Source of the DNA: Membranipora membranacea
Taxonomy: Eukaryota > Bryozoa > Gymnolaemata > Cheilostomatida > Membraniporidae
DNA: 64,000 bases
Assembly (NCBI GenBank): GCA_914767715.1
Contig: OU612073.1
Location: 25,172,001 to 25,236,000, forward strand
Direction of reading: 5' to 3'
A program made the position numbers and the translations under genes. Below, piece after piece: positions 1 through 64,000 of this stretch; position 1 is the first letter of the stretch; every line of letters starts with the position of its first letter. Under the pieces are notes generated by a model. That model was given only the letters and a program-made list of their open reading frames with translations, had not been told where the DNA came from and did not search any database.

Positions 1-2
1 TA

Positions 3-191
3 CACGAGAGAAGATATCTACACTTTATCATAAGTTTGTACAAACCGATCTCGTTGTGCCTTGTCGGGTTAGTATTTGTGATCTTTGCTTTGCACTATCT
101 ATGTTACTCGCTATCAGCTAAAGATAACAAGTGTGAAATTTGTACCGGGTTCGGGTGCCTTTATGTTATCTCTTGTAACTTTCGGCGATAA
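3..191 (+). CDS. possible C-terminal end of a membrane protein (partial, 5' end outside window)
   Basis: An open frame runs from the window edge to a TAA at 189-191, about 62 codons. It encodes a hydrophobic stretch (around ISLCLVGLVFVIFALHYLCY) that would make one transmembrane helix, followed by a short cysteine-containing tail (CEICTGFGC). No start codon or splice acceptor is visible, so it would have to be the last exon of a plus-strand gene entering from the left. The family is not recognised. A chance open frame of this length is quite possible in AT-rich DNA, so the call is weak. Confidence 0.28.
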   Translation, partial: HERRYLHFIISLYKPISLCLVGLVFVIFALHYLCYSLSAKDNKCEICTGFGCLYVISCNFRR

Positions 192-1521
192 ATTTAGAAT
201 AAAGTGATACACAATATCAACATGGGCTTACGACTTCTTGACTGGCTTTTCACAATACATTATGATGATATTCCGGACACACAAACAGTCTCCACCGCGT
301 TCCCAGAGGGTTTCCCGGAAATCTTCTCTGAGGGTTCCCCAGAGGATGTGTCTAAGCCAGCCGTACACTTATCACTGTATAGAAGGAGCTTGACCTCACA
401 TATACATCATCAGATATACAGATGGTACTGTTATATTCCAGCTCATTGTGGTATTGAAACACAGACAGATTAGCTTCCAATGCGAAATTTTCACCATCAC
501 TGCTTGGTGTGAAGATAACTCCCTTCATTTAAAACAAGGGAAATTGTCTTTTACTACAGTGAGCATGATTTCCCTGACCTCCACAACATTAACCATCAGT
601 GGAACTTATATAGTTTGATGAGTAAAAAGGACAACAAGCAAAACTTGAGAATAAAAATATCCCTCGCTAACAACCCAATTTAAGCTGTTGAGAAGCAAGC
701 AAGCCATACAATGAAGCCTAATTATTTAATTGAGAGAAAACTAGCTACAGATCAACTTGCCTTAAGTACAGATGGACGCCTCAACCAAGGCAACACAGAA
801 GTTACAACCAAACTGTCGGAGCAGTTCAAGTATAAATATCTGGATCTCATGTGCTTTGGTAACGACATAATAATAGTGATTGATAGATTCCCGTTAGACA
901 TATGATGAGTACACTGCTACATTAAATTAAATGCCAGAAAACTTTAGATCCCAATATACGTCAATACAGTCTGCATATCATCACACCAGTTTTCACTTTT
1001 ATAGTTTAGTAGTGAAGGTTTTATTGAAATTATGAATATATAATTATATACATAACATTTTCCGTTAAAATCAATAAGTTTCACATCATGAGATATACAA
1101 TTCTACACTGAATTTAAAGTAAGCACATGACCTCCAGGTCAACCTGTCCTCTCCAAGCCTCTCTGTCTGTTCACTCCATTCAGACGTGGGGGACAGGAGA
1201 ACTAGACTAATCGCTGTCTTATTGTACTTTATGCTCCCATCTCCTCCTCTTCTCACGGATTCACTCGGCTTTTCATCTTAGATAGTTGCCTCGTTACGCT
1301 ACCTGTAAAATATGTGCACTAATGAATAGTGACATTCTAATTGGAAGGCTGTGCACCGACTTCAATCATGGACAAGAACACTTAATTGCTCCTCTCCTTT
1401 TGCCAATATTAACCCGTTCCAGCTTCGACTGAAGATGTTGGTTGTATTTGATATCTAACTGAGGAACATTTAACTAGAGGAGTTCAAACAGACATTGTGA
1501 CTGCAGACAAGCAGATCAAAA
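192..1521. other. gene-free stretch
   Basis: Two short plus-strand open frames (204-473 and 711-905) have no recognisable domain, no flanking splice signals and ordinary composition; I do not call them genes. The right part must contain the 3' UTR of the minus-strand LRR receptor that ends at 1522. Nothing else stands out. Confidence 0.5.
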
Positions 1522-4500
1522 CTACTCACTCAATTCTTTTCGTTTCATGTTCTTGAGCTTTCCCTGCCTGTTCAGTTTGTTCAGCCTCTTAGCTTTTGCC
1601 CCTGGTGGTTTTTTTTGTCTGGCTATAGTCTTAGTCAGATTGGCATTTACAAAGTTTCTCCGAACAAACGGAACTAAAAATCTGGACAAAAAATTACATT
1701 TAATTTGATTGTCTGAACATAGTATGGTCAAATTATCAAACATGGTATTATTGGAGCATCATGTAGGACTAAGGCTATCAAACACTGACAGCAAAACTCA
1801 GTGTCACAAACCCTGCCTGAAACCAAACTCTTCGACCGTGTGTAGACCTGCACAGATTAAGGTTGATTAAATTAGGATTTTAAGCTATAGAAGAGACAAT
1901 TTCACCAATTTGGCTATATTATGCTGGCCATGTTGCAATTTCTGGGGCATGGTCTACCACCAAAGTTTGAATCTATATAACAAAATAAACAGCTTCCACC
2001 GTAGTCAGCAGCTAGAACATGTATGAATAACAAAAAAATCAAACAATTCCTATCAGCTGTACCTTTTAAACGGGTTTTTAGTTCTGGCCAGTGATGGAGG
2101 GATAGGGTCACCACCACCACCACCCTCTCCAAACTTCATACCCTGACCACTCTGATCATTCCACCAATCCTCATCTCCTGGCTGCTCTACCATAGCTTCT
2201 ATAACCTCCTTCTTAAGAGAGTGATACGTCGCGCAACAAATAAGCATCGTAATCAGAACCACACCTGACAAATAGGAAATTAAGTTTTGTAAGAGGTTGG
2301 AGTTGCCCATACTTGTCAGAGTTTGGAGTTGCCCGTATTTGTCAGAGTTTCAAGGATGCCAATTATTACAAGGAACATTAGAAAACAATAAAATATAAAC
2401 CTTACCCTAATAAAGTAACAATATGCATAATAATGAGATAAAATCTACAGAGCTGTCTTTGAGATTACAGATAGAATCGGATCGAACCAACGTATCAATC
2501 CTCTTATATCAACATCAATTCTATGATTAAAAGCAGCTAATAATAATTCATGATCATCTTAAGAATAATCAGCAAACTCACCGAGGCCCGATAAGATCAG
2601 CACGTATATAATAAATAAGTTCACCTTGACTTTCTCTCCCCTAATAAAAGGCTTTACTGTAGTCAGATAGTCTGCTGCATCGGCCTGTAATTGACAGAAG
2701 GAGGTACAATATGGTGAGCTGTCATATGGTAGTACCATGGACATATAAATATGTTTATGGGTAGTACAGGCAGATATATGGTACAGGCAGATATGTAATA
2801 ATAAACCAGCAGAAGAGAATCATCAGGAGATGGAGAGGGAGCTGGAGAGGGGGTGGAAAGGGAGCTGGAGAGGGGGTTGAGAGGAGGTGGAGAGGGGGTG
2901 GAGAGGGTGTGGAGAGGGGGTTGAGATGGGGTGGAGAGAGGGTGGAGAAGGGGTGGAGAAGGGGTGGAGAGGCGATGGAGAGGGAGGTGGAGAGGGAGGT
3001 GGAGAGGAGGTGGGGAGGGGGTTGTTTAGGGGGTGGAGACGGGGTGGAGACGGGGTGGAGAGGGAGCTGGAGAGGGAGGTGGAGAGGAGTTTACTCTAGA
3101 GGACCTTTTGATCATGTTGACATAGAGATATCACTGCCCTAGAATGCCCTAAATGATGGAATTGAAAAAATTGACTTTTTAAATTTTCCAAATGATACAT
3201 GTTACATGTTACATTGTAATGTTACCATAATTTGGAAGATGTCACATATTTTAAAATGTTAATTTAATCTCATCGAAAATTCAACTTTGCATTGTCCAAT
3301 ATAGGAAGAGTCAACACAAAAGGCCACTCATCTCAGCTCAAGAAATTATCATTCTAGACGTTTGCATTCTAAGCCAGCAATACACTAAATCTTTTGTCTT
3401 TAGAGTCGAATTCCGAGTACCTCAATGTGCCAGCAGCCCCCCTTATTCTTGAACTTGACCTCGCGTAAGACCTTATTCCACCTGAGGCTACTCAAACTAC
3501 ATGCGATGCAATAGTATATTACATGATCAGTGATAGATATAGATATACCTACCTGATATCTGGAGCAGTTCCTAGCCTCCCATGATGAGTCTGCTATAGT
3601 ACAGCCGACTATAGACACATTGAGTAAGAGTTGTCCCCTGCTTGTCTCTGGTGCTGCACAGTTCGGTTTCCTTTTTTTACTATTAGTCGGGTGGATTACA
3701 AATTTTGACGCTAATAATTAACAAAGATAAATATTACTTATGGTATAAAATCATACATTTTACAGTAAGTACAGTAAGTACAGTAAGTACTGTAAGTACA
3801 AGTAAGTACAAGTAAGTACAGTAAGTACAGTAAGTACAGTAAGTACAGTAAGTACAGTAAGTACAGTGAGTACAAGTAAGTGCAAGTAAGTGCAAGTAAG
3901 TGCAAGTAAGTGCAGTAAGTACAGTAAGTACAGTAAGTACAAGTAAGTACAAGTAAGTAGAGTAAGAAAAACGATAACTATGATCAGGTCATTTTTAAAA
4001 GCTTTATTGAGTATTGCTCAAATGATGTTTTATCAGTTGATTGAAAGCTTAATATATATTCTTTGAATTCAAACTTCACAAGTTTTAGTATGGGTAAATG
4101 ACACTAAATTATTCAATGCATTTCAGCTGACAAATTACTGGTCCAATTGATTTTTCTGTACAGAATTTGGAAAGAGGCAAACCCTTGTTTAAAAACATTA
4201 GACTTATCCTGGTAATACCAAGTCTCTTGCCTCATTACGGACAACACCAATATAACATGTTTTATTTACGGAACAATATTCGGACTGTAGTAAATTTCAC
4301 CCACCATTGGCTGTCATTAGCAATCATAAATAAAACTAGAAATGCCGCGATCATAAATGCCACAAAACTTCAGGGGTGTGGATAATATACACTCAGGTTA
4401 TCAATTGAGTTTATGATGGATGGCCAATTGGCGATGCCATTATTATTGCAAATTAAAATGGCTGTCCTTTCCATGCCACCTATTAAGGTAGACAGCATAG

Positions 4501-7500
4501 AATCGTTGTCCTATTATGTGGCAGAACTTCCTCCCAAAGTTATTTTCAGTGAATACAGTCATAGAATATAGCGCAACAAACAAGTTATAATTGTGGTAGA
4601 TTTCTTTTATTGTCAATCTACAATCATCTTTAGGACTGTTTTTCATGCAGTGACAGAGCAAAAAAACTTATACAATAAGGAAAAATTTTTAAATAAGGGG
4701 TCCTCTCCATGCTCCCTTCTTGCTAATTTTAATGTGGCCTCACCAGAATTTGAACTCGGGCCTCTCCCGCTGAGATCAAACACTCCAACTGCTCAGCCAA
4801 GCTGGGCCACTGAAGCTCGCAAAGCTCAGTGCAAAATAATCCAGGTCTTCAAATTTAATGATGTACAGATGTAGTGGGTTTAAGTAGTAACAAGTTACAC
4901 CACCAAGAAGTAAACACCCAGAAGTAAAAGACACAAAATGTCAATTTTATCATTTTTTTAGTCAACCTTTTATTTTATTTTTAATGGCACTTTTGAAAAT
5001 GATATAGATGGCAATAGTGTAATAAAAAAATTATAAGAAAATCCGCCTCCCCCGGGATTTGAACTTGGGCCTCTCGCGCAACAAGCATGTTATAATTGTG
5101 GTATATATAAAAATATTGGATTATTCACATTCACCTTTTTGCTTTTTTTATCGCTTCAAACATGATTTTTTGAAAAGAGTGTTATGAGGTGCTGGATACG
5201 GGTTTCTTTTGTTTTATATAACATGCGTTTATCATAAGCATGCGTTTAAACACAAAACTGAAGTTTTGTGGATTACCATATTTACTGCGCTGAGTTAGTG
5301 ACTTACCACTCCCATATTTACTACGCTGTGTTAGTGACTTACCACTCCCATATTTACTGTGCTGAGTTAGTGACTTACCACTCCCATATTTACTGTGCTG
5401 AGTTAGTGACTTACCACTCCCATATTTACTGTGCTGAGTTAGTGACTTACCACTCCCATATTTACTGCGCTGAGTTAGTGACTTACCACTCCCATATTTA
5501 CTGTGCTGAGTTAGTGACTTACCACTCCCATATTTACTGTGCTGAGTTAGTGACTTACCACTCCCATATTTACTGCGCTGAGTTAGTGACTTACCACTCC
5601 CATATTTACTGCGCTGAGTTAGTGACTTACCACTCCCATATTTACTGCGCTGAGTTAGTGACTTACCACTCCCATATTTACTGCGCTGAGTTAGTGACTT
5701 ACCACTCCCATATTTACTGCGCTGAGTTAGTGACTTACCACTCCCATATTTACTGCGCTGAGTTAGTGACTTACCACTCCTATATTTACTGTGCTGAGTT
5801 AGTGACTTACCACTCCCATATTTACTGTGCTGAGTTAGTGACTTACCACTCCCATATTTACTGCGCTGAGTTAGTGACTTACCACTCCCATATTTACTGC
5901 GCTGAGTTAGTGACTTACCACTCCCATATTTACTGCGCTGAGTTAGTGACTTACCACTCCCATATTTACTGTGCTGAGTTAGTGACTTACCACTCCCATA
6001 TTTACTGCGCTGAGTTAGTGACTTACCACTCCCATATTTACTGTGCTGAGTTAGTGACTTACCACTCCCATATTTACTGCTGACTATTCTGATCCACTTC
6101 ATAGGACAGGTGCACAGCCACTCGTTAGTAGATAGATAGAATGTATCCAACCTGTCAACCACGTGCTCAAATGCACATTTATCTATGGATATCAGCTTGT
6201 TGGCCCGTAAGTCAATATCTAGTAGATTCTTGAAACCTAAAAAAAATATTGCTGCACTCATAAAAATACCTATGTGACTGTTAACGATCACAAATTTACA
6301 ATACAGAGCACAATTATGCCTGTATTGTAGTTGTGGAGGCCAAAACTATCAGGTCGAGTGCTGTAGGTCATAAATAAGCTGATTCTGATCTAGACTTTCC
6401 ATTACTGTGTATTAGGCCACATTATTTGGCATTATAGGGGCCCGATCATAGACTTAATAATAATATTATTAAGTCTATCAGTCCGAGTCATTATGCCATT
6501 CTAATAAAATTAAGGGCTACAACTGTAAAAGTTTACACTCTATATAGGCCATGTCTCATACAGGTAATCGTTGATGTAATCAGGGAGAGGGAGGGTGGGA
6601 TATGCCCCCTGCTGTAATTTAGATCAAGTTTGGTTGCATTTGGAATTGCTCCCTCTCTATTGCTAAGGCTTGTCAGTGGATACAGGCAAACTGGAATCTA
6701 ATACCTGAAATCTTGATACAGAGATTGAACTAACCGAGAAATGATCCTGGGATGAATGAGTTTATCTCGTTACCATTAAGTATTATCTCCCTTACATTGC
6801 TCCCCAACGTTCCGTGTAAAAAGTTTACTTGTGTCAGTTTAGTACCTGAGAAATCACAGTCATGTGAGTTATCGATTATCAAATAAAGGCAGTACATCGT
6901 AGTCGATTGGAATCCACAAAAGAGGTTTGGGTGGCATTTAATTTCCAAAATGCTTCTAAGTTTCTAAAGTCAGTGGAATCATAGCATAGCTACCAGCAGT
7001 TGGGAAGTAGGAGCGCAATAATAGTGTGTGTATAATTATCAAATCATTAATTAATTAGTTTTACCTGAGATTTCTATGCTGACTAAATTTGTCTCGTTTG
7101 TAAAGAATCTTGTGTATAAAGCGCTGACGTCTGGAGCTGTGATTATCCTAAACTCTCTCAGTGTGATGTTTATACCATTCATCCATCCTTTCTCTATATC
7201 CTACAAGAGGAGAATTATACATGACGGCCTGGTGGCAGCAAGCGTATAGTGACTATATAAGGTTTTTCTCCCCTGCAACAATGGTCTGTATTTCTAAATC
7301 AACCTCCCTCCTTTGTTCAAAAGTTTTCAAAATGCTTAAGTAAAATATTCCAAAGCACAGATTTAATGGAGCCTACTGCAAGGAGTAATTGACGAGAAAC
7401 CTTTTAAATTAGTCCACCTGAACACTATTGGTTGCCGATCAACATGATATGCTGATATTCGTCTGAAGTACATGGTATCAAACACCAGGATTGCATCAAT

Positions 7501-8424
7501 GATAGTCCTGGAAAACTGTTTCTTAGTGTCAGCATAAGTGGATAAACCAGGGAGGGTGGATATACCCCCTCCCACCCTCCCTGGTTTACCCAATAGAACG
7601 AATCCATGTATGCCTGTAGACTCACGCTCAGAGTCAGAGAATTGTTGATAATCAGATTTTTGAGGGAGTTGTAGTGCATGAATCCATTCTCCTGCAGGGA
7701 TCTGAGCTGAGCCTGATCTAATATATTCAGTGTCGAGATAGTAGGAGAGGCGTCAGTCCAGTTAGGTAGCTTTGTACCGAACTGTCGCTCTGAAAAGGAG
7801 TGGCGAAATGACAGATGTATCTGGTGCTCGAAATTCTGGATCTCATACAAGCATCTAGAGGGAGATTAACCCCTCATAGCGCTACTGTAACTCATATGAG
7901 GCTGGTGTATATCTACAGTAGCAGAGTATTTGACACCACCACACAGCCCTTTCTCGTCTGGACTTCTAATGCTGAGAATGTGAACCCCTTGGGGATCTTG
8001 TTCCCAGACAGTGAATCATTTGGTGGAGCAATATATGCGATTGGTTGACATGAAATTACCCAATTTACAAAAGAAAACACAATGAGGATTTTGAATTTTG
8101 AGCTAGGCAATATTTGATTGACCTCCTCTAGAGCTTCTTGTATCAGTATAACAAGAGAACTGTCCAGCTGGTGATGATGAATGAATGAAGATGAATATGG
8201 TTATCATAGTAACAGCAGTCAGAGATTGCTTGATAAGAAAGACTAAAATATAAATATGACTCACGAGTTGAGTATTGACACGTAATACTGTCCCCGCTAC
8301 ACTCACAAAGTGACTGTACACATTCCCGCTGTGAGAACACCACCTGATACTGAAATCGGCTCACAGCCAGTAAAACAATGCTGCCTAAAATTATCCTCAA
8401 CATGATGTACTGCGTCAGCGTCAT
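1522..8424 (-). CDS. leucine-rich-repeat single-pass transmembrane receptor, 10 exons, 525 aa
   Basis: Exons in transcript order are 8424-8265, 8127-7917, 7854-7590, 7200-7065, 6845-6735, 6236-6063, 3608-3553, 2684-2582, 2264-2063 and 1681-1522. All junction phases agree and the sum is 1578 nt. Residues 1-33 are a signal peptide (the start could instead be the Met at 8403). A cysteine LRRNT cap follows (CVQSLCECSGDSITCQYST, about 36-54), then irregular LRRs to about 310, an LRRCT cap (WLCTCPMKWI plus cysteines in the next two exons) to about 371, one transmembrane helix at about 392-416 (VNLFIIYVLILSG...), and a basic cytoplasmic tail with a poly-Gly patch and no kinase or TIR domain. The plan is that of cell-surface LRR adhesion or recognition receptors; the ligand is unknown. 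Junctions at 8127 and 7917 are the least certain. The sixth exon's donor lies in the first unit of a 36-bp tandem array. A plausible acceptor (CATAG) lies 7 nt before the ATG. Confidence 0.85.
2830..3095. repeat. purine-rich imperfect tandem repeat (GGAGAGGGGGT-like)
   Basis: About 265 bp of degenerate 10-12 bp units built on GGTGGAGAGGG, almost pure purine on the plus strand. It lies in the LRR receptor intron between exons at 2684 and 3553. Open frames across it are low-complexity artefacts. Such tracts can form triplex or G-quadruplex structures. Confidence 0.8.
3761..3962. repeat. 9/10-bp tandem array (CAGTAAGTA units)
   Basis: About 21 units of CAGTAAGTA, with AAGTAAGTAC and AAGTAAGTGC variants. 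The array lies in the 2.45-kb intron of the LRR receptor. On the plus strand each unit resembles a splice donor (AG/TAAGTA), but the host gene is on the minus strand, so this is antisense to it. Confidence 0.85.
4571..5103. repeat. 28-bp direct repeats flanking about 480 bp
   Basis: The 28-bp sequence starting GCGCAACAA and ending ATAATTGTGGTA occurs at 4571-4598 and again at 5076-5103 with two mismatches. The DNA between holds tRNA-derived sequence. The arrangement fits either an insertion or a segmental duplication within an intron; which one cannot be told here. Confidence 0.6.
4735..4822 (-). mobile_element. tRNA-derived SINE head (second family)
   Basis: On the minus strand an A-box-like segment (TGGCTGAGCAGTTGG) is followed about 40 nt later by a B-box-like segment (GAGTTCAAATTC) inside a T-arm-like hairpin. 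A tRNA-Leu/Ser-type ancestor is suggested. The acceptor stem does not close, so it is not a functional tRNA. A second fragment covering only the T-arm part (GGCCCAAGTTCAAATCCCGG, minus strand) lies at 5041-5075. Both are in the LRR receptor intron. Confidence 0.5.
5274..6090 (-). repeat. 36-bp tandem array of splice-donor units, about 22 copies
   Basis: Twenty-two nearly identical 36-bp units plus a partial one; variation is mainly a C/T at one position. Read on the minus strand each unit contains GTAAGTCACTAACTCAGCGC followed by AGTAAATATGGGAGTG, that is a perfect donor (GTAAGT), a branch-point-like CACTAAC and acceptor-like CAG triplets. The first unit in transcript order holds the real donor of the LRRCT exon (cut after 6063). 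Because 36 is divisible by 3 and the unit has no stop, using any later donor would add 12 residues (KSLTQRSKYGSG) per unit without changing frame; reading straight through ends at 5182. The plus strand is open too, a by-product of the period. Confidence 0.9.
6449..6479. repeat. perfect AT-rich palindrome
   Basis: Arms of about 15 bp read ATAGACTTAATAATA and its complement around the centre. It lies in the LRR receptor intron between exons 6236 and 6735. Probably a small foldback remnant. Confidence 0.7.
6581..6614. repeat. hairpin of the CAGGGAGGGTGG family (copy 1, imperfect)
   Basis: Starts CAGGGAGAGGGAGGGTGGG, then ATATG and CCCCCTGCTG. It is an imperfect member of a small palindromic family seen again at 7539, 17576 and 25612. 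Confidence 0.6.
7539..7592. repeat. hairpin of the CAGGGAGGGTGG family (copy 2, long arms) at a splice donor
   Basis: Arms of about 20 bp (7539-7559 and 7571-7592) are built on AAACCAGGGAGGGTGG and its complement. On the minus strand the hairpin starts at the last exon bases, and the donor GT of the LRR receptor intron (7589-7588) lies in the stem. Confidence 0.8.
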
Positions 8425-11111
8425 CACATCCCTATGTGAACAATCACTATACCCTATCTAGTCAGGTACGTAAGACCCTGTGCATATACTGGCCTGTTTA
8501 CAGTAATACCCAGTCTGTGCTCACCAAGACTCTTGCCCCTCGCCCAACGGCTCCCCTGTTCGGGAAGTAAAAACGCAGAGATCATCTGTAGAAACAGGAA
8601 GATTAAAAAAAATAATGTAACCTGGTCTGCGCATCACAGCATCCTTGTGGGTTTCTCCGGATTTGATAATTTTGTTTTTTATTTGGTTTTGGTTATTGGC
8701 ATTGGTGGATTTACTTTCAAATAATATATGTCTATTACCAGCACTATCCCAAGTATGTAAATATGTCACAGAGAAGTGTCAATATCATAGTCTCACTTTT
8801 CTATCTACTCAAAATGTGAAGGGATAAACTGGTTGTTGAATAGCGGAGAATGGCAGGTGATTTGTGTCGTCACATAGCAGCTCAGAATGCCACAGCATAA
8901 TTATTTTGATCACAATCCAAGAAAGAGCAAAAGGCATGAGGGAGGCAGGGGTGCATTCACTTAGAATTGTCATCAGTATGACAGAAGCAAAGTAATCCTA
9001 TAGCTTGTAAGCTGGGTTTAACACATCCGCTTTGGTATATAGATAGGATTTGGCGAGCATTTAATTCCCCAGCTTTATAAATTCCAGAATTATACTGAGA
9101 AGATTTAGTGATATGATAATTATAGCGGAGCGTGGAGGAAGAGGATGAATTATGCCTTCAATACTCTGCAAGGTTCAATATAAAAGTGAACCTGATGTCC
9201 AATATGGTAAATTAGAGAAGTGCATGGGATTGGCAGAAGGGGTGAGTGCCCGAGGGGTGACTGCCCGAGGGGTGACTGCCCGAACTATTGCAACATTGGG
9301 CTGATTGCAATGAGTAACACACAACCTTTTATTTATCTATTGCTCATAATGTACAGTGTGAATATAAAGTGTATATATATATATATATATAGTTTATGGG
9401 AAGGCAAAGCACTCTGGGCTTGTTTGGCTTAGAGCATGCATGCTTAACCTTTTTTCGGGATCGGCCAATTCTTTTTGGGCAGAATACCAATTTGTTGAAT
9501 CACCTTTTTTTGTAATTAACTGCAAAAACGTAATAACTGGAATTCAAATGTGACAGAATACTGAAGACAATGATGAGGTGTCAGCATCCCTGGCTGTGTA
9601 ACAGCGAAAACAGTCACAGCAAAATGCACTGAGGGTCAGAAGTGAAATAATGAGTCGGTTTCAAAATCTGAAACTCTTAATTGTTATGATTATGGCTGGA
9701 TAGCTTAGACTAGATGTTGTGGTTTGGACCAGAGTAGACCGTGAATTGATGCACCCTTAGTCTAATTGAAATCATTGTTTATGTTTTTATTTCTATGTGG
9801 CTACTGGCTATGACTTATGACTATGACAGTATGACTTAATAATCCATTCTTTCCTCCGTCGACTTAATTTACAACTAAATGGTTTGTTCCCTTCACGACA
9901 TTTTATTTCGGTTTAATTACAACAAATTATAAAGAGTTTGTTAGGCTGAGGTCCAACTGAGTCAATTAAGTTCTTTGTTTAGAAGATTCAGAAGAAAGTT
10001 ATATAATAGTTTACTGCATTGCACATTGTGCTGGAGAGGCGAGAATTGTAATAAATATCTAAATCTGCAAATACAGAGACAATTTGAATATCAGCACCGG
10101 TAGGGCAGCAGAGTATCAATATCATATCACTAGACTAGAGAACTATTTTATTGTTTGTATCTTCAGCATTGTATGAGAAGTTAGGACTCAGAGCGACACA
10201 AGGAGCTGATTTTGATGTGTTGTGTAGTTTTATGCTGTACATTGTGTGGACAAGACATATTAGTGGCAATATATATAAATCCTTTCCAGCTGGGATGTGC
10301 TATACAACCATGAGATATATACCACGATTATAAGGCAGTATTTGAAGTTGAGGCTACAAGTTTGTGATTGACACCCATCGTGTGAAATGCCAATGTTGCA
10401 TATATAATCCTGATTCCTCAAATTGAGGTACAGGTTAACCACGCCTCCATTCCAACAATCTCGAAATACGAGTTGTGCCTCAATACATCGGGTGAGTGAT
10501 GGCAGGGTTCTTTTAAGCGTATGAAATTTATTCTGAAGCATTCTGATTATCTTGAGCAAATTGTATTGTAGTTTGAGCGCTCAACATTTGTCGGGGTTGC
10601 TGATGTAGGCATTTCATTTTCAGCCACATCCTACCTTTGCTGAGAATGTGAATGAAACACTACTGCAATCAATGCCGACAACATTTGAGCACTCAAACTA
10701 AGTTGTAATGTGATGAAAGGTTGTAAAAGAATTTTAAATATCGCGGTATCGTCCAAAAAAGTATATTATGTACAAAATGTCATGAAATTGTTGCATATCA
10801 ATCATGAATACACAATTTTGATGTGAAAACACAGTTAAGCTTCTGAAAAAAAAGAATGTTTACTACAAAAATATTTTGGTAAGAAATTGAGCAAATACCA
10901 CAACAGCTGCAGCACAAGAAAATTGGCCAATATCATGATGAGGAAAAGTTAAGCGAAGAAACGCTGTTGACATGTCATCGGAAAATCGTTCAGCTGTCAA
11001 TGATGAACATGTCAGGAATTAATTTGATACACACAGCAGCATAGAGGTGAAGTTAATGAGTTTAATTAGTTAGAAAACTTTAACTGCTCACAGATAGAAG
11101 CTATAAATATA

Positions 11112-11285
11112 AGCCTGAACTCTGTCATAGCCTGAAATCTGTCATAGCCTGAAATCTGTCATAGCCTGAAATCTGTCATAGCCTGAAATCTGTCATAGCC
11201 TGAAATCTGTCATAGCCTGAAATCTGTCATAGCCTGAAATCTGTCATAGCCTGAAATCTGTCATAGCCTGAAATCTGTCATAGCA
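11112..11285. repeat. 17-bp tandem array
   Basis: About ten near-identical copies of CATAGCCTGAAATCTGT in intergenic DNA. Confidence 0.9.
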
Positions 11286-11649
11286 TGGCACTTTTGGACC
11301 TCCTGTGATGCGCTGTAGTTATGTTTCTCGGTCTAACACTACACAGTGGAGATGACATCAATATCTTAGAACAAGGCCGCGGAGGAATTATGGGAATGGG
11401 ATCAACATCCTCCATCGCAGGCTGAAAATATCATCAAAATAAAACTTCAATTCTTGAAAAACAATTTCAAGTTTTCAACTTTTTTGATGAGTTAGCTTCC
11501 CTCCCATCTGTATTCAAACGATGGACTCTGAGATAGCAGTCTGTCTGTCTGCACCGTAGCGGCAGTCTGTCTGCACCGTAACGGCAGTACCACAAAGTGG
11601 CCCAAATCATCTATTTACATCTTGCATTTGGAAGCTAACGTTTTTGATG

Positions 11650-11741
11650 TGCGGATGGGGAGCGGATGGGGAGCGGATGGGGAGCGGATGGGAAGCGGAT
11701 GGGGAGCGGATGGGGAGCAGATGGGGAGCGGATGGGGAGCG
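11650..11741. repeat. 11-bp tandem array
   Basis: About eight copies of GCGGATGGGGA, just downstream of the stop of the LRR/EF-hand gene, so possibly in its 3' UTR. Confidence 0.85.
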
Positions 11742-11886
11742 CCTGGAGTTAGGGAACTCTAACACATTTGGCTTAATCAGGATGTTTAGGTGCACTGGTT
11801 ACCAGCCTGATTTGATGGGTTGCAGACGCACAACGTGATTCAGATCAAGCGTTTATACAATTGACAGTAAAACATGCACATTTGGA

Positions 11887-14800
11887 CTAGTTATCATCGT
11901 ATGTAGAACTCACAGCTTGTGTGTTGAATCGGGATAAATGAGGAGTAGCGTGGTTAGTTTTCCGAACCATCTTGATATTCTTAGCCATGGCCATCTTTGA
12001 GTTGAAGCTTCCCTTTCTGCGATTAAACAGAGCCTCATTCAGACAGTTATAGGCGACTCCTTGGGGGTTCCTCTCTACCTCCCCTGCTTTGTAACCTGTC
12101 AACGATATCTCATCATACAAGTATCTGTACAGAACAATGATATCACATCACATCATACCTCTGTTCAGATCAATGATAAGTAATAATACCATTACAGACT
12201 GTGGGATTATGGTCTTATAAACGGGGTAAATTTAGCCATCATAAACCTCTAAAACATGGGGGCTGTACTACGGCTCCAATAAACATATAAAAACGATATC
12301 TTCAATTATATCTAGTGCACCGCACCACCAGTTAGTTTTCTTAAAGGTTAGGGTAACTGTCTCGATAAATTTTGTGACTGCTTTATGAGTTGATAAAAAC
12401 GACCACTCATTACATTACTTTAGATTGTGATTTAGATTTAGATTTGATGATATGCTGTTTATATACCTACCAAACAATCAGAGCAAACACAGTGCCTAAA
12501 CTATACATACCTGTAATCTGTACTAAGGCTGCGTCTACATTCAGGGGAGGTAATCCGGCCTGCATAATCCTGTCATGTAATTTCTTCATTTCTTTATTCT
12601 GTTCTCTGTGAGCTATTCTGTGATTTCTCTCTGCGTCTATCTGTTCTGTTACACTCTCTATCAGCTTTCTATACAGTAAACAAGGTCAAGGTTAAGGTAT
12701 ACAATAAACAAGGTCAAGGTCAAACAGGGTTGAACATGGTTCGACTCAGTTAAGAGACACTCAACCACTGTTATTAATGTCTGTCTGAATGTATAGAGTA
12801 GATTCTCATGCCACAGCCATTTGGTTTTTGTTGAGGAACAGTGTAAATCAACAAAAGCATTATTGTCTGGATGTTTGGTTAAGTCTGTGGTGCCCTGACT
12901 TCAAATGGTCGCAAGAGCCTAAGATTCAGGCTAAGATTCAGGCTAAGATTCAGGCTACTACTTTAGCCCAAAGCAGTACCTTTGTTATGTTTTAGGTTAC
13001 GCATAATTTGGAGTTGCTCTCTCATACTTATGGTGAAACTCACTTGTAGTTGACCATGCCTTTAGTTTCATTAAATCCCTGACCGTTTATAAACTGCATA
13101 AGCTCATCTCTTTCCCAGGACCGGATATCTATCCCCTTCGCCTGAAAATTTACAAGCAGAGTTATAGACATGACTTTTTCAAAGGAAAAATGGTTGTAGA
13201 TACAGAGCCAACAAAAAATACCCGACACATTAGAACCAATCACAAATGACAAATTGGTAGTAATGCTATTTTTGATGAATCTACTGGTGGGATGTTATTT
13301 CTTATCTAACAAATTTGCAACTTCATTTTTCTTACTTGATCGTTCTTGATAATAATGAAATAATCGAAATATCGGAGTAGAAGTGCCTGTTATATATATT
13401 CTGACACTGAGATTTTGTTACATGTTAACATAGGTGTACATACAGATCTGACTTATATATATTTAGTGTTTAGTAAGCACATAAGACTAACTAACATTGA
13501 GCCTGATGATGAAGTCATCCTCAGAGATAAGGAAAGTTCCCTCTTTATCGAAGCTCCTCAGTAGCTCTAGTGGTCTCATCTCTTTCTCGTACATGTAGTT
13601 TATTATCTTCTGCATCGGGTGAATCTTACGCTCTGATCATAGTAAACATAATTATACAAAAATATAATTACATAATTTTATTTACGGATATGAAATCTGA
13701 ATAAATTTGAGAGAGGGGGGGAGTCTGACAGACCAATTCATCAATTTGAAGTGGCCTTATCTGGATTGACATAAGCTTGCAGGCTAAGAGGATAGGTGAT
13801 AGTTCAGTTGGACTTGCGTTAAAATGCACAGCAGTCCAAGACGGGGTGTGCTCCGACCTGCCTACAAACAGAGCAAATCGGCACATACAATACCTTATAT
13901 CCATACTATAGTAAGTGGCGTATGATAAGACCTCCTGATTTTACCCAGCAGTTTTATAAATAACGCACCTGATCGTTCTCCGAGTACGTCGTGATGAGGT
14001 ACAATCTCTCCGTGTACGACTCTCATATTACGACCATCTCTCTGTATCCTCTTAGCTTCATATATAAACTCCTTCACCACAGGTACATCCTATCGTAGAG
14101 TAACATTAGATATGTGTAACCTAATAAGACTATCACTATACAGTATGTGTGTATCAAATTCCTCTCCGGGTTCTGACTGAGACCACAATGGGAAGACAAA
14201 TCACAATAAAAGTACCGGATTAGGTAAGATGAATCCTCCCCTGATTGGACGCTCATATCCACAGTCTTGATTTGATCAAACATGGCCGTCGTTTCACCTC
14301 CAGCAGGTAAAGTAATCACTCAGGTAATTATCTGCTGTCTACCATACTGACTCTCGTGATCTGACTGAGCATGTAGATCACTGATAAACTAGGCTATCAT
14401 TACCACAAAGCAGGTGTCGTAAGGCTAAGTATGCATCATGCGTGACCTGAATTTACGCATGTGCAAGAACAATGAGTTTAGTTTGGGTTCTGATTGCAAC
14501 TTTGGATAAGGGGAGATGGGACATCCCCTGCATAAACTGTCAGTCAAAATCAGCTAATAATGACAAGAGAGGATAACTATTAATAACAAATCCGCACGCT
14601 TTGGGGAATATGTCACCAGAGAAGGTAGCCAATCAGATGGCTTCGGAATTCCGAGACTCAATTTTGCAGAGATCAGCTCATGCCCAGAGCTGAGCATGCG
14701 CAGAATGGCTGTCTACACACGGTGTGTCTTCTATATGTGAATCGGTTAGATCACTTGGTGAATACATTATCCTCTACATGAAACCGATCATAACTACCAC

Positions 14801-17800
14801 TAGGCTAGTGTAGATATTGTACTACCACTAGGCTAGTGTAGATATTGTACTACCACTAGGCTAGTGTAGACATTGTACTACCACTAGGCTAGTGTAGACC
14901 ACTAGTGTACTACCACTAGGCTAGTGTAGATATTGTACTACCACTAGGCTAGTGTAGACCACTAGTGTACTACCACTAGGCTAGTGTAGATATTGTACTA
15001 CCACTAGGCTAGTGTAGATATTGTACTACCACTAGGCTAGTGTAGACATTGTACTACCACTAGGCTAGTGTAGATATTGTACTACCACTAGGCTAGTGTA
15101 GATATTGTACTACCACTAGGCTAGTGTAGATATTGTACTACCACTAGGCTAGTGTAGACATTGTACTACCACTAGGCTAGTGTAGATATTGTACTACCAC
15201 TAGGCTAGTGTAGACATTGTACTACCACTAGGCTAGTGTAGACATTGTACTACCACTAGGCTAGTGTAGACCACTAGTGTACTACCACTAGGCTAGTGTA
15301 GATATTGTACTACCACTAGGCTAGTGTAGACCACTAGTGTACTACCACTAGGCTAGTGTAGATATTGTACTACCACTAGGCTAGTGTAGATATTGTACTA
15401 CCACTAGGCTAGTGTAGATATTGTACTACCACTAGGCTAGTGTAGACCACTAGTGTACTACCACTAGGCTAGTGTAGACCACTAGTGTACTACCACTAGG
15501 CTAGTGTAGATATTGTACTACCACTAGGCTAGTGTAGATATTGTGCTACCACTAGGCTAGTGTAGATATTGTACTACCACTAGGCTAGGCTAATAGGCTA
15601 CTAGGCCAGTGTAGATATGTGTGAAGACATTACTTACAGTCACATCGAGTAATGTAAGACCAGAATTCTCATTACGTGACACAGCGTCGATAATATCTAG
15701 ACATCCCGTGGTGGTCAGAGGGTTGTTCCCCATCTATAATATAGTAGTAGAAAAACTAAATCAGCCGATATACACAATATACTTGTTGAAAGACATTTAA
15801 ACAACTGCCAGTTAAGGAAAGGATCAAATCGGTCACCTCTTCTACAGAGCAGCCCCTACCCAGGCAAACTGAGATCTCATTCATTAAGCAAGAATCGTCA
15901 CATACTTGACTACCACAATGCAACTCAATACTTGTGCGATTCTTACCTTGAGAATTTCGAGGTAACAGTTTTTCTCTAACATCTCAGCGAGAAATAAGGC
16001 TCCCTCCCAGTTGATCCTGTTATGACTGATGTCGATCTCAACAAGATGCTTGTTGATCATGAGCGCGTCTCTGACTGCGAGCGCCCCTTCGTAATACAGA
16101 CCATTCCATGCCATGTTTAGCTTCTTTAGACTATAGTTCATCTATATAAAACATGAAGAGACAGTGAGTCTGATAGCTTATAAAAAGATTTGAGGGACTT
16201 TCTTGTTTTGAAAAAAGAGAGAAAGTCGAAAGTCCTACTTTTCTCCAGTGGATACAGGCATCAGGCTGAGCATTAATTTGCTCTTTTCTCAAATCGACTA
16301 AACAAAATCAGCCATGTTTGATTCACTTTGATTCAGATCAGCAAACTGAGAGAGACATCAAAGCTACCTCTACAGTAACTATCAGATCAAAGGAAACAAC
16401 TAATATAATGGTCATGTTAAACTCTCATCAATTTGATGTACGCGGTGATATTCTTGAGGAAAGTCACTAAATTCTTGTCTGCACATAAACATGCCAATTT
16501 GCGTTGCTGCGGTTAGCGTGGCTCACCTTGAGGGCCTTACATATGGTGACAGCTCCTTTCCTCCTTATACTGTTCCAGCTTAGATCTAACTCTTCTAGTG
16601 TATCGTTAGCAGCGATAGCCTTACCCATGTATGTAGCACCGTCCTCACTTATGTTATTATGGCTCAGATTTAGCCTTACTATATAATCATTAGCCTGTAA
16701 TAATAAGAAAAATCAGAGCTGTCATGTGTGATAGGAGGCAGAATGACTAGAGCTTTGATTATCAAAGGTATTTCTGAGCTTTAACCATCTTTAAGTCTGG
16801 ACTATTGTGCATTTAAAAAAATTAATGGGAAATAAAATAAAATTGGAAATTTTATCATGGGAGTTGTTTATCCCTGTTATAAAATGGCATAACTTCAAAA
16901 TTATTCCTTGTACTCTTTAGCTAACAGATAGATGAACAGAAATTTATATATATATATATAATGTCATAGAATAGTACCTCAATACCGGCCGCTAAGTACT
17001 TAGCGTCCTCATCTGTAAATCTGTTATCTACAATAGAATGTAGAACGAGTGACTGAGCTGAGTAGACCTCGTATAATTATGATAAGGTCATGTTTTTCAT
17101 AGAATATTATCAATGCTCAGTTGAGAAGTAACATCTGGAACGTCGTTCATGGAATAGTTTAGGAAGCCGCTTTTGAAGCCGACAATAATATCTTTGAAAG
17201 TACATTGAGAGTTAACTAACTGCATGGGAAAGTATTTAAATCTAATTTGTAAAATTTTAGGATGAAGTGATTAAATTAAGATTTGTAGTGGCCAACGGCC
17301 AATCAGATTGCTCTGTCGCTGCTATCATCACTCACTCACTTGATATATCTACATCTGTCAGTATTCTGTTGTTTCTGAACATCTTTGCGATAAAAGCTGA
17401 AATTCCGATAGCACCGAATCCATTACTGGATAAATTCTACAAAGAAAAAAGTTATTATTAGGTCATAGGGAAAAGTTAAAAATGACCCCTGTCCCATCCT
17501 GATAATCGTTTCACAACAACTGCATAACTAGACATAGAAAGAAAACAACTACAAAACCTCACAAGATTATAGCAGCAGGGAGGGTAGTATATCCCACCCT
17601 CCCTGTTTACAAGATCTGAGAATAATCACAACATCAAGTGATGACAACTCACAAGATTAGTGACAAAGTTGTTTGCCATGAGGACAGTAGATATTTCTCT
17701 GCCACCTTCGAATCCGAGGTGATTGTTGCTCAAGTCGAGGTGAGTCAACCGGGTGTTTGCCTATAACAAAGAGATGTCCACAATTGACCAGGGAATCCAT

Positions 17801-19099
17801 AGCAAGCAGTTACATTATCCGTGGAGCTTATCACATACTCGCAGCAACAGAATTGTGTAAATTTGAGGAAGAAGTTATTTTCAATCAAACAAAAAACTTG
17901 TAAGAAAAATTGGAAAAATATCATTTTGTATTAATCTGTTAATCCAAATTCGCGTTAAAAGATTTTCTCATGAACAAAATTGTACTCAGAACACAACGCC
18001 ATAAAATTCAAAGTATAAACTCACTTTTATTTTTCAATAAAATTCATTGATTCATTGATTAAACCGATTCAATATGATTTTCAGAGGGAGTGGGGGAAGG
18101 GCTGTTGGACATAGTTAGCGGTAACTCAATGATCCTAACTTATTCATTCAGAGGTTTCTGTACCAAAAAAGGCTCATAACCCGTCATGTCAAAATAGATC
18201 AGGACTTTGTTGGAAGTCGTTCCCTCTAGTGGTGACAAACGCATAGGAAAACGGCAGCTTCTAAAGCATAACATGATAATAACAATCATATCTTCTCACC
18301 AGCAGGGTACACATTAGCCCGGTGAGGTTAGTAGCTCCCATCTGTCTGCCTGGTATCTTAACCTCACTTTGAGCTAAGTTAGACATTATAGTATTCTGTG
18401 GAGGTGAGGCTATCTGATCACAGATACGCTTGTATATCTTTTTTCCTATCCCGCTGTCTCTTTTTGTCTTTTCAGCTGTTGCAATTAAGAGAAAAACTAT
18501 GGGATATTAAATATACTCGAAAATAACCAACAATAACTTAGCCTTGTTAATGGAAATAATAAATCGGGACGGATTTGCTTTATTCTTGTTCATCTCAGCT
18601 ACAAGCATCGAGGGTTGGGCGTCTTTCCACCCACCCTGCAATTTGAGATGCCCTGGAGTGATGTTCCTGGCTATGTTTCTACAGATAGATATGATGAGAA
18701 GGAAGCTCAATGATTTATCTTATGATTCTCATATCCAGACTAACATGTGACCATGTGGCCTGATGTGACCCTCCCTGATGTGACCTGAAGTGACTCACCC
18801 TCTAGTTTCTCTTTCTCCCTTGTCTCCACCTCATCCTCGAGCTCAGTATCATACTCATCACTGTCCGGCTCCCACTCCCTCCTCACCTGTGGAGGGGGTG
18901 TGGAGCAAGGCTCAGGGGGCGGGGCCTTCATACGAGCCCGCTGATTTAACAGACGGTGTATGACATAAGGCTTCATCATCCTGTCCTCCTTTAAGTGACA
19001 AGTAGTGCTGCTATTAAACAGAAAGGAGTGAGATTTAAATCTTTTCAGGTTAGATGTGACGGAGTGTGTATACTCCCCAGATTCGCTGCCGCTGCCCAT
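11887..19099 (-). CDS. RI-type LRR protein with C-terminal EF-hand-like region (LRRC74-like), 13 exons, about 648 aa
   Basis: Exons in order are 19099-18799, 18475-18300, 17760-17653, 17436-17340, 17027-16978, 16694-16527, 16141-15947, 15733-15638, 14089-13969, 13632-13496, 13141-13044, 12668-12507 and 12124-11887. Phases agree at every junction. The last donor is uncertain: ACAG/GTATGT at 12511 looks better, but only the overlapping AT/GTATAG at 12507 keeps the long final frame. Residues 1-110 are acidic and disordered (SDEYDTELEDE). About 150-400 are ribonuclease-inhibitor-type LRRs, mostly one per exon (LTHLDLSNNHLG, LEELDLSWNSI, LVEIDISHNRI). Then come a degenerate EF-hand loop (FDKEGTFLISEDDF), a second helical pair (WERDELMQFINGQGFNETKG), and a basic tail. 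The protein has no signal peptide, so it is cytoplasmic. The plan resembles LRRC74 proteins, which are often tied to cilia or testis; that link is inference. The start may be extended by an unseen upstream exon. Confidence 0.8.
14796..15590. repeat. 28/32-bp tandem satellite, about 27 copies
   Basis: Unit TACTACCACTAGGCTAGTGT plus either AGATATTG (28 bp) or AGACCACTAGTG (32 bp). Each unit contains an internal near-palindrome CACTAGGCTAGTG. The array sits inside the intron 14090-15637 of the LRR/EF-hand gene, about 50 bp from its donor, and does not touch the splice site. The two unit lengths are interspersed, suggesting repeated unequal exchange. Confidence 0.92.
17576..17605. repeat. hairpin of the CAGGGAGGGTGG family (copy 3)
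   Basis: CAGGGAGGGT at 17576-17585 and its exact complement ACCCTCCCTG at 17596-17605 around AGTATATCCC. It lies in an intron of the LRR/EF-hand gene. Confidence 0.7.
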
Positions 19100-20808
19100 C
19101 ACTGATAATATCTCCTCATGATCCGAGACCGACTCAGTCAACAATGTGTTTAATATTGAGCTTCATATTTCAGAAAGCTGAGAATAAATCCTCTCTATAT
19201 CGCATAATGAAAACTCAAACAGAGTAGCAATAACAGTGCAGTTCACTGTGTATTGTGTCAGCAGTAGATGATGGAGCTCACTTTTGTATGGTTCATATTC
19301 CATTAATAAAATTAATATTTTTAGAGTCAAACTGCACTCTAAAGATAATGTTACCTCCCAGTGTGCTATTTACCTGATATCCTGATTGGGCCTTTAGCTG
19401 AGAATAGATATAAGTAGTTATTTATTCCTTCACCCTGGGGCTGTTTGTGTGTAGTATTATTTGTGTCAATGCTGTGTTATCGCACCGAGTACAAATATTC
19501 GCAGGGCTTTTACTCACAAGGCATTGAACAGCAGAGAAAATATTTCTTAACCAAAACAAAACTTATGCAAACATGATATTAGAAACACTTACCGAGACGA
19601 TGCTGCCTTTTTTTTTTCCAAAATTATCAACCAGCTAGCTGAACAACACAGAAGCAGCAATTTTGAAACAAAACTGTGTAAGTTACATGACTAATATACA
19701 CAGAGCACAGATCTATCCCGCCTGTGGGATGTGAGAGTATGGTTACTTGTCTATTCAAAATATTGCTAATAAACAATAGATAAATACAAAAAGACAGTTA
19801 GTATTGACTGATGTGTACATTATTCACCCTAGCATCAATAAATGGGGATGACTTTATATAACTCAACCGTCCCCCTCATTAATCTCACATTTGATTTAAC
19901 AGAATCTTACATCATGCTTTACAAAGTAGCCATATGAGGACTTTTGCATTAAGTTATTTGAGCGTTAAAGGAGCTAGGAAATAGGGCTATTTTATATCCT
20001 TGATGATCAGCGCAGGAAGGGGGGGGGGACTATTCTGGGGAGAACCCTAGAGAGTTTCTACTTGTCAGGTTATTGATTTAGCTTGGCTATAATTACTGAT
20101 ATTTATGCCTTTTGTTTTAAGTGTGAGTATAACAAAATATGAAAGTCCTTCAACAAAAGGCTGAAGTCTTAATTAAGCTTCTATCCATCACTATGTGCAG
20201 TTATATCGATTATCATATGTGAATAAATCAATATTCATCTACACTCAAAATATGAAGATGACTCTTGATGACTGTTGCAAAGTGTCTTCAATGGCTATCT
20301 AAACCCCTGCGCCTGTTATAATAAATAAAAAAATAATAGAAAATTTATGATAATGATACTTATTAATGAAAAAGCTGGGACAGAATTTAGATCATGGCTA
20401 TATAGTTAACGTCTAAAAGTGGTTATTCTTGAAATGACATCAACCCACTAAGCCCTCATAAGAAGATCAAATTTCATAATATGTAAACAAAATAAGCAGC
20501 TCATGGATATATGTCTCAAGGTGAAGGCTGATTCAGCATGAGGCATTGTTTTCTAATAGAAAGTAATTCCCACAGATTTTAGCGCTTCAATTATTTACTG
20601 TAACTCACATCATTGTATGTCTTTGTTCTCTTTAGATTTACTAACAGTTAGCATTGAGGCCTCTTAATTAGGACTCACCCACCAACCGGTCTATATAATA
20701 GAATAAATGCTCTGAATCCAAATGGAAGGAAGTAAGTGTTACCAAGACGGGTTGGCACCAACCCCTCCTAAGACTAGATCCGAGGGCGAGAACTTAGCCT
20801 ATCTACAC
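19100..20808. other. intergenic region
   Basis: Between the first called exon of the LRR/EF-hand gene and the stop of the Tctex1 gene. A G-run near 20018-20027 is the only distinctive motif. Expected to hold a promoter and a 3' UTR; no further exon is supported. Confidence 0.5.
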
Positions 20809-23800
20809 CTAATCCATATAAATCATATAGAGTGAGGCCACAATAAATACACTGGGTGAAGATTGATACGACGTCGCGCTCCCATCTAGTTCTGTATTCC
20901 AAAGACATCTACTGACACTTTTAAATCCTTGTCCCATATTCTGTCCGATCTCCACTGTGGCTATGATACGATACCTGAAATCAGGATAAAAATAAGAGAT
21001 AAAATACTCACCAATATCACTGTCTGATTAGCTACAGGCAGATATTGAGTCACATGAATATTAAACTGTATAGTAATTTAGTTCAGTAGTTTAAGTGTAT
21101 ATAGTGAAATCCATACAATATGGAGTTGCCCCCTCAGTGCGAATGGAAAAACAACTATTATGGTGTGTCTGATATTTATGCACATATACACTTATCAGTA
21201 ATGATATATATGCATAACGCATTATACGAGCTATATATTCTCCCCCTAGATGAATTATTGAGAGCACATGCAACTGATAGTGAAAAAAAAAACGGATTTT
21301 CCCTCTACACACAAAATGGTCGTGATATTAGGAATGAATATGCTAATTGCAATAGCACTTTGAATAGTCTTATCTAAGAGGCCCCTTTTTTTCTCTGAGA
21401 TAAGGCTAGTTTTGAGTGGTGCATCCTATCAATTGGATAACATAACATGATAAGACCACCCATATAACCAACTAAGCACTCAGACCAAGAACCTAGTCTA
21501 AGTACAAAGACTAAGTACCTAGACTATGTACTCAGACTAAGTACCGAGTCTTACTACCTAGACTGGACAGCCGTTACCTTTTAGAGAAGCCGAGTTCTCT
21601 AGCCAGACTTTTTATATTCTGTGAGATATTTCTCACAGATTGAGGAGCAGTCGCACGGTTATAGGACCCTCTATTTATAAAATCCACCAACATCGAGTCC
21701 AATAATATCTGCAGTCTACCCCATCTACAAACACAGTTCAGATATTCGGTCAACACAAAGTTTAGTAATACATTGTCATAAATTGCGAATTCTCAAAAAA
21801 GAAATTAATACCTCCGTCAACTATTACGTATTAGGAGAATATCCCATACCCTTGAGCAGTGAAGTAATCGCAGGAGGAAATATTGCATTACTTCGCTGAA
21901 ACTTATAGGTAGAAAGATTTAATCAACCGCATTATTAATGTAAACCCCCCTTAGCTGGTGAAAATTGTGCTTGCAAGAATTAGGTAACCCCTCCCCTCGA
22001 ACTAGCTAAACTAAACCCGGCAGACACAAACTCCTCTAGGGTAACAGACTTTTTGGTGAATGTAACTTTTACCAATAATTCAGCTTCAAAAGATTAATGT
22101 ACCTGTAACGCAGGCTTTCAGTCGTTTAAAATTTCTTTGACGCAAAGCTCTGGCTATCCATTTAATTCTAAACCTCTTAAACATTGACTTTTGTTTTGCA
22201 ATCAATAGCTAAGAGCCGATCTCAGGTATCATAGGAGCAGCTGTGGGTCACAAACTCATAGGGTATAGTACATAATGAGTCAGCGTTTATGGTGACAAAT
22301 AAAACATTTACTTTATGTGTTGCCTATATTATCCAGAATTCACAAGGATTGTAATTCAGTTCACGGTAAATTTTAATTTTATCACTCACCTGACTACATG
22401 TTTAGTTAGAGGTTCTAGCCTGTATGAAGGTAACTCTGCGGGCTGTGGTGCCTGTCCCCCCACATTACTAGAGCTACCTACACTAGGAGCCATAGATGTT
22501 CTCCTACTGGTCCTCAGTTTATTACCAAACATTGAGGCGTACGCTCCGAGAAACATGGCGTCGCTCGGCCTGTGTGCCACTCGATTAGCTGCTAGTGTCT
22601 ACAACAGAAAGGTGAATAAGGATTAGAACCTGAGGCGCTTCTGTGTGGAGGGTATAAACTAGTGATCTCACAACGAGGGCATCTCAGAAAGGACATATTG
22701 GTTGATAAGTATCCTAAAGCTAATTATTGTATCACGTAGTCAGAGATTCATTACACAGTGATCCTAACTATAGGCCCATGGCAGACTTGTACTTCAAAAT
22801 GAGGACTGATTGACATAATCTGTGCTGGTTACTCTTTAATTCACAATATAGAATAGATTTGATTAAATTTAATGGCTTTTTCTCAATATATATCAAATGC
22901 ATTAAATTGAGATAAGAAATAAATTGAACCTTCAAGGACAGTCTATCAATCACAGAACTATGCTGGCTGCCGATGTGACCATAATACTTTATAAGTGAAA
23001 TCAGCAAACAACAGACTTGAGGCTTACAAGAAAGGCCTGCTATATTGATAGATAATATCAGAGGTGATACATGGTATTTTTCTCAGGTGTTTTGTAACCT
23101 GGGAAAGCCATAATCAGGATGAAGGATCGGGCCGCCTGCCAGAAGGGAGAAACCATCTCAGGATTATCTGAATTGATTGAATGTCTTTCCTGATAGATCA
23201 AAATAACAACCAAGTACCACCACTTTGTACTGCAATAGGAGGGTAAACATCATAAACTGTTTCGAGAGTTTGCTGATTGAATCCTGTATTGATAATGGGA
23301 AATGATTTGAGATGATAATTATTTATGTCAATATTTTAACAACTCATTGACACGAGACTTTGTTGGAAGGAAAAGTGACAGTGACTATAGTATTAATGTC
23401 AGCCTGTGAATCAAGCTTTGAATATCATGTTAGAAGATAAGTTCAATTACTTTGGAACAGGCCAGTATTTGCTCAGTGAAAATTGATAGGGCAAGCCAGA
23501 GAGTAAGTCAGAGTAACATTCTGGGGATATCCAGGGTGATACAGTCAACATTAAAAAGCTATAGTAGTGCCTCCCTATAGTTGGTATCATATTGAAGGCA
23601 TCAAGCAAACTAAGACCGACCACTGCACTGTTATGTGGCAATCTTGTAAATAGCCTGAGGATACAGTTGGAGATTTGTCCTCTCTTTATCGCTCTATATT
23701 TCTACCAATTTTCTTCTGAAGCTACTATAGCTGCTAGAGCGTGAGCGTGATAGATTTGTGATTGAATACCTTGGCGAAGGCGTTTGAGAGTTTCCTGGCA

Positions 23801-24516
23801 GCGTTAGAAGGTGCCACCACAGCGGTATTGTTGACATCTATCGGAGGGAAGAGAGAGGTCTTTCTGCTGCACATCTTACCGTCTCCGCCTCCTTTATTAG
23901 ATCCTGCAGACTTAAGGCCTTTCATTGTCGGGGATTTTCTGTTACCGCTACAGTATTAAAATTTACACATCATAATAATGAATATATTTATGAATGATAC
24001 ACATTTGTTCAAAAGGATATTGTACATAAATCTTATGTGGCTGCCTTCCGGGACAGAGTAAGATGAGTGATGAATATCACCTTATGTATTAGGTGTACGG
24101 GTATACCGGGTTATTAGGGCCATCATTCTTCGCTGAAAGTTGTTACACCAATTCTAGCAGATTCAAGTTTTATTTTTATGTAAAACAAATATCCTCTATT
24201 CTCAGCGATTCAATTCGTCGTGTATACCAGGACAACTAAGAGCGGATGGAGCATACAGGAAACAGTGACAGTGAAAAAGTATCAACATGTGATAAATTTA
24301 ATTGATTTCAAGCCTGCGTGGTTTCATGCAGGCTTGAAATAGTGATGTGAAACACCAAACTGGGTCTCTTATGAGTATTCACTACGTATATTAATTAATT
24401 CTTTAAGGTTATAATTCTTATGTGGCACATTACCTGGTGAATACCTCATCATCATCCTGACTTATAGTAACACTGACAGCTACAGCGGCCGCTGCTGTTA
24501 CACTAGACTGAGTCAT
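20809..24516 (-). CDS. Tctex1-domain dynein light chain family protein, 5 exons, 260 aa
   Basis: Exons are 24516-24434, 23947-23770, 22598-22390, 21724-21578 and 20974-20809. Phases agree throughout and the sum is 783 nt including TAG. The N-terminal 145 residues are low complexity (Ala/Ser/Gly/Lys-rich, with SRRTSMAPSVGSSSN). The Tctex1 fold follows: SYRLEPL lead-in, helix ILLDSMLVDFI, helix NISQNIKSLARELG, strand YRIIATVEIGQNMGQGF, then SRCLWNTELDGSATSY and the closing strand VFIVASLYMIYMD. These match the landmarks of DYNLT4/DYNLT5 (formerly TCTEX1D4/TCTEX1D1), which bind dynein intermediate chains and are mostly axonemal. The long N-terminal extension is typical of that branch and not of cytoplasmic DYNLT1/3. 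Which paralogue it is cannot be settled by eye. Confidence 0.88.
24306..24339. repeat. 12-bp-arm perfect hairpin
   Basis: TTTCAAGCCTGC and its exact complement GCAGGCTTGAAA around a 10-nt loop, in the first intron of the Tctex1 gene. Confidence 0.75.
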
Positions 24517-25611
24517 CTTCTCCTGTGAGCTGATATAACATTTATATCTGTGTGCCTCTATGTGCTGCCTAACAGATACTATCAACTGTCAGATATGGGT
24601 GAAGACTTTCTGTAATCCTTGTGAGTGCACTGAGCGGGTTTGAGTTCCATGTACGCTGTGACAAGTCAAGTCCTTGGGTGCATTAGTGTTGAATGACAAT
24701 CTCACTACTCCTTCATAGCTGAAAAAGTTTAGAGAATTAGCAAATTTATGTAGACAACCAAATTTTTAACTTCATCGATTCCGACTGACATTTAAAATGG
24801 AGAAATATGTGTTTGATTTATCTTAGTTGTCAGCTAGTTTGTTTAATTAATCTTCTTAAGTTTAAATATTAAGCTGAGGAAAGGTATCTTCTTTCAAACA
24901 AATGCAAATATTTTGGCAGCAGCAAAACCATGTCAAACCTCTTTACTATGCCACTTGTGCAATCAAAAGCAAACCATCCAAGGGAGATAACTCCATACAA
25001 CGTCGCAATGACTTACCTATTGTGTGTTAATTTTTTACTTGTCAGAATAGCAAGAGGACGTCGTAGTGTGATGCAAATACCTCCGAATAGCTGATATAAA
25101 GTAGCACAAGCTGGTAGCTGACTGGTCTTGCCCCTCAAAATGTTGTCTCAAAACATGTTTACAAGAAAACTTACAAGGATATTACTCTCTTTAACTCTTT
25201 CCAATCAAATTCTTAACAAAACACATCACCAACCAAGAAAATTGGATCAAAATTAATTAAACTCCTTACACAATGCAATTATGTAGAATTAAATATTGTC
25301 ATTTACTACATACAATTGAGGATTAAATTTGTACAACAGTTTGTCAACAGGTATAGTAATTTGCCTTTCGACTTTAACATCCAATACTGTGTATCCATTT
25401 TCTGAGAGCAAACAGCGAAGGTGTATAGACATAAACATTATGTCATAACTCCTTACAATACACAACCTGGTAAATATTATTTCAAAATCTAAATATATGC
25501 TGCCGAATACAAACGATGTAGTTGTCTGTCCCTGTAACAAAAGGAGGCAACTCAAAACAAAGAATCTAGACTGCTGGTTATTGTGAACGGACTTAGCAAT
25601 TACTATGTAAG

Positions 25612-25640
25612 CAGGGAGGGTGGTACATCCACCCTTCCTG
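25612..25640. repeat. hairpin of the CAGGGAGGGTGG family (copy 4)
   Basis: CAGGGAGGGTGG, then TACAT, then CCACCCTTCCTG: one mismatch between arms. Intergenic. Confidence 0.65.
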
Positions 25641-26000
25641 AGGTAATTATGAATATTAGATCTGACAGCTGAGGCTTGAATTAATTCATGGATCCTTGGC
25701 TGATTTTCTAGTAAATTGAGGGACCCCCCTTCAAGTTCATAGTCAGCCCAGGAAAGTTGAGTTAAGATTAGCGTATATAGTTTAGCTAGCTTGGGATGAC
25801 TAAATAATGTTAGCTATCACTTAGTTTTGGCTAGCTGAGGTTGAAGTCTATATAAAAAAACGTGAGTAAATGTTAGCTAGCTACAAAATGCAAACTTTTC
25901 CCCACTCATTTCTCTAGTCTAGGGTACACAAACTCATCATCAAATATACTTAGCAAACATAATTCAGGCTTGATGGCTGTAAAATTATGCTTGTGCTTGG

Positions 26001-26111
26001 CACAGCCAGCCCTTAAAAGCGTTCGGGATGGCGATTTGCGGCCATAGGTGGTCGTTAACGACCGCCTACGGCTGCGATCGCCATCCCGAATGCTCTTAAG
26101 GGCTGGCTGTG
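26001..26111. mobile_element. 111-bp hAT-like foldback MITE with 8-bp target duplication
   Basis: The whole element is one long inverted repeat: CACAGCCAGCCC at the left and GGGCTGGCTGTG at the right, with complementarity reaching the centre GTCGTTAACGAC. It is flanked by perfect direct repeats GTGCTTGG at 25993-26000 and 26112-26119. An 8-bp duplication and CA-G termini fit the hAT superfamily. It has no coding capacity and must have been moved in trans. It is GC-richer than its surroundings. Confidence 0.85.
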
Positions 26112-27432
26112 GTGCTTGGCAGGATGGAACATAACAACATCAGATTTCAGATATCACCAGGCCACTGAGTATTAGGTCATCAATCTTAGCCCTAATCTTC
26201 TTCTGTAAGATACACAAACATTGTGTTACTAAACCATATGCTGAAATAATTACATACAAACATCATTTTATTAGGATCAATATTAACTGAGGAAGGCCTG
26301 CCTACATGATATTGCATGCAGCAGTATTCCAGGCCTTGATGCAGAGAAAACTAGTAATCCTGGAAGATAAACAGAGAGATGAGATTATATCATATTCCCA
26401 GTAGTGTTCGGCGGTTGTGCTTATATGTACAGTGTGAGAGAGAAGTGATGTCACTGACCATAAATCCAACACTGCTAACTGATGCATTGCAGATAATGAG
26501 CAGCACACTGTCATCATCTAGGATGGATGAGGAAGACAAGAGGGATATGATGACAATTATAACCCTGGAGGGTGTGAGGTGGGTGCGAAAGCTTGAGTGT
26601 GAACCAGTCATCATTTATTTCCTGCAATCACAGTGACTTGAAGTTCTATTCTCCAATAACAACCCAAATCGGAACATCTGGAGGAAACCACTCAACACTA
26701 AATTGGCCCAGTTGAGATTCCCGTTAACTACATACTGCTTGCTCTAGCAGACTGAACCTCAACTATCCACTCAAACTACCCCCCCCCCTCCATAGTCCAT
26801 TCCAACCATACCATAGCCATACCAACAACAACATCGTGGCTGTTACTATGAAATGAATATGTTTGGTGAATTGCAGTCATACTTTTGAAAAAGAGATATT
26901 CATTGTGTTGATTGAGAATCAGAGTGTAATATTATCAATAATGAACTCCAAAATAGAAAAGAGAGAACGTCAGCAAGTCAGAGCAGGTAGAATAATAACA
27001 TAAGCGAGGCAGCATTAAGCTTTGGTATGAACAGAAATGTAAATATGCAGAAGATAGTCAGATGTGCTGCCTGTTGTTGAGCTTGTGTTGTGCTTGTACA
27101 CCACACAAGATCATCATTAAAGGCTATCCTAGAGTTTTATATTCTTCCCTATCCTATTTTAAGTGGAATTTTTAAACTCAACTTTACAAAGGTTCCCGGA
27201 TCGTTCCCAGGGACGCTCATTATCAGCAACAAATCATTCCCCGAGGGATAAAATATTCCTATCCAGTGTATATTATGTGCAGACGGTCAGCTCAGCAAAC
27301 TATGAATTATAGATGGTGATCTATAGAGGCAGACTACAGTCATTACTTGTCAGCAGTGCGGGTTATATATGAGTGTGTAAGCTGCATACTGCGGAGGAGT
27401 AATAATGAGTGATATAACGCTGACTGTCTCTC

Positions 27433-30400
27433 TCACGTCGCCTGAGAGCTGCTCTCCTCCACTATGTGGTGGTGTTGTGCTCGATGCTGCTTCTTTCTCC
27501 CGGCCATCTTTTGTTTGGCTATCTTAACGCTATCCACCTGCTTCATGTGTAACTAAAACAGTATTAGAAAAAAAATACATGTATTTAAGTTTTATTAGTG
27601 AGAGATAAGCCTATGCAGTAAGCTTGATGCTCTGGTGGTATATCTGAGAAAGGTTATGTGATGAAGATCAATCTCTTGGGCAGCAATAACAATGTAGGGT
27701 TGGGTTGGACAGCAAAGAAAAATCTGTTAATTATAAACTACCTATTGGAGCTAAAGACTACCTTGAGGGTGGATACTGGATTAGATACTGATGTTGGGAG
27801 CTCAAGAGTATGACCACAAAAAATGAGCTCATATTTGTTCCGAAATATCCAATGACAAGCATAATAGCATGTTGGATGTTTTTGTGATGCCAGGCTTGGT
27901 ATTTTCATGAATTGGAAGCTAGAGTGAAATGAAAAAAAACTGCCCTGATGGTAGCCTAGATAAGATCACAGCAAATTGGTTTACCGTTTGACCACAAAAG
28001 TAAACCGATTACACCATGTCTTTGACCTTAGACCGCAGTGTAATTACAGGCATGGGGCATGCCTGCCTTTCACCACCGCAGTGTTATACTAATTTTTATG
28101 CTTTCTTGATCTCAGCCAGTGATTATAATGAGAAAACTTACTCTGTGGTAAATCAAAACCATCTAATCGCAAGCTAAGTTACAGAGCAAAACTATCAAAA
28201 GTTCAAACCAAAATGTGAAGAGTTTACTACAGCATAAAACCACTGCCTGACTGATCTTCACCATCAAGCTAAATTATGATTTGATGACCCATTGGAAAGT
28301 AACAAAAACAAAAAACATACACAATATGTCTATTACCTTTTAAACAAAACATAAACAAAAAAGTCATCTAGCCCTGTCACCCAAATAACGATCAGAAGTA
28401 TCAATGACTGCTCTGATATTTAGCTAAGTGGATTATAATGTAATCTAACTGACCTTGTTAGGTTTCTTGTGATTATCTCCCTCTGTATCGGACGAGTCGT
28501 CTCCCTTGGAGGCAGATTTAGATGTGAGAAGCTTCTTTATCTTATCCATATCGTCTTTAGTCTCTACTGCAACAATAAGATGTAAAAGTTCAGTGAAACT
28601 TGTAATTTTAATCAGAACTTAAAAATAATTCATTTACATCAGACTCCGCAGACTCAAACATACTCGATATTTAATTAGCTTCACTTAGAGACACCAGGAG
28701 GGGGTCAATTTGGGAAGCCAAAAATATGAAGTATATTGTTGATGACCCCTTTTGTTTAAAAAGAAAACCAAATACATTTAATTCATTATGACATTATCGG
28801 GGTTGGATCTCTGGCCTTGAAAAAAAGTCTTAACAAAATAAACAGAAAGCACAAATCAAATAAAACCCTGCTGATCTGTTGAAGGAAAACTAAAAACAGG
28901 TATTTCCTGTAGTATGTAACATTGAGCTGATGGCTGAATACTTCACTATGTTATGATTAGATATTGATCCAGCTGCCCACTTAAACTCATACAGGCAGAG
29001 ATACTGTGAGAGATAGAGAGTGGTGCTGGGGCAGATTGTAACGCCTATCATACTCATTATGGTCTTGTATAATTGCCAATTATTATGTAATTAAATAAAC
29101 CTATGATAGAGCTCATTACAGTAATTAGATTTACCACATGGTAGCTTTACGCATGTTTGTGCAAGGAGCCAATAACCTGCCGCCTTCTCAGCATACTGTA
29201 GATTTATAAAAAAGAAATCGAGGCACCTCCTTTCGATATAACTTAGACCTTTATTATGAAAGTTCAACCACCAGCCAAAGCACTCCATTTTATAAAAATG
29301 ATCATCTAAAAACAAACTCATCACATAACACATGATTTCAGCTGTTGCCAACATAAATGGTATACACCTGGACGTACCTGCTTGCGCGAGGTGCTCAGCT
29401 GATTTCTTATTCCTCTTAGTTTTAGCTTGTGCTCCGTTAGAGCTGCTCTGATCTACTGAAGCTCGTTTTCTGTTGCTGACTTTAGTTATAGTATCAGAGT
29501 TAGTTTGACCTTTGACCTCTGGGGTCCCATCCTCTGCCTGTATTAATAATAAACAGTTGAGTAGATTAGCTCCCTCTAATAACATCGAGGACACAGCCGA
29601 CTTATCCCCGGATCTATCGCTCCTCTGATAAAGCTGACCGGCAGTGAGTGAAGACATCTCAGTTATCGTCTCAAGATTTATAACAAATATTTTCTGTTGT
29701 GTTCGGCACTTTTCTCTTATCAGTTATGAATAAGTTCTGAGATATTCTAGCTTATATACCAGAGTGATCACAGTTTGCTAATAATGTGGTCAACTCAACT
29801 ACGTCAGGGCTTGTGTCCTCACAAAATATTGTCAACAAAAATAGCCTTGATGACTCTTGGCGTATGTAGCATTTCATGTTATGAGTAATGGATGGGGATT
29901 ATTAATTGCTAAACCAAGCCAAAGAAATGTAAAACCCCATCAGTGGTTACAGTGGATGAACACTGATTTAAAAACCACCAATAAAATAAAAAGTCCATTT
30001 CGCAAAAAAAATGTTGCAACACATAATCATGTATTGGCCACTTGTTTTAGAAGTGTTTGAATAAAATATATCCAAATTTCTATGCAACCGCATCACGGTA
30101 ACGGAAAAAATTTGACAATACGCACAACATATCAGAGTTGCGTAAATAACATGCGCTTAACTCGAGGTAAAAAAATGACACTTCGTCATCACTGATGTCA
30201 TTTCCTGGTAAGATTATTTCCTACTCCAGTTTGAGATAGTGCTGACATGACACGAGAGGATCCTCTATTTTTTAATGTAGCAATTTAATCGAAAATAAAC
30301 ATTACGAGTAAGCTGTGGTTTTAGACACCACTATTTACCTGAGTGGTATGGTGAATCATACATTCTATGATGCAGATTCCAAAATTACACATACTGCATA

Positions 30401-33400
30401 TTTCATTACCAGTAGGGAAACCACAAAAGTGCCGAGCTGTAGATTATATAGAAATACACAATGATGAAATACACAATAATAAAATAACGCCTTGGCATAG
30501 CTCCAAATGGTAGCCTACAATATATTCTATTCAACTCTCATCAGTAGCCTAGGCCTTGATCCTGTTCAGAAATATTTATGACAAATATGACAAAATAATC
30601 GGGACATTTTTCGTCTTGTTACAAAACTGAATTGTGTAACAATAAAAATTTACTGTCAAATAACAAACCATAGGGGAAGAAAAAGGGGTACTGGGTCTGG
30701 AACAATCCATAGTGGGAAACTGATTGTGCAATCTCATCATCCCCAAATATACAGCTTGAACTTCATAGAGAAATTTGGGTTTTTAATTTTGACTGGCCTC
30801 GGCTCAATCATATCTCAAAGTTCATCCGCTCTCTTTTAATGACAACCTTCCATCTATAGCTGCTCGATACTCTACCTCGTCCCAAACGGGGAGAGGGGGG
30901 GGGGGGGCTGTGCAAGAGTCTGGAGGCTCAGACTATACCTGGTCTTATCACACCCGATAAATCTACAGATATCACAACAAAGTAAGAATATTTTTACTAA
31001 TGCTATCATCACATAGTTAGGACCTCAATAATCGTTCAGTCCCACTTACAGGTCTTCGGTTGGATGTGATTCAGTCACAGTCATTATTTATATATTTAAA
31101 AATGAATTTTCATCCAAACAAGCCTTGTCATATTCATTCTATATCAGGGACATTCACACTAAACATACAATGCCTGTATTGTGTTAACTTGATACACTCT
31201 GACAATAAGGGTCACAATCAGGGTCAGAGGTGATATCATTGTTAGACTAGCTGACCCTAAAATAAGTAAACAAACAAATAAATACTGATTTCACTACAAC
31301 ATTATCATTTCCTGTCAGCATCATTTTGTCTGAGGCTTTGTTGCACAATCCTATCTTATTTGAAATTCACTTTTGATAGTTATGTTGGTAGCTGATAGTT
31401 ATGTTGGTAGTTGATAGTTATGTTGGTAGTTGATAGTTATGTTGGTAGTTGATAGTTATGTTGGTAGTTGATAGTTATGTTGGTAGCTGATAGTTATGTT
31501 GATAGTTGATAGTTATGTTGGTAGCTGATAGTTATGTTGGTAGTTGATAGTTATGTTGATAGTTATGTTGGTAGCTGATAGTTATGTTGGTAGCTGATAG
31601 TTATGTTGATAGTTGATAGTTATGTTGGTAGCTGATAGTTATGTTGGTAGTTGATAGTTATGTTGGTAGTTGATAGTTATGTTGGTAGTTGATAGTTATG
31701 TTGGTAGTTGATAGTTATGTTGGTAGCTGATAGTTATGTTGATAGCTGATAGTTATGTTGGTAGCTGATAGTTATGTTGGTAGTTGATAGTTATGTTGGT
31801 AGTTGATAGTTATGTTGGTAGCTGATAGTTATGTTGGTAGCTGATAGTTATGTTGGTAGTTGATAGTTATGTTGGTAGCTGATAGTTATGTTGGTAGCTG
31901 ATAGTTATGTTGGTAGCTGATAGTTATGTTGGTAGCTGATAGTTATGTTGGTAGCTGATAGTTATGTTGGTAGTTGACAGTTATGTTGGTAGTTGACAGT
32001 TATGTTGGTAGTTGATAGTTATGTTGGTAGCTGATAGTTATGTTGGTAGCTGATAGTTATGTTGGTAGTTGATAGTTATGTTGGTAGTTGATAGTTATGT
32101 TGGTAGTTGATAGTTATGTTGGTAGTTGATAGTTATGTTGGTAGTTGATAGTTATGTTGGTAGTTGTGTTGGTAGTTGATAGTTATGTTGGTAGTTGATA
32201 GTTATGTTGGTAGTTGATAGTTATGTTGGTAGTTGATAGTTATGTTGGTAGCTGTGTTGGTAGTTGATAGTTATGTTGGTAGTTGATAGTTATGTTGGTA
32301 GTTGATAGTTATGTTGGTAGTTGATAGTTATGTTGGTAGCTGTGTTGGTAGTTGATAGCTATGTTGGTAGTTGATAGTTATGTTGGTAGTTGATAGTTAT
32401 GTTGGTAGTTGATAGTTATGTTGGTAGTTGATAGTTATGTTGGTAGTTGATAGTTATGTTGGTAGTTGATAGTTATGTTGGTAGTTGATAGTTATGTTGG
32501 TAGTTGATAGTTATGTTGGTAGTTGATAGTTATGTTGGTAGTTGATAGTTATGTTGGTAGTTGATAGTTATGTTGGTAGTTGATAGTTATGTTGGTAGTT
32601 GATAGTTATGTTGGTAGCTGATAGTTATGTTGGTAGCTGATAGTTATGTTGGTAGCTGATAGTTATGTTGGTAGTTGATAGTTATGTTGGTAGTTGATAG
32701 TTATGTTGGTAGTTGATAGTTATGTTGGTAGTTGATAGTTATGTTGGTAGTTGATAGTTATGTTGGTAGTTGATAGTTATGTTGGTAGTTGATAGTTATG
32801 TTGGTGGCTTTATTTATTTGTGCAGTCATTTTTTAACTGTGACTAACAACTTCTGAAAATCGTAAGTCCGATTGCTACCCAAGTAATAGTAATAGTAATA
32901 GTAATAGTAATAGTAATAGTAATAGTAATAGGCCCTATTGTGAAGCATGTGGGTCGCTTTTCAGTATCGCGGTTACGATATTGTATCCTCGATCACAACA
33001 GACAATAAAAATGTTCAATAAAAATTCATGCCCCTATAAATACTATGGTAATTCAATAAGCAAAAATAATTAACTCCTCAGCCCTGTTGGTAGTTTCATC
33101 AGAGACTATAGATATATCTATAGTCTCTGGTTTCATCATGACAGCTATAATACTAATGATTTTTACCACAAGCTAATTTTGGAAAATCAAAATAATGATC
33201 CAAACAAAATACATAACACAGACATAACACTCCTATCACATATCATTCAGTTATGCACTGGGAATTGCTCAACCATGCTAAGAGGAAAAGAGGAAAACTC
33301 TCATTTGCTGAGTCCATTTTGCAACAAGACTGTTCCTTTCATCAGGGAGTTTGGGACCGCTTTCATCAATATACATATATATTCATATCAATGGTTCCTT

Positions 33401-34772
33401 TGCTAATCGATGCAAATTGGTAAAATGAAGCAGCTGCACTCAAGTAACTTACAAACCCCCCATGATACTACATGGTAATAATATCAGTGTGACCAACCTG
33501 TTTGTGGTCCTTAAACAATTTAAAGTCACCCTATCATGAGATTCGAGTCGCAAATAATAAATCCACACACCAAAAGCTTAGCCCTAAAATCTGTCTATAT
33601 ATCACAACTGACGGCATGTGGGCTGCCGGATAAAGTGTAATTTATCAGAGCCATCAAATAATACCCTATGGCAACCATACACCAAGTAAGCCTATAAATT
33701 TTTTAAAAGCAGCAGAGAATGGCCTAGTCTTTCTTATTGCTGAAACGGCCCCAGACACATGAAATAAGTATGTAATTAAGAAAGGTAACAACAAGCTCAC
33801 CTGTTCGTCAGCATCCTGGTCTGTAGTGACAGCCACCATCTCCATACATACAGGCCTCAGCACAGTCTTTGTAGCCACAACCAAGGTGTTCGTAACCTCA
33901 GACTTATTTTGCTCCACAAGGTGCAGCTCAATGATTCCGTCATTAGTGATCAGAGCTAAGAGGTTTTTGTTACTCTCAACTTGTTTTACACTTATACACT
34001 TGATTCTGTTGGCATTCACTTTGAATTCATGGATCGACTGTCCACTTTCCAGATCGAGGAAACACACTTTGCCACCTTCACAACCAGCAGCAATAACATT
34101 ATCACTGATGAAGTCAACTGAATGAGCTTTGCCTGGCAATTTGATAGAGTGGATGGTGGCAGCGTTGCTTACTGAGCAGACATCTAGTTTACCGTTATAA
34201 CAGAGGACATACTTGTCACCGCCTGGTGTCCATTTGACAATGTCTACAGGCGCAGGTGTGCTGGTGGTGTATGCACGCTTTGCTGTGACAAGATTCCAGG
34301 TCCTGATGGTCCTATCCTGACCAACAGAGAGCAAGAGCTTGCCAGTGGGATGAACTGCAAGACTCAAAACAGACCCCCTGTGACCGGTCATGGTTTTCAG
34401 GCATTCAAATGATTTTCCAAGAATCTTCCAAATGCAGATAGTACCAACATCATCTGATGAGAGCATGAACTCATCATGGAATTCTATAGCAGTGATTGTA
34501 CCACTATGTTTCATCAAAGTACCAGCTTCTTGTCTGGTTTTCAGGTTAAAAAGCTGAATAGTTTCATCAGCTGAGCCAGATGCCAAAAGTCTATTTGAAG
34601 AAACAGCTAGAGCGCGGACAGATGCACAGTGTGATTTGTCTGTGAATGATAGTTTGAGTTTTGCTTCATCTTCTGAGCTGGATAATGAGTAGCCAAAGAG
34701 CACCTGCTCATATGAACCCACCACAATTTCAACATCGAGTCCAAGAGCATGAGTTTTGACGGGGGCTGCCAT
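27433..34772 (-). CDS. PAK1IP1: PAK1IP1/Mak11-type WD40 protein, 4 exons, 454 aa
   Basis: Exons are 34772-33801, 29537-29378, 28566-28454 and 27552-27433, all in phase (1365 nt with TGA). The first exon encodes residues 1-324, a WD40 propeller opening with the family signature VVGSYEQVLFGYSL, then repeats with LLASGSADETIQLFNL, FMLSSDDVGTICIWK, LLLSVGQDRTIRTWNLV and a more divergent second half. Exons 2-4 encode a Lys/Ser-rich disordered tail (NRKRAS, KTKRNKK, QKMAGRKKQHRAQ) like the basic tails of PAK1IP1 and yeast Mak11. Family role: nucleolar 60S subunit assembly, and in mammals also PAK1 inhibition. The 4.3-kb first intron carries a satellite. The tail exons could instead be a separate 170-aa gene starting at an ATG at 29657; the phase-0 match at 33801/29537 and the basic tail favour one gene. 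An acceptor-like TTTCAG lies 24 nt before the ATG. Confidence 0.85.
31374..32812. repeat. 19-bp satellite array, about 75 copies
   Basis: Units of GATAGTTATGTTGGTAGTT, with a C/T variant in the last GTT/GCT, an occasional TGATAG for TGGTAG, and several units lacking the GATAGTTAT part (near 32160, 32250 and 32340). The array fills 1.4 kb of the first intron of the PAK1IP1 gene. It is followed at 32882-32931 by a separate AATAGT hexanucleotide run of about eight copies. Confidence 0.95.
33100..33129. repeat. 30-bp perfect palindrome with flanking direct repeats
   Basis: CAGAGACTATAGATA and its exact complement. The heptamer GTTTCAT lies immediately on both sides (33093-33099 and 33130-33136). 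The CAGAGA end and short target repeat suggest two fused terminal repeats of a hAT-like element. It is in the PAK1IP1 intron. Confidence 0.65.
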
Positions 34773-35368
34773 TGTGTTTCCGTTTAGATTGAGAAGCTGA
34801 AATGGGAATAACGGATTAAGTAAACAGCCCCGATCCTATGTCGAGAATCGATTGAGGATCCTGGTTTATGACATTCAGAGAACCTTGAAAATCAAAACAA
34901 CCAAAAAGTCCTACATCATCATCACTGATTTTGAGTTGGGAACTTTAACCTGGTGTTAGTGTATTTTTTGTTTCTATCTTCAAGTGTTCAGCATTGAGAG
35001 ATAAGGCAGCTCCTTTCGGATCAGGTATGTGATGCTGATTCCAAGGAGTATTTACTCATTGGTGATTCAGAGGAGAATAATATTATTGAATTCAAGATAA
35101 TTGGATAACTCCAGTTTGGGTATCTTTGTTGTTGTAATCCTTGAGTTACAGGTAACAGATTGTTACCCCTTGCCTTGATTAAATACCTTTGAAAACATTG
35201 AACACTAACAAACACAAAGTGAAAGGAGTGCTTCATTTTGATAACAGTGTTAATTAGGGTGTTTTACTACAGCAGGGGGAAGTAACAACATCTATCTCAT
35301 CTGCTGTTCTTATTTTTCTGTGGTAGGTGTTACTGTCATTACAGAAAAAAATCCCTGAATGGGTAGAA

Positions 35369-35449
35369 CCTAGCCTGTCTTAACAAGCTTTGTTGTGGGG
35401 GGTAGGAGGACAACAACCCCCACAACAAAGCTTGTAAAGACGGGCTAGG
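35369..35449. repeat. long inverted repeat, about 33-bp arms
   Basis: Left arm CCTAGCCTGTCTTAACAAGC continuing to TTTGTTGTGGGGG, right arm its near-perfect complement ending GACGGGCTAGG, with a 15-bp loop. No obvious target duplication. Foldback or MITE remnant. Confidence 0.75.
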
Positions 35450-35984
35450 TTGGCACACTTACACTTATACATACACTACGTCAATCTGACTCACCTTGTT
35501 AAAGCGGGCATTGTTTCAGATCGGTTTGTCAGATTGCTTTTGATGTTCTGTCCCAATATATGTAGATGGCCAAGTCGATTTGGCACACTAGCCAGTTTTA
35601 TGAAAAAAGTCATTGTGGAGGGTTTGTTGGTGCAGCCAGTTTTGCGTGCTAGGACGCATAGGCCTATTTTAGGAATTGTTCCAATCCAATTCTCCATGGG
35701 GACTAATCAAATTTGATTCTGTAAACACAGAGGTTAACTCACCTCTGGCGGCAAATCTTGTTGTTAATTTTGTCGTCACATTTATTTGGTTATCAGATAT
35801 CACATCATAGGCCTGAGTTTAGATACTGTTACTTTTCTTTCCTCTGCTGTGGGGTCTGCAAGCCACGCTTAGAGCTGACATAAGCGACTCAATATCCTTA
35901 TTGAGGGTGGCATAAACATATTAAGGCAGAAGGCGGCCATTTTTTGGGCTGTCATGTAGACCATGTTTGATTGTTCCAAGACAT

Positions 35985-36185
35985 TGTGATGTTTTCACTT
36001 TCTTTAGCTCCATGTGTTGGTTTAATTTGATGTCAGACAGAACGATAACTCCCAGGTACTTAACAGCACCTGCCACCTACCCATCCCATACTTATGGTCC
36101 CAATCTGACCTGAGGTTTGAATCCCTGGTCTCCAAAGGTTATCACATAACGTTTGGCGGCATTCATTGTAATGCATACTATAAGT
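35985..36185 (-). mobile_element. decayed LINE reverse-transcriptase fragment
   Basis: On the minus strand, broken by stops, the translation includes VKYLGVIVLSDIKLNQHM, the post-catalytic 'K-LG' segment typical of jockey/CR1-like reverse transcriptases. Too short to classify further. Confidence 0.55.
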
Positions 36186-36699
36186 ATAATAATAGTTACT
36201 CCTGAGTTCTTGGCATGACTACAATAAGAAGACCAATAGCAATGCAAGGAGTAATGTTGTGAATGTATAATGATAGGTATGCTATAATAGACAAAGGAGT
36301 TACAGGTTACTCCTTGCTATAAAGCGCTAAGTAAAGAGTATCTTTTTCTTGCACAACCCATATATAATGGAATAACAGCCTTGGCCTGTATAATTGTTAT
36401 CCTATTTATTGACTAGTTTATGCTTTGGCTGGGAGATCCGGGTTTTGCAAGTGTTAGTTTTTTAACGTCAACGACTCAGAACCTGGAAAGGGTCTTGTAA
36501 GCAGTACTCTCCAGTTGAATGTCATTTACCGGAGTCCAACCTCAACCACCGAAAAGTTCTGCTGTTTTCTTACTGATACTGTACAATCCACTGATATAAG
36601 CGTTAGACTTACTGGTGTTACATGAATCATGTATAGCACCCTTCCCTCGGATCAATGTATCATGTGGCTGTGTTGTTGTAGGATCATATCATAGACATA

Positions 36700-38553
36700 A
36701 TGAGTGAGCTAGGAACAGTCGAAGTCATCATCGAGCACTGGTAAGTTTTACAGAATTCAGCTTCAAGCTTATACTGCAAGCGGCGCATTCGGTGCAGAAC
36801 CGGTTCTTGATTGAATGGTGATGCGGCGCCTAAGCAAACCATGGTTTGCTAATAATGTTCAAACAAATCCTATTCTCTTCATTGCAGAACCTATGCCTGT
36901 ATCTATTCCCGCCTAATCACTTTGTGTGAAATGGGGGACCTTACAAGTCTGATTGTTCCAGCCCCCAGTACCAGTAGGGTGTATGGTCATGTGGAATGAT
37001 GGTTTAGCTGGTTGCAGAAGATGTAATAGGCTTTCTTGTACTAAAAAAAGATAATCCATGTATTAGGTTCACATCGGCTTTTCACCTCTGACACGATGTC
37101 ACTGAAGGGAACCTGTTGTACATTCAGACAATCACCATATTGATCATGATCTATTCCTAAATTCTGCTAATGTACTTGACTTTCTGACTGACTTGTTGAT
37201 GGTTTTATAGCTCTCAATGAGGTTACGGTCCGAGAGCTCAGGCTCTCAAAGATAAAATACTGAGTGTTGTGACGGACGCCAACGTTAATGTCAAGGCTGG
37301 CCGAGCAAGTAAGTACTCATCTTTCTTTGACTTATACTAGACGGGGGCCGTCGGGAGGGGAGCGGGGGTGGGTCAGACTATACTAGATGTTGCTAAGCTG
37401 ACATTCACCGGCTGGTAGATTGGTGATGTTCATCTGAGGGAGGAGAACTGAGTGGTAGCATAAGGCTGCTGGATAAATTGTTCATTGCTATTAAACCAAT
37501 TTATCATAGGAATAACTGGCTAAAGTTGTTGTTGTGAAATTATTTGAGCACACGCCTGATTAAGTGTCAGGAAGCCTGAACTCAACTTATAACGTAATTT
37601 CTCTATGTCATATTGAAAGTTCGCATGCAATAGCTAACCAGCTTTTATCTCAGAACTTTGTCCCATGAATGAAAGAGCCTACGGTTACTGTTGAACAAAC
37701 AATGGGATACAATCATTATCATTGTTAACTCAATCCAAGTGCTTAAAATTGTTTCCCAACTCTGGGGTCATCTTCTCTGAAATGCTTGTTACACCCTCCC
37801 TGGTTACACACAGATTAAGATTTATCAAAGGATATTTGAGTCATCTGCTCTCAACAACGAGTTTCTTTATAGTTTATCATTTTTTAGCCCATGTGTATCG
37901 GGGTTAAGGTAACTTACTTAAATCTGAAATTTGTTCTCTATTTACAGCCTCATATGAGATTATTATTAACGGAGATCTCATCTTCTCCAAATTAGAGACA
38001 GGGCAGTTCCCTGACGACGCCGTGGTATGTGTATTTTCTTCCTGAGGTCGTTTATATCGAAGGACTCATTTAATCTATATACTGATTAATCACACCCTCA
38101 GTTTATACCAAACAATATTGTACTCTGATGACTTTCTAAGAGGAATATCATTACGATGAAACTGTATAATAAAGCGCGCAGACATTTTGAATTGCGTAAA
38201 TCAATGACACATTTCTCCTGCACCGGCAGTTGGTTTGGATGTTTGTAGTTACTTTTTGCAAACATTGATAATATTTATAATGGAAAATGGGATCGCTACC
38301 CATTGCACACATCTGCAATGTTTTTACTCATTGTCAGAGAGGAGCATAAGATCACATATATTTTTGATTTGTTCTCAAACTACTGCTATGTAGGATGCTC
38401 AGTGTCCCTTTTGTGTTCCCCCTGATGACTGCTAATAATAGTAATGACTGGATATTTCTATTATAGCTTATAGAAGAGATTAGAGCAGTGGCTTCTGGAC
38501 AAAAGAAGCCGGAGACAGTCACTGAGTACGAGAGGGGCTGCTGTATTCTCTAA
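36700..38553 (+). CDS. MIEN1/SelW-family selenoprotein with CxxU motif and CaaX box, 4 exons, 100 aa
   Basis: Exons are 36700-36740, 37211-37308, 37948-38024 and 38467-38553; phases agree and the sum is 303 nt with TAA. The protein has a short strand (TVEVIIEHC), the redox motif C14-S-Q-U17 followed by GYGPRAQALK, then SYEIIINGDLIFSKLETGQF and a helix, ending CCIL. This is the thioredoxin-like Rdx family (SelW, SelT, SelH, Rdx12/MIEN1). The C-terminal CaaX box and the NG-L-FSKLE-G-FP segment point to the MIEN1 (Rdx12, C17orf37) branch, whose human member has CxxC and a prenylated CVIL end. Here the second cysteine is a TGA at 37218-37220. Frame continues for 83 codons after it with family-specific residues, so it is read as selenocysteine, not stop. 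A SECIS candidate lies 337 nt past the stop. Expected role: membrane-tethered redox protein; partners unknown. Confidence 0.9.
37218..37220 (+). other. selenocysteine codon (TGA) of the MIEN1-like protein
   Basis: In the context TGC-TCT-CAA-TGA-GGT-TAC (C-S-Q-U-G-Y), at exactly the position of Sec in SelW (CxxU-G-Y) and of the second Cys in MIEN1. The Cys14 codon is split by the intron (TG at 36740, C at 37211). Confidence 0.88.
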
Positions 38554-38797
38554 CGCTGCACCTATACAAATAGAACTCAGTCTATCTAATATATTAGTAA
38601 ACATTATTTGGTCCATATTGCCATGGATGTGGTCTTTATTTATAAAAAATCCTATCAACAAATCATACTATGTATCTACCATATTTCTAAGGCTTCAGAC
38701 AGGCTTTGAACTTTTTGGAAAGCAGCATTTCAGCGCAGAAATGAAGATACAATCCTGTTTTTCATTCTAATAATATTTGTTTTGATATTGTCCTTCC

Positions 38798-38836
38798 TTG
38801 AGTTGTCTCCTCAGATATTGAGAGAGGACAACTCAA
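38798..38836 (+). promoter_or_regulatory. strong 3'-UTR hairpin upstream of the SECIS
   Basis: TTGAGTTGTC and GACAACTCAA form a perfect 10-bp stem, extended by CTC/GAG pairs around a loop. It lacks the ATGA/TGAT quartet, so it is not itself a SECIS. Role unknown. Confidence 0.6.
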
Positions 38837-38879
38837 CTGGGTCACTATTGAAAAGACTGAATGATGTTAACTATGGGCT

Positions 38880-38945
38880 ACATGGTCTCATGATTAGATA
38901 ATACTAAGCTGTTTATTCAGTGTATTATCTCTGATAGCTAATGCC
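38880..38945 (+). promoter_or_regulatory. SECIS element (form II-like)
   Basis: All SECIS landmarks are present: ATGA at 38890-38893; a 9-bp helix AGATAATAC (38896-38904) with GTATTATCT (38922-38930); unpaired AA at 38906-38907 at the top of the helix, 12 nt after ATGA; a small extra CTG/CAG apical stem; and TGAT at 38932-38935 opposite ATGA to form the non-canonical G-A pairs. The basal helix is weaker by eye. The element would recruit SBP2 to decode the TGA at 37218. A candidate poly(A) signal AATAAA follows at 39193-39198, which keeps the SECIS within the 3' UTR. Confidence 0.8.
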
Positions 38946-40348
38946 ACAAGCCCCAGCTTAACATCTCACTGCAATTTTTTCTTCTAGCACTCAAAGTGTG
39001 ACCAATCAGTATATTTAAGTAACAAATCATAATCATGCGCTGTCTTTAGCTGAGAAATAGATTATACTTTTCAGTGTTGTCTACAAAAGTTGTAGGTCTG
39101 TTGTAATTTGGATGAGACAAGAATTAAGATATTTTAACTTCTTCCTGATTTGAAGTCTGCAGAACAGTTTATGATCAAAACTATGATGCTGGAATAAAAC
39201 CCTATCACAGTTAAAACTGAAAAGTCGTATCTAATAATATGTGAAAGACGCAGTTACATCTAATTAATATACTGGGCAACAGCCTAGGAATTTGGCTACG
39301 GAATTGGTAGAAATTAAATAACAAAATATATTATTTGCTATCACGAACTCATTAAACACTAACATTAAATCAAAACTGATTTCATTTTCAACACCTCAAC
39401 AGTGGAGGGGAGAACAACTTCCAATAAGCTTGACTATTATTGTTGCTGGTCCTATGCAAATAAAACGCTAGGGAAGGCTACTTGATTGGTTGTTTGGTGG
39501 GAATCTTCTTTTTTTATCTATACATTTTTCTGATACAATAGTCTGCTTGGTTGAAAATGGCTCATAGATTTGATGATGTAACAACTTACTGCTCAGAGAT
39601 CACTGGAAGCTAAGAAATGTTGGGTTAATTCATGTCTGCCGAGTTCTCGAGGTTTGTCAATCGTTATTCTAAATTCAATATGAATGTTTTGAAGCGGAAA
39701 AATAAAGAGAGTGAAAGTTGGACCAGTACTCACCGAATACAACACCCAGAGAGGGGAGACAAATTTGAGACGACACGAAATTGAAACTTTGAATTCCGGG
39801 CAATCCTATCAACCTGATTGTGAAAAAATATGTTAGTACCGCCTTATAATAAAACTTTGAGTGAGAAGATACTAATTGGCTCATAACATGATATAAGTTT
39901 GTTGATGAAGTTGATCTGAGCTGAGATTTTATGTTGAGTCATGTGAGTGGACGGGTATTTGTGATATTCACTTCTAGATTTCATTTCTTCAATTCCTTCT
40001 CATAACCTTTCCTATATATAATATGTAAGCATTCTCGGATGAGAAGTCATAAATTAAACAAACAAACAAACAAACAAACAATGATAATGACAATTTTAGT
40101 GACGAAATTCATCATAACAGGAGGGCAGAAATTGATATAAATGACTATCTGTATACCGGAATTATTCCCTAAACTACGAGTTTCAATGGTGCATGTTCTG
40201 AATCAAAAATCGATTTTAACCTATTATAAGCAGTTTTCAAAATAACCCTCCTTTTTCTTATGCGACGTGGGTTACAAATATCATGCGGGAGAGAGGACAA
40301 CTCAGAATAGGGGCTAAAAAAACTGTCTATATAATTGATTAAAAGGTT

Positions 40349-40589
40349 GATTAAAATCCGATGTCTTATCACTCGCCCATCCCGAGGCATGGGCAGCGAA
40401 ATATTATTGCCTTATTGGTGAGGCTGCAATATCTGCGCCAATTTTCTCTCTGTTTGCAGGCAGACCGGAGCACACCTGGGGGACCAACCAATCCCCAGTA
40501 GAAGATGGACTGCAGTGGGATTTGAGCCCACGACCTTCAACACTTGCGTGTTGAAGTACGGCGCTCTAACCAACTGAGCCACCTCCTAC
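40349..40589 (-). mobile_element. tRNA-derived SINE, copy 1
   Basis: On the minus strand the head reads GTAGGAGGTGGCTCAGTTGG with a pol III A box, then a hairpin CTTCAACAC-GCAA-GTGTTGAAG, then a decayed B box (GGGCTCAAATCC, near 40518-40528). A non-tRNA body follows and ends GGATTTTAATC. It is 85-90% alike to the copy at 50472 but carries about 27 extra bases after the head. Confidence 0.85.
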
Positions 40590-41164
40590 TTTGAAGGTAG
40601 ACTAGCTTTTCAATTTCAATACCACATAGCTCCTGATACTTTTTTGGTTCTAATTTTTATGATAATTTTGTATTCACTTTATTGTAAAACACACAACTTT
40701 TCAATGCTTGGAATGTGCTATAAATTTATTTATCAATGTATTGTCATAATAGTTATGTAAATCAATGTTAAACATATAGTATGCTAGAGTTACGCAAAGA
40801 GGTATTTCTATAAATAAGTGATACAAAAAGATTTCCAAACAGGCATCATTGCTAGCTTAATTCATTGATTGCGCTCCCTGTGTAAAACAACATCTTCTCT
40901 TTCAATCAGGTTCAAGTAGGTAGCGCAGTATCGTGATGAAATTCAGTTGCTAAACAAAGGAGTGTGAAACTGACGTTGCAGGGACAGAACAAAATTGTAT
41001 CACATCTTATTCTCCATATTTTATACTATCATGAGAGCAATTTCCAGCTTTAGAATCCAACTATTGAGGAAGTTATATTCTCTCAAACTTTGGAATATAG
41101 AGAATAAGATGTAGTACAAAATAGCAGCGTCAAATCTTGAGGTGAATGAAAGAATCACTATGAA

Positions 41165-41350
41165 AATGACCCAGAATGAAAATGACCTGGAATGAAAATG
41201 AACGACATAATGAAAATGACCCGAGGTCAGGGTCATCTCAAGCTGTCCGACTCATTCCGATATTGGTAGGTTGAAAAAAGTCTATAACCGGAAATGAAAA
41301 TGACCCAACCAATCGGACACCTACATGAAAATGACCCAACCAATCACTAT
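41165..41350. repeat. degenerate ATGAAAATGACC repeat
   Basis: The core GAAAATGACC recurs about seven times with irregular spacing on the plus strand, with AACCAATC spacers at the right end. It abuts the 125-bp inverted-duplication arm. Confidence 0.65.
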
Positions 41351-41472
41351 CTCTGATCAGTTGAAAATTATGATGAATTCAATCCGAGTATGCCCCTTTA
41401 TGAATGGAGTGAATTGACGTAACGCTATACAATCATGATCGTATTGTGTGTAATTGTTGCAAATTCTAAGTG
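41348..41472 (+). repeat. left arm of a 125-bp inverted duplication
   Basis: From CTATCTCTGATCAGTTG to AAATTCTAAGTG; the reverse complement occurs at 46366-46491 with roughly 90% identity. Two further inverted matches follow: 41937-41990 with 46155-46212, and 41975-42040 with 45355-45425. Confidence 0.8.
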
Positions 41473-43174
41473 ATAATACACTTCTGATCTCTGTTTGGCA
41501 GCCAATGGAGCACAGAAAAATGTATGTACATACATAAACTCCTTATTTGTAATTCAAAACCCCTTGTTCTGCTCAAATGTGCATTCTAAATTGTAGTTGT
41601 GCATCTCCAACAAGAAATAAGACAACTAACAGAATTGCTTGTGATCTGAAAAAAGCTGATTTTGTGAGCAGTTGTGTGCTCCTACCTCTTGGTTGGTGTT
41701 TCAATTGTACAGATACTCAGAGTGCGCATGTGCAATAATGATGACCTTTGGACTTTAGCTTGTTATTTTCTAGCAGCCCAGCTTAACCCTTTTACTACCA
41801 TAACCGGATACATTAACAGAAATCCAAGCTAGAGACACTCTGAACATTATCATATAATTTTAACTCATTTTCAGACACAATTAACCTGTTTTTTACTACC
41901 CACATAATTATTTAGATTTTCTTCTCCTTTTGTAACAGATGATTCTCAACGGTACATTTAAGATGGGTTATGTCTCAAAAACCAATTCAGACAAAATTTA
42001 CTATACTTTCATCAACTTAAATCACTGAAGTCAAGACAACATCACTCTAGATGCCTAGCTGGCAGAAGAGTCGTGCCTTGGACATAGGTTTAGCCTACAT
42101 AATAGAATAACATTTTTCCATTTTACCATCCCGTGGGTAGGGCCGTCAGGTTAAGAGCAGTAACCGTTACCCATCCTACATTGTTGTATTGACCTTGTTC
42201 AGTGCTTGGTCAGTTTCAGGTCCCGTATAGTACAGGGAATAAAGCTGTTAGAAAAGTAATTGCAAGTCATCAAGATGGATGGAGGTTCATTTGGAGACTA
42301 ATTGATTCATAATCTCATCGTAGGATGCACAGAGGGAAAGCACATGTCTATTGCAGTAATAATCAGGCATACAGTTACAGGATAAAAAAAACGCACCACA
42401 TTTTGATCAAAATTGGCCATATAATAGCTTCATCAGTCTAGAACTGAGCCTCAAGTAGGAAATTCAATCAATTACACTTTTGGTCATTTTTGGGTTCATT
42501 ACACCAAGAAGATTTGTTTTTTTTGCTGCCGAAAAATTATAATTCCTGTTGTGCACAAGGGATGGTAATGGAAAAACCTGGGGCACTCACTGAATGATCG
42601 AAAGATGTATGACTCGCTATCCAGTTTAATGTCCCAACTATCTTTTCATCTTCCTTACACCGTTGATGGAAGGGTTATGGCATCACTGTTGGTTCCGAAT
42701 AATCACAAAAGAGTTTATTTGAAAAGATAGGATATCTAAGGCCTCGAATAACGCCAGGTAGTTTTCTCAGACCACAACCACTATATTTTATCTTCTGATG
42801 TTGGATCCCCGCCACAGAAATTCCACAAATATTGTAGCAAACATTACGCCTCTCCTCCTGACAGAATAACACCCTTGTGTCACGAATCTCAAGGCATGGA
42901 CATCTTTGTGCCCCAGAAGCAGTACTGACGCAGAGACTCGCATCCCTGATTGACAAGCAACTCCATGATATTGAAGATGAACAGATTGAAAAAGAGGTGT
43001 AAAAGGCACAGTAGCCTTATTTAGTAAAGTAAGTAAGTAAATAAAGGTTAATTGTATCACCTGCGGGCAAGTGGTAAAAAATGATGAGGAAACAGCATCC
43101 GGAGTATGTCCACAGAATTTTTACTGATGAGGATAACAGTCAAGAGGAATAGCCCAACAGATTTTTGGCATATT

Positions 43175-44960
43175 TGACTGGCAGGCAAGGCAGAAGTTCA
43201 AAATAAACAATTCACCTCAGTATTCTCACATCCTTTAGACCCCATCCCATACCAATACCTCACACTCGCCTCCAAGATGCCTGAAAAAATCATTGCCCCT
43301 TAGGGCGTACAGAAACACCTAATATCCCTGAAAGTCAAATAGGCATCCGGACAAGATGGTATTAGTACCAGAGTTCTCAAAAGAATGGCGGTCAGGTCTC
43401 CAGCCCTCAACCACCTTCCCTGAGGGCAAGCAACTCCTGGTAAATCCTTTTTCAGATTCAGGTAACTCTGATTGCTGTTTTCTGGTTGACAAGCTAGTTC
43501 AATGTTCCAAGTTGTCTTATTCATAGAAGACTTCTTGTCTGGAAGAAAGCAGAGAGCGTTGGGTGATAGTGACGAATCATCAATGGCCGATGTGATATCA
43601 GTAGTAGGATCAGTCATAGAATCTACTCTGTTCCAGTATTACATCAATGACTTACCTGAAAACACTCAATGCATAGTCCGCTTATTTTCAGATGACATCA
43701 GGGCTGTGTCCATGGGTCTTGAAGTGGTAGGGCCAGGCAAGATGGGCGCGGGAGGGGTGCTTCAGCGCCTTCCCGCCAGAGGGTAAGGGGGACCTCCCCC
43801 AGGAAACTATCAAAAATCAAAGGCAGTTTTGAGACATTCCAGTCCTTTTTGAGAAGAAAATTGACAAGAATTTGGCCACAGGGATCTAAGGGTTACAGGG
43901 AGGGACATCATTTAATCTCTACTGTGATCGATACTTAGAACTGAAAAGGAATCAGTGAACATTTATTATATAGTGTTGACCAATTTAGACCATGCAATGT
44001 TCTGAGGCTGTTTGTTTAAGTTTTGCCCAAAGTATGTTTTAGAGCGGGCCATGGCGCTGAAGGATAGCTCACATGTATCAGTTCTTGATGTATTGATGAA
44101 CTCTAAACCTCATAGCAAGCTGTTATAAAACAGCTTCATTGGTGCTTTATTCCTTCATTATCCATACATATAACGCAAGGGGCCCCCTGATCACCTGTTA
44201 TTGATAATCATAAATAGAGTCATTGTGTATTTAAAACACTTATGGCAATTTTAATAGTTTTTTTCAAAATTGATGGGGTGGTAGTGGTAGGATGGTAGAG
44301 CCATGGCCCCCTGGCCCATCATATGAATACACTACTGGAAGACATAATGGTATAAAATACAACCCAAAACCAGGACTTGCAGGATGTTCTTCAACCCCCC
44401 CCCCAAGCTTGTTGAAAGATTTGACTTTGAGATCGACCACATGAGAAGGCAACTCTTGACTTTCTCAAGGCATCATTGGCCACACTCAGCGCCACTGTAA
44501 CAACACCACACTAAAATACTTAGAGCTCAAAGGTGTCAAATATCTAGGAGTTACCTTTAACAGCAAGTTAACCTGGCGAACTCACATAATCAACATCACT
44601 TCCAAAACTAACAGCACATTAAGGTTTAATAGGTGCGACGTCCTGACCATCTCCAAAGCTGTGAAAAAGACACATACAGCCAACCAGTAAGACCGGTGCT
44701 GGAGTGCATTGGCCGCATGAAACTGTGTGAATGATGGTCTGGCCAACAGGCTTGAAGCTGTGCAAAGGAGGGCTGCAAGTCTTTTCTTCATAATGAGACG
44801 GAATAACAAAAAAACAAACACCAATGGTCTTTAGAACTCCAAAACTTCCCCAGCTCTTGGACGCAGATGTGACCGCAGACTCAAAGTGTTTAGCCATTAC
44901 CACGACGACAATGCTAAAGTACTAAGTAAGAACATCTCTCAAGATCAGCACACCTCAGCA
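43175..44960 (+). mobile_element. decayed LINE reverse transcriptase, plus strand
   Basis: Broken frames carry reverse-transcriptase pieces in the right order: ASGQDGIS and RVLKRM near 43335-43390, FLSGRKQRALG near 43530, YYINDLPENTQCIVRLFSDD near 43640-43700 (the catalytic FADD box as FSDD), and VKYLGVTFNSKLTWRTHI near 44535-44590. Several stops and frameshifts; inactive. Jockey/CR1/L2-like by general form. Confidence 0.75.
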
Positions 44961-45599
44961 AGGCGTCATTCTCATGAATATTTGCCTACTACCTCCCCCA
45001 AGTGTGCCTCCCATAGTAATCGTTAGGCTTTTCAAATTTATTTACAGGAATTGACTTGGACTGATTAACAGAGTATGACTTATAGGTTCCTTCAAGTCCA
45101 AGCTGGATAGGCTGGAGTTTGTAACCTGGTAACTAAACAGAGCTAGCAACTTTATTAACTCATGGTTTAGGTTGAGTGTATTTGTCTGACGTTTATATCT
45201 AACTGTTTTACTGTCCTACATAATGTGTTAATTAGAATAGACCAAAGGCAAGCAAAATTGTATCATAGTATCTGTGGCAGCTCATTCATCTGCTTGTGTT
45301 CACCGATAGAATGGAATCTTTCCTGTGCATCCCCAATTTGCATCCCCATATTGTCTTGATTTCAGTGATTAAAATTGATGAAAGTATAGCTCAATCACAC
45401 AAATTTGTCTGAATTGGTTGTATGTATGTTTGTATTTTTGTTCCTCCTAAAATCAACAGTGCGATGTACCGGAGTGAATTCCACTAGAAAAAAAAATTAA
45501 GTCAGTAAAATACACAGCAGTAAAATATAAAATGATAAAAATGGTTACTAAAAATTATATTAAAAATTAGAGTATTTATAAAAAAAAAGTGTTTTGTAG

Positions 45600-46212
45600 C
45601 TTTTCAGCCCGACAGCGGGGCATCTGGTTGGCAAGTGACACCCGAGTCTGTCACCCACTCTTCCTTATTATCAGCTTGTTGAGTGGGTGTCCCTCATCAT
45701 TAAATATATTGGACATGGCGTTATGTGACAGGTGAGCTATAAACTCTGTGATGTTTGGCAGCTGATAATGGCGTGCAACATCTTCATGGAGCATATCACT
45801 GTTGATGACTTTCATCGCTCGCTTTTCTACCTGTATCACCTTCTCCAGAGACCGCTCGGTAATAAGTGAACCCCACATTGGGCATGCATAAGTGAGCACG
45901 GACCGAATGTTGGTGTGTAGTATAGTCTGAGGCCTTGTGCGTTCAGCCCTAGTGTTTTCAGTTCTAGCTAGCTAGGCGGTCACATATGTCATCAATGTGG
46001 TCGGAGAAAGTTATCCTCTGATCAACTGTGATGCCTAGTAACTTAGCATTTGAGGATACTTCAGATTTTGCCCGTCCATGGTGAAAGTGGGGATGTACTT
46101 AGGGTCTGATAAACTTAGGTGCAAGATCTTAGTCTTAGAGGCGTTTATCAGCATGTTGTTGTCTCTGGTTTTCGAGACATTACACATCGTAAATGCACCG
46201 TTGAGAATCATC
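45600..46212 (-). mobile_element. decayed LINE reverse transcriptase C-terminal part, minus strand
   Basis: Reading leftwards: INASKTKILHLSLSDPKY, LLGITVDQRITFSDHIDDI, then LTYACPMWGSLITERSLEKV and the conserved post-RT tail, with a frameshift between. It points opposite to the plus-strand LINE next to it and is a different family copy from the element at 53.9-55.5 kb. Confidence 0.75.
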
Positions 46213-46365
46213 TGTTACGAATAGAAAACGAAACATAAATAATGATATATATAGTAAAAAAACAGGTTATTTGTGTCTGAATAATGAGTTAGAATTATAT
46301 GATATCGTTTAGAATGTCTCAAGCTTGGATTTCTGTTAATGTAGACCTTTTTTAAAACAGCTAAA

Positions 46366-46491
46366 CACTTAGAATTTGCAACAGTTACACACAATACGAT
46401 CATGATTGTATAGAGTTACGTCATTTCACTCTATTCATAAAGGGGCATACTCGGATCGAATTCATTATAATTTCCAACTGATCAGAGATAG
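46366..46491 (-). repeat. right arm of the 125-bp inverted duplication
   Basis: Reverse complement of 41348-41472. Lies just upstream (in element orientation) of the minus-strand LINE fragment, as the left arm lies upstream of plus-strand matching sequence, so the arms may be part of one LINE family in opposite orientations. Confidence 0.8.
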
Positions 46492-47750
46492 CTGAATAAA
46501 TTTTTCAATTATCATTCTCTAGACATTTATAAAAAATTTCTGCTGGTTCAGTTTATCTGACAAGCCCATTGATAATTGAAAAAAAAACTTTCAAGATGAC
46601 AAACACAAAAAATTAATGTAATGTCATGACGTTGCGCTATTGGCAGCACATCAACAATCTGGGTAAATGATTTTTAATTTCTATGCAAAGCTAATGGTAT
46701 CAGGAAACTATATCCAGAGTATTAGCTCTAAATATTGAAAACTTTTATCACAAGTTAAAGATATGTCCCCCTTGATTAACATGAGTGAAATACCATAAAA
46801 CCCCCCTTGTGATTTCTTTCTGAGGGTGGAATACAAAAATATAACACTTATACTAAATAATGTATGAAACTCAGCTTTTACACTTTCAACATGGATTTTG
46901 ACCCGGGATCCCCGACTAATATTGTCAGTTTCGGTGTTTTGACATAATCGGTGTGTTTATGCTGTTGAGCAGCCAGGGAGGCTGCCAACTCTTCATTGCA
47001 ACAATGTTCGCCCCCAGCCCTCTCATGCTTGACCTCTAAGCCAAACCAGTGCAGCGAGGTTCATTAACACACAGGGGTGGCTTCATGCTTTGGTCGGCCA
47101 TGAGGAGGTTGTACTAGAGAGGGTCTCAAAGCAGTACTTGACTCATGTGTGTTTTGCAGTGGTACGTGCACCACTGTATGTTTTATCTATGTTGTCCATT
47201 GTAGAAATTCTAACAATTTATTGGTGATGGTGTTCATTTGTTTGTTGATTCTGCACCAGCTTTAACAACATCTAGCATTATGGCAAGTACCCTGTCTGCC
47301 AAACAACATATACCAGTGGCATTGATCGTCACTTTCAGTTATAATTGCGTGAAGCGCACTCATATTTTTCCCATAATCTTTTGCATTATAAGATAGAAAA
47401 CAATATGTCTCACTGACTTTGTTTACTGACGAATGGCTAAATACTACTAATCATAGCGCTACCTTGACATATGGTAGCAAACTTTGTTAAAATCTTTTCC
47501 AGTATCCAATTATTGATTGGGTTGATAGTGAGTTATGCGATGTGATGTTGATGGTGATTATGATTGTTGGGTATTGCATTGGAGAAGACTACCTCTGAAA
47601 AGTTACTGTACATTTAGTTTAAATTTTAAATGTCAGATAGTAAAGTTTAACATTGATATTTCGGTGAAGTTTCTATCATCTTCAAACCTCTCTTTGTTAG
47701 ACACAGCATTTCTCTGAAGTTTCACATCTATGCCCATGGTACGACCATAG

Positions 47751-47799
47751 GGAGAAGAGCTACTGGTCTACCATCATGGTAGATCAGTAGCTCCTCTCC
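47751..47799. repeat. foldback with about 23-bp arms
   Basis: GGAGAAGAGCTACTGGTCTA and its near complement around a CCATCATGG centre. GAAGTTTC direct repeats occur nearby (47715-47722 and 47804-47811) but are not tightly adjacent. Confidence 0.65.
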
Positions 47800-50471
47800 A
47801 AAGCGAAGTTTCCTGCAGTTTCCTTCCATTTATCTTGCTTTGCCCTTTAAAAACCACTCTTGAAAGAAAATCAAATTGAAAATTGCATATTATTGCTACT
47901 CTAATGTATGATGCCATGCGATCTCACAGTAGAATAATGTGATAAGTGAATTTCAGTGGACTTGGTATTTAGTTCAGTGTCAATATGTCCTGAGCTCTCA
48001 GAATACAGTCTGAGCTCTCAGATTAAGTATAGAACACAAAACGGTTATAAGATATATTATGATATAAGAGATTTATATTATAATTATCTGTGAGAAACCC
48101 GATTTAGTTTTTGATCACCTGTCAAATCATGCCACCTCTATAAGAGAGTATGTAAGATTTATTTTGTTTCACCCTGTTGGGAAAAGAGACATGAAAACAT
48201 AGTTATAATATACATGAATACATATATACGATTTTTATTTGATTAAAAACCATCACACTAAAAGCTGCCTGAATTAAAATGTTTACATTGTGTCATTGTT
48301 ATTCTACATTTAACAATGTGCATAACAAAATTGTTACTGTAGGCTCCGTCACAGCTCTTGACTGTAGGTCATATGGACTGCACTTTGCATGGTTGAAGGT
48401 GATCTCTTGCCCTGCGCCATTGTTACTTGTCGCTTTTTGAAATGTTTTACTGACTTTTTGTACAGTTTATAAGGAGTTGGTGTGTCACCATACAGATTAC
48501 TTTGAACATGAGAGATTAAGATCATTGGCAGGTCTGATAAAAGTTAGAACTTTAGTAAATTTGAATTGCATTAAGGGCGTTACTGAGTTGAGTGAGATGA
48601 GTGAATAAATGTACAGGTTTTACCAACAGGAAGATGATCTCAGTTGCTGGGTTATAGAGATATAGACATCCACTATATATCCCTGAAAAGAGTACGTGAC
48701 CAGCCAACAGCAGTAACATTAATTTATGGTATATCAAGAGCTGCCCTCACCATTATATCGGTCTTGGCTGCTCAGTCTACAGTTGTGGGTTTCTCTTTTC
48801 TCATACCCTGATTTCTTGGTCATTGCCTTAGTTTTTGACTCTGTTGGTCAGTTATATAGTTAGATTTTATTGATTAGCATTACCACTTGTTGGATATTGT
48901 GTACATGTAGTTTGGGGTTTTGTGTTTTGTATAGGAGTTTACTCCCCTTTGCTTAAGGGAAGACAATCTGTTTACAGCGGCCATGTTTTGTCCTTGCTCT
49001 TTGTTCCTCCAAGAGACATGTTGTGTTATTATCATACTCAGAATATATTATTTTAAATAACCGAAGTTAACATCAATTGTTTCATTGTCAGCGGCAATAT
49101 TATTATTTGGTCTAATTTCATACCAGAAATGCAAAAATAAATAGGTGTAAAAGTAAAGATTCAAAATAGCCGGGCCGGGGCTTTATTGCCCGTCGGGCTG
49201 CCAGGGTAGCTTCTGCCCTTATGCCTGCCTTGGCGTCAGCCTTGGCGTGGTATCTCTGTTGACATAAACAAAACTTCAGAAGATCTCTTCAACCAGAACA
49301 CGAACATTCTCTCAGTAATTCTAAACCATATAAACCTTCGAATATTCACAATAATTATAATATTTCACACTTCATATTTATATTCGACATTTTTATCCAT
49401 GAGTGGTACTCAAACTACAAACACAAAAATATTTTTCATGGATTTTCTATGGAACATTCAACCAGAATCGAACTTTACCTGTATAAAACATCACAACTAG
49501 AATATAAGCTAATATTAGAACTTCTAGTCATCTCACTCTCACATGCACCAAACTCTCTTAATACTAAACTATTCTACTCATTATACGGCATGTAAATGTG
49601 CCGAAATATGACCACGACATCAGGTGCTATGGGCTTTATTCCCACCAAAAAAAGGTTGGGTACCTCTATGTCCTAGTCTAAAATGGCGATGGGCTAAGCC
49701 CGTGGGCATTCAATTGTCAAAATCACGAAGCCAGCCTTTTCATATTTTCATATAGCCCTGTCATTCCAAAAAAAAAAAAAAAAAAAAATTATATATTATA
49801 TAAATATATATTTACATATACATATAATCAGTTGAGCCGTATCTGCCAGATAATCGAACAAACCACCTCAGGTGCTCCACCCATCATCTCGTCATCTCAC
49901 ACCACCAGCATAATAACACATTAGAATTCTCACATATATTTCAAAATAGCCAAGAAGAACATTTTATTATATATTTTTTGTTATTGAATATCACATTCTA
50001 TGTACACATTTGCCTTCAAAATAGGCCTTTTTTAGTTCCTTCGTGTAATTTTGAGGTTCAATATTACATGAAATAAAAGATTTAACTAACTAACTAACTA
50101 ATAGCATAAAAACTGTCGGTTATGGAAATAAGGATAAGAGTAAATATAAAGCAAAGGACACCGTCATTAACTGTCAACAGGACATCGTACCCCATTATAT
50201 TACATAGAAACTTAGAAAATACGGAGGTTATGATGATGTTGGACCAGCCATCAGATGTGCCGTGATTAAGATGTTTTGCGTATACAACAGAAAAGATAAT
50301 TGATTAAGAGAGCACAACCGAGTTAGATGGCACAAGTATGCGTAAGATAAAGGTAAGCATCATACAAGGATTTGATCAGCAAGACTTTAGTCTGGCAAGG
50401 CAGAAATGTTGCTTGTATGAGACGGGCAGGAAAGACACCTTCTGAATAGAATAGCTATTATTAAAAAAAAT

Positions 50472-50685
50472 GATTAAAATCCGATGTCATATCACTCGCC
50501 CATCCCGAGGCATGGGCGGCGAAATATTATTGCCTTATTGGCGAGGCCGCAATATCTGCGCCAATTTGCTCTCTGTTTGCAGGCAGGTCCCCAGTAGAAG
50601 ATGGACTGCAGTGGGATTCGAACCCACGACCTTCAACACTTGCGCGTTGAAGTCCGGCGCTCTAACCAACTGAGCCACCTCCTAC
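50472..50685 (-). mobile_element. tRNA-derived SINE, copy 2 (intact pol III boxes)
   Basis: Same layout as the copy at 40349: A box TGGCTCAGTTGG, hairpin, perfect T-arm GTGGG-TTCGAAT-CCCAC with canonical B box GGTTCGAATCC (50614-50624), body, and end GGATTTTAATC followed by a T-run (TTTTTTTT) that could end pol III transcription. The extended anticodon-arm hairpin and unpaired acceptor ends exclude a real tRNA. Confidence 0.88.
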
Positions 50686-51014
50686 TCCTATCTCCTGTTT
50701 ATATATGCACATTTATTATATATAGACACTGGAGGGATTAAGTCCTACGATAAGTCATATCAATGTAGGTGAGCATTTCTGGATTGTCCTCAATACCGAA
50801 AATATTCATAGATCCAAGTTCCTATAATTAGTGTTTCCTGGTTACTGTAAGTAGAGAAATACATCATTATCAGCTGAACATTTAGTTTTTAACTTTAGGG
50901 CAGAGCTCGACTTCTATAGTTTCAGTGTAGGGTATTCACAGCCCTCATTTTTACATGTGGCAGTCACATATTCACATATACAGTATACCTTAAACGAATA
51001 ACAAGTGTGACACT

Positions 51015-54000
51015 CTATCTAAAATAATGACCTGGACTAGTAACAGATGTGACGTCTCCAGTTTCTTCTCTCCTGCCTCCGTGGAGGTTGATCCTTCTTC
51101 CTTTCTTTGCTTGCCTGCTGGGAGGATCGTGATACTTGGGTGGATTCGGCCTGTCATCGTATCGATCGGATGAATCTCTCCTCTTAGAATCATATTTCTC
51201 ATCATAGCGGTCATCGAGCCTCGACTTTGGATATCTTGATTTCTCAGACTGATAGTACAGGTCTGAGTCCCGATACTTTGGTTGTGGTTCGTCATACTGC
51301 TGATCGCTTCGGTGATCCTTATTGTTGTATCTACCGTAGCTTCTTTCTCTGTGAGGCCTGTCTCGGCTGCTGTCTCTATGGCGTCTCCCACCATTATTAT
51401 CCCGACGTTGTCCGTCTCTGCTGTCGTCTCTCGGCTGCCTTTCTCTGCTGTCGTCTCTCACGCGACGATCTCTCTTATCATCTCTACCTATGTCTCGTCT
51501 TATGTCATCTCTTCTGTATCTATCCTGTTGCTCATCTCTGTTACTGTGGTATGTGGGTTCGTAGGACTGATTATCATAGGATTGATTAGGATAACAGGTA
51601 GCCTGTATACTACTCTCACTGGGAGTTCTCTCCCTTGTGTACATACGCCCGGTGGGATGAGGATCAGCCACCGTCTCCACCTCTGTAATGCTGTTTCTCC
51701 TTTTGTAGAATAAGCGTTCTGGTGAAGGCTCTACTTTTCCGTTAGATCTGAAAAGAGAAAGTGATGTGTTGCATTCAATCTTCCGTGACTGATATTGTAG
51801 CCATTTTAATGAGTCGATAGATATTGAGCTTTTTGAGTAGATTGAACAGCAAGAAATCCTGCAGCAATTGGGGCACCAATTTATTTGTGTACATGAACAG
51901 AGCCACAGTTGTGAGATTAGTGCGATAAGAACATACTATACCCAACACATACTCATCTGCTCTCCTACAAAGACAAAGAGTCGACAATGAGAGACTGCTA
52001 GTCTATAGTCACTACAGATAGACACTACAGACACTCCCTCAGGGATATTCAGTTAATGTGTGAGAGGGAGTTTTCAGCGGCAGACTCACTTCTTATTTTG
52101 TCTGACAATAACAGCAATGATAACAATGATGATGGTCAGCGCCACGAGTCCACAGCTAACTCCGATTATGATGATGAGATTCTGTTGAGTTATTGCAGGT
52201 GCTGCCGTACCCAGAGAGAGAGTAGTCGTACTGCCTCCTGTACCCGGATCTGTACTTGTCACCGTGCTTGTAGTCGTTATTGGAGCCGCAATGTTCTGTA
52301 CTGGTACACCTGAAAAAAAAAGTATAACAGTATTCATATCACGTTCGCGATGTTGTCGTTATATAACAACGATTGCAATAAAGGTAACTTAGGAGCTGCC
52401 ATTTCTTGAAAGCAAGTGGTTGGTCATGCGAGAAAGATTTTATCCTAGCTCCAAACAGCCAGTCATCGTGTACTAGTTCATTAAGTTGATGTATTGATTT
52501 ATTTACTTACCTAAAGAGTCGTGTATTTCAGTAGAAGCAGACGTTACAGTTTGTTGTAGTTGTGAAGCACTAAGTACTCCTGTACCAGGTATTAATGAGT
52601 AGATAGCTAACAGTAAGTCACCATTGTCATCTATTTGTGGATAACCAGACAATCGTGAGAAGTATTCCTTATAGAATGTTACCGACAAAGATCTCTTCCT
52701 GTTCAACACAGTCATCAGAAAAATACTTTTAAGAAATAGATAAATTAACAGAAACAAACAGAGAGTACCTGACCAAAGATTAAGGAATTAAATGTTTGTA
52801 ATGGTTTGTAAATTGAATTGAGCATTTTGTGTAAAAATCATGGGAGTTGCCCTCTTTTATAAAAAGAGAAGACAAGTCATTTTAGGAAACCTCGCTGCTA
52901 CTATGTGGTGCATAAAAGCTATGACTGTTAATTAGCCTTCTTTAATACATACATACCTTCGCTTTTTTGAATCCGAGGCGACAGATTTGAAATCACAAGT
53001 AATATTTTGACATTGATTTGTGGCTTCATCAGCTAATACTGTGAAAAGTTGGATCTCCATCTCCACTGTGTACTGAAAGGCAAAACCTTATTATAGCATT
53101 ATTGGGTATCATCTAAAATTGTATCACCCAAAAAATCACCGAAGTGAGTCAAGTACCCTGGGTCTTTTTAGTGAATCAGGATATAAAATAAGCAAATAAA
53201 GGATTTCAGTGTCATAGCATGATATTAGAAATACCTTATTTATGCTTCTTTAGCTCATTGAGGTTGTCCTTTCCCAATCAACAAAAAAGGCCAGGTAAAA
53301 TTATATTCCAAATTGTTTACCTGTTCAATGGCGAGTCCAGCAAGTGAAAACTGCAGAGAATTATATTCTACCTCTGGAGCAGCATTCTTAGTTACATTAG
53401 CTGCAGGCTCAGTATACACAATCTCTGTAATTCAATAATTGTTACATGTTGAGTAGACTATCATGATGGGTCTTTTGTTTTATTTCAGGGAAGCAGTCTA
53501 GTTTTGCATAAAGTGAGAAAGCAAATATCTGTCTATAACTATATGGTCTTGCGGGCCCCTCTGTTCTAAAATTAACATCAAAGTACTCATGAGAAAATGT
53601 CTATAGTTTATGGGGCTTTCAATAGATTAGGTCAAAACAAACAATGTCAGCATTGACTACAGTGGAAGTTTTTTATTTGTTTGGTTCCACCGCAACATGT
53701 TATGTGCTGGGGCTCATTTTAATTTTTTCACGAACATTTATCGGGCTTTATTTATTGATCACAAATCTTTTGATAATAAAATCAAAAAATCTATTAATGA
53801 TCTTCAATCAGAAAAATGCGAAAAAAGTTTGCACTATTTTGCATATTGAAATTAAAAAGAGAAACAAAAGCTCACATGTAACATAAAAATAGAGAGTTTG
53901 CCCTGAGTGCGGTGCGTGCCCTTGGTCTAGGTTTCTGGCCAGTCGAGTTGACCTTCGAGGAGCAGTTGTTGGTTTGTAACTTGCCATCACACCATTAAGG

Positions 54001-57000
54001 CAGTGCTCTGTGTTATTTTCTATATTACACATGTACTCTTGGCTCGTCTGGTTGAGGAGATCAAGTACTTGTTGTATCTCAATGTTTGCTGTTCGGTCAT
54101 TGTAATCGAGACCACACGGATCAAGAACCTTGAGTACCAAATTTTCTACACGCAGGATCCTCGTTCTTTGTTGCTGAGAAGCAATGGAATACCAGGAGGG
54201 AGAAGCATACAGGAGAATGGGACGGATGCATGCTATGTAGAAATGTTTCAGTGCACTGATAGGCATTCCAGATCGTTTGAGGTTTATCAGTGTATATATT
54301 ATTGGTCTAGTCTTTTTCACGAGGTGATCAACGTGTTGTTTGAATGTCAGATTGTTGTCAATCACGACACCTAAAAACTTAGTGCTTGTCTCGTTTGAGA
54401 ATCTGTGCGGCTCGATCTTTTGACTGATGTGCACATTTGAGAACGTCATGCTCACTGATTTTGTTGGATTGGCTATCATGTTATTCTCAACACACCATTC
54501 TGTGGTCTCGTCTATGTCTTGCTGCAGTTGTTCGGTCTTTTCGCTAGATGAAGATGGTATGAGTGTCACGTCATTGGCGTACTTGATGGTAGTGCATGAT
54601 GGAGACAGATTATCTATGTACAACAGCCAGAACATTGGACCCAAGAGAGTACCTTGAGGTGTACCATTCTTGGTTGAGAGTGTGGAACTATGCTCACTGC
54701 CCAGTTTGACGTTCTGCTGCCGTTGACTAAGGAAACTGTGTATGATCAGCACCAGACGTTTGTTTATACCACGATCGGCTAACATTTCTATGAGTTTGCC
54801 CTTATCCATCCTGTCGAAGGCTTTGGACATATCAAGGAAAGTCGCAGGCACGGTATTCACTTTTGGCTCATCCAACATGCGTGTTAGGGTATCGACGACT
54901 AATAGAATAGCATCAGTAGTACACCTACCCTTTTGATATGCAAACTGGCCAGCACTGAGAGTTGGTAAAACAGAACGGGCATAAAAATACATGATAGCTT
55001 TCTCAACTAATTTACCAAGATTCCATAGAAGTGATATTGGTCTAAAATCAGAAGGTTTCTCGGCACATTTAGTTTTCTCAAACGGCACAATTTCAGCCTT
55101 TTTCCAGATATACTTGTATCGATCTGGTTCATCCAGGCTTTGACTTGGCCGATGCTGACTGTCAGCTCATAATCAGGAAGATCAGTTGTAACACAATCGA
55201 TGTCTATGTCAGTGGGTACGCCAGATATGTCAGTGAAGTATGTGTTCAGGGTTTCAGCGGCAGATTTAGGATTCATGAGTTCTTCGTTTATAGTGTAAAC
55301 ACCTTTAATTTTGGTTGTTTTTTCTTTGCAACTCAGGATATTTATGGTACTCCACATTGACTTTAAGTTATTAATACTCATTTTTTGACTCATCCACTTG
55401 CGCTTAGACTCTCTCAGATGGTTTTTTAGCAGCTTCGAGAAGAACTTGGCAGTGTTGTCTCCCCGTTTACTGGCTTAAGTCTTGGCGTTGCGTAGCTTTC
55501 TGGCGATGTAGAGTCTCTTTCAAGTTATTCATTGACAACAAGTTATTTTTAATTTGCTTTAATTATAAACTTTTAGAAAAGCTCAATAAAAAATAAATAA
55601 ATAAAATGGAATATGCAGTCAGTACGAGCTCGTAAGTTTGTTCAGCAATCAAAATACTTTGGAGGGCATTCCCATGGTTGGGAACGGGCAGCACTGCTTT
55701 CAATCATTCTACTGACGAAATGCAAATCTTTTTGTTCGTGTTGTATGCAGTAGTATGTGTGACTAGGAAACATGAAATGGTCGAAACAACCTTGAGCACT
55801 GTGCTTGCGTCAGGACTTGTCCTATTATTTGAATTTCCGAGAAAATATATTGGGTATCATTGCAGCAACTGTTGCACCATTGTCACCGGTGTTTACCAAA
55901 TACCAGTTTGAATGAATTTCAAGTTGGCAACTAATCATGTAGGGATCGCAGGTACATATTAGGCAAGCATTGATCTTTTTTAACATCATGCAATGAGTGA
56001 TACCGAAATGGCACTAAACTTACCTCTGCATTCACCATCTTCTAAGACCTGATCTGTACCACAAACACATTCATAGCCACCTGCTGTGTTAGAGCATGTC
56101 TGTGTAGAGGTGCAGTTATATGTACCCTGTATACATTCATTCACGTCTGTGAATATAAAATATAAACGCTGTTTGTAAACACTTTTAAAACAAAAAATAG
56201 CTGACAACTCATAACAAACTCACTTCAAGCAGTCATTCTGTACTAAGTTTCATATTTGAGAATGAAAATACAACAATGGGGTATTATCTCTTAATTTGGC
56301 CAAAGCTCATCCAAGATTGAGCAAAAATCCAAGTATCGTCGTTATATTCCCCATCTTAAGAGGATGATATTATTATTATATGCACTCACCGTTACAGTCA
56401 TACTCATTAACAGCTAGCCAGTATCCCTCCATACAGCTACATGTATATCCTCCGTTAGCATTAGTACAGATCTGAGTGCACGCTGCTGCTCCGGTACTAC
56501 ATTCATCTATATCATCACATGTAGAGCCGTCGGCAGCGTTCAGCTCATAGCCTTTCATACATGAGCACTGCTGCTGATTATCCACCACATTACAGTAACC
56601 GTTAGTTGAGTCACACTGGTTCTGATCATCACATGGATTTGATGCTGTAAAGCACAGAGGACATGTTAATTACTAGCGTGGCTGAGGAATCTGTTGTCTT
56701 GTCAGAGATTCTCAAAATTTGTGACCCTTTGACAGGACAGAGATTTGTGAAATGATTTATACCAGTTTTGAGCCTGTCAGTTCATCCAAGATTTTCTTGA
56801 GTCATTTTTCATTTATAATAAAATTTATTCATTTATTAAATTTAATTCGTTTTTGAATGACACCATGGTGTGTATCATCAGCAAGTTACAGGTGCACAAC
56901 TACACAAGAAATGATTCATTTACTAAATTATTGTTATAACTCACGTTCACAGTTGAGGTTGTCATCCATGAGCTGGAAATATTCCTCACAGGAGCACATG

Positions 57001-60000
57001 AAGGAACCTTCAGTGTTAGTACACAGCTGGTGACACGGCTGTAGTGTTGTACATTCATCGATGTCTAGTAATGAAATCAGAGAATATAAAACATGAACCG
57101 GGTCAAATATGGACATAAACCAATTAATTGTAGGGTGGCAGATTTTCATCTCATACACGAATAACCAATACTTTTTACAGACATTTGTAGTTTAAGAGAT
57201 TGAAGAGTGAAATATATTATGTAACTTTAAGACATTGGGTGATATTAGCTGAGAATAATAGGCGGGTCCTTAGGCTCAGTCATTATAATATCCATAATAA
57301 TATAATTCATAATTAATAATAATAATAATAATAATAATTCAAGGCTTAACATGGACAATACCTGAAGATAGCAGAAAGAAGAGATGAAACAAAGACATAT
57401 AAGTGGATAAAGAATGGATTTATGAAAAAAAGAGACTGAAATTATCAAAGCAGCGCAGGATCAGGCATTACCCACACAGTGGAAAAAGGTACACATAGAA
57501 AAGCAGGAAGAAACATCAAAATGTAGAATGTGCAATGGGACAAACTGAGTATAAGAAGAGGCACGACAAAGTGGCTCAACTTGTCCACTGGAACCCGTGC
57601 AAGAAGTTTGGATTAGACCACGCTAGAAATTGGTATGCACATACAACAGACAAAGTAATAAAAAACGGTAAGGTGAAAATTCTGTGAAATTGTGGAAGAC
57701 ATCAATAACTGTGATATAAATCGTAGTAGGAGCACTAGGGGCGGTAGCAAGACTAGATGAGTACATGAGCATGCTTGATAGAAAAGACAGAGAACAGTTC
57801 TCAGCTCTATTAGGAAGCACAAAGATGCTGAGAAAGGTGTCGGATATCTCAGGTGAGGATACCAATCACACGCCAGTTTCACAGCTGTGTAAATCAACAC
57901 TAGAAATACTAATCACCATGTATATGGTCATTATGGTCACGATGAGATTTGTGATTGATAAGATGATATGTTGAGAAGCCTCACAACACAAGGAATCATT
58001 GCATAGTGACGAGGTTGGAGATGAATGAAGGATCACACAATATGCACTCTCTAGATATACCCACATCATATAACAGGATAGATATAGATAGGACTCTCAC
58101 CATCACAAGAGATTCCATCGTCACTATTGAGGGTATAGCCTGTGGTACATGAGCAGACGAAGGATCCAGGCGAGTTTACACACGTCTGATCACAGCTATC
58201 TAAGGCACATTCATCTACGTCAGCGCATGACTTACCGTCTCCGTCGTATCCAGCCGGGCAAGCTCCACATCTATAAGTGATAGAGAAATAAAGAGAGAAA
58301 GAGAAAAAAGGGTAGGCTACTTTCTCAAATTTTGTAGGCTCAGCTCCCCTCCATGGGTTTCTGCATTCTTTTTTTATTGCAAGCTCAATGATCAAAAACA
58401 CAAAAAGAAACTGACAGGAGGTCTAAATAGTAATAAGCCAGCAAAGTGGAAGGGGTCCAAGATTGGTTTTAAAATTATACTTGAAAATTATTTTAGTTGG
58501 CAAAATTTGAAGATTTTAGAGTCGATTGACAGATTATCATTAATTATATTATTATTATTATTCGCTAATATTGTTTATAGTTTGTAATATCATCCACTCC
58601 TCTTACTTTCTTACTTCAAAAAGTCTCAACGAAATCCCGACTAAAGGATTATAGACTTTTGTCAGTTATTAAGAATAATGACTTACGAGTATCCCTCATG
58701 ATCAGCTGGTGCTGGCTCATCCACACAGAGAACTCCAGGATAGCACGGGCTAGAGACCAACTCACAAGCATCTAAATCTGTCTCACACAGCTCTCCTGTG
58801 TAACCTGTCGGGCACTGACAGTCTAACACCAGCGTACTGTAATATAACAATATGTACCTCACAGTTAAATACATGGAGATTTATACAGTGATATTGACTC
58901 AGGATAAAATAAAGCTTGTCTGTTTTTTAAAACTTTAATCGGCAGTTCATGGTTAAGGAGTTTAGGAATTGTGGAAACTTAAGTTAAAAAATCTCAGTTA
59001 AAAATACACTTTGGTTGATTGTTTATACAGTCAACTGTTGAAATCAAGAGTTTAATAATTAAATGTAACAAACTTGATACATAAGGCAAAAAATCCATAA
59101 TATTGACATCAGTATTTTTCTGATTCAAATTAGTATATTTAAGGCCAGAAGAAAAGTGATGTTAATAAATTAGTAGGAATCTTTGTTTTTATTATTTTAT
59201 AACTGAAGACAGATTGAGGTTCTCAGTCTCACCCTAGTAGCTTCGTTTGATATGTAGCTGGGTGAGCTAAGTAGAAGCTAGAGGCAGAGTAAAATTAATG
59301 GAAATGGGCTTCACTTAATGTTTTGGGATTGCATAAAAAATTACAAAGAAAACATAATTATTTTATGTTATAAAACACCCTTCAATGCTTCAGCCCTTTC
59401 TTCTACCAAGTGTAAATGCTGTAAGCGAATGATTGTCATGAGCGCTTTTGAATTTGTAGTATTCACACACAGTAGCTGTAATGAATTAATAAACCATTCA
59501 CAAGGTTATACTCAATCATTATAATATAATGTATTGTGACACAATTTTACCTACAAACTATAGCTTCACAAGCTCACCTCGTTTCTGCGTCACTAATTTG
59601 TGTAGCGGTGAGCTCGATACATGTACCATTGTTGGCACAGCTGCATAGCATGACCAGAGGGGTGAAAGCTGTTACTGTATCCGCAGTGTCCTTTAAACAT
59701 AAATTCACACATGATTACAATAACAATTCCAAAAACTAATAAAATTTATTAGTACTTTGAACTTAAGACATTGTTTTCACGTTTCAACCATTCTTTCAAA
59801 TACCTGGTGAGCACGGATATTTTCGAACAATTTCCTATTGTCTATTTTTTGTTAAGCTGTACTCAATGTAACACATTACATAATGGTCGAGTAAATTCAC
59901 CTACGTAAAGTGTTTCATTGAGTACAGCTTAACAAAAGACAGACAAAAGATATAAATGTTTAAAAATATCCGAGCTTACCGGCAATGATTCATCAGTTGG

Positions 60001-63000
60001 CCAGTGAGTACATTTAATTAGTATTTGAGAGAACGGTTGAAATAGGGAAAACAATGTCAAAAGTTTGTCGCCACTGAGCTGAGTTTCATATTTTACAGCA
60101 CTTTATTACATACGAGCACATTTTTTCTCCTTCTGCTTTGCAATTTAAATCTCTGATGTCACATTTATTTTACAACCGAACTATGATACCGAGTTATATG
60201 TTTGATTTTCTCAATCATATAAGCTCACTCAATGATCCCCTTCTCTCCCCTTATCATACCTTAGCTCTAACAGTGAGGCTGAAGTCTGTAGCGTTCTCTG
60301 GTAAATCGCTCTGTCTGAGGGAGAAAGTTATCTGCACTTCACCATCAGCGTTAGGGCCAGCTATCTGTGCTGATGCGTTCAGACTAGATGAAACAGTGAT
60401 GTCATCACCGTTTGAGTCATTAACGAGGATACTATAAGTGAATTCCTCATCAAGGGTAACTAGGATGTTTGATGAAGAATTGATGGTAGGAGCAAAATTA
60501 CCTAAAAAATAACAAGAGTAAATTGTTTTTCAAGTGTTAAACATGCAGCATCAATCAATTGACTGCTGAAACGATAATGAACTAATTCTCTGTTCTATAA
60601 GTCTTCATGAATCATATTGTTTAAAATATAAATTCAACATGAAGTTAATATCCCAATTGAGCGTACCTAGAGCAGCATTGGTCTTAGCACTCTCCTCTGC
60701 AGTAGCCTTGCTGCTCTCACCAATAGCTAAGTCACCAGTGACAAACACATCATACAAACACGCTGTATCCATCCCGCATGTGTCATACGCTGAATCTCTG
60801 AAGCTGTCCGAGCTCCAAACCCAGTTAGCGACATTGTCAGTAAACACAGGCACAAACGTGTTATTATTATAAGTTAACCAGTCTGTACCGGCCTCAGTGT
60901 AGAACATGATCGAGTCCTCCTCACTTACAGCAACTGCAGAATATTAAAGTTAGATTTGTTCATGAGAAAAAACAGAATCTCGATAGAAATAATACACTAT
61001 TTAAAATGTGGTGGTCTAATAATGGTCTACCTGATAACTGGGGTCCGATTGTCACATACAAATTACAATGCAAAACTAAATCCAAGATCCTATTTACTAT
61101 AAATCCTTAGCCTAACATACATTCTTTAAAAGCAGATTGGCAGCAATGTGACAATGAATTAGAACGGCATGCCTAGACAAGAATCAGAGAAACATGTACG
61201 TATTGTACCCATTTCTGATAATCTTGTTAAAATCAATGTACTGTAAAATTGCAATAATGTTTCTGCCTTCATTACATTTCACTCACATGTTTCTGCCCAC
61301 TCAAATATTTCACTCTCGGTTGAATTGACGGATATATGACCGGTTTCATTCAGGTAAGTGAGGTCATTCTCTGTGTCGTCATCGTAAACACCAGTCAGAC
61401 CCACAGTGTTACCAATGGCATCAGTAGGCAAGCCCAAAGTCAACGTCAGCATTTTCTAAAAAAAAAGAAATGTGAGACTGACAAAAACCACTCATGTGGG
61501 GCATAATGCCCGTAAGCTTACATTATCAATCACTTAGAAGAGTTGGACCAGCAAACAATTTAATATTTCCTCACATAGTTGTGAAAAGTGAATGAATGAT
61601 TCCTTTAGTGTATATATTTATTACTGTAATAGCTGTTAGATATCAGTACGGAGAGTATTTTCTGATACAAATGAATGGTTGATTTTGCAATTGTGCGGTT
61701 CAAGATCCGGTCACTTTGTAAACAAAAGTAACCAACTACAATATGATTACAAGAGAGGATTCAACTTACGCTGCCAGCTGCGGCTTCTAGTGACAGTCCT
61801 GAAGTGGTGAGCACTGTGACGCTGATATTTGATCGTTTGAACAGCAGTGAGTCTGTCACCCCATCGATGGTCTCTGTCTCGTTAGAGTCCTGTGTGATTT
61901 GTGTTACATTTATCATTGTACCATTTACAACCAGCTGAATGGCGTCTTCAGACAGACTAGAGTTGGTATCTTTATTCAGCTGAAGCTGAACTCTTGGTAA
62001 GCCTACTGACTCTATACAGATAGCGCTAAAATAGGTCGCTTGACCATAACCTACAGCAAATAACCTACAGCAAATAACCTACAGCAAATAACCTACAGCA
62101 AATGACCTACAGCAAATAACCTACAGCAAATAACCTACAGCAAATAGCGATCATGTTGAACAATGACACATATATAAATTGATGTTTTCCCATACCATGA
62201 AGATTTCAGCTTTTAGCTTTTACAATGTGAAATAATTCAATCGGTGTTGTATCACTTGCCTTCTGTCCAGAATGGATCAGCATACATTTATTGCGGTTCC
62301 TTAACTTGCATTAATCATAATCAGCTTATTGTAGCCGGTATACTTATAATTTAGACTTACCTCCGTCATTGAGTTTAACCCTCTCAGTCCTAGCTTGGAT
62401 AACTGTTTCGTTGTGGCCGATTCTTGTGAACAAGTATTCACCCTGTCCATTAAACGTGTACGACAGCCCATCAGTGGTGACAATATGAGGGTCTCCAAAC
62501 CATGGTCCTTTAGAATAATGATAAATTGTTAATGTAAGGCATGGTCTCCAAAACTCTCACTCAGATGTTTTATCATCTGTGATTTGTAGAACTCTCCCAG
62601 TCGTTATAACAGGGCTTCACAAAACAACTCCCATGAATCCAAAGAGCTCAAAGGAAGAACAGGTGTAGAAAAGTACTTACTAATTCTGACAGGGATATAT
62701 CCGGTACCATCACTGGAGGGTCGAGTAAAATAGAATAGCTTACACATACCGATACTCTCAACACAACATTTCTGATATCCATACTCCTCGCTGTCAGTGT
62801 CGTGCTGAAATTACACGACTTTATTATTATTGTTCTATCAAGAGGGCAAACATGATTTCAATATCCGACAAACATTCTTTGCAATTAGAGTAAAAAAACG
62901 GGTCACAGAATGTTGGAAGAAGCAGCCCTCAGCATGACATTGGTTTCGATGAAAGTGAATTAATACCTATAATCATTATATAATAGTTGAAGTACTATCT

Positions 63001-63891
63001 AAGCATCTAAGCAATCGAGTGTAAGTACAACATTTATTTCCTTGTTTGAAACGGGATATACGACGTTTTTTATGCTGCATCACAGTATGTTATCAGACCA
63101 TCTGCTTGCAGAATGGTAAAATATAGTTGAGTATAAAATAACTTATTTGTTACATATTAATAGAAATGATATGATGCTTTACGCAATCATGAATAAACAC
63201 ACCGTCATCAATGAAAAGGACACAAAATTTTGGTTGAAACGGTCCAGTAATTTAACTAGTGGCTAATTGTAACAACTGCACCCAAACTGGCAACCATAGC
63301 ATTTGTTTGCATAATTGAGCAATATATTCGACTTCATTATAGAAATATTTATATAAATATGTGACTTACTCCGTCCATGACATGACCATGGTAAGGGAAC
63401 TCTGTTATTAGAGCAGTGAAAGTTGGTGATCCCCATGTCCAGTCATAGCAACATTTCTGCCGCAAAGAAAGTGAACCTGATGGGAAAGTGGAGCGATAGC
63501 ATCCCATGTTATACTTTCCCTGAGATCTGTAGTAATAGTATCTGAACCTGGAAACAAAGACCAGAGTTTAGCTTAGTTGCACACATCTGCAAATTAGATA
63601 AATGTTTCTGATTTTTGTAGTAAGGGTTACTAATGCTTCCGTCTCCATGATTTGTTGATTCTATGACTATGATATGACAACTACGGGTTTCGAGGAAGAT
63701 TGAGATGGGGAAAATATTTCACCTGAAGTCCCACCAGACTTGCCACCAATTCTGAGGACAAGGAGTGTTCTCATTATACAGAGCATATTGAGTTGGATTT
63801 TGGGTAATTGCCCACATGCCACATTCTAGAGATGCTGTTCTAGCCCCTGTTGATTCCTCAACTCTATACAACCATTCACCATCTCGACCAT
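51015..63891 (-). CDS. large AMOP-VWD-EGF transmembrane mucin-like protein (3' 19 exons; 5' end beyond window)
   Basis: Exons in order: 63891-63723, 63547-63370, 62804-62681, 62507-62361, 62050-61770, 61455-61287, 60933-60667, 60501-60260, 59690-59578, 58836-58687, 58270-58101, 57064-56945, 56644-56390, 56146-56024, 53424-53321, 53072-52957, 52698-52511, 52309-52090, 51747-51015. Every junction is in phase (about 1,289 codons). Domains: AMOP (CPQNWWQVWWDFR, GCYRS, QKCCYDW, YQKCC), VWD (FGDPHIVTTDGLSYTFNGQG and the GLTGVYDDDTENDLTYLNET end), a mucin-type insert with AYDTCGMDTACLYDVFVTGD, an N-glycosylation-rich strand domain, then EGF and calcium-binding EGF repeats (DVDEC, DIDEC, DIDECS, DVNEC), a Ser/Thr stalk, one transmembrane helix (NLIIIIGVSCGLVALTIIIVIIAVIV) and a 240-residue Arg/Asp-rich tail. 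The order matches MUC4-like and cnidarian mucin-like adhesion proteins. The ligand is unknown. Retroelements occupy two introns. Confidence 0.9.
53885..55560 (-). mobile_element. 5'-truncated non-LTR retrotransposon with mutated RT catalytic motif
   Basis: Open for about 400 codons from 55088 with the RT order: PSDFRPISLL, motif A FLDMSKAFD, FLSQRQQNVKLG, motif B NGTPQGTLLGP, motif C YANDVTL, KFLGVVIDNNLTFKQHVDHL and the tail RPILLYASPSWYS. The usual YADD box is YAND, so a catalytic aspartate is lost. A frameshift near 55095 separates the upstream RT region (to about 55490). No endonuclease domain remains. It lies in the same orientation as the mucin-like gene, inside its intron 53425-56023. 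Jockey/CR1-like. Confidence 0.88.
57370..57960 (+). mobile_element. relic of a retroelement C-terminal zinc-finger/endonuclease-like region
   Basis: Plus-strand frames, with deletions, read KWIKNGFMKKETEIIKAAQD, then SKCRMCNG, then EYKKRHDKVAQLVHWNPCKK, WYAHTTDKVIKNGKVKIL, and later VVGALGAVARL with LLGSTKMLRKV. This order is that of the region after the RT in non-LTR elements with a CCHC finger and restriction-like endonuclease (R2/NeSL-type); the catalytic RPD part is missing. It lies antisense in intron 57065-58100 of the mucin-like gene. Confidence 0.6.
59806..59980. mobile_element. 175-bp inverted-repeat element (MITE-like)
   Basis: Outer arms GGTGAGCACGGATATTTT and the complement of AAAATATCCGAGCTTACC, and inner perfect 20-bp arms TTGTTAAGCTGTACTCAATG (59849-59868) and CATTGAGTACAGCTTAACAA (59916-59935). 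It is in an intron of the mucin-like gene. No clear target duplication. The ends, GGTGAG and GGTAAG, mimic splice donors on opposite strands. Confidence 0.75.
62046..62150 (-). repeat. 14-bp tandem array of splice acceptors, about 7 copies
   Basis: On the minus strand the unit GTTATTTGCTGTAG recurs and the last TGTAG is the acceptor of the exon starting at 62050, whose first bases (GTTATG) continue the repeat. Thus the acceptor with its first exonic bases has been duplicated. Each unit is a usable TGTAG/G acceptor, but 14 is not a multiple of three, so upstream use would shift the frame. Confidence 0.85.
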
Positions 63892-64000
63892 CTGAAATAA
63901 AACAGTCCATTCCACACATCAGTTAATGAACCATCATTGATCGGTCACTGAAGGGCTTGCCATGCGCAATCAACCATTGCGGTATCAAACTAAATTCTTA

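Follow-up and report, generated by a model that had tools for sequence, protein, structure and literature searches.

Selenocysteine (Sec)-containing SelW2 proteins have been reported from bony fish, frog and elephant shark (PMC3316567), from the sea squirt Ciona (PMC2874816) and, in a paper on selenoproteins, from the flatworms Schmidtea and Schistosoma and from Trichoplax (PMC3828610). One to three SelW selenoproteins are given for each of six invertebrates, a sponge among them (PMC3473315). For vertebrates, a Sec ancestor has been proposed, tetrapod Rdx12 being the Cys relative of Sec SelW2 (Mariotti et al. 2012, PMC3316567), and the CxxU/CxxC position is described there as the place where the family carries either Sec or Cys. 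Human MIEN1 is reported to be geranylgeranylated at its CAAX motif, CVIL (PMC6738349).

The gene described here lies in a stretch of 64,000 nucleotides (C9:25172001-25236000), hereafter the window, of the 339 Mb genome (18 contigs) of the bryozoan Membranipora membranacea. Its predicted product resembles the SelW2 of fish, frog and shark by a Sec position at CxxU (PMC3316567), an Rdx domain and a CaaX end. It differs from fish-type SelW2 in overall sequence (36-41% identity), in having CSQU instead of CGGU or CGAU, and in its CCIL end. As to the CaaX end of fish-type SelW2, the Acipenser record P0114 ("selenoprotein W, 2a, partial") begins just past the Sec site and ends in CVIL; the unnamed rows near it (P0109, P0112, P0113 and P0115) have a W at the Sec site and end in CVIL or CVIM. 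Human and tetrapod MIEN1 (Rdx12, C17orf37) shares with the window protein 34% identity over the compared segment, a thioredoxin-like fold and a CaaX box, but has CxxC, with a Cys where the window gene has TGA. For Ciona, Schmidtea, Schistosoma and Trichoplax, the comparison extends to the published naming of their proteins as SelW2 selenoproteins. Selenoprotein W (SelW1, mouse 2NPB) has the Rdx-type fold and CxxU in common with the window protein. SelW1 is not known to carry a CaaX box.

Homology, a nearly identical public protein, matches to tRNA-Sec and SepSecS in the genome and two related loci on contigs C2 and C8 support what had been proposed from the letters of the window, a Sec-encoding MIEN1/SelW homologue with a SECIS element. 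The window gene is very probably a Sec-encoding SelW2/MIEN1 gene of the Rdx family. It is ordinary in kind, since fish and a number of invertebrates have already provided Sec-containing members of the SelW2 family.

Gene structure and the in-frame TGA

The four coding exons (Table 1) join into 303 nt, i.e., 100 codons, whose translation is MSELGTVEVIIEHCSQ*GYGPRAQ...ERGCCIL*, the first asterisk standing for the TGA. All three introns have GT-AG ends, an in-frame TAG is found upstream of the ATG, and the TGA of codon 17 is the sole in-frame stop ahead of the TAA in the spliced gene. The sequence-only reading had given the borders of the four exons, which turned out to be exact on splicing. The spliced translation also reproduces the TGA at 37218, the 83 codons that it had counted beyond this TGA and the CCIL C-terminus. 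The Cys of CxxU is split by an intron as it had stated, intron 1 interrupting the codon of Cys14 after TG (TG/C).

Table 1. Coordinates of the probable selenoprotein gene in the window and of the related loci in the same genome (exon positions of the C2 paralogue are those of L009)
Feature	Location	Strand	Content and basis
Coding exon 1	36700..36740	+	MSELGTVEVIIEH and TG of Cys14; spliced translation, GT donor
Coding exon 2, bearing the CxxU motif	37211..37308	+	spliced translation; genome protein search, one TGA inside
TGA, proposed Sec codon, residue 17	37218..37220	+	in frame; P0001 has W there
Coding exon 3	37948..38024	+	SYEIIINGDLIFSKLETGQFPDDAV; spliced translation; genome protein search
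Coding exon 4	38467..38553	+	CCIL (CaaX box), then TAA; spliced translation; genome protein search
SECIS core, Form 2	38890..38935	+	ATGA, 9-bp helix II, UAA bulge, 4-bp mini-helix, TGAT
Full SECIS fold with basal helix I (GGGCU/AGCCC)	38875..38953	+	fold -23.0 kcal/mol, z -2.42
AATAAA polyadenylation signal	39193..39198	+	3' of the SECIS
C2 paralogue	L009 = C2:39242500-39249000		exons 750-787, 1046-1143, 2871-2947, 3720-3806
Divergent C8 copy	L010 = C8:6470500-6476000		CERU (TGA at U) in a 98-nt exon, same phase

A search of 5.8 billion proteins with the window protein led to a single match, P0001 (100 aa, 99% identical), which comes from the sources jgi and lgn and from two contigs, the longest of 1109 nt. 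The sole difference from the window product is a W at residue 17, which would be what a gene caller using TGA=Trp prints. Since the exons of the window gene span 1854 nt whereas the contig of P0001 does not exceed 1109 nt, a spliced copy is likely to stand behind this record. Furthermore, the spliced message measures, by arithmetic, about 0.95 kb from the ATG to the polyadenylation signal, so that the 1109-nt contig could hold the SECIS. P0001 thus likely derives from a spliced copy in which the TGA is kept, the TGA under the W and the 3' UTR being deduced from the protein record.

Protein family and fold

The window protein matches the Pfam family Rdx (PF10262) with an E of 2.1e-17 and 63.6 bits, for a cut-off of 22.6, over residues 8-78, i.e., on both sides of the TGA. 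The best match among PDB sequences, human MIEN1 (2LJK, E 4.8e-12), covers residues 7-99; at E 0.001, mouse SelW (2NPB) is absent from these PDB matches. Both the Rdx and the PDB matches therefore place homology upstream and downstream of the in-frame TGA. When the genome was searched exon by exon with PF10262, no match was obtained at E 0.001, probably because the exons are short; the search with the protein as query did succeed.

The AlphaFold model, made from 46 sequences with P0001 first and thus a W at residue 17, has a pLDDT of 83.9. It predicts the order strand-helix-strand-strand-strand-helix, with an extra one-turn helix, an order that fits the MIEN1 fold described in PMC3527542. In this predicted model, CSQ-TGA (residues 14-17) is flanked by a strand (8-13) and a helix (20-33). 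Foldseek returned 23 matches at E up to 0.001, all of them chains of eight entries: 2OBK, 2OKA, 2P0G, 2FA8, 3DEX, 2OJL, 2LJK (MIEN1) and 2NPB (mouse SelW). Six of these are bacterial, and the eight correspond to MIEN1 plus its structural relatives as given in PMC3527542.

The SECIS element

The structure of ATGA, AA, a 9-bp stem and TGAT that had been noticed past the stop is present, and its core starts after 336 nt of 3' sequence. AUGA is followed by 2 nt and by nine perfect pairs topped by a UAA bulge; then come a mini-helix of 4 bp closed by a loop of 6 nt, the 3' strand, a single nucleotide and UGAU. An AAG is read as the AAR motif. This Form-2 layout, with its core quartets, AAR motif and helix II, matches the SECIS features described in PMC2746813. 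A SECIS carrying all three of the latter features is present in the 3' UTR.

Over 81 nt, the fold reaches -23.0 kcal/mol (z -2.42), a value reached by 4 of 200 shuffles. A strict descriptor, composed after the candidate had been seen, has a single match in the 64 kb, both strands included, at 38890. On one strand of 1.92 Mb of Markov sequence, taken as the null, it finds 1 match with at least 9 bp, 11 with at least 8 and 29 with at least 7. A looser descriptor gives four forward matches in the window, three of which score 7.0: the one at 38890 and two distant from the selenoprotein gene, at 6864 and 60438. Because of these equal scores, the SECIS element alone is moderate evidence. The Rfam search, taken to an E of 10, gives no SECIS family.

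Related loci on C2 and C8

With the window protein as query, the genome yields six matches at E up to 10. Three of them are exons of the window gene; of the others, two are on C2 (1.1e-4 and 0.027) and the last is on C8 (1.1e-4). The C2 paralogue is 59% identical to the window protein; it has the same exon phases, a TGA in CSSU and the same CCIL end. Its SECIS-like element begins at 4060 of L009, 253 nt 3' of the stop, and is the top match of the loose descriptor in this 6.5-kb locus, where the remaining matches (base 6, and 2142 on the opposite strand) score 6.5. The SECIS cores of the C2 and window genes have the same geometry and align without gaps over 46 nt, with 25 of 26 cells paired and one unpaired, to be compared with 23-46% paired in slid controls. 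Five pairs are changed on both sides, a number of double changes reached by 20 of 500 shuffles, for a covariation that comes from two sequences. Short direct repeats of the last coding stretch are also seen 3' of the stop of the C2 copy.

In the more divergent C8 copy, the exon that follows the one with CERU reads SFEVTVNGTLIFSKLEDKKYPD, and a SECIS-like element at 3160 of L010 is the sole site among loose-descriptor matches there. No in-frame ATG was seen in the CERU exon and no start was found for this copy. The CaaX box of the window protein, shared by the C2 paralogue, is not seen in the C8 copy as read.

These loci bear on the possibility that the window gene is a SelW2 pseudogene in decay, its TGA having arisen by chance as a nonsense mutation. 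A young pseudogene would also show a lone TGA in an otherwise open frame, and the protein search does match three loci of the genome. However, the TGA falls exactly at the family Sec site, in the window gene as in both other loci, the splice sites are intact, the public 100-aa P0001 is unbroken, and the SECIS is not only present but conserved through paired changes in the C2 copy. Decay of the gene is thus very improbable.

Selenocysteine machinery of the host genome

A tRNA-Sec is found in the host genome with 78.6 bits for a cut-off of 47, and ARAGORN calls the same locus tRNA-SeC with anticodon tca; in the same search, the cut-off is passed by 5 of 14 control genomes. A second tRNA-Sec-like match, L002 (C7:17939905-17939985), stays under the cut-off with 40.1 bits. 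The SepSecS family gives six neighbouring matches on C2 (best 7.4e-31), which cover positions 30-388 of the 389 of the profile. Stops inside four of the six are taken for reading into introns. The SepSecS cut-off is also passed by 3 of the 14 control genomes, Bacillus subtilis included. Sec machinery is thus present in the host, in the form of tRNA-Sec and SepSecS-family matches.

These matches, together with the SECIS and with the position of the TGA, where the family is known to have Sec or Cys (PMC3316567), argue against a TGA decoded as an ordinary amino acid, Trp or other, through an altered nuclear code or ordinary readthrough. The W of P0001, as printed by a gene caller using TGA=Trp, would agree with such a reading; in the neighbouring WD-repeat and reverse-transcriptase frames, TGG occurs four and five times and TGA never, a weak argument to the contrary since both frames were picked for being open. 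An ordinary amino acid at this position appears even less probable than decay of the gene. That the gene chiefly yields a short form, or one with an exon skipped, the TGA serving as a stop, deserves equally little credence: this reading could invoke a Schistosoma japonicum SelW2 isoform without the first exon (two ESTs, given with a caution about error or contamination in PMC3828610), but a stop at the TGA would leave 16 residues only, the sequence after it matches the family and, as exon 2 has 98 nt, its skipping would shift the frame.

Relatives, CaaX box and ancestry of the Sec form

Three homologue searches gave 202 proteins, most of them in unnamed rows. The window protein alone led to P0001 only. 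With words of human MIEN1 added, mostly named vertebrates are found among the 120 matches listed, and W-bearing seeds then led to many unnamed records. The motif CxxW[GA][YFWH], with a W at the Sec site, occurs in 67 of the 202 proteins, a set that is selected since W-bearing seeds were used in the search. We infer from the protein records that W stands for TGA in these relatives. A Cys is found at -4 in 43 of the 67; in four others (P0121, P0123, P0160 and P0161) a W comes after the CaaX box, apparently through readthrough of a stop. This brings to 47 the W-site proteins with a Cys at the CaaX place (43 at the end and 4 before W), and the remaining 20 have no CaaX box or are cut. In the SelW2-like proteins P0181, P0189 and P0191, which have a W at the Sec site, GGFILV, DGVILV or DGLILV replaces the CaaX box, as if the CaaX Cys had been lost; P0191 continues past the equivalent position.

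The combination of Sec with a CaaX box, from which an ancestral Sec form had been suggested, is not special to the Membranipora genome, since fish-type SelW2 rows have both. An ancestral Sec form does agree, with a reservation, with the trees. Two trees were built on 82-94 columns, with eight hand-chosen tetrapod Cys-MIEN1 rows and other rows that came mostly from the search with W-bearing seeds. The eight Cys rows form one group in both trees (100/100 and 100/99), nested in a set of 25 (100/95) or 29 (97/97) rows that otherwise have Sec and CaaX. This nesting, within a set so selected, accords with the Sec ancestor proposed in PMC3316567; the origin of the rows in a W-bearing-seed search weighs on the other side. 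The window protein falls at different places in the two trees, and its branch is long in one of them. In the first tree, it splits off below all other eukaryotic rows, and the branch of the only mouse SelW row measures 4.18. In the second, the window protein pairs with P0181, which has no CaaX box (81/81).

Proposed mode of action

Codon 17 of the window gene, UGA, would be read as selenocysteine under the direction of the Form-2 SECIS in the 3' UTR. Going by the anatomy of the gene and established knowledge, this recoding would proceed through SBP2/eEFSec and Sec-tRNA. The product would be small and thioredoxin-like, and its CxxU redox pair suggests a redox role. Leu at the X of a CaaX box makes geranylgeranyl transferase I the favoured enzyme. 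The CCIL end may be prenylated in analogy to that of human MIEN1, and the lipid would then anchor the selenol redox centre at the inner side of the membrane. For the window protein, Sec insertion and prenylation are both expected from its sequence. No prenylated selenoprotein is announced in the titles and abstract openings of the papers listed in the literature searches, which leave out most subscription papers.

SelW2 may constitute a class of prenylated selenoproteins that is both old and widespread, with a selenol thioredoxin-like centre held by the CaaX lipid at the cytosolic face of the membrane. Tetrapod MIEN1 would be a Cys-converted survivor of this class, a view for which we see evenly matched chances. 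If the cancer-linked MIEN1 is such a survivor, its role in signalling may have come from one that depended on selenium. The window gene adds to the SelW2 family a well-documented member, plus two related loci of the same genome, and facilitates tests of the Sec-to-Cys history of MIEN1. It also draws attention to selenoproteins expected to be prenylated, this association of Sec with a CaaX box being the part that is worth following up. Ordinary annotation would probably cut the window protein at residue 16 or miss the gene, as is generally the case for selenoprotein genes, which are mis-cut or missed (PMC3473315).

Other features of the window

A long WD-repeat frame (33669-34835, minus strand), which we take to resemble PAK1IP1, lies head-to-head with the selenoprotein gene. 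Also on the minus strand are a reverse-transcriptase frame (53811-55166; RVT_1, E 6.4e-24), which belongs to a retroelement, and an EGF-like frame (58069-58422) and a mucin-4-like C8-3 frame (60608-60943), which are perhaps parts of one extracellular protein gene. A hairpin at 35367-35451, with 35-nt arms that are 94% complementary and separated by 15 nt, gives sub-threshold matches to several microRNA families and is perhaps a small inverted-repeat element. Three tandem arrays occur in the window: 19-base units in 76.9 copies (31373-32805), 28-base units in 27.6 copies (14793-15588) and 36-base units in 22.4 copies (5276-6080).
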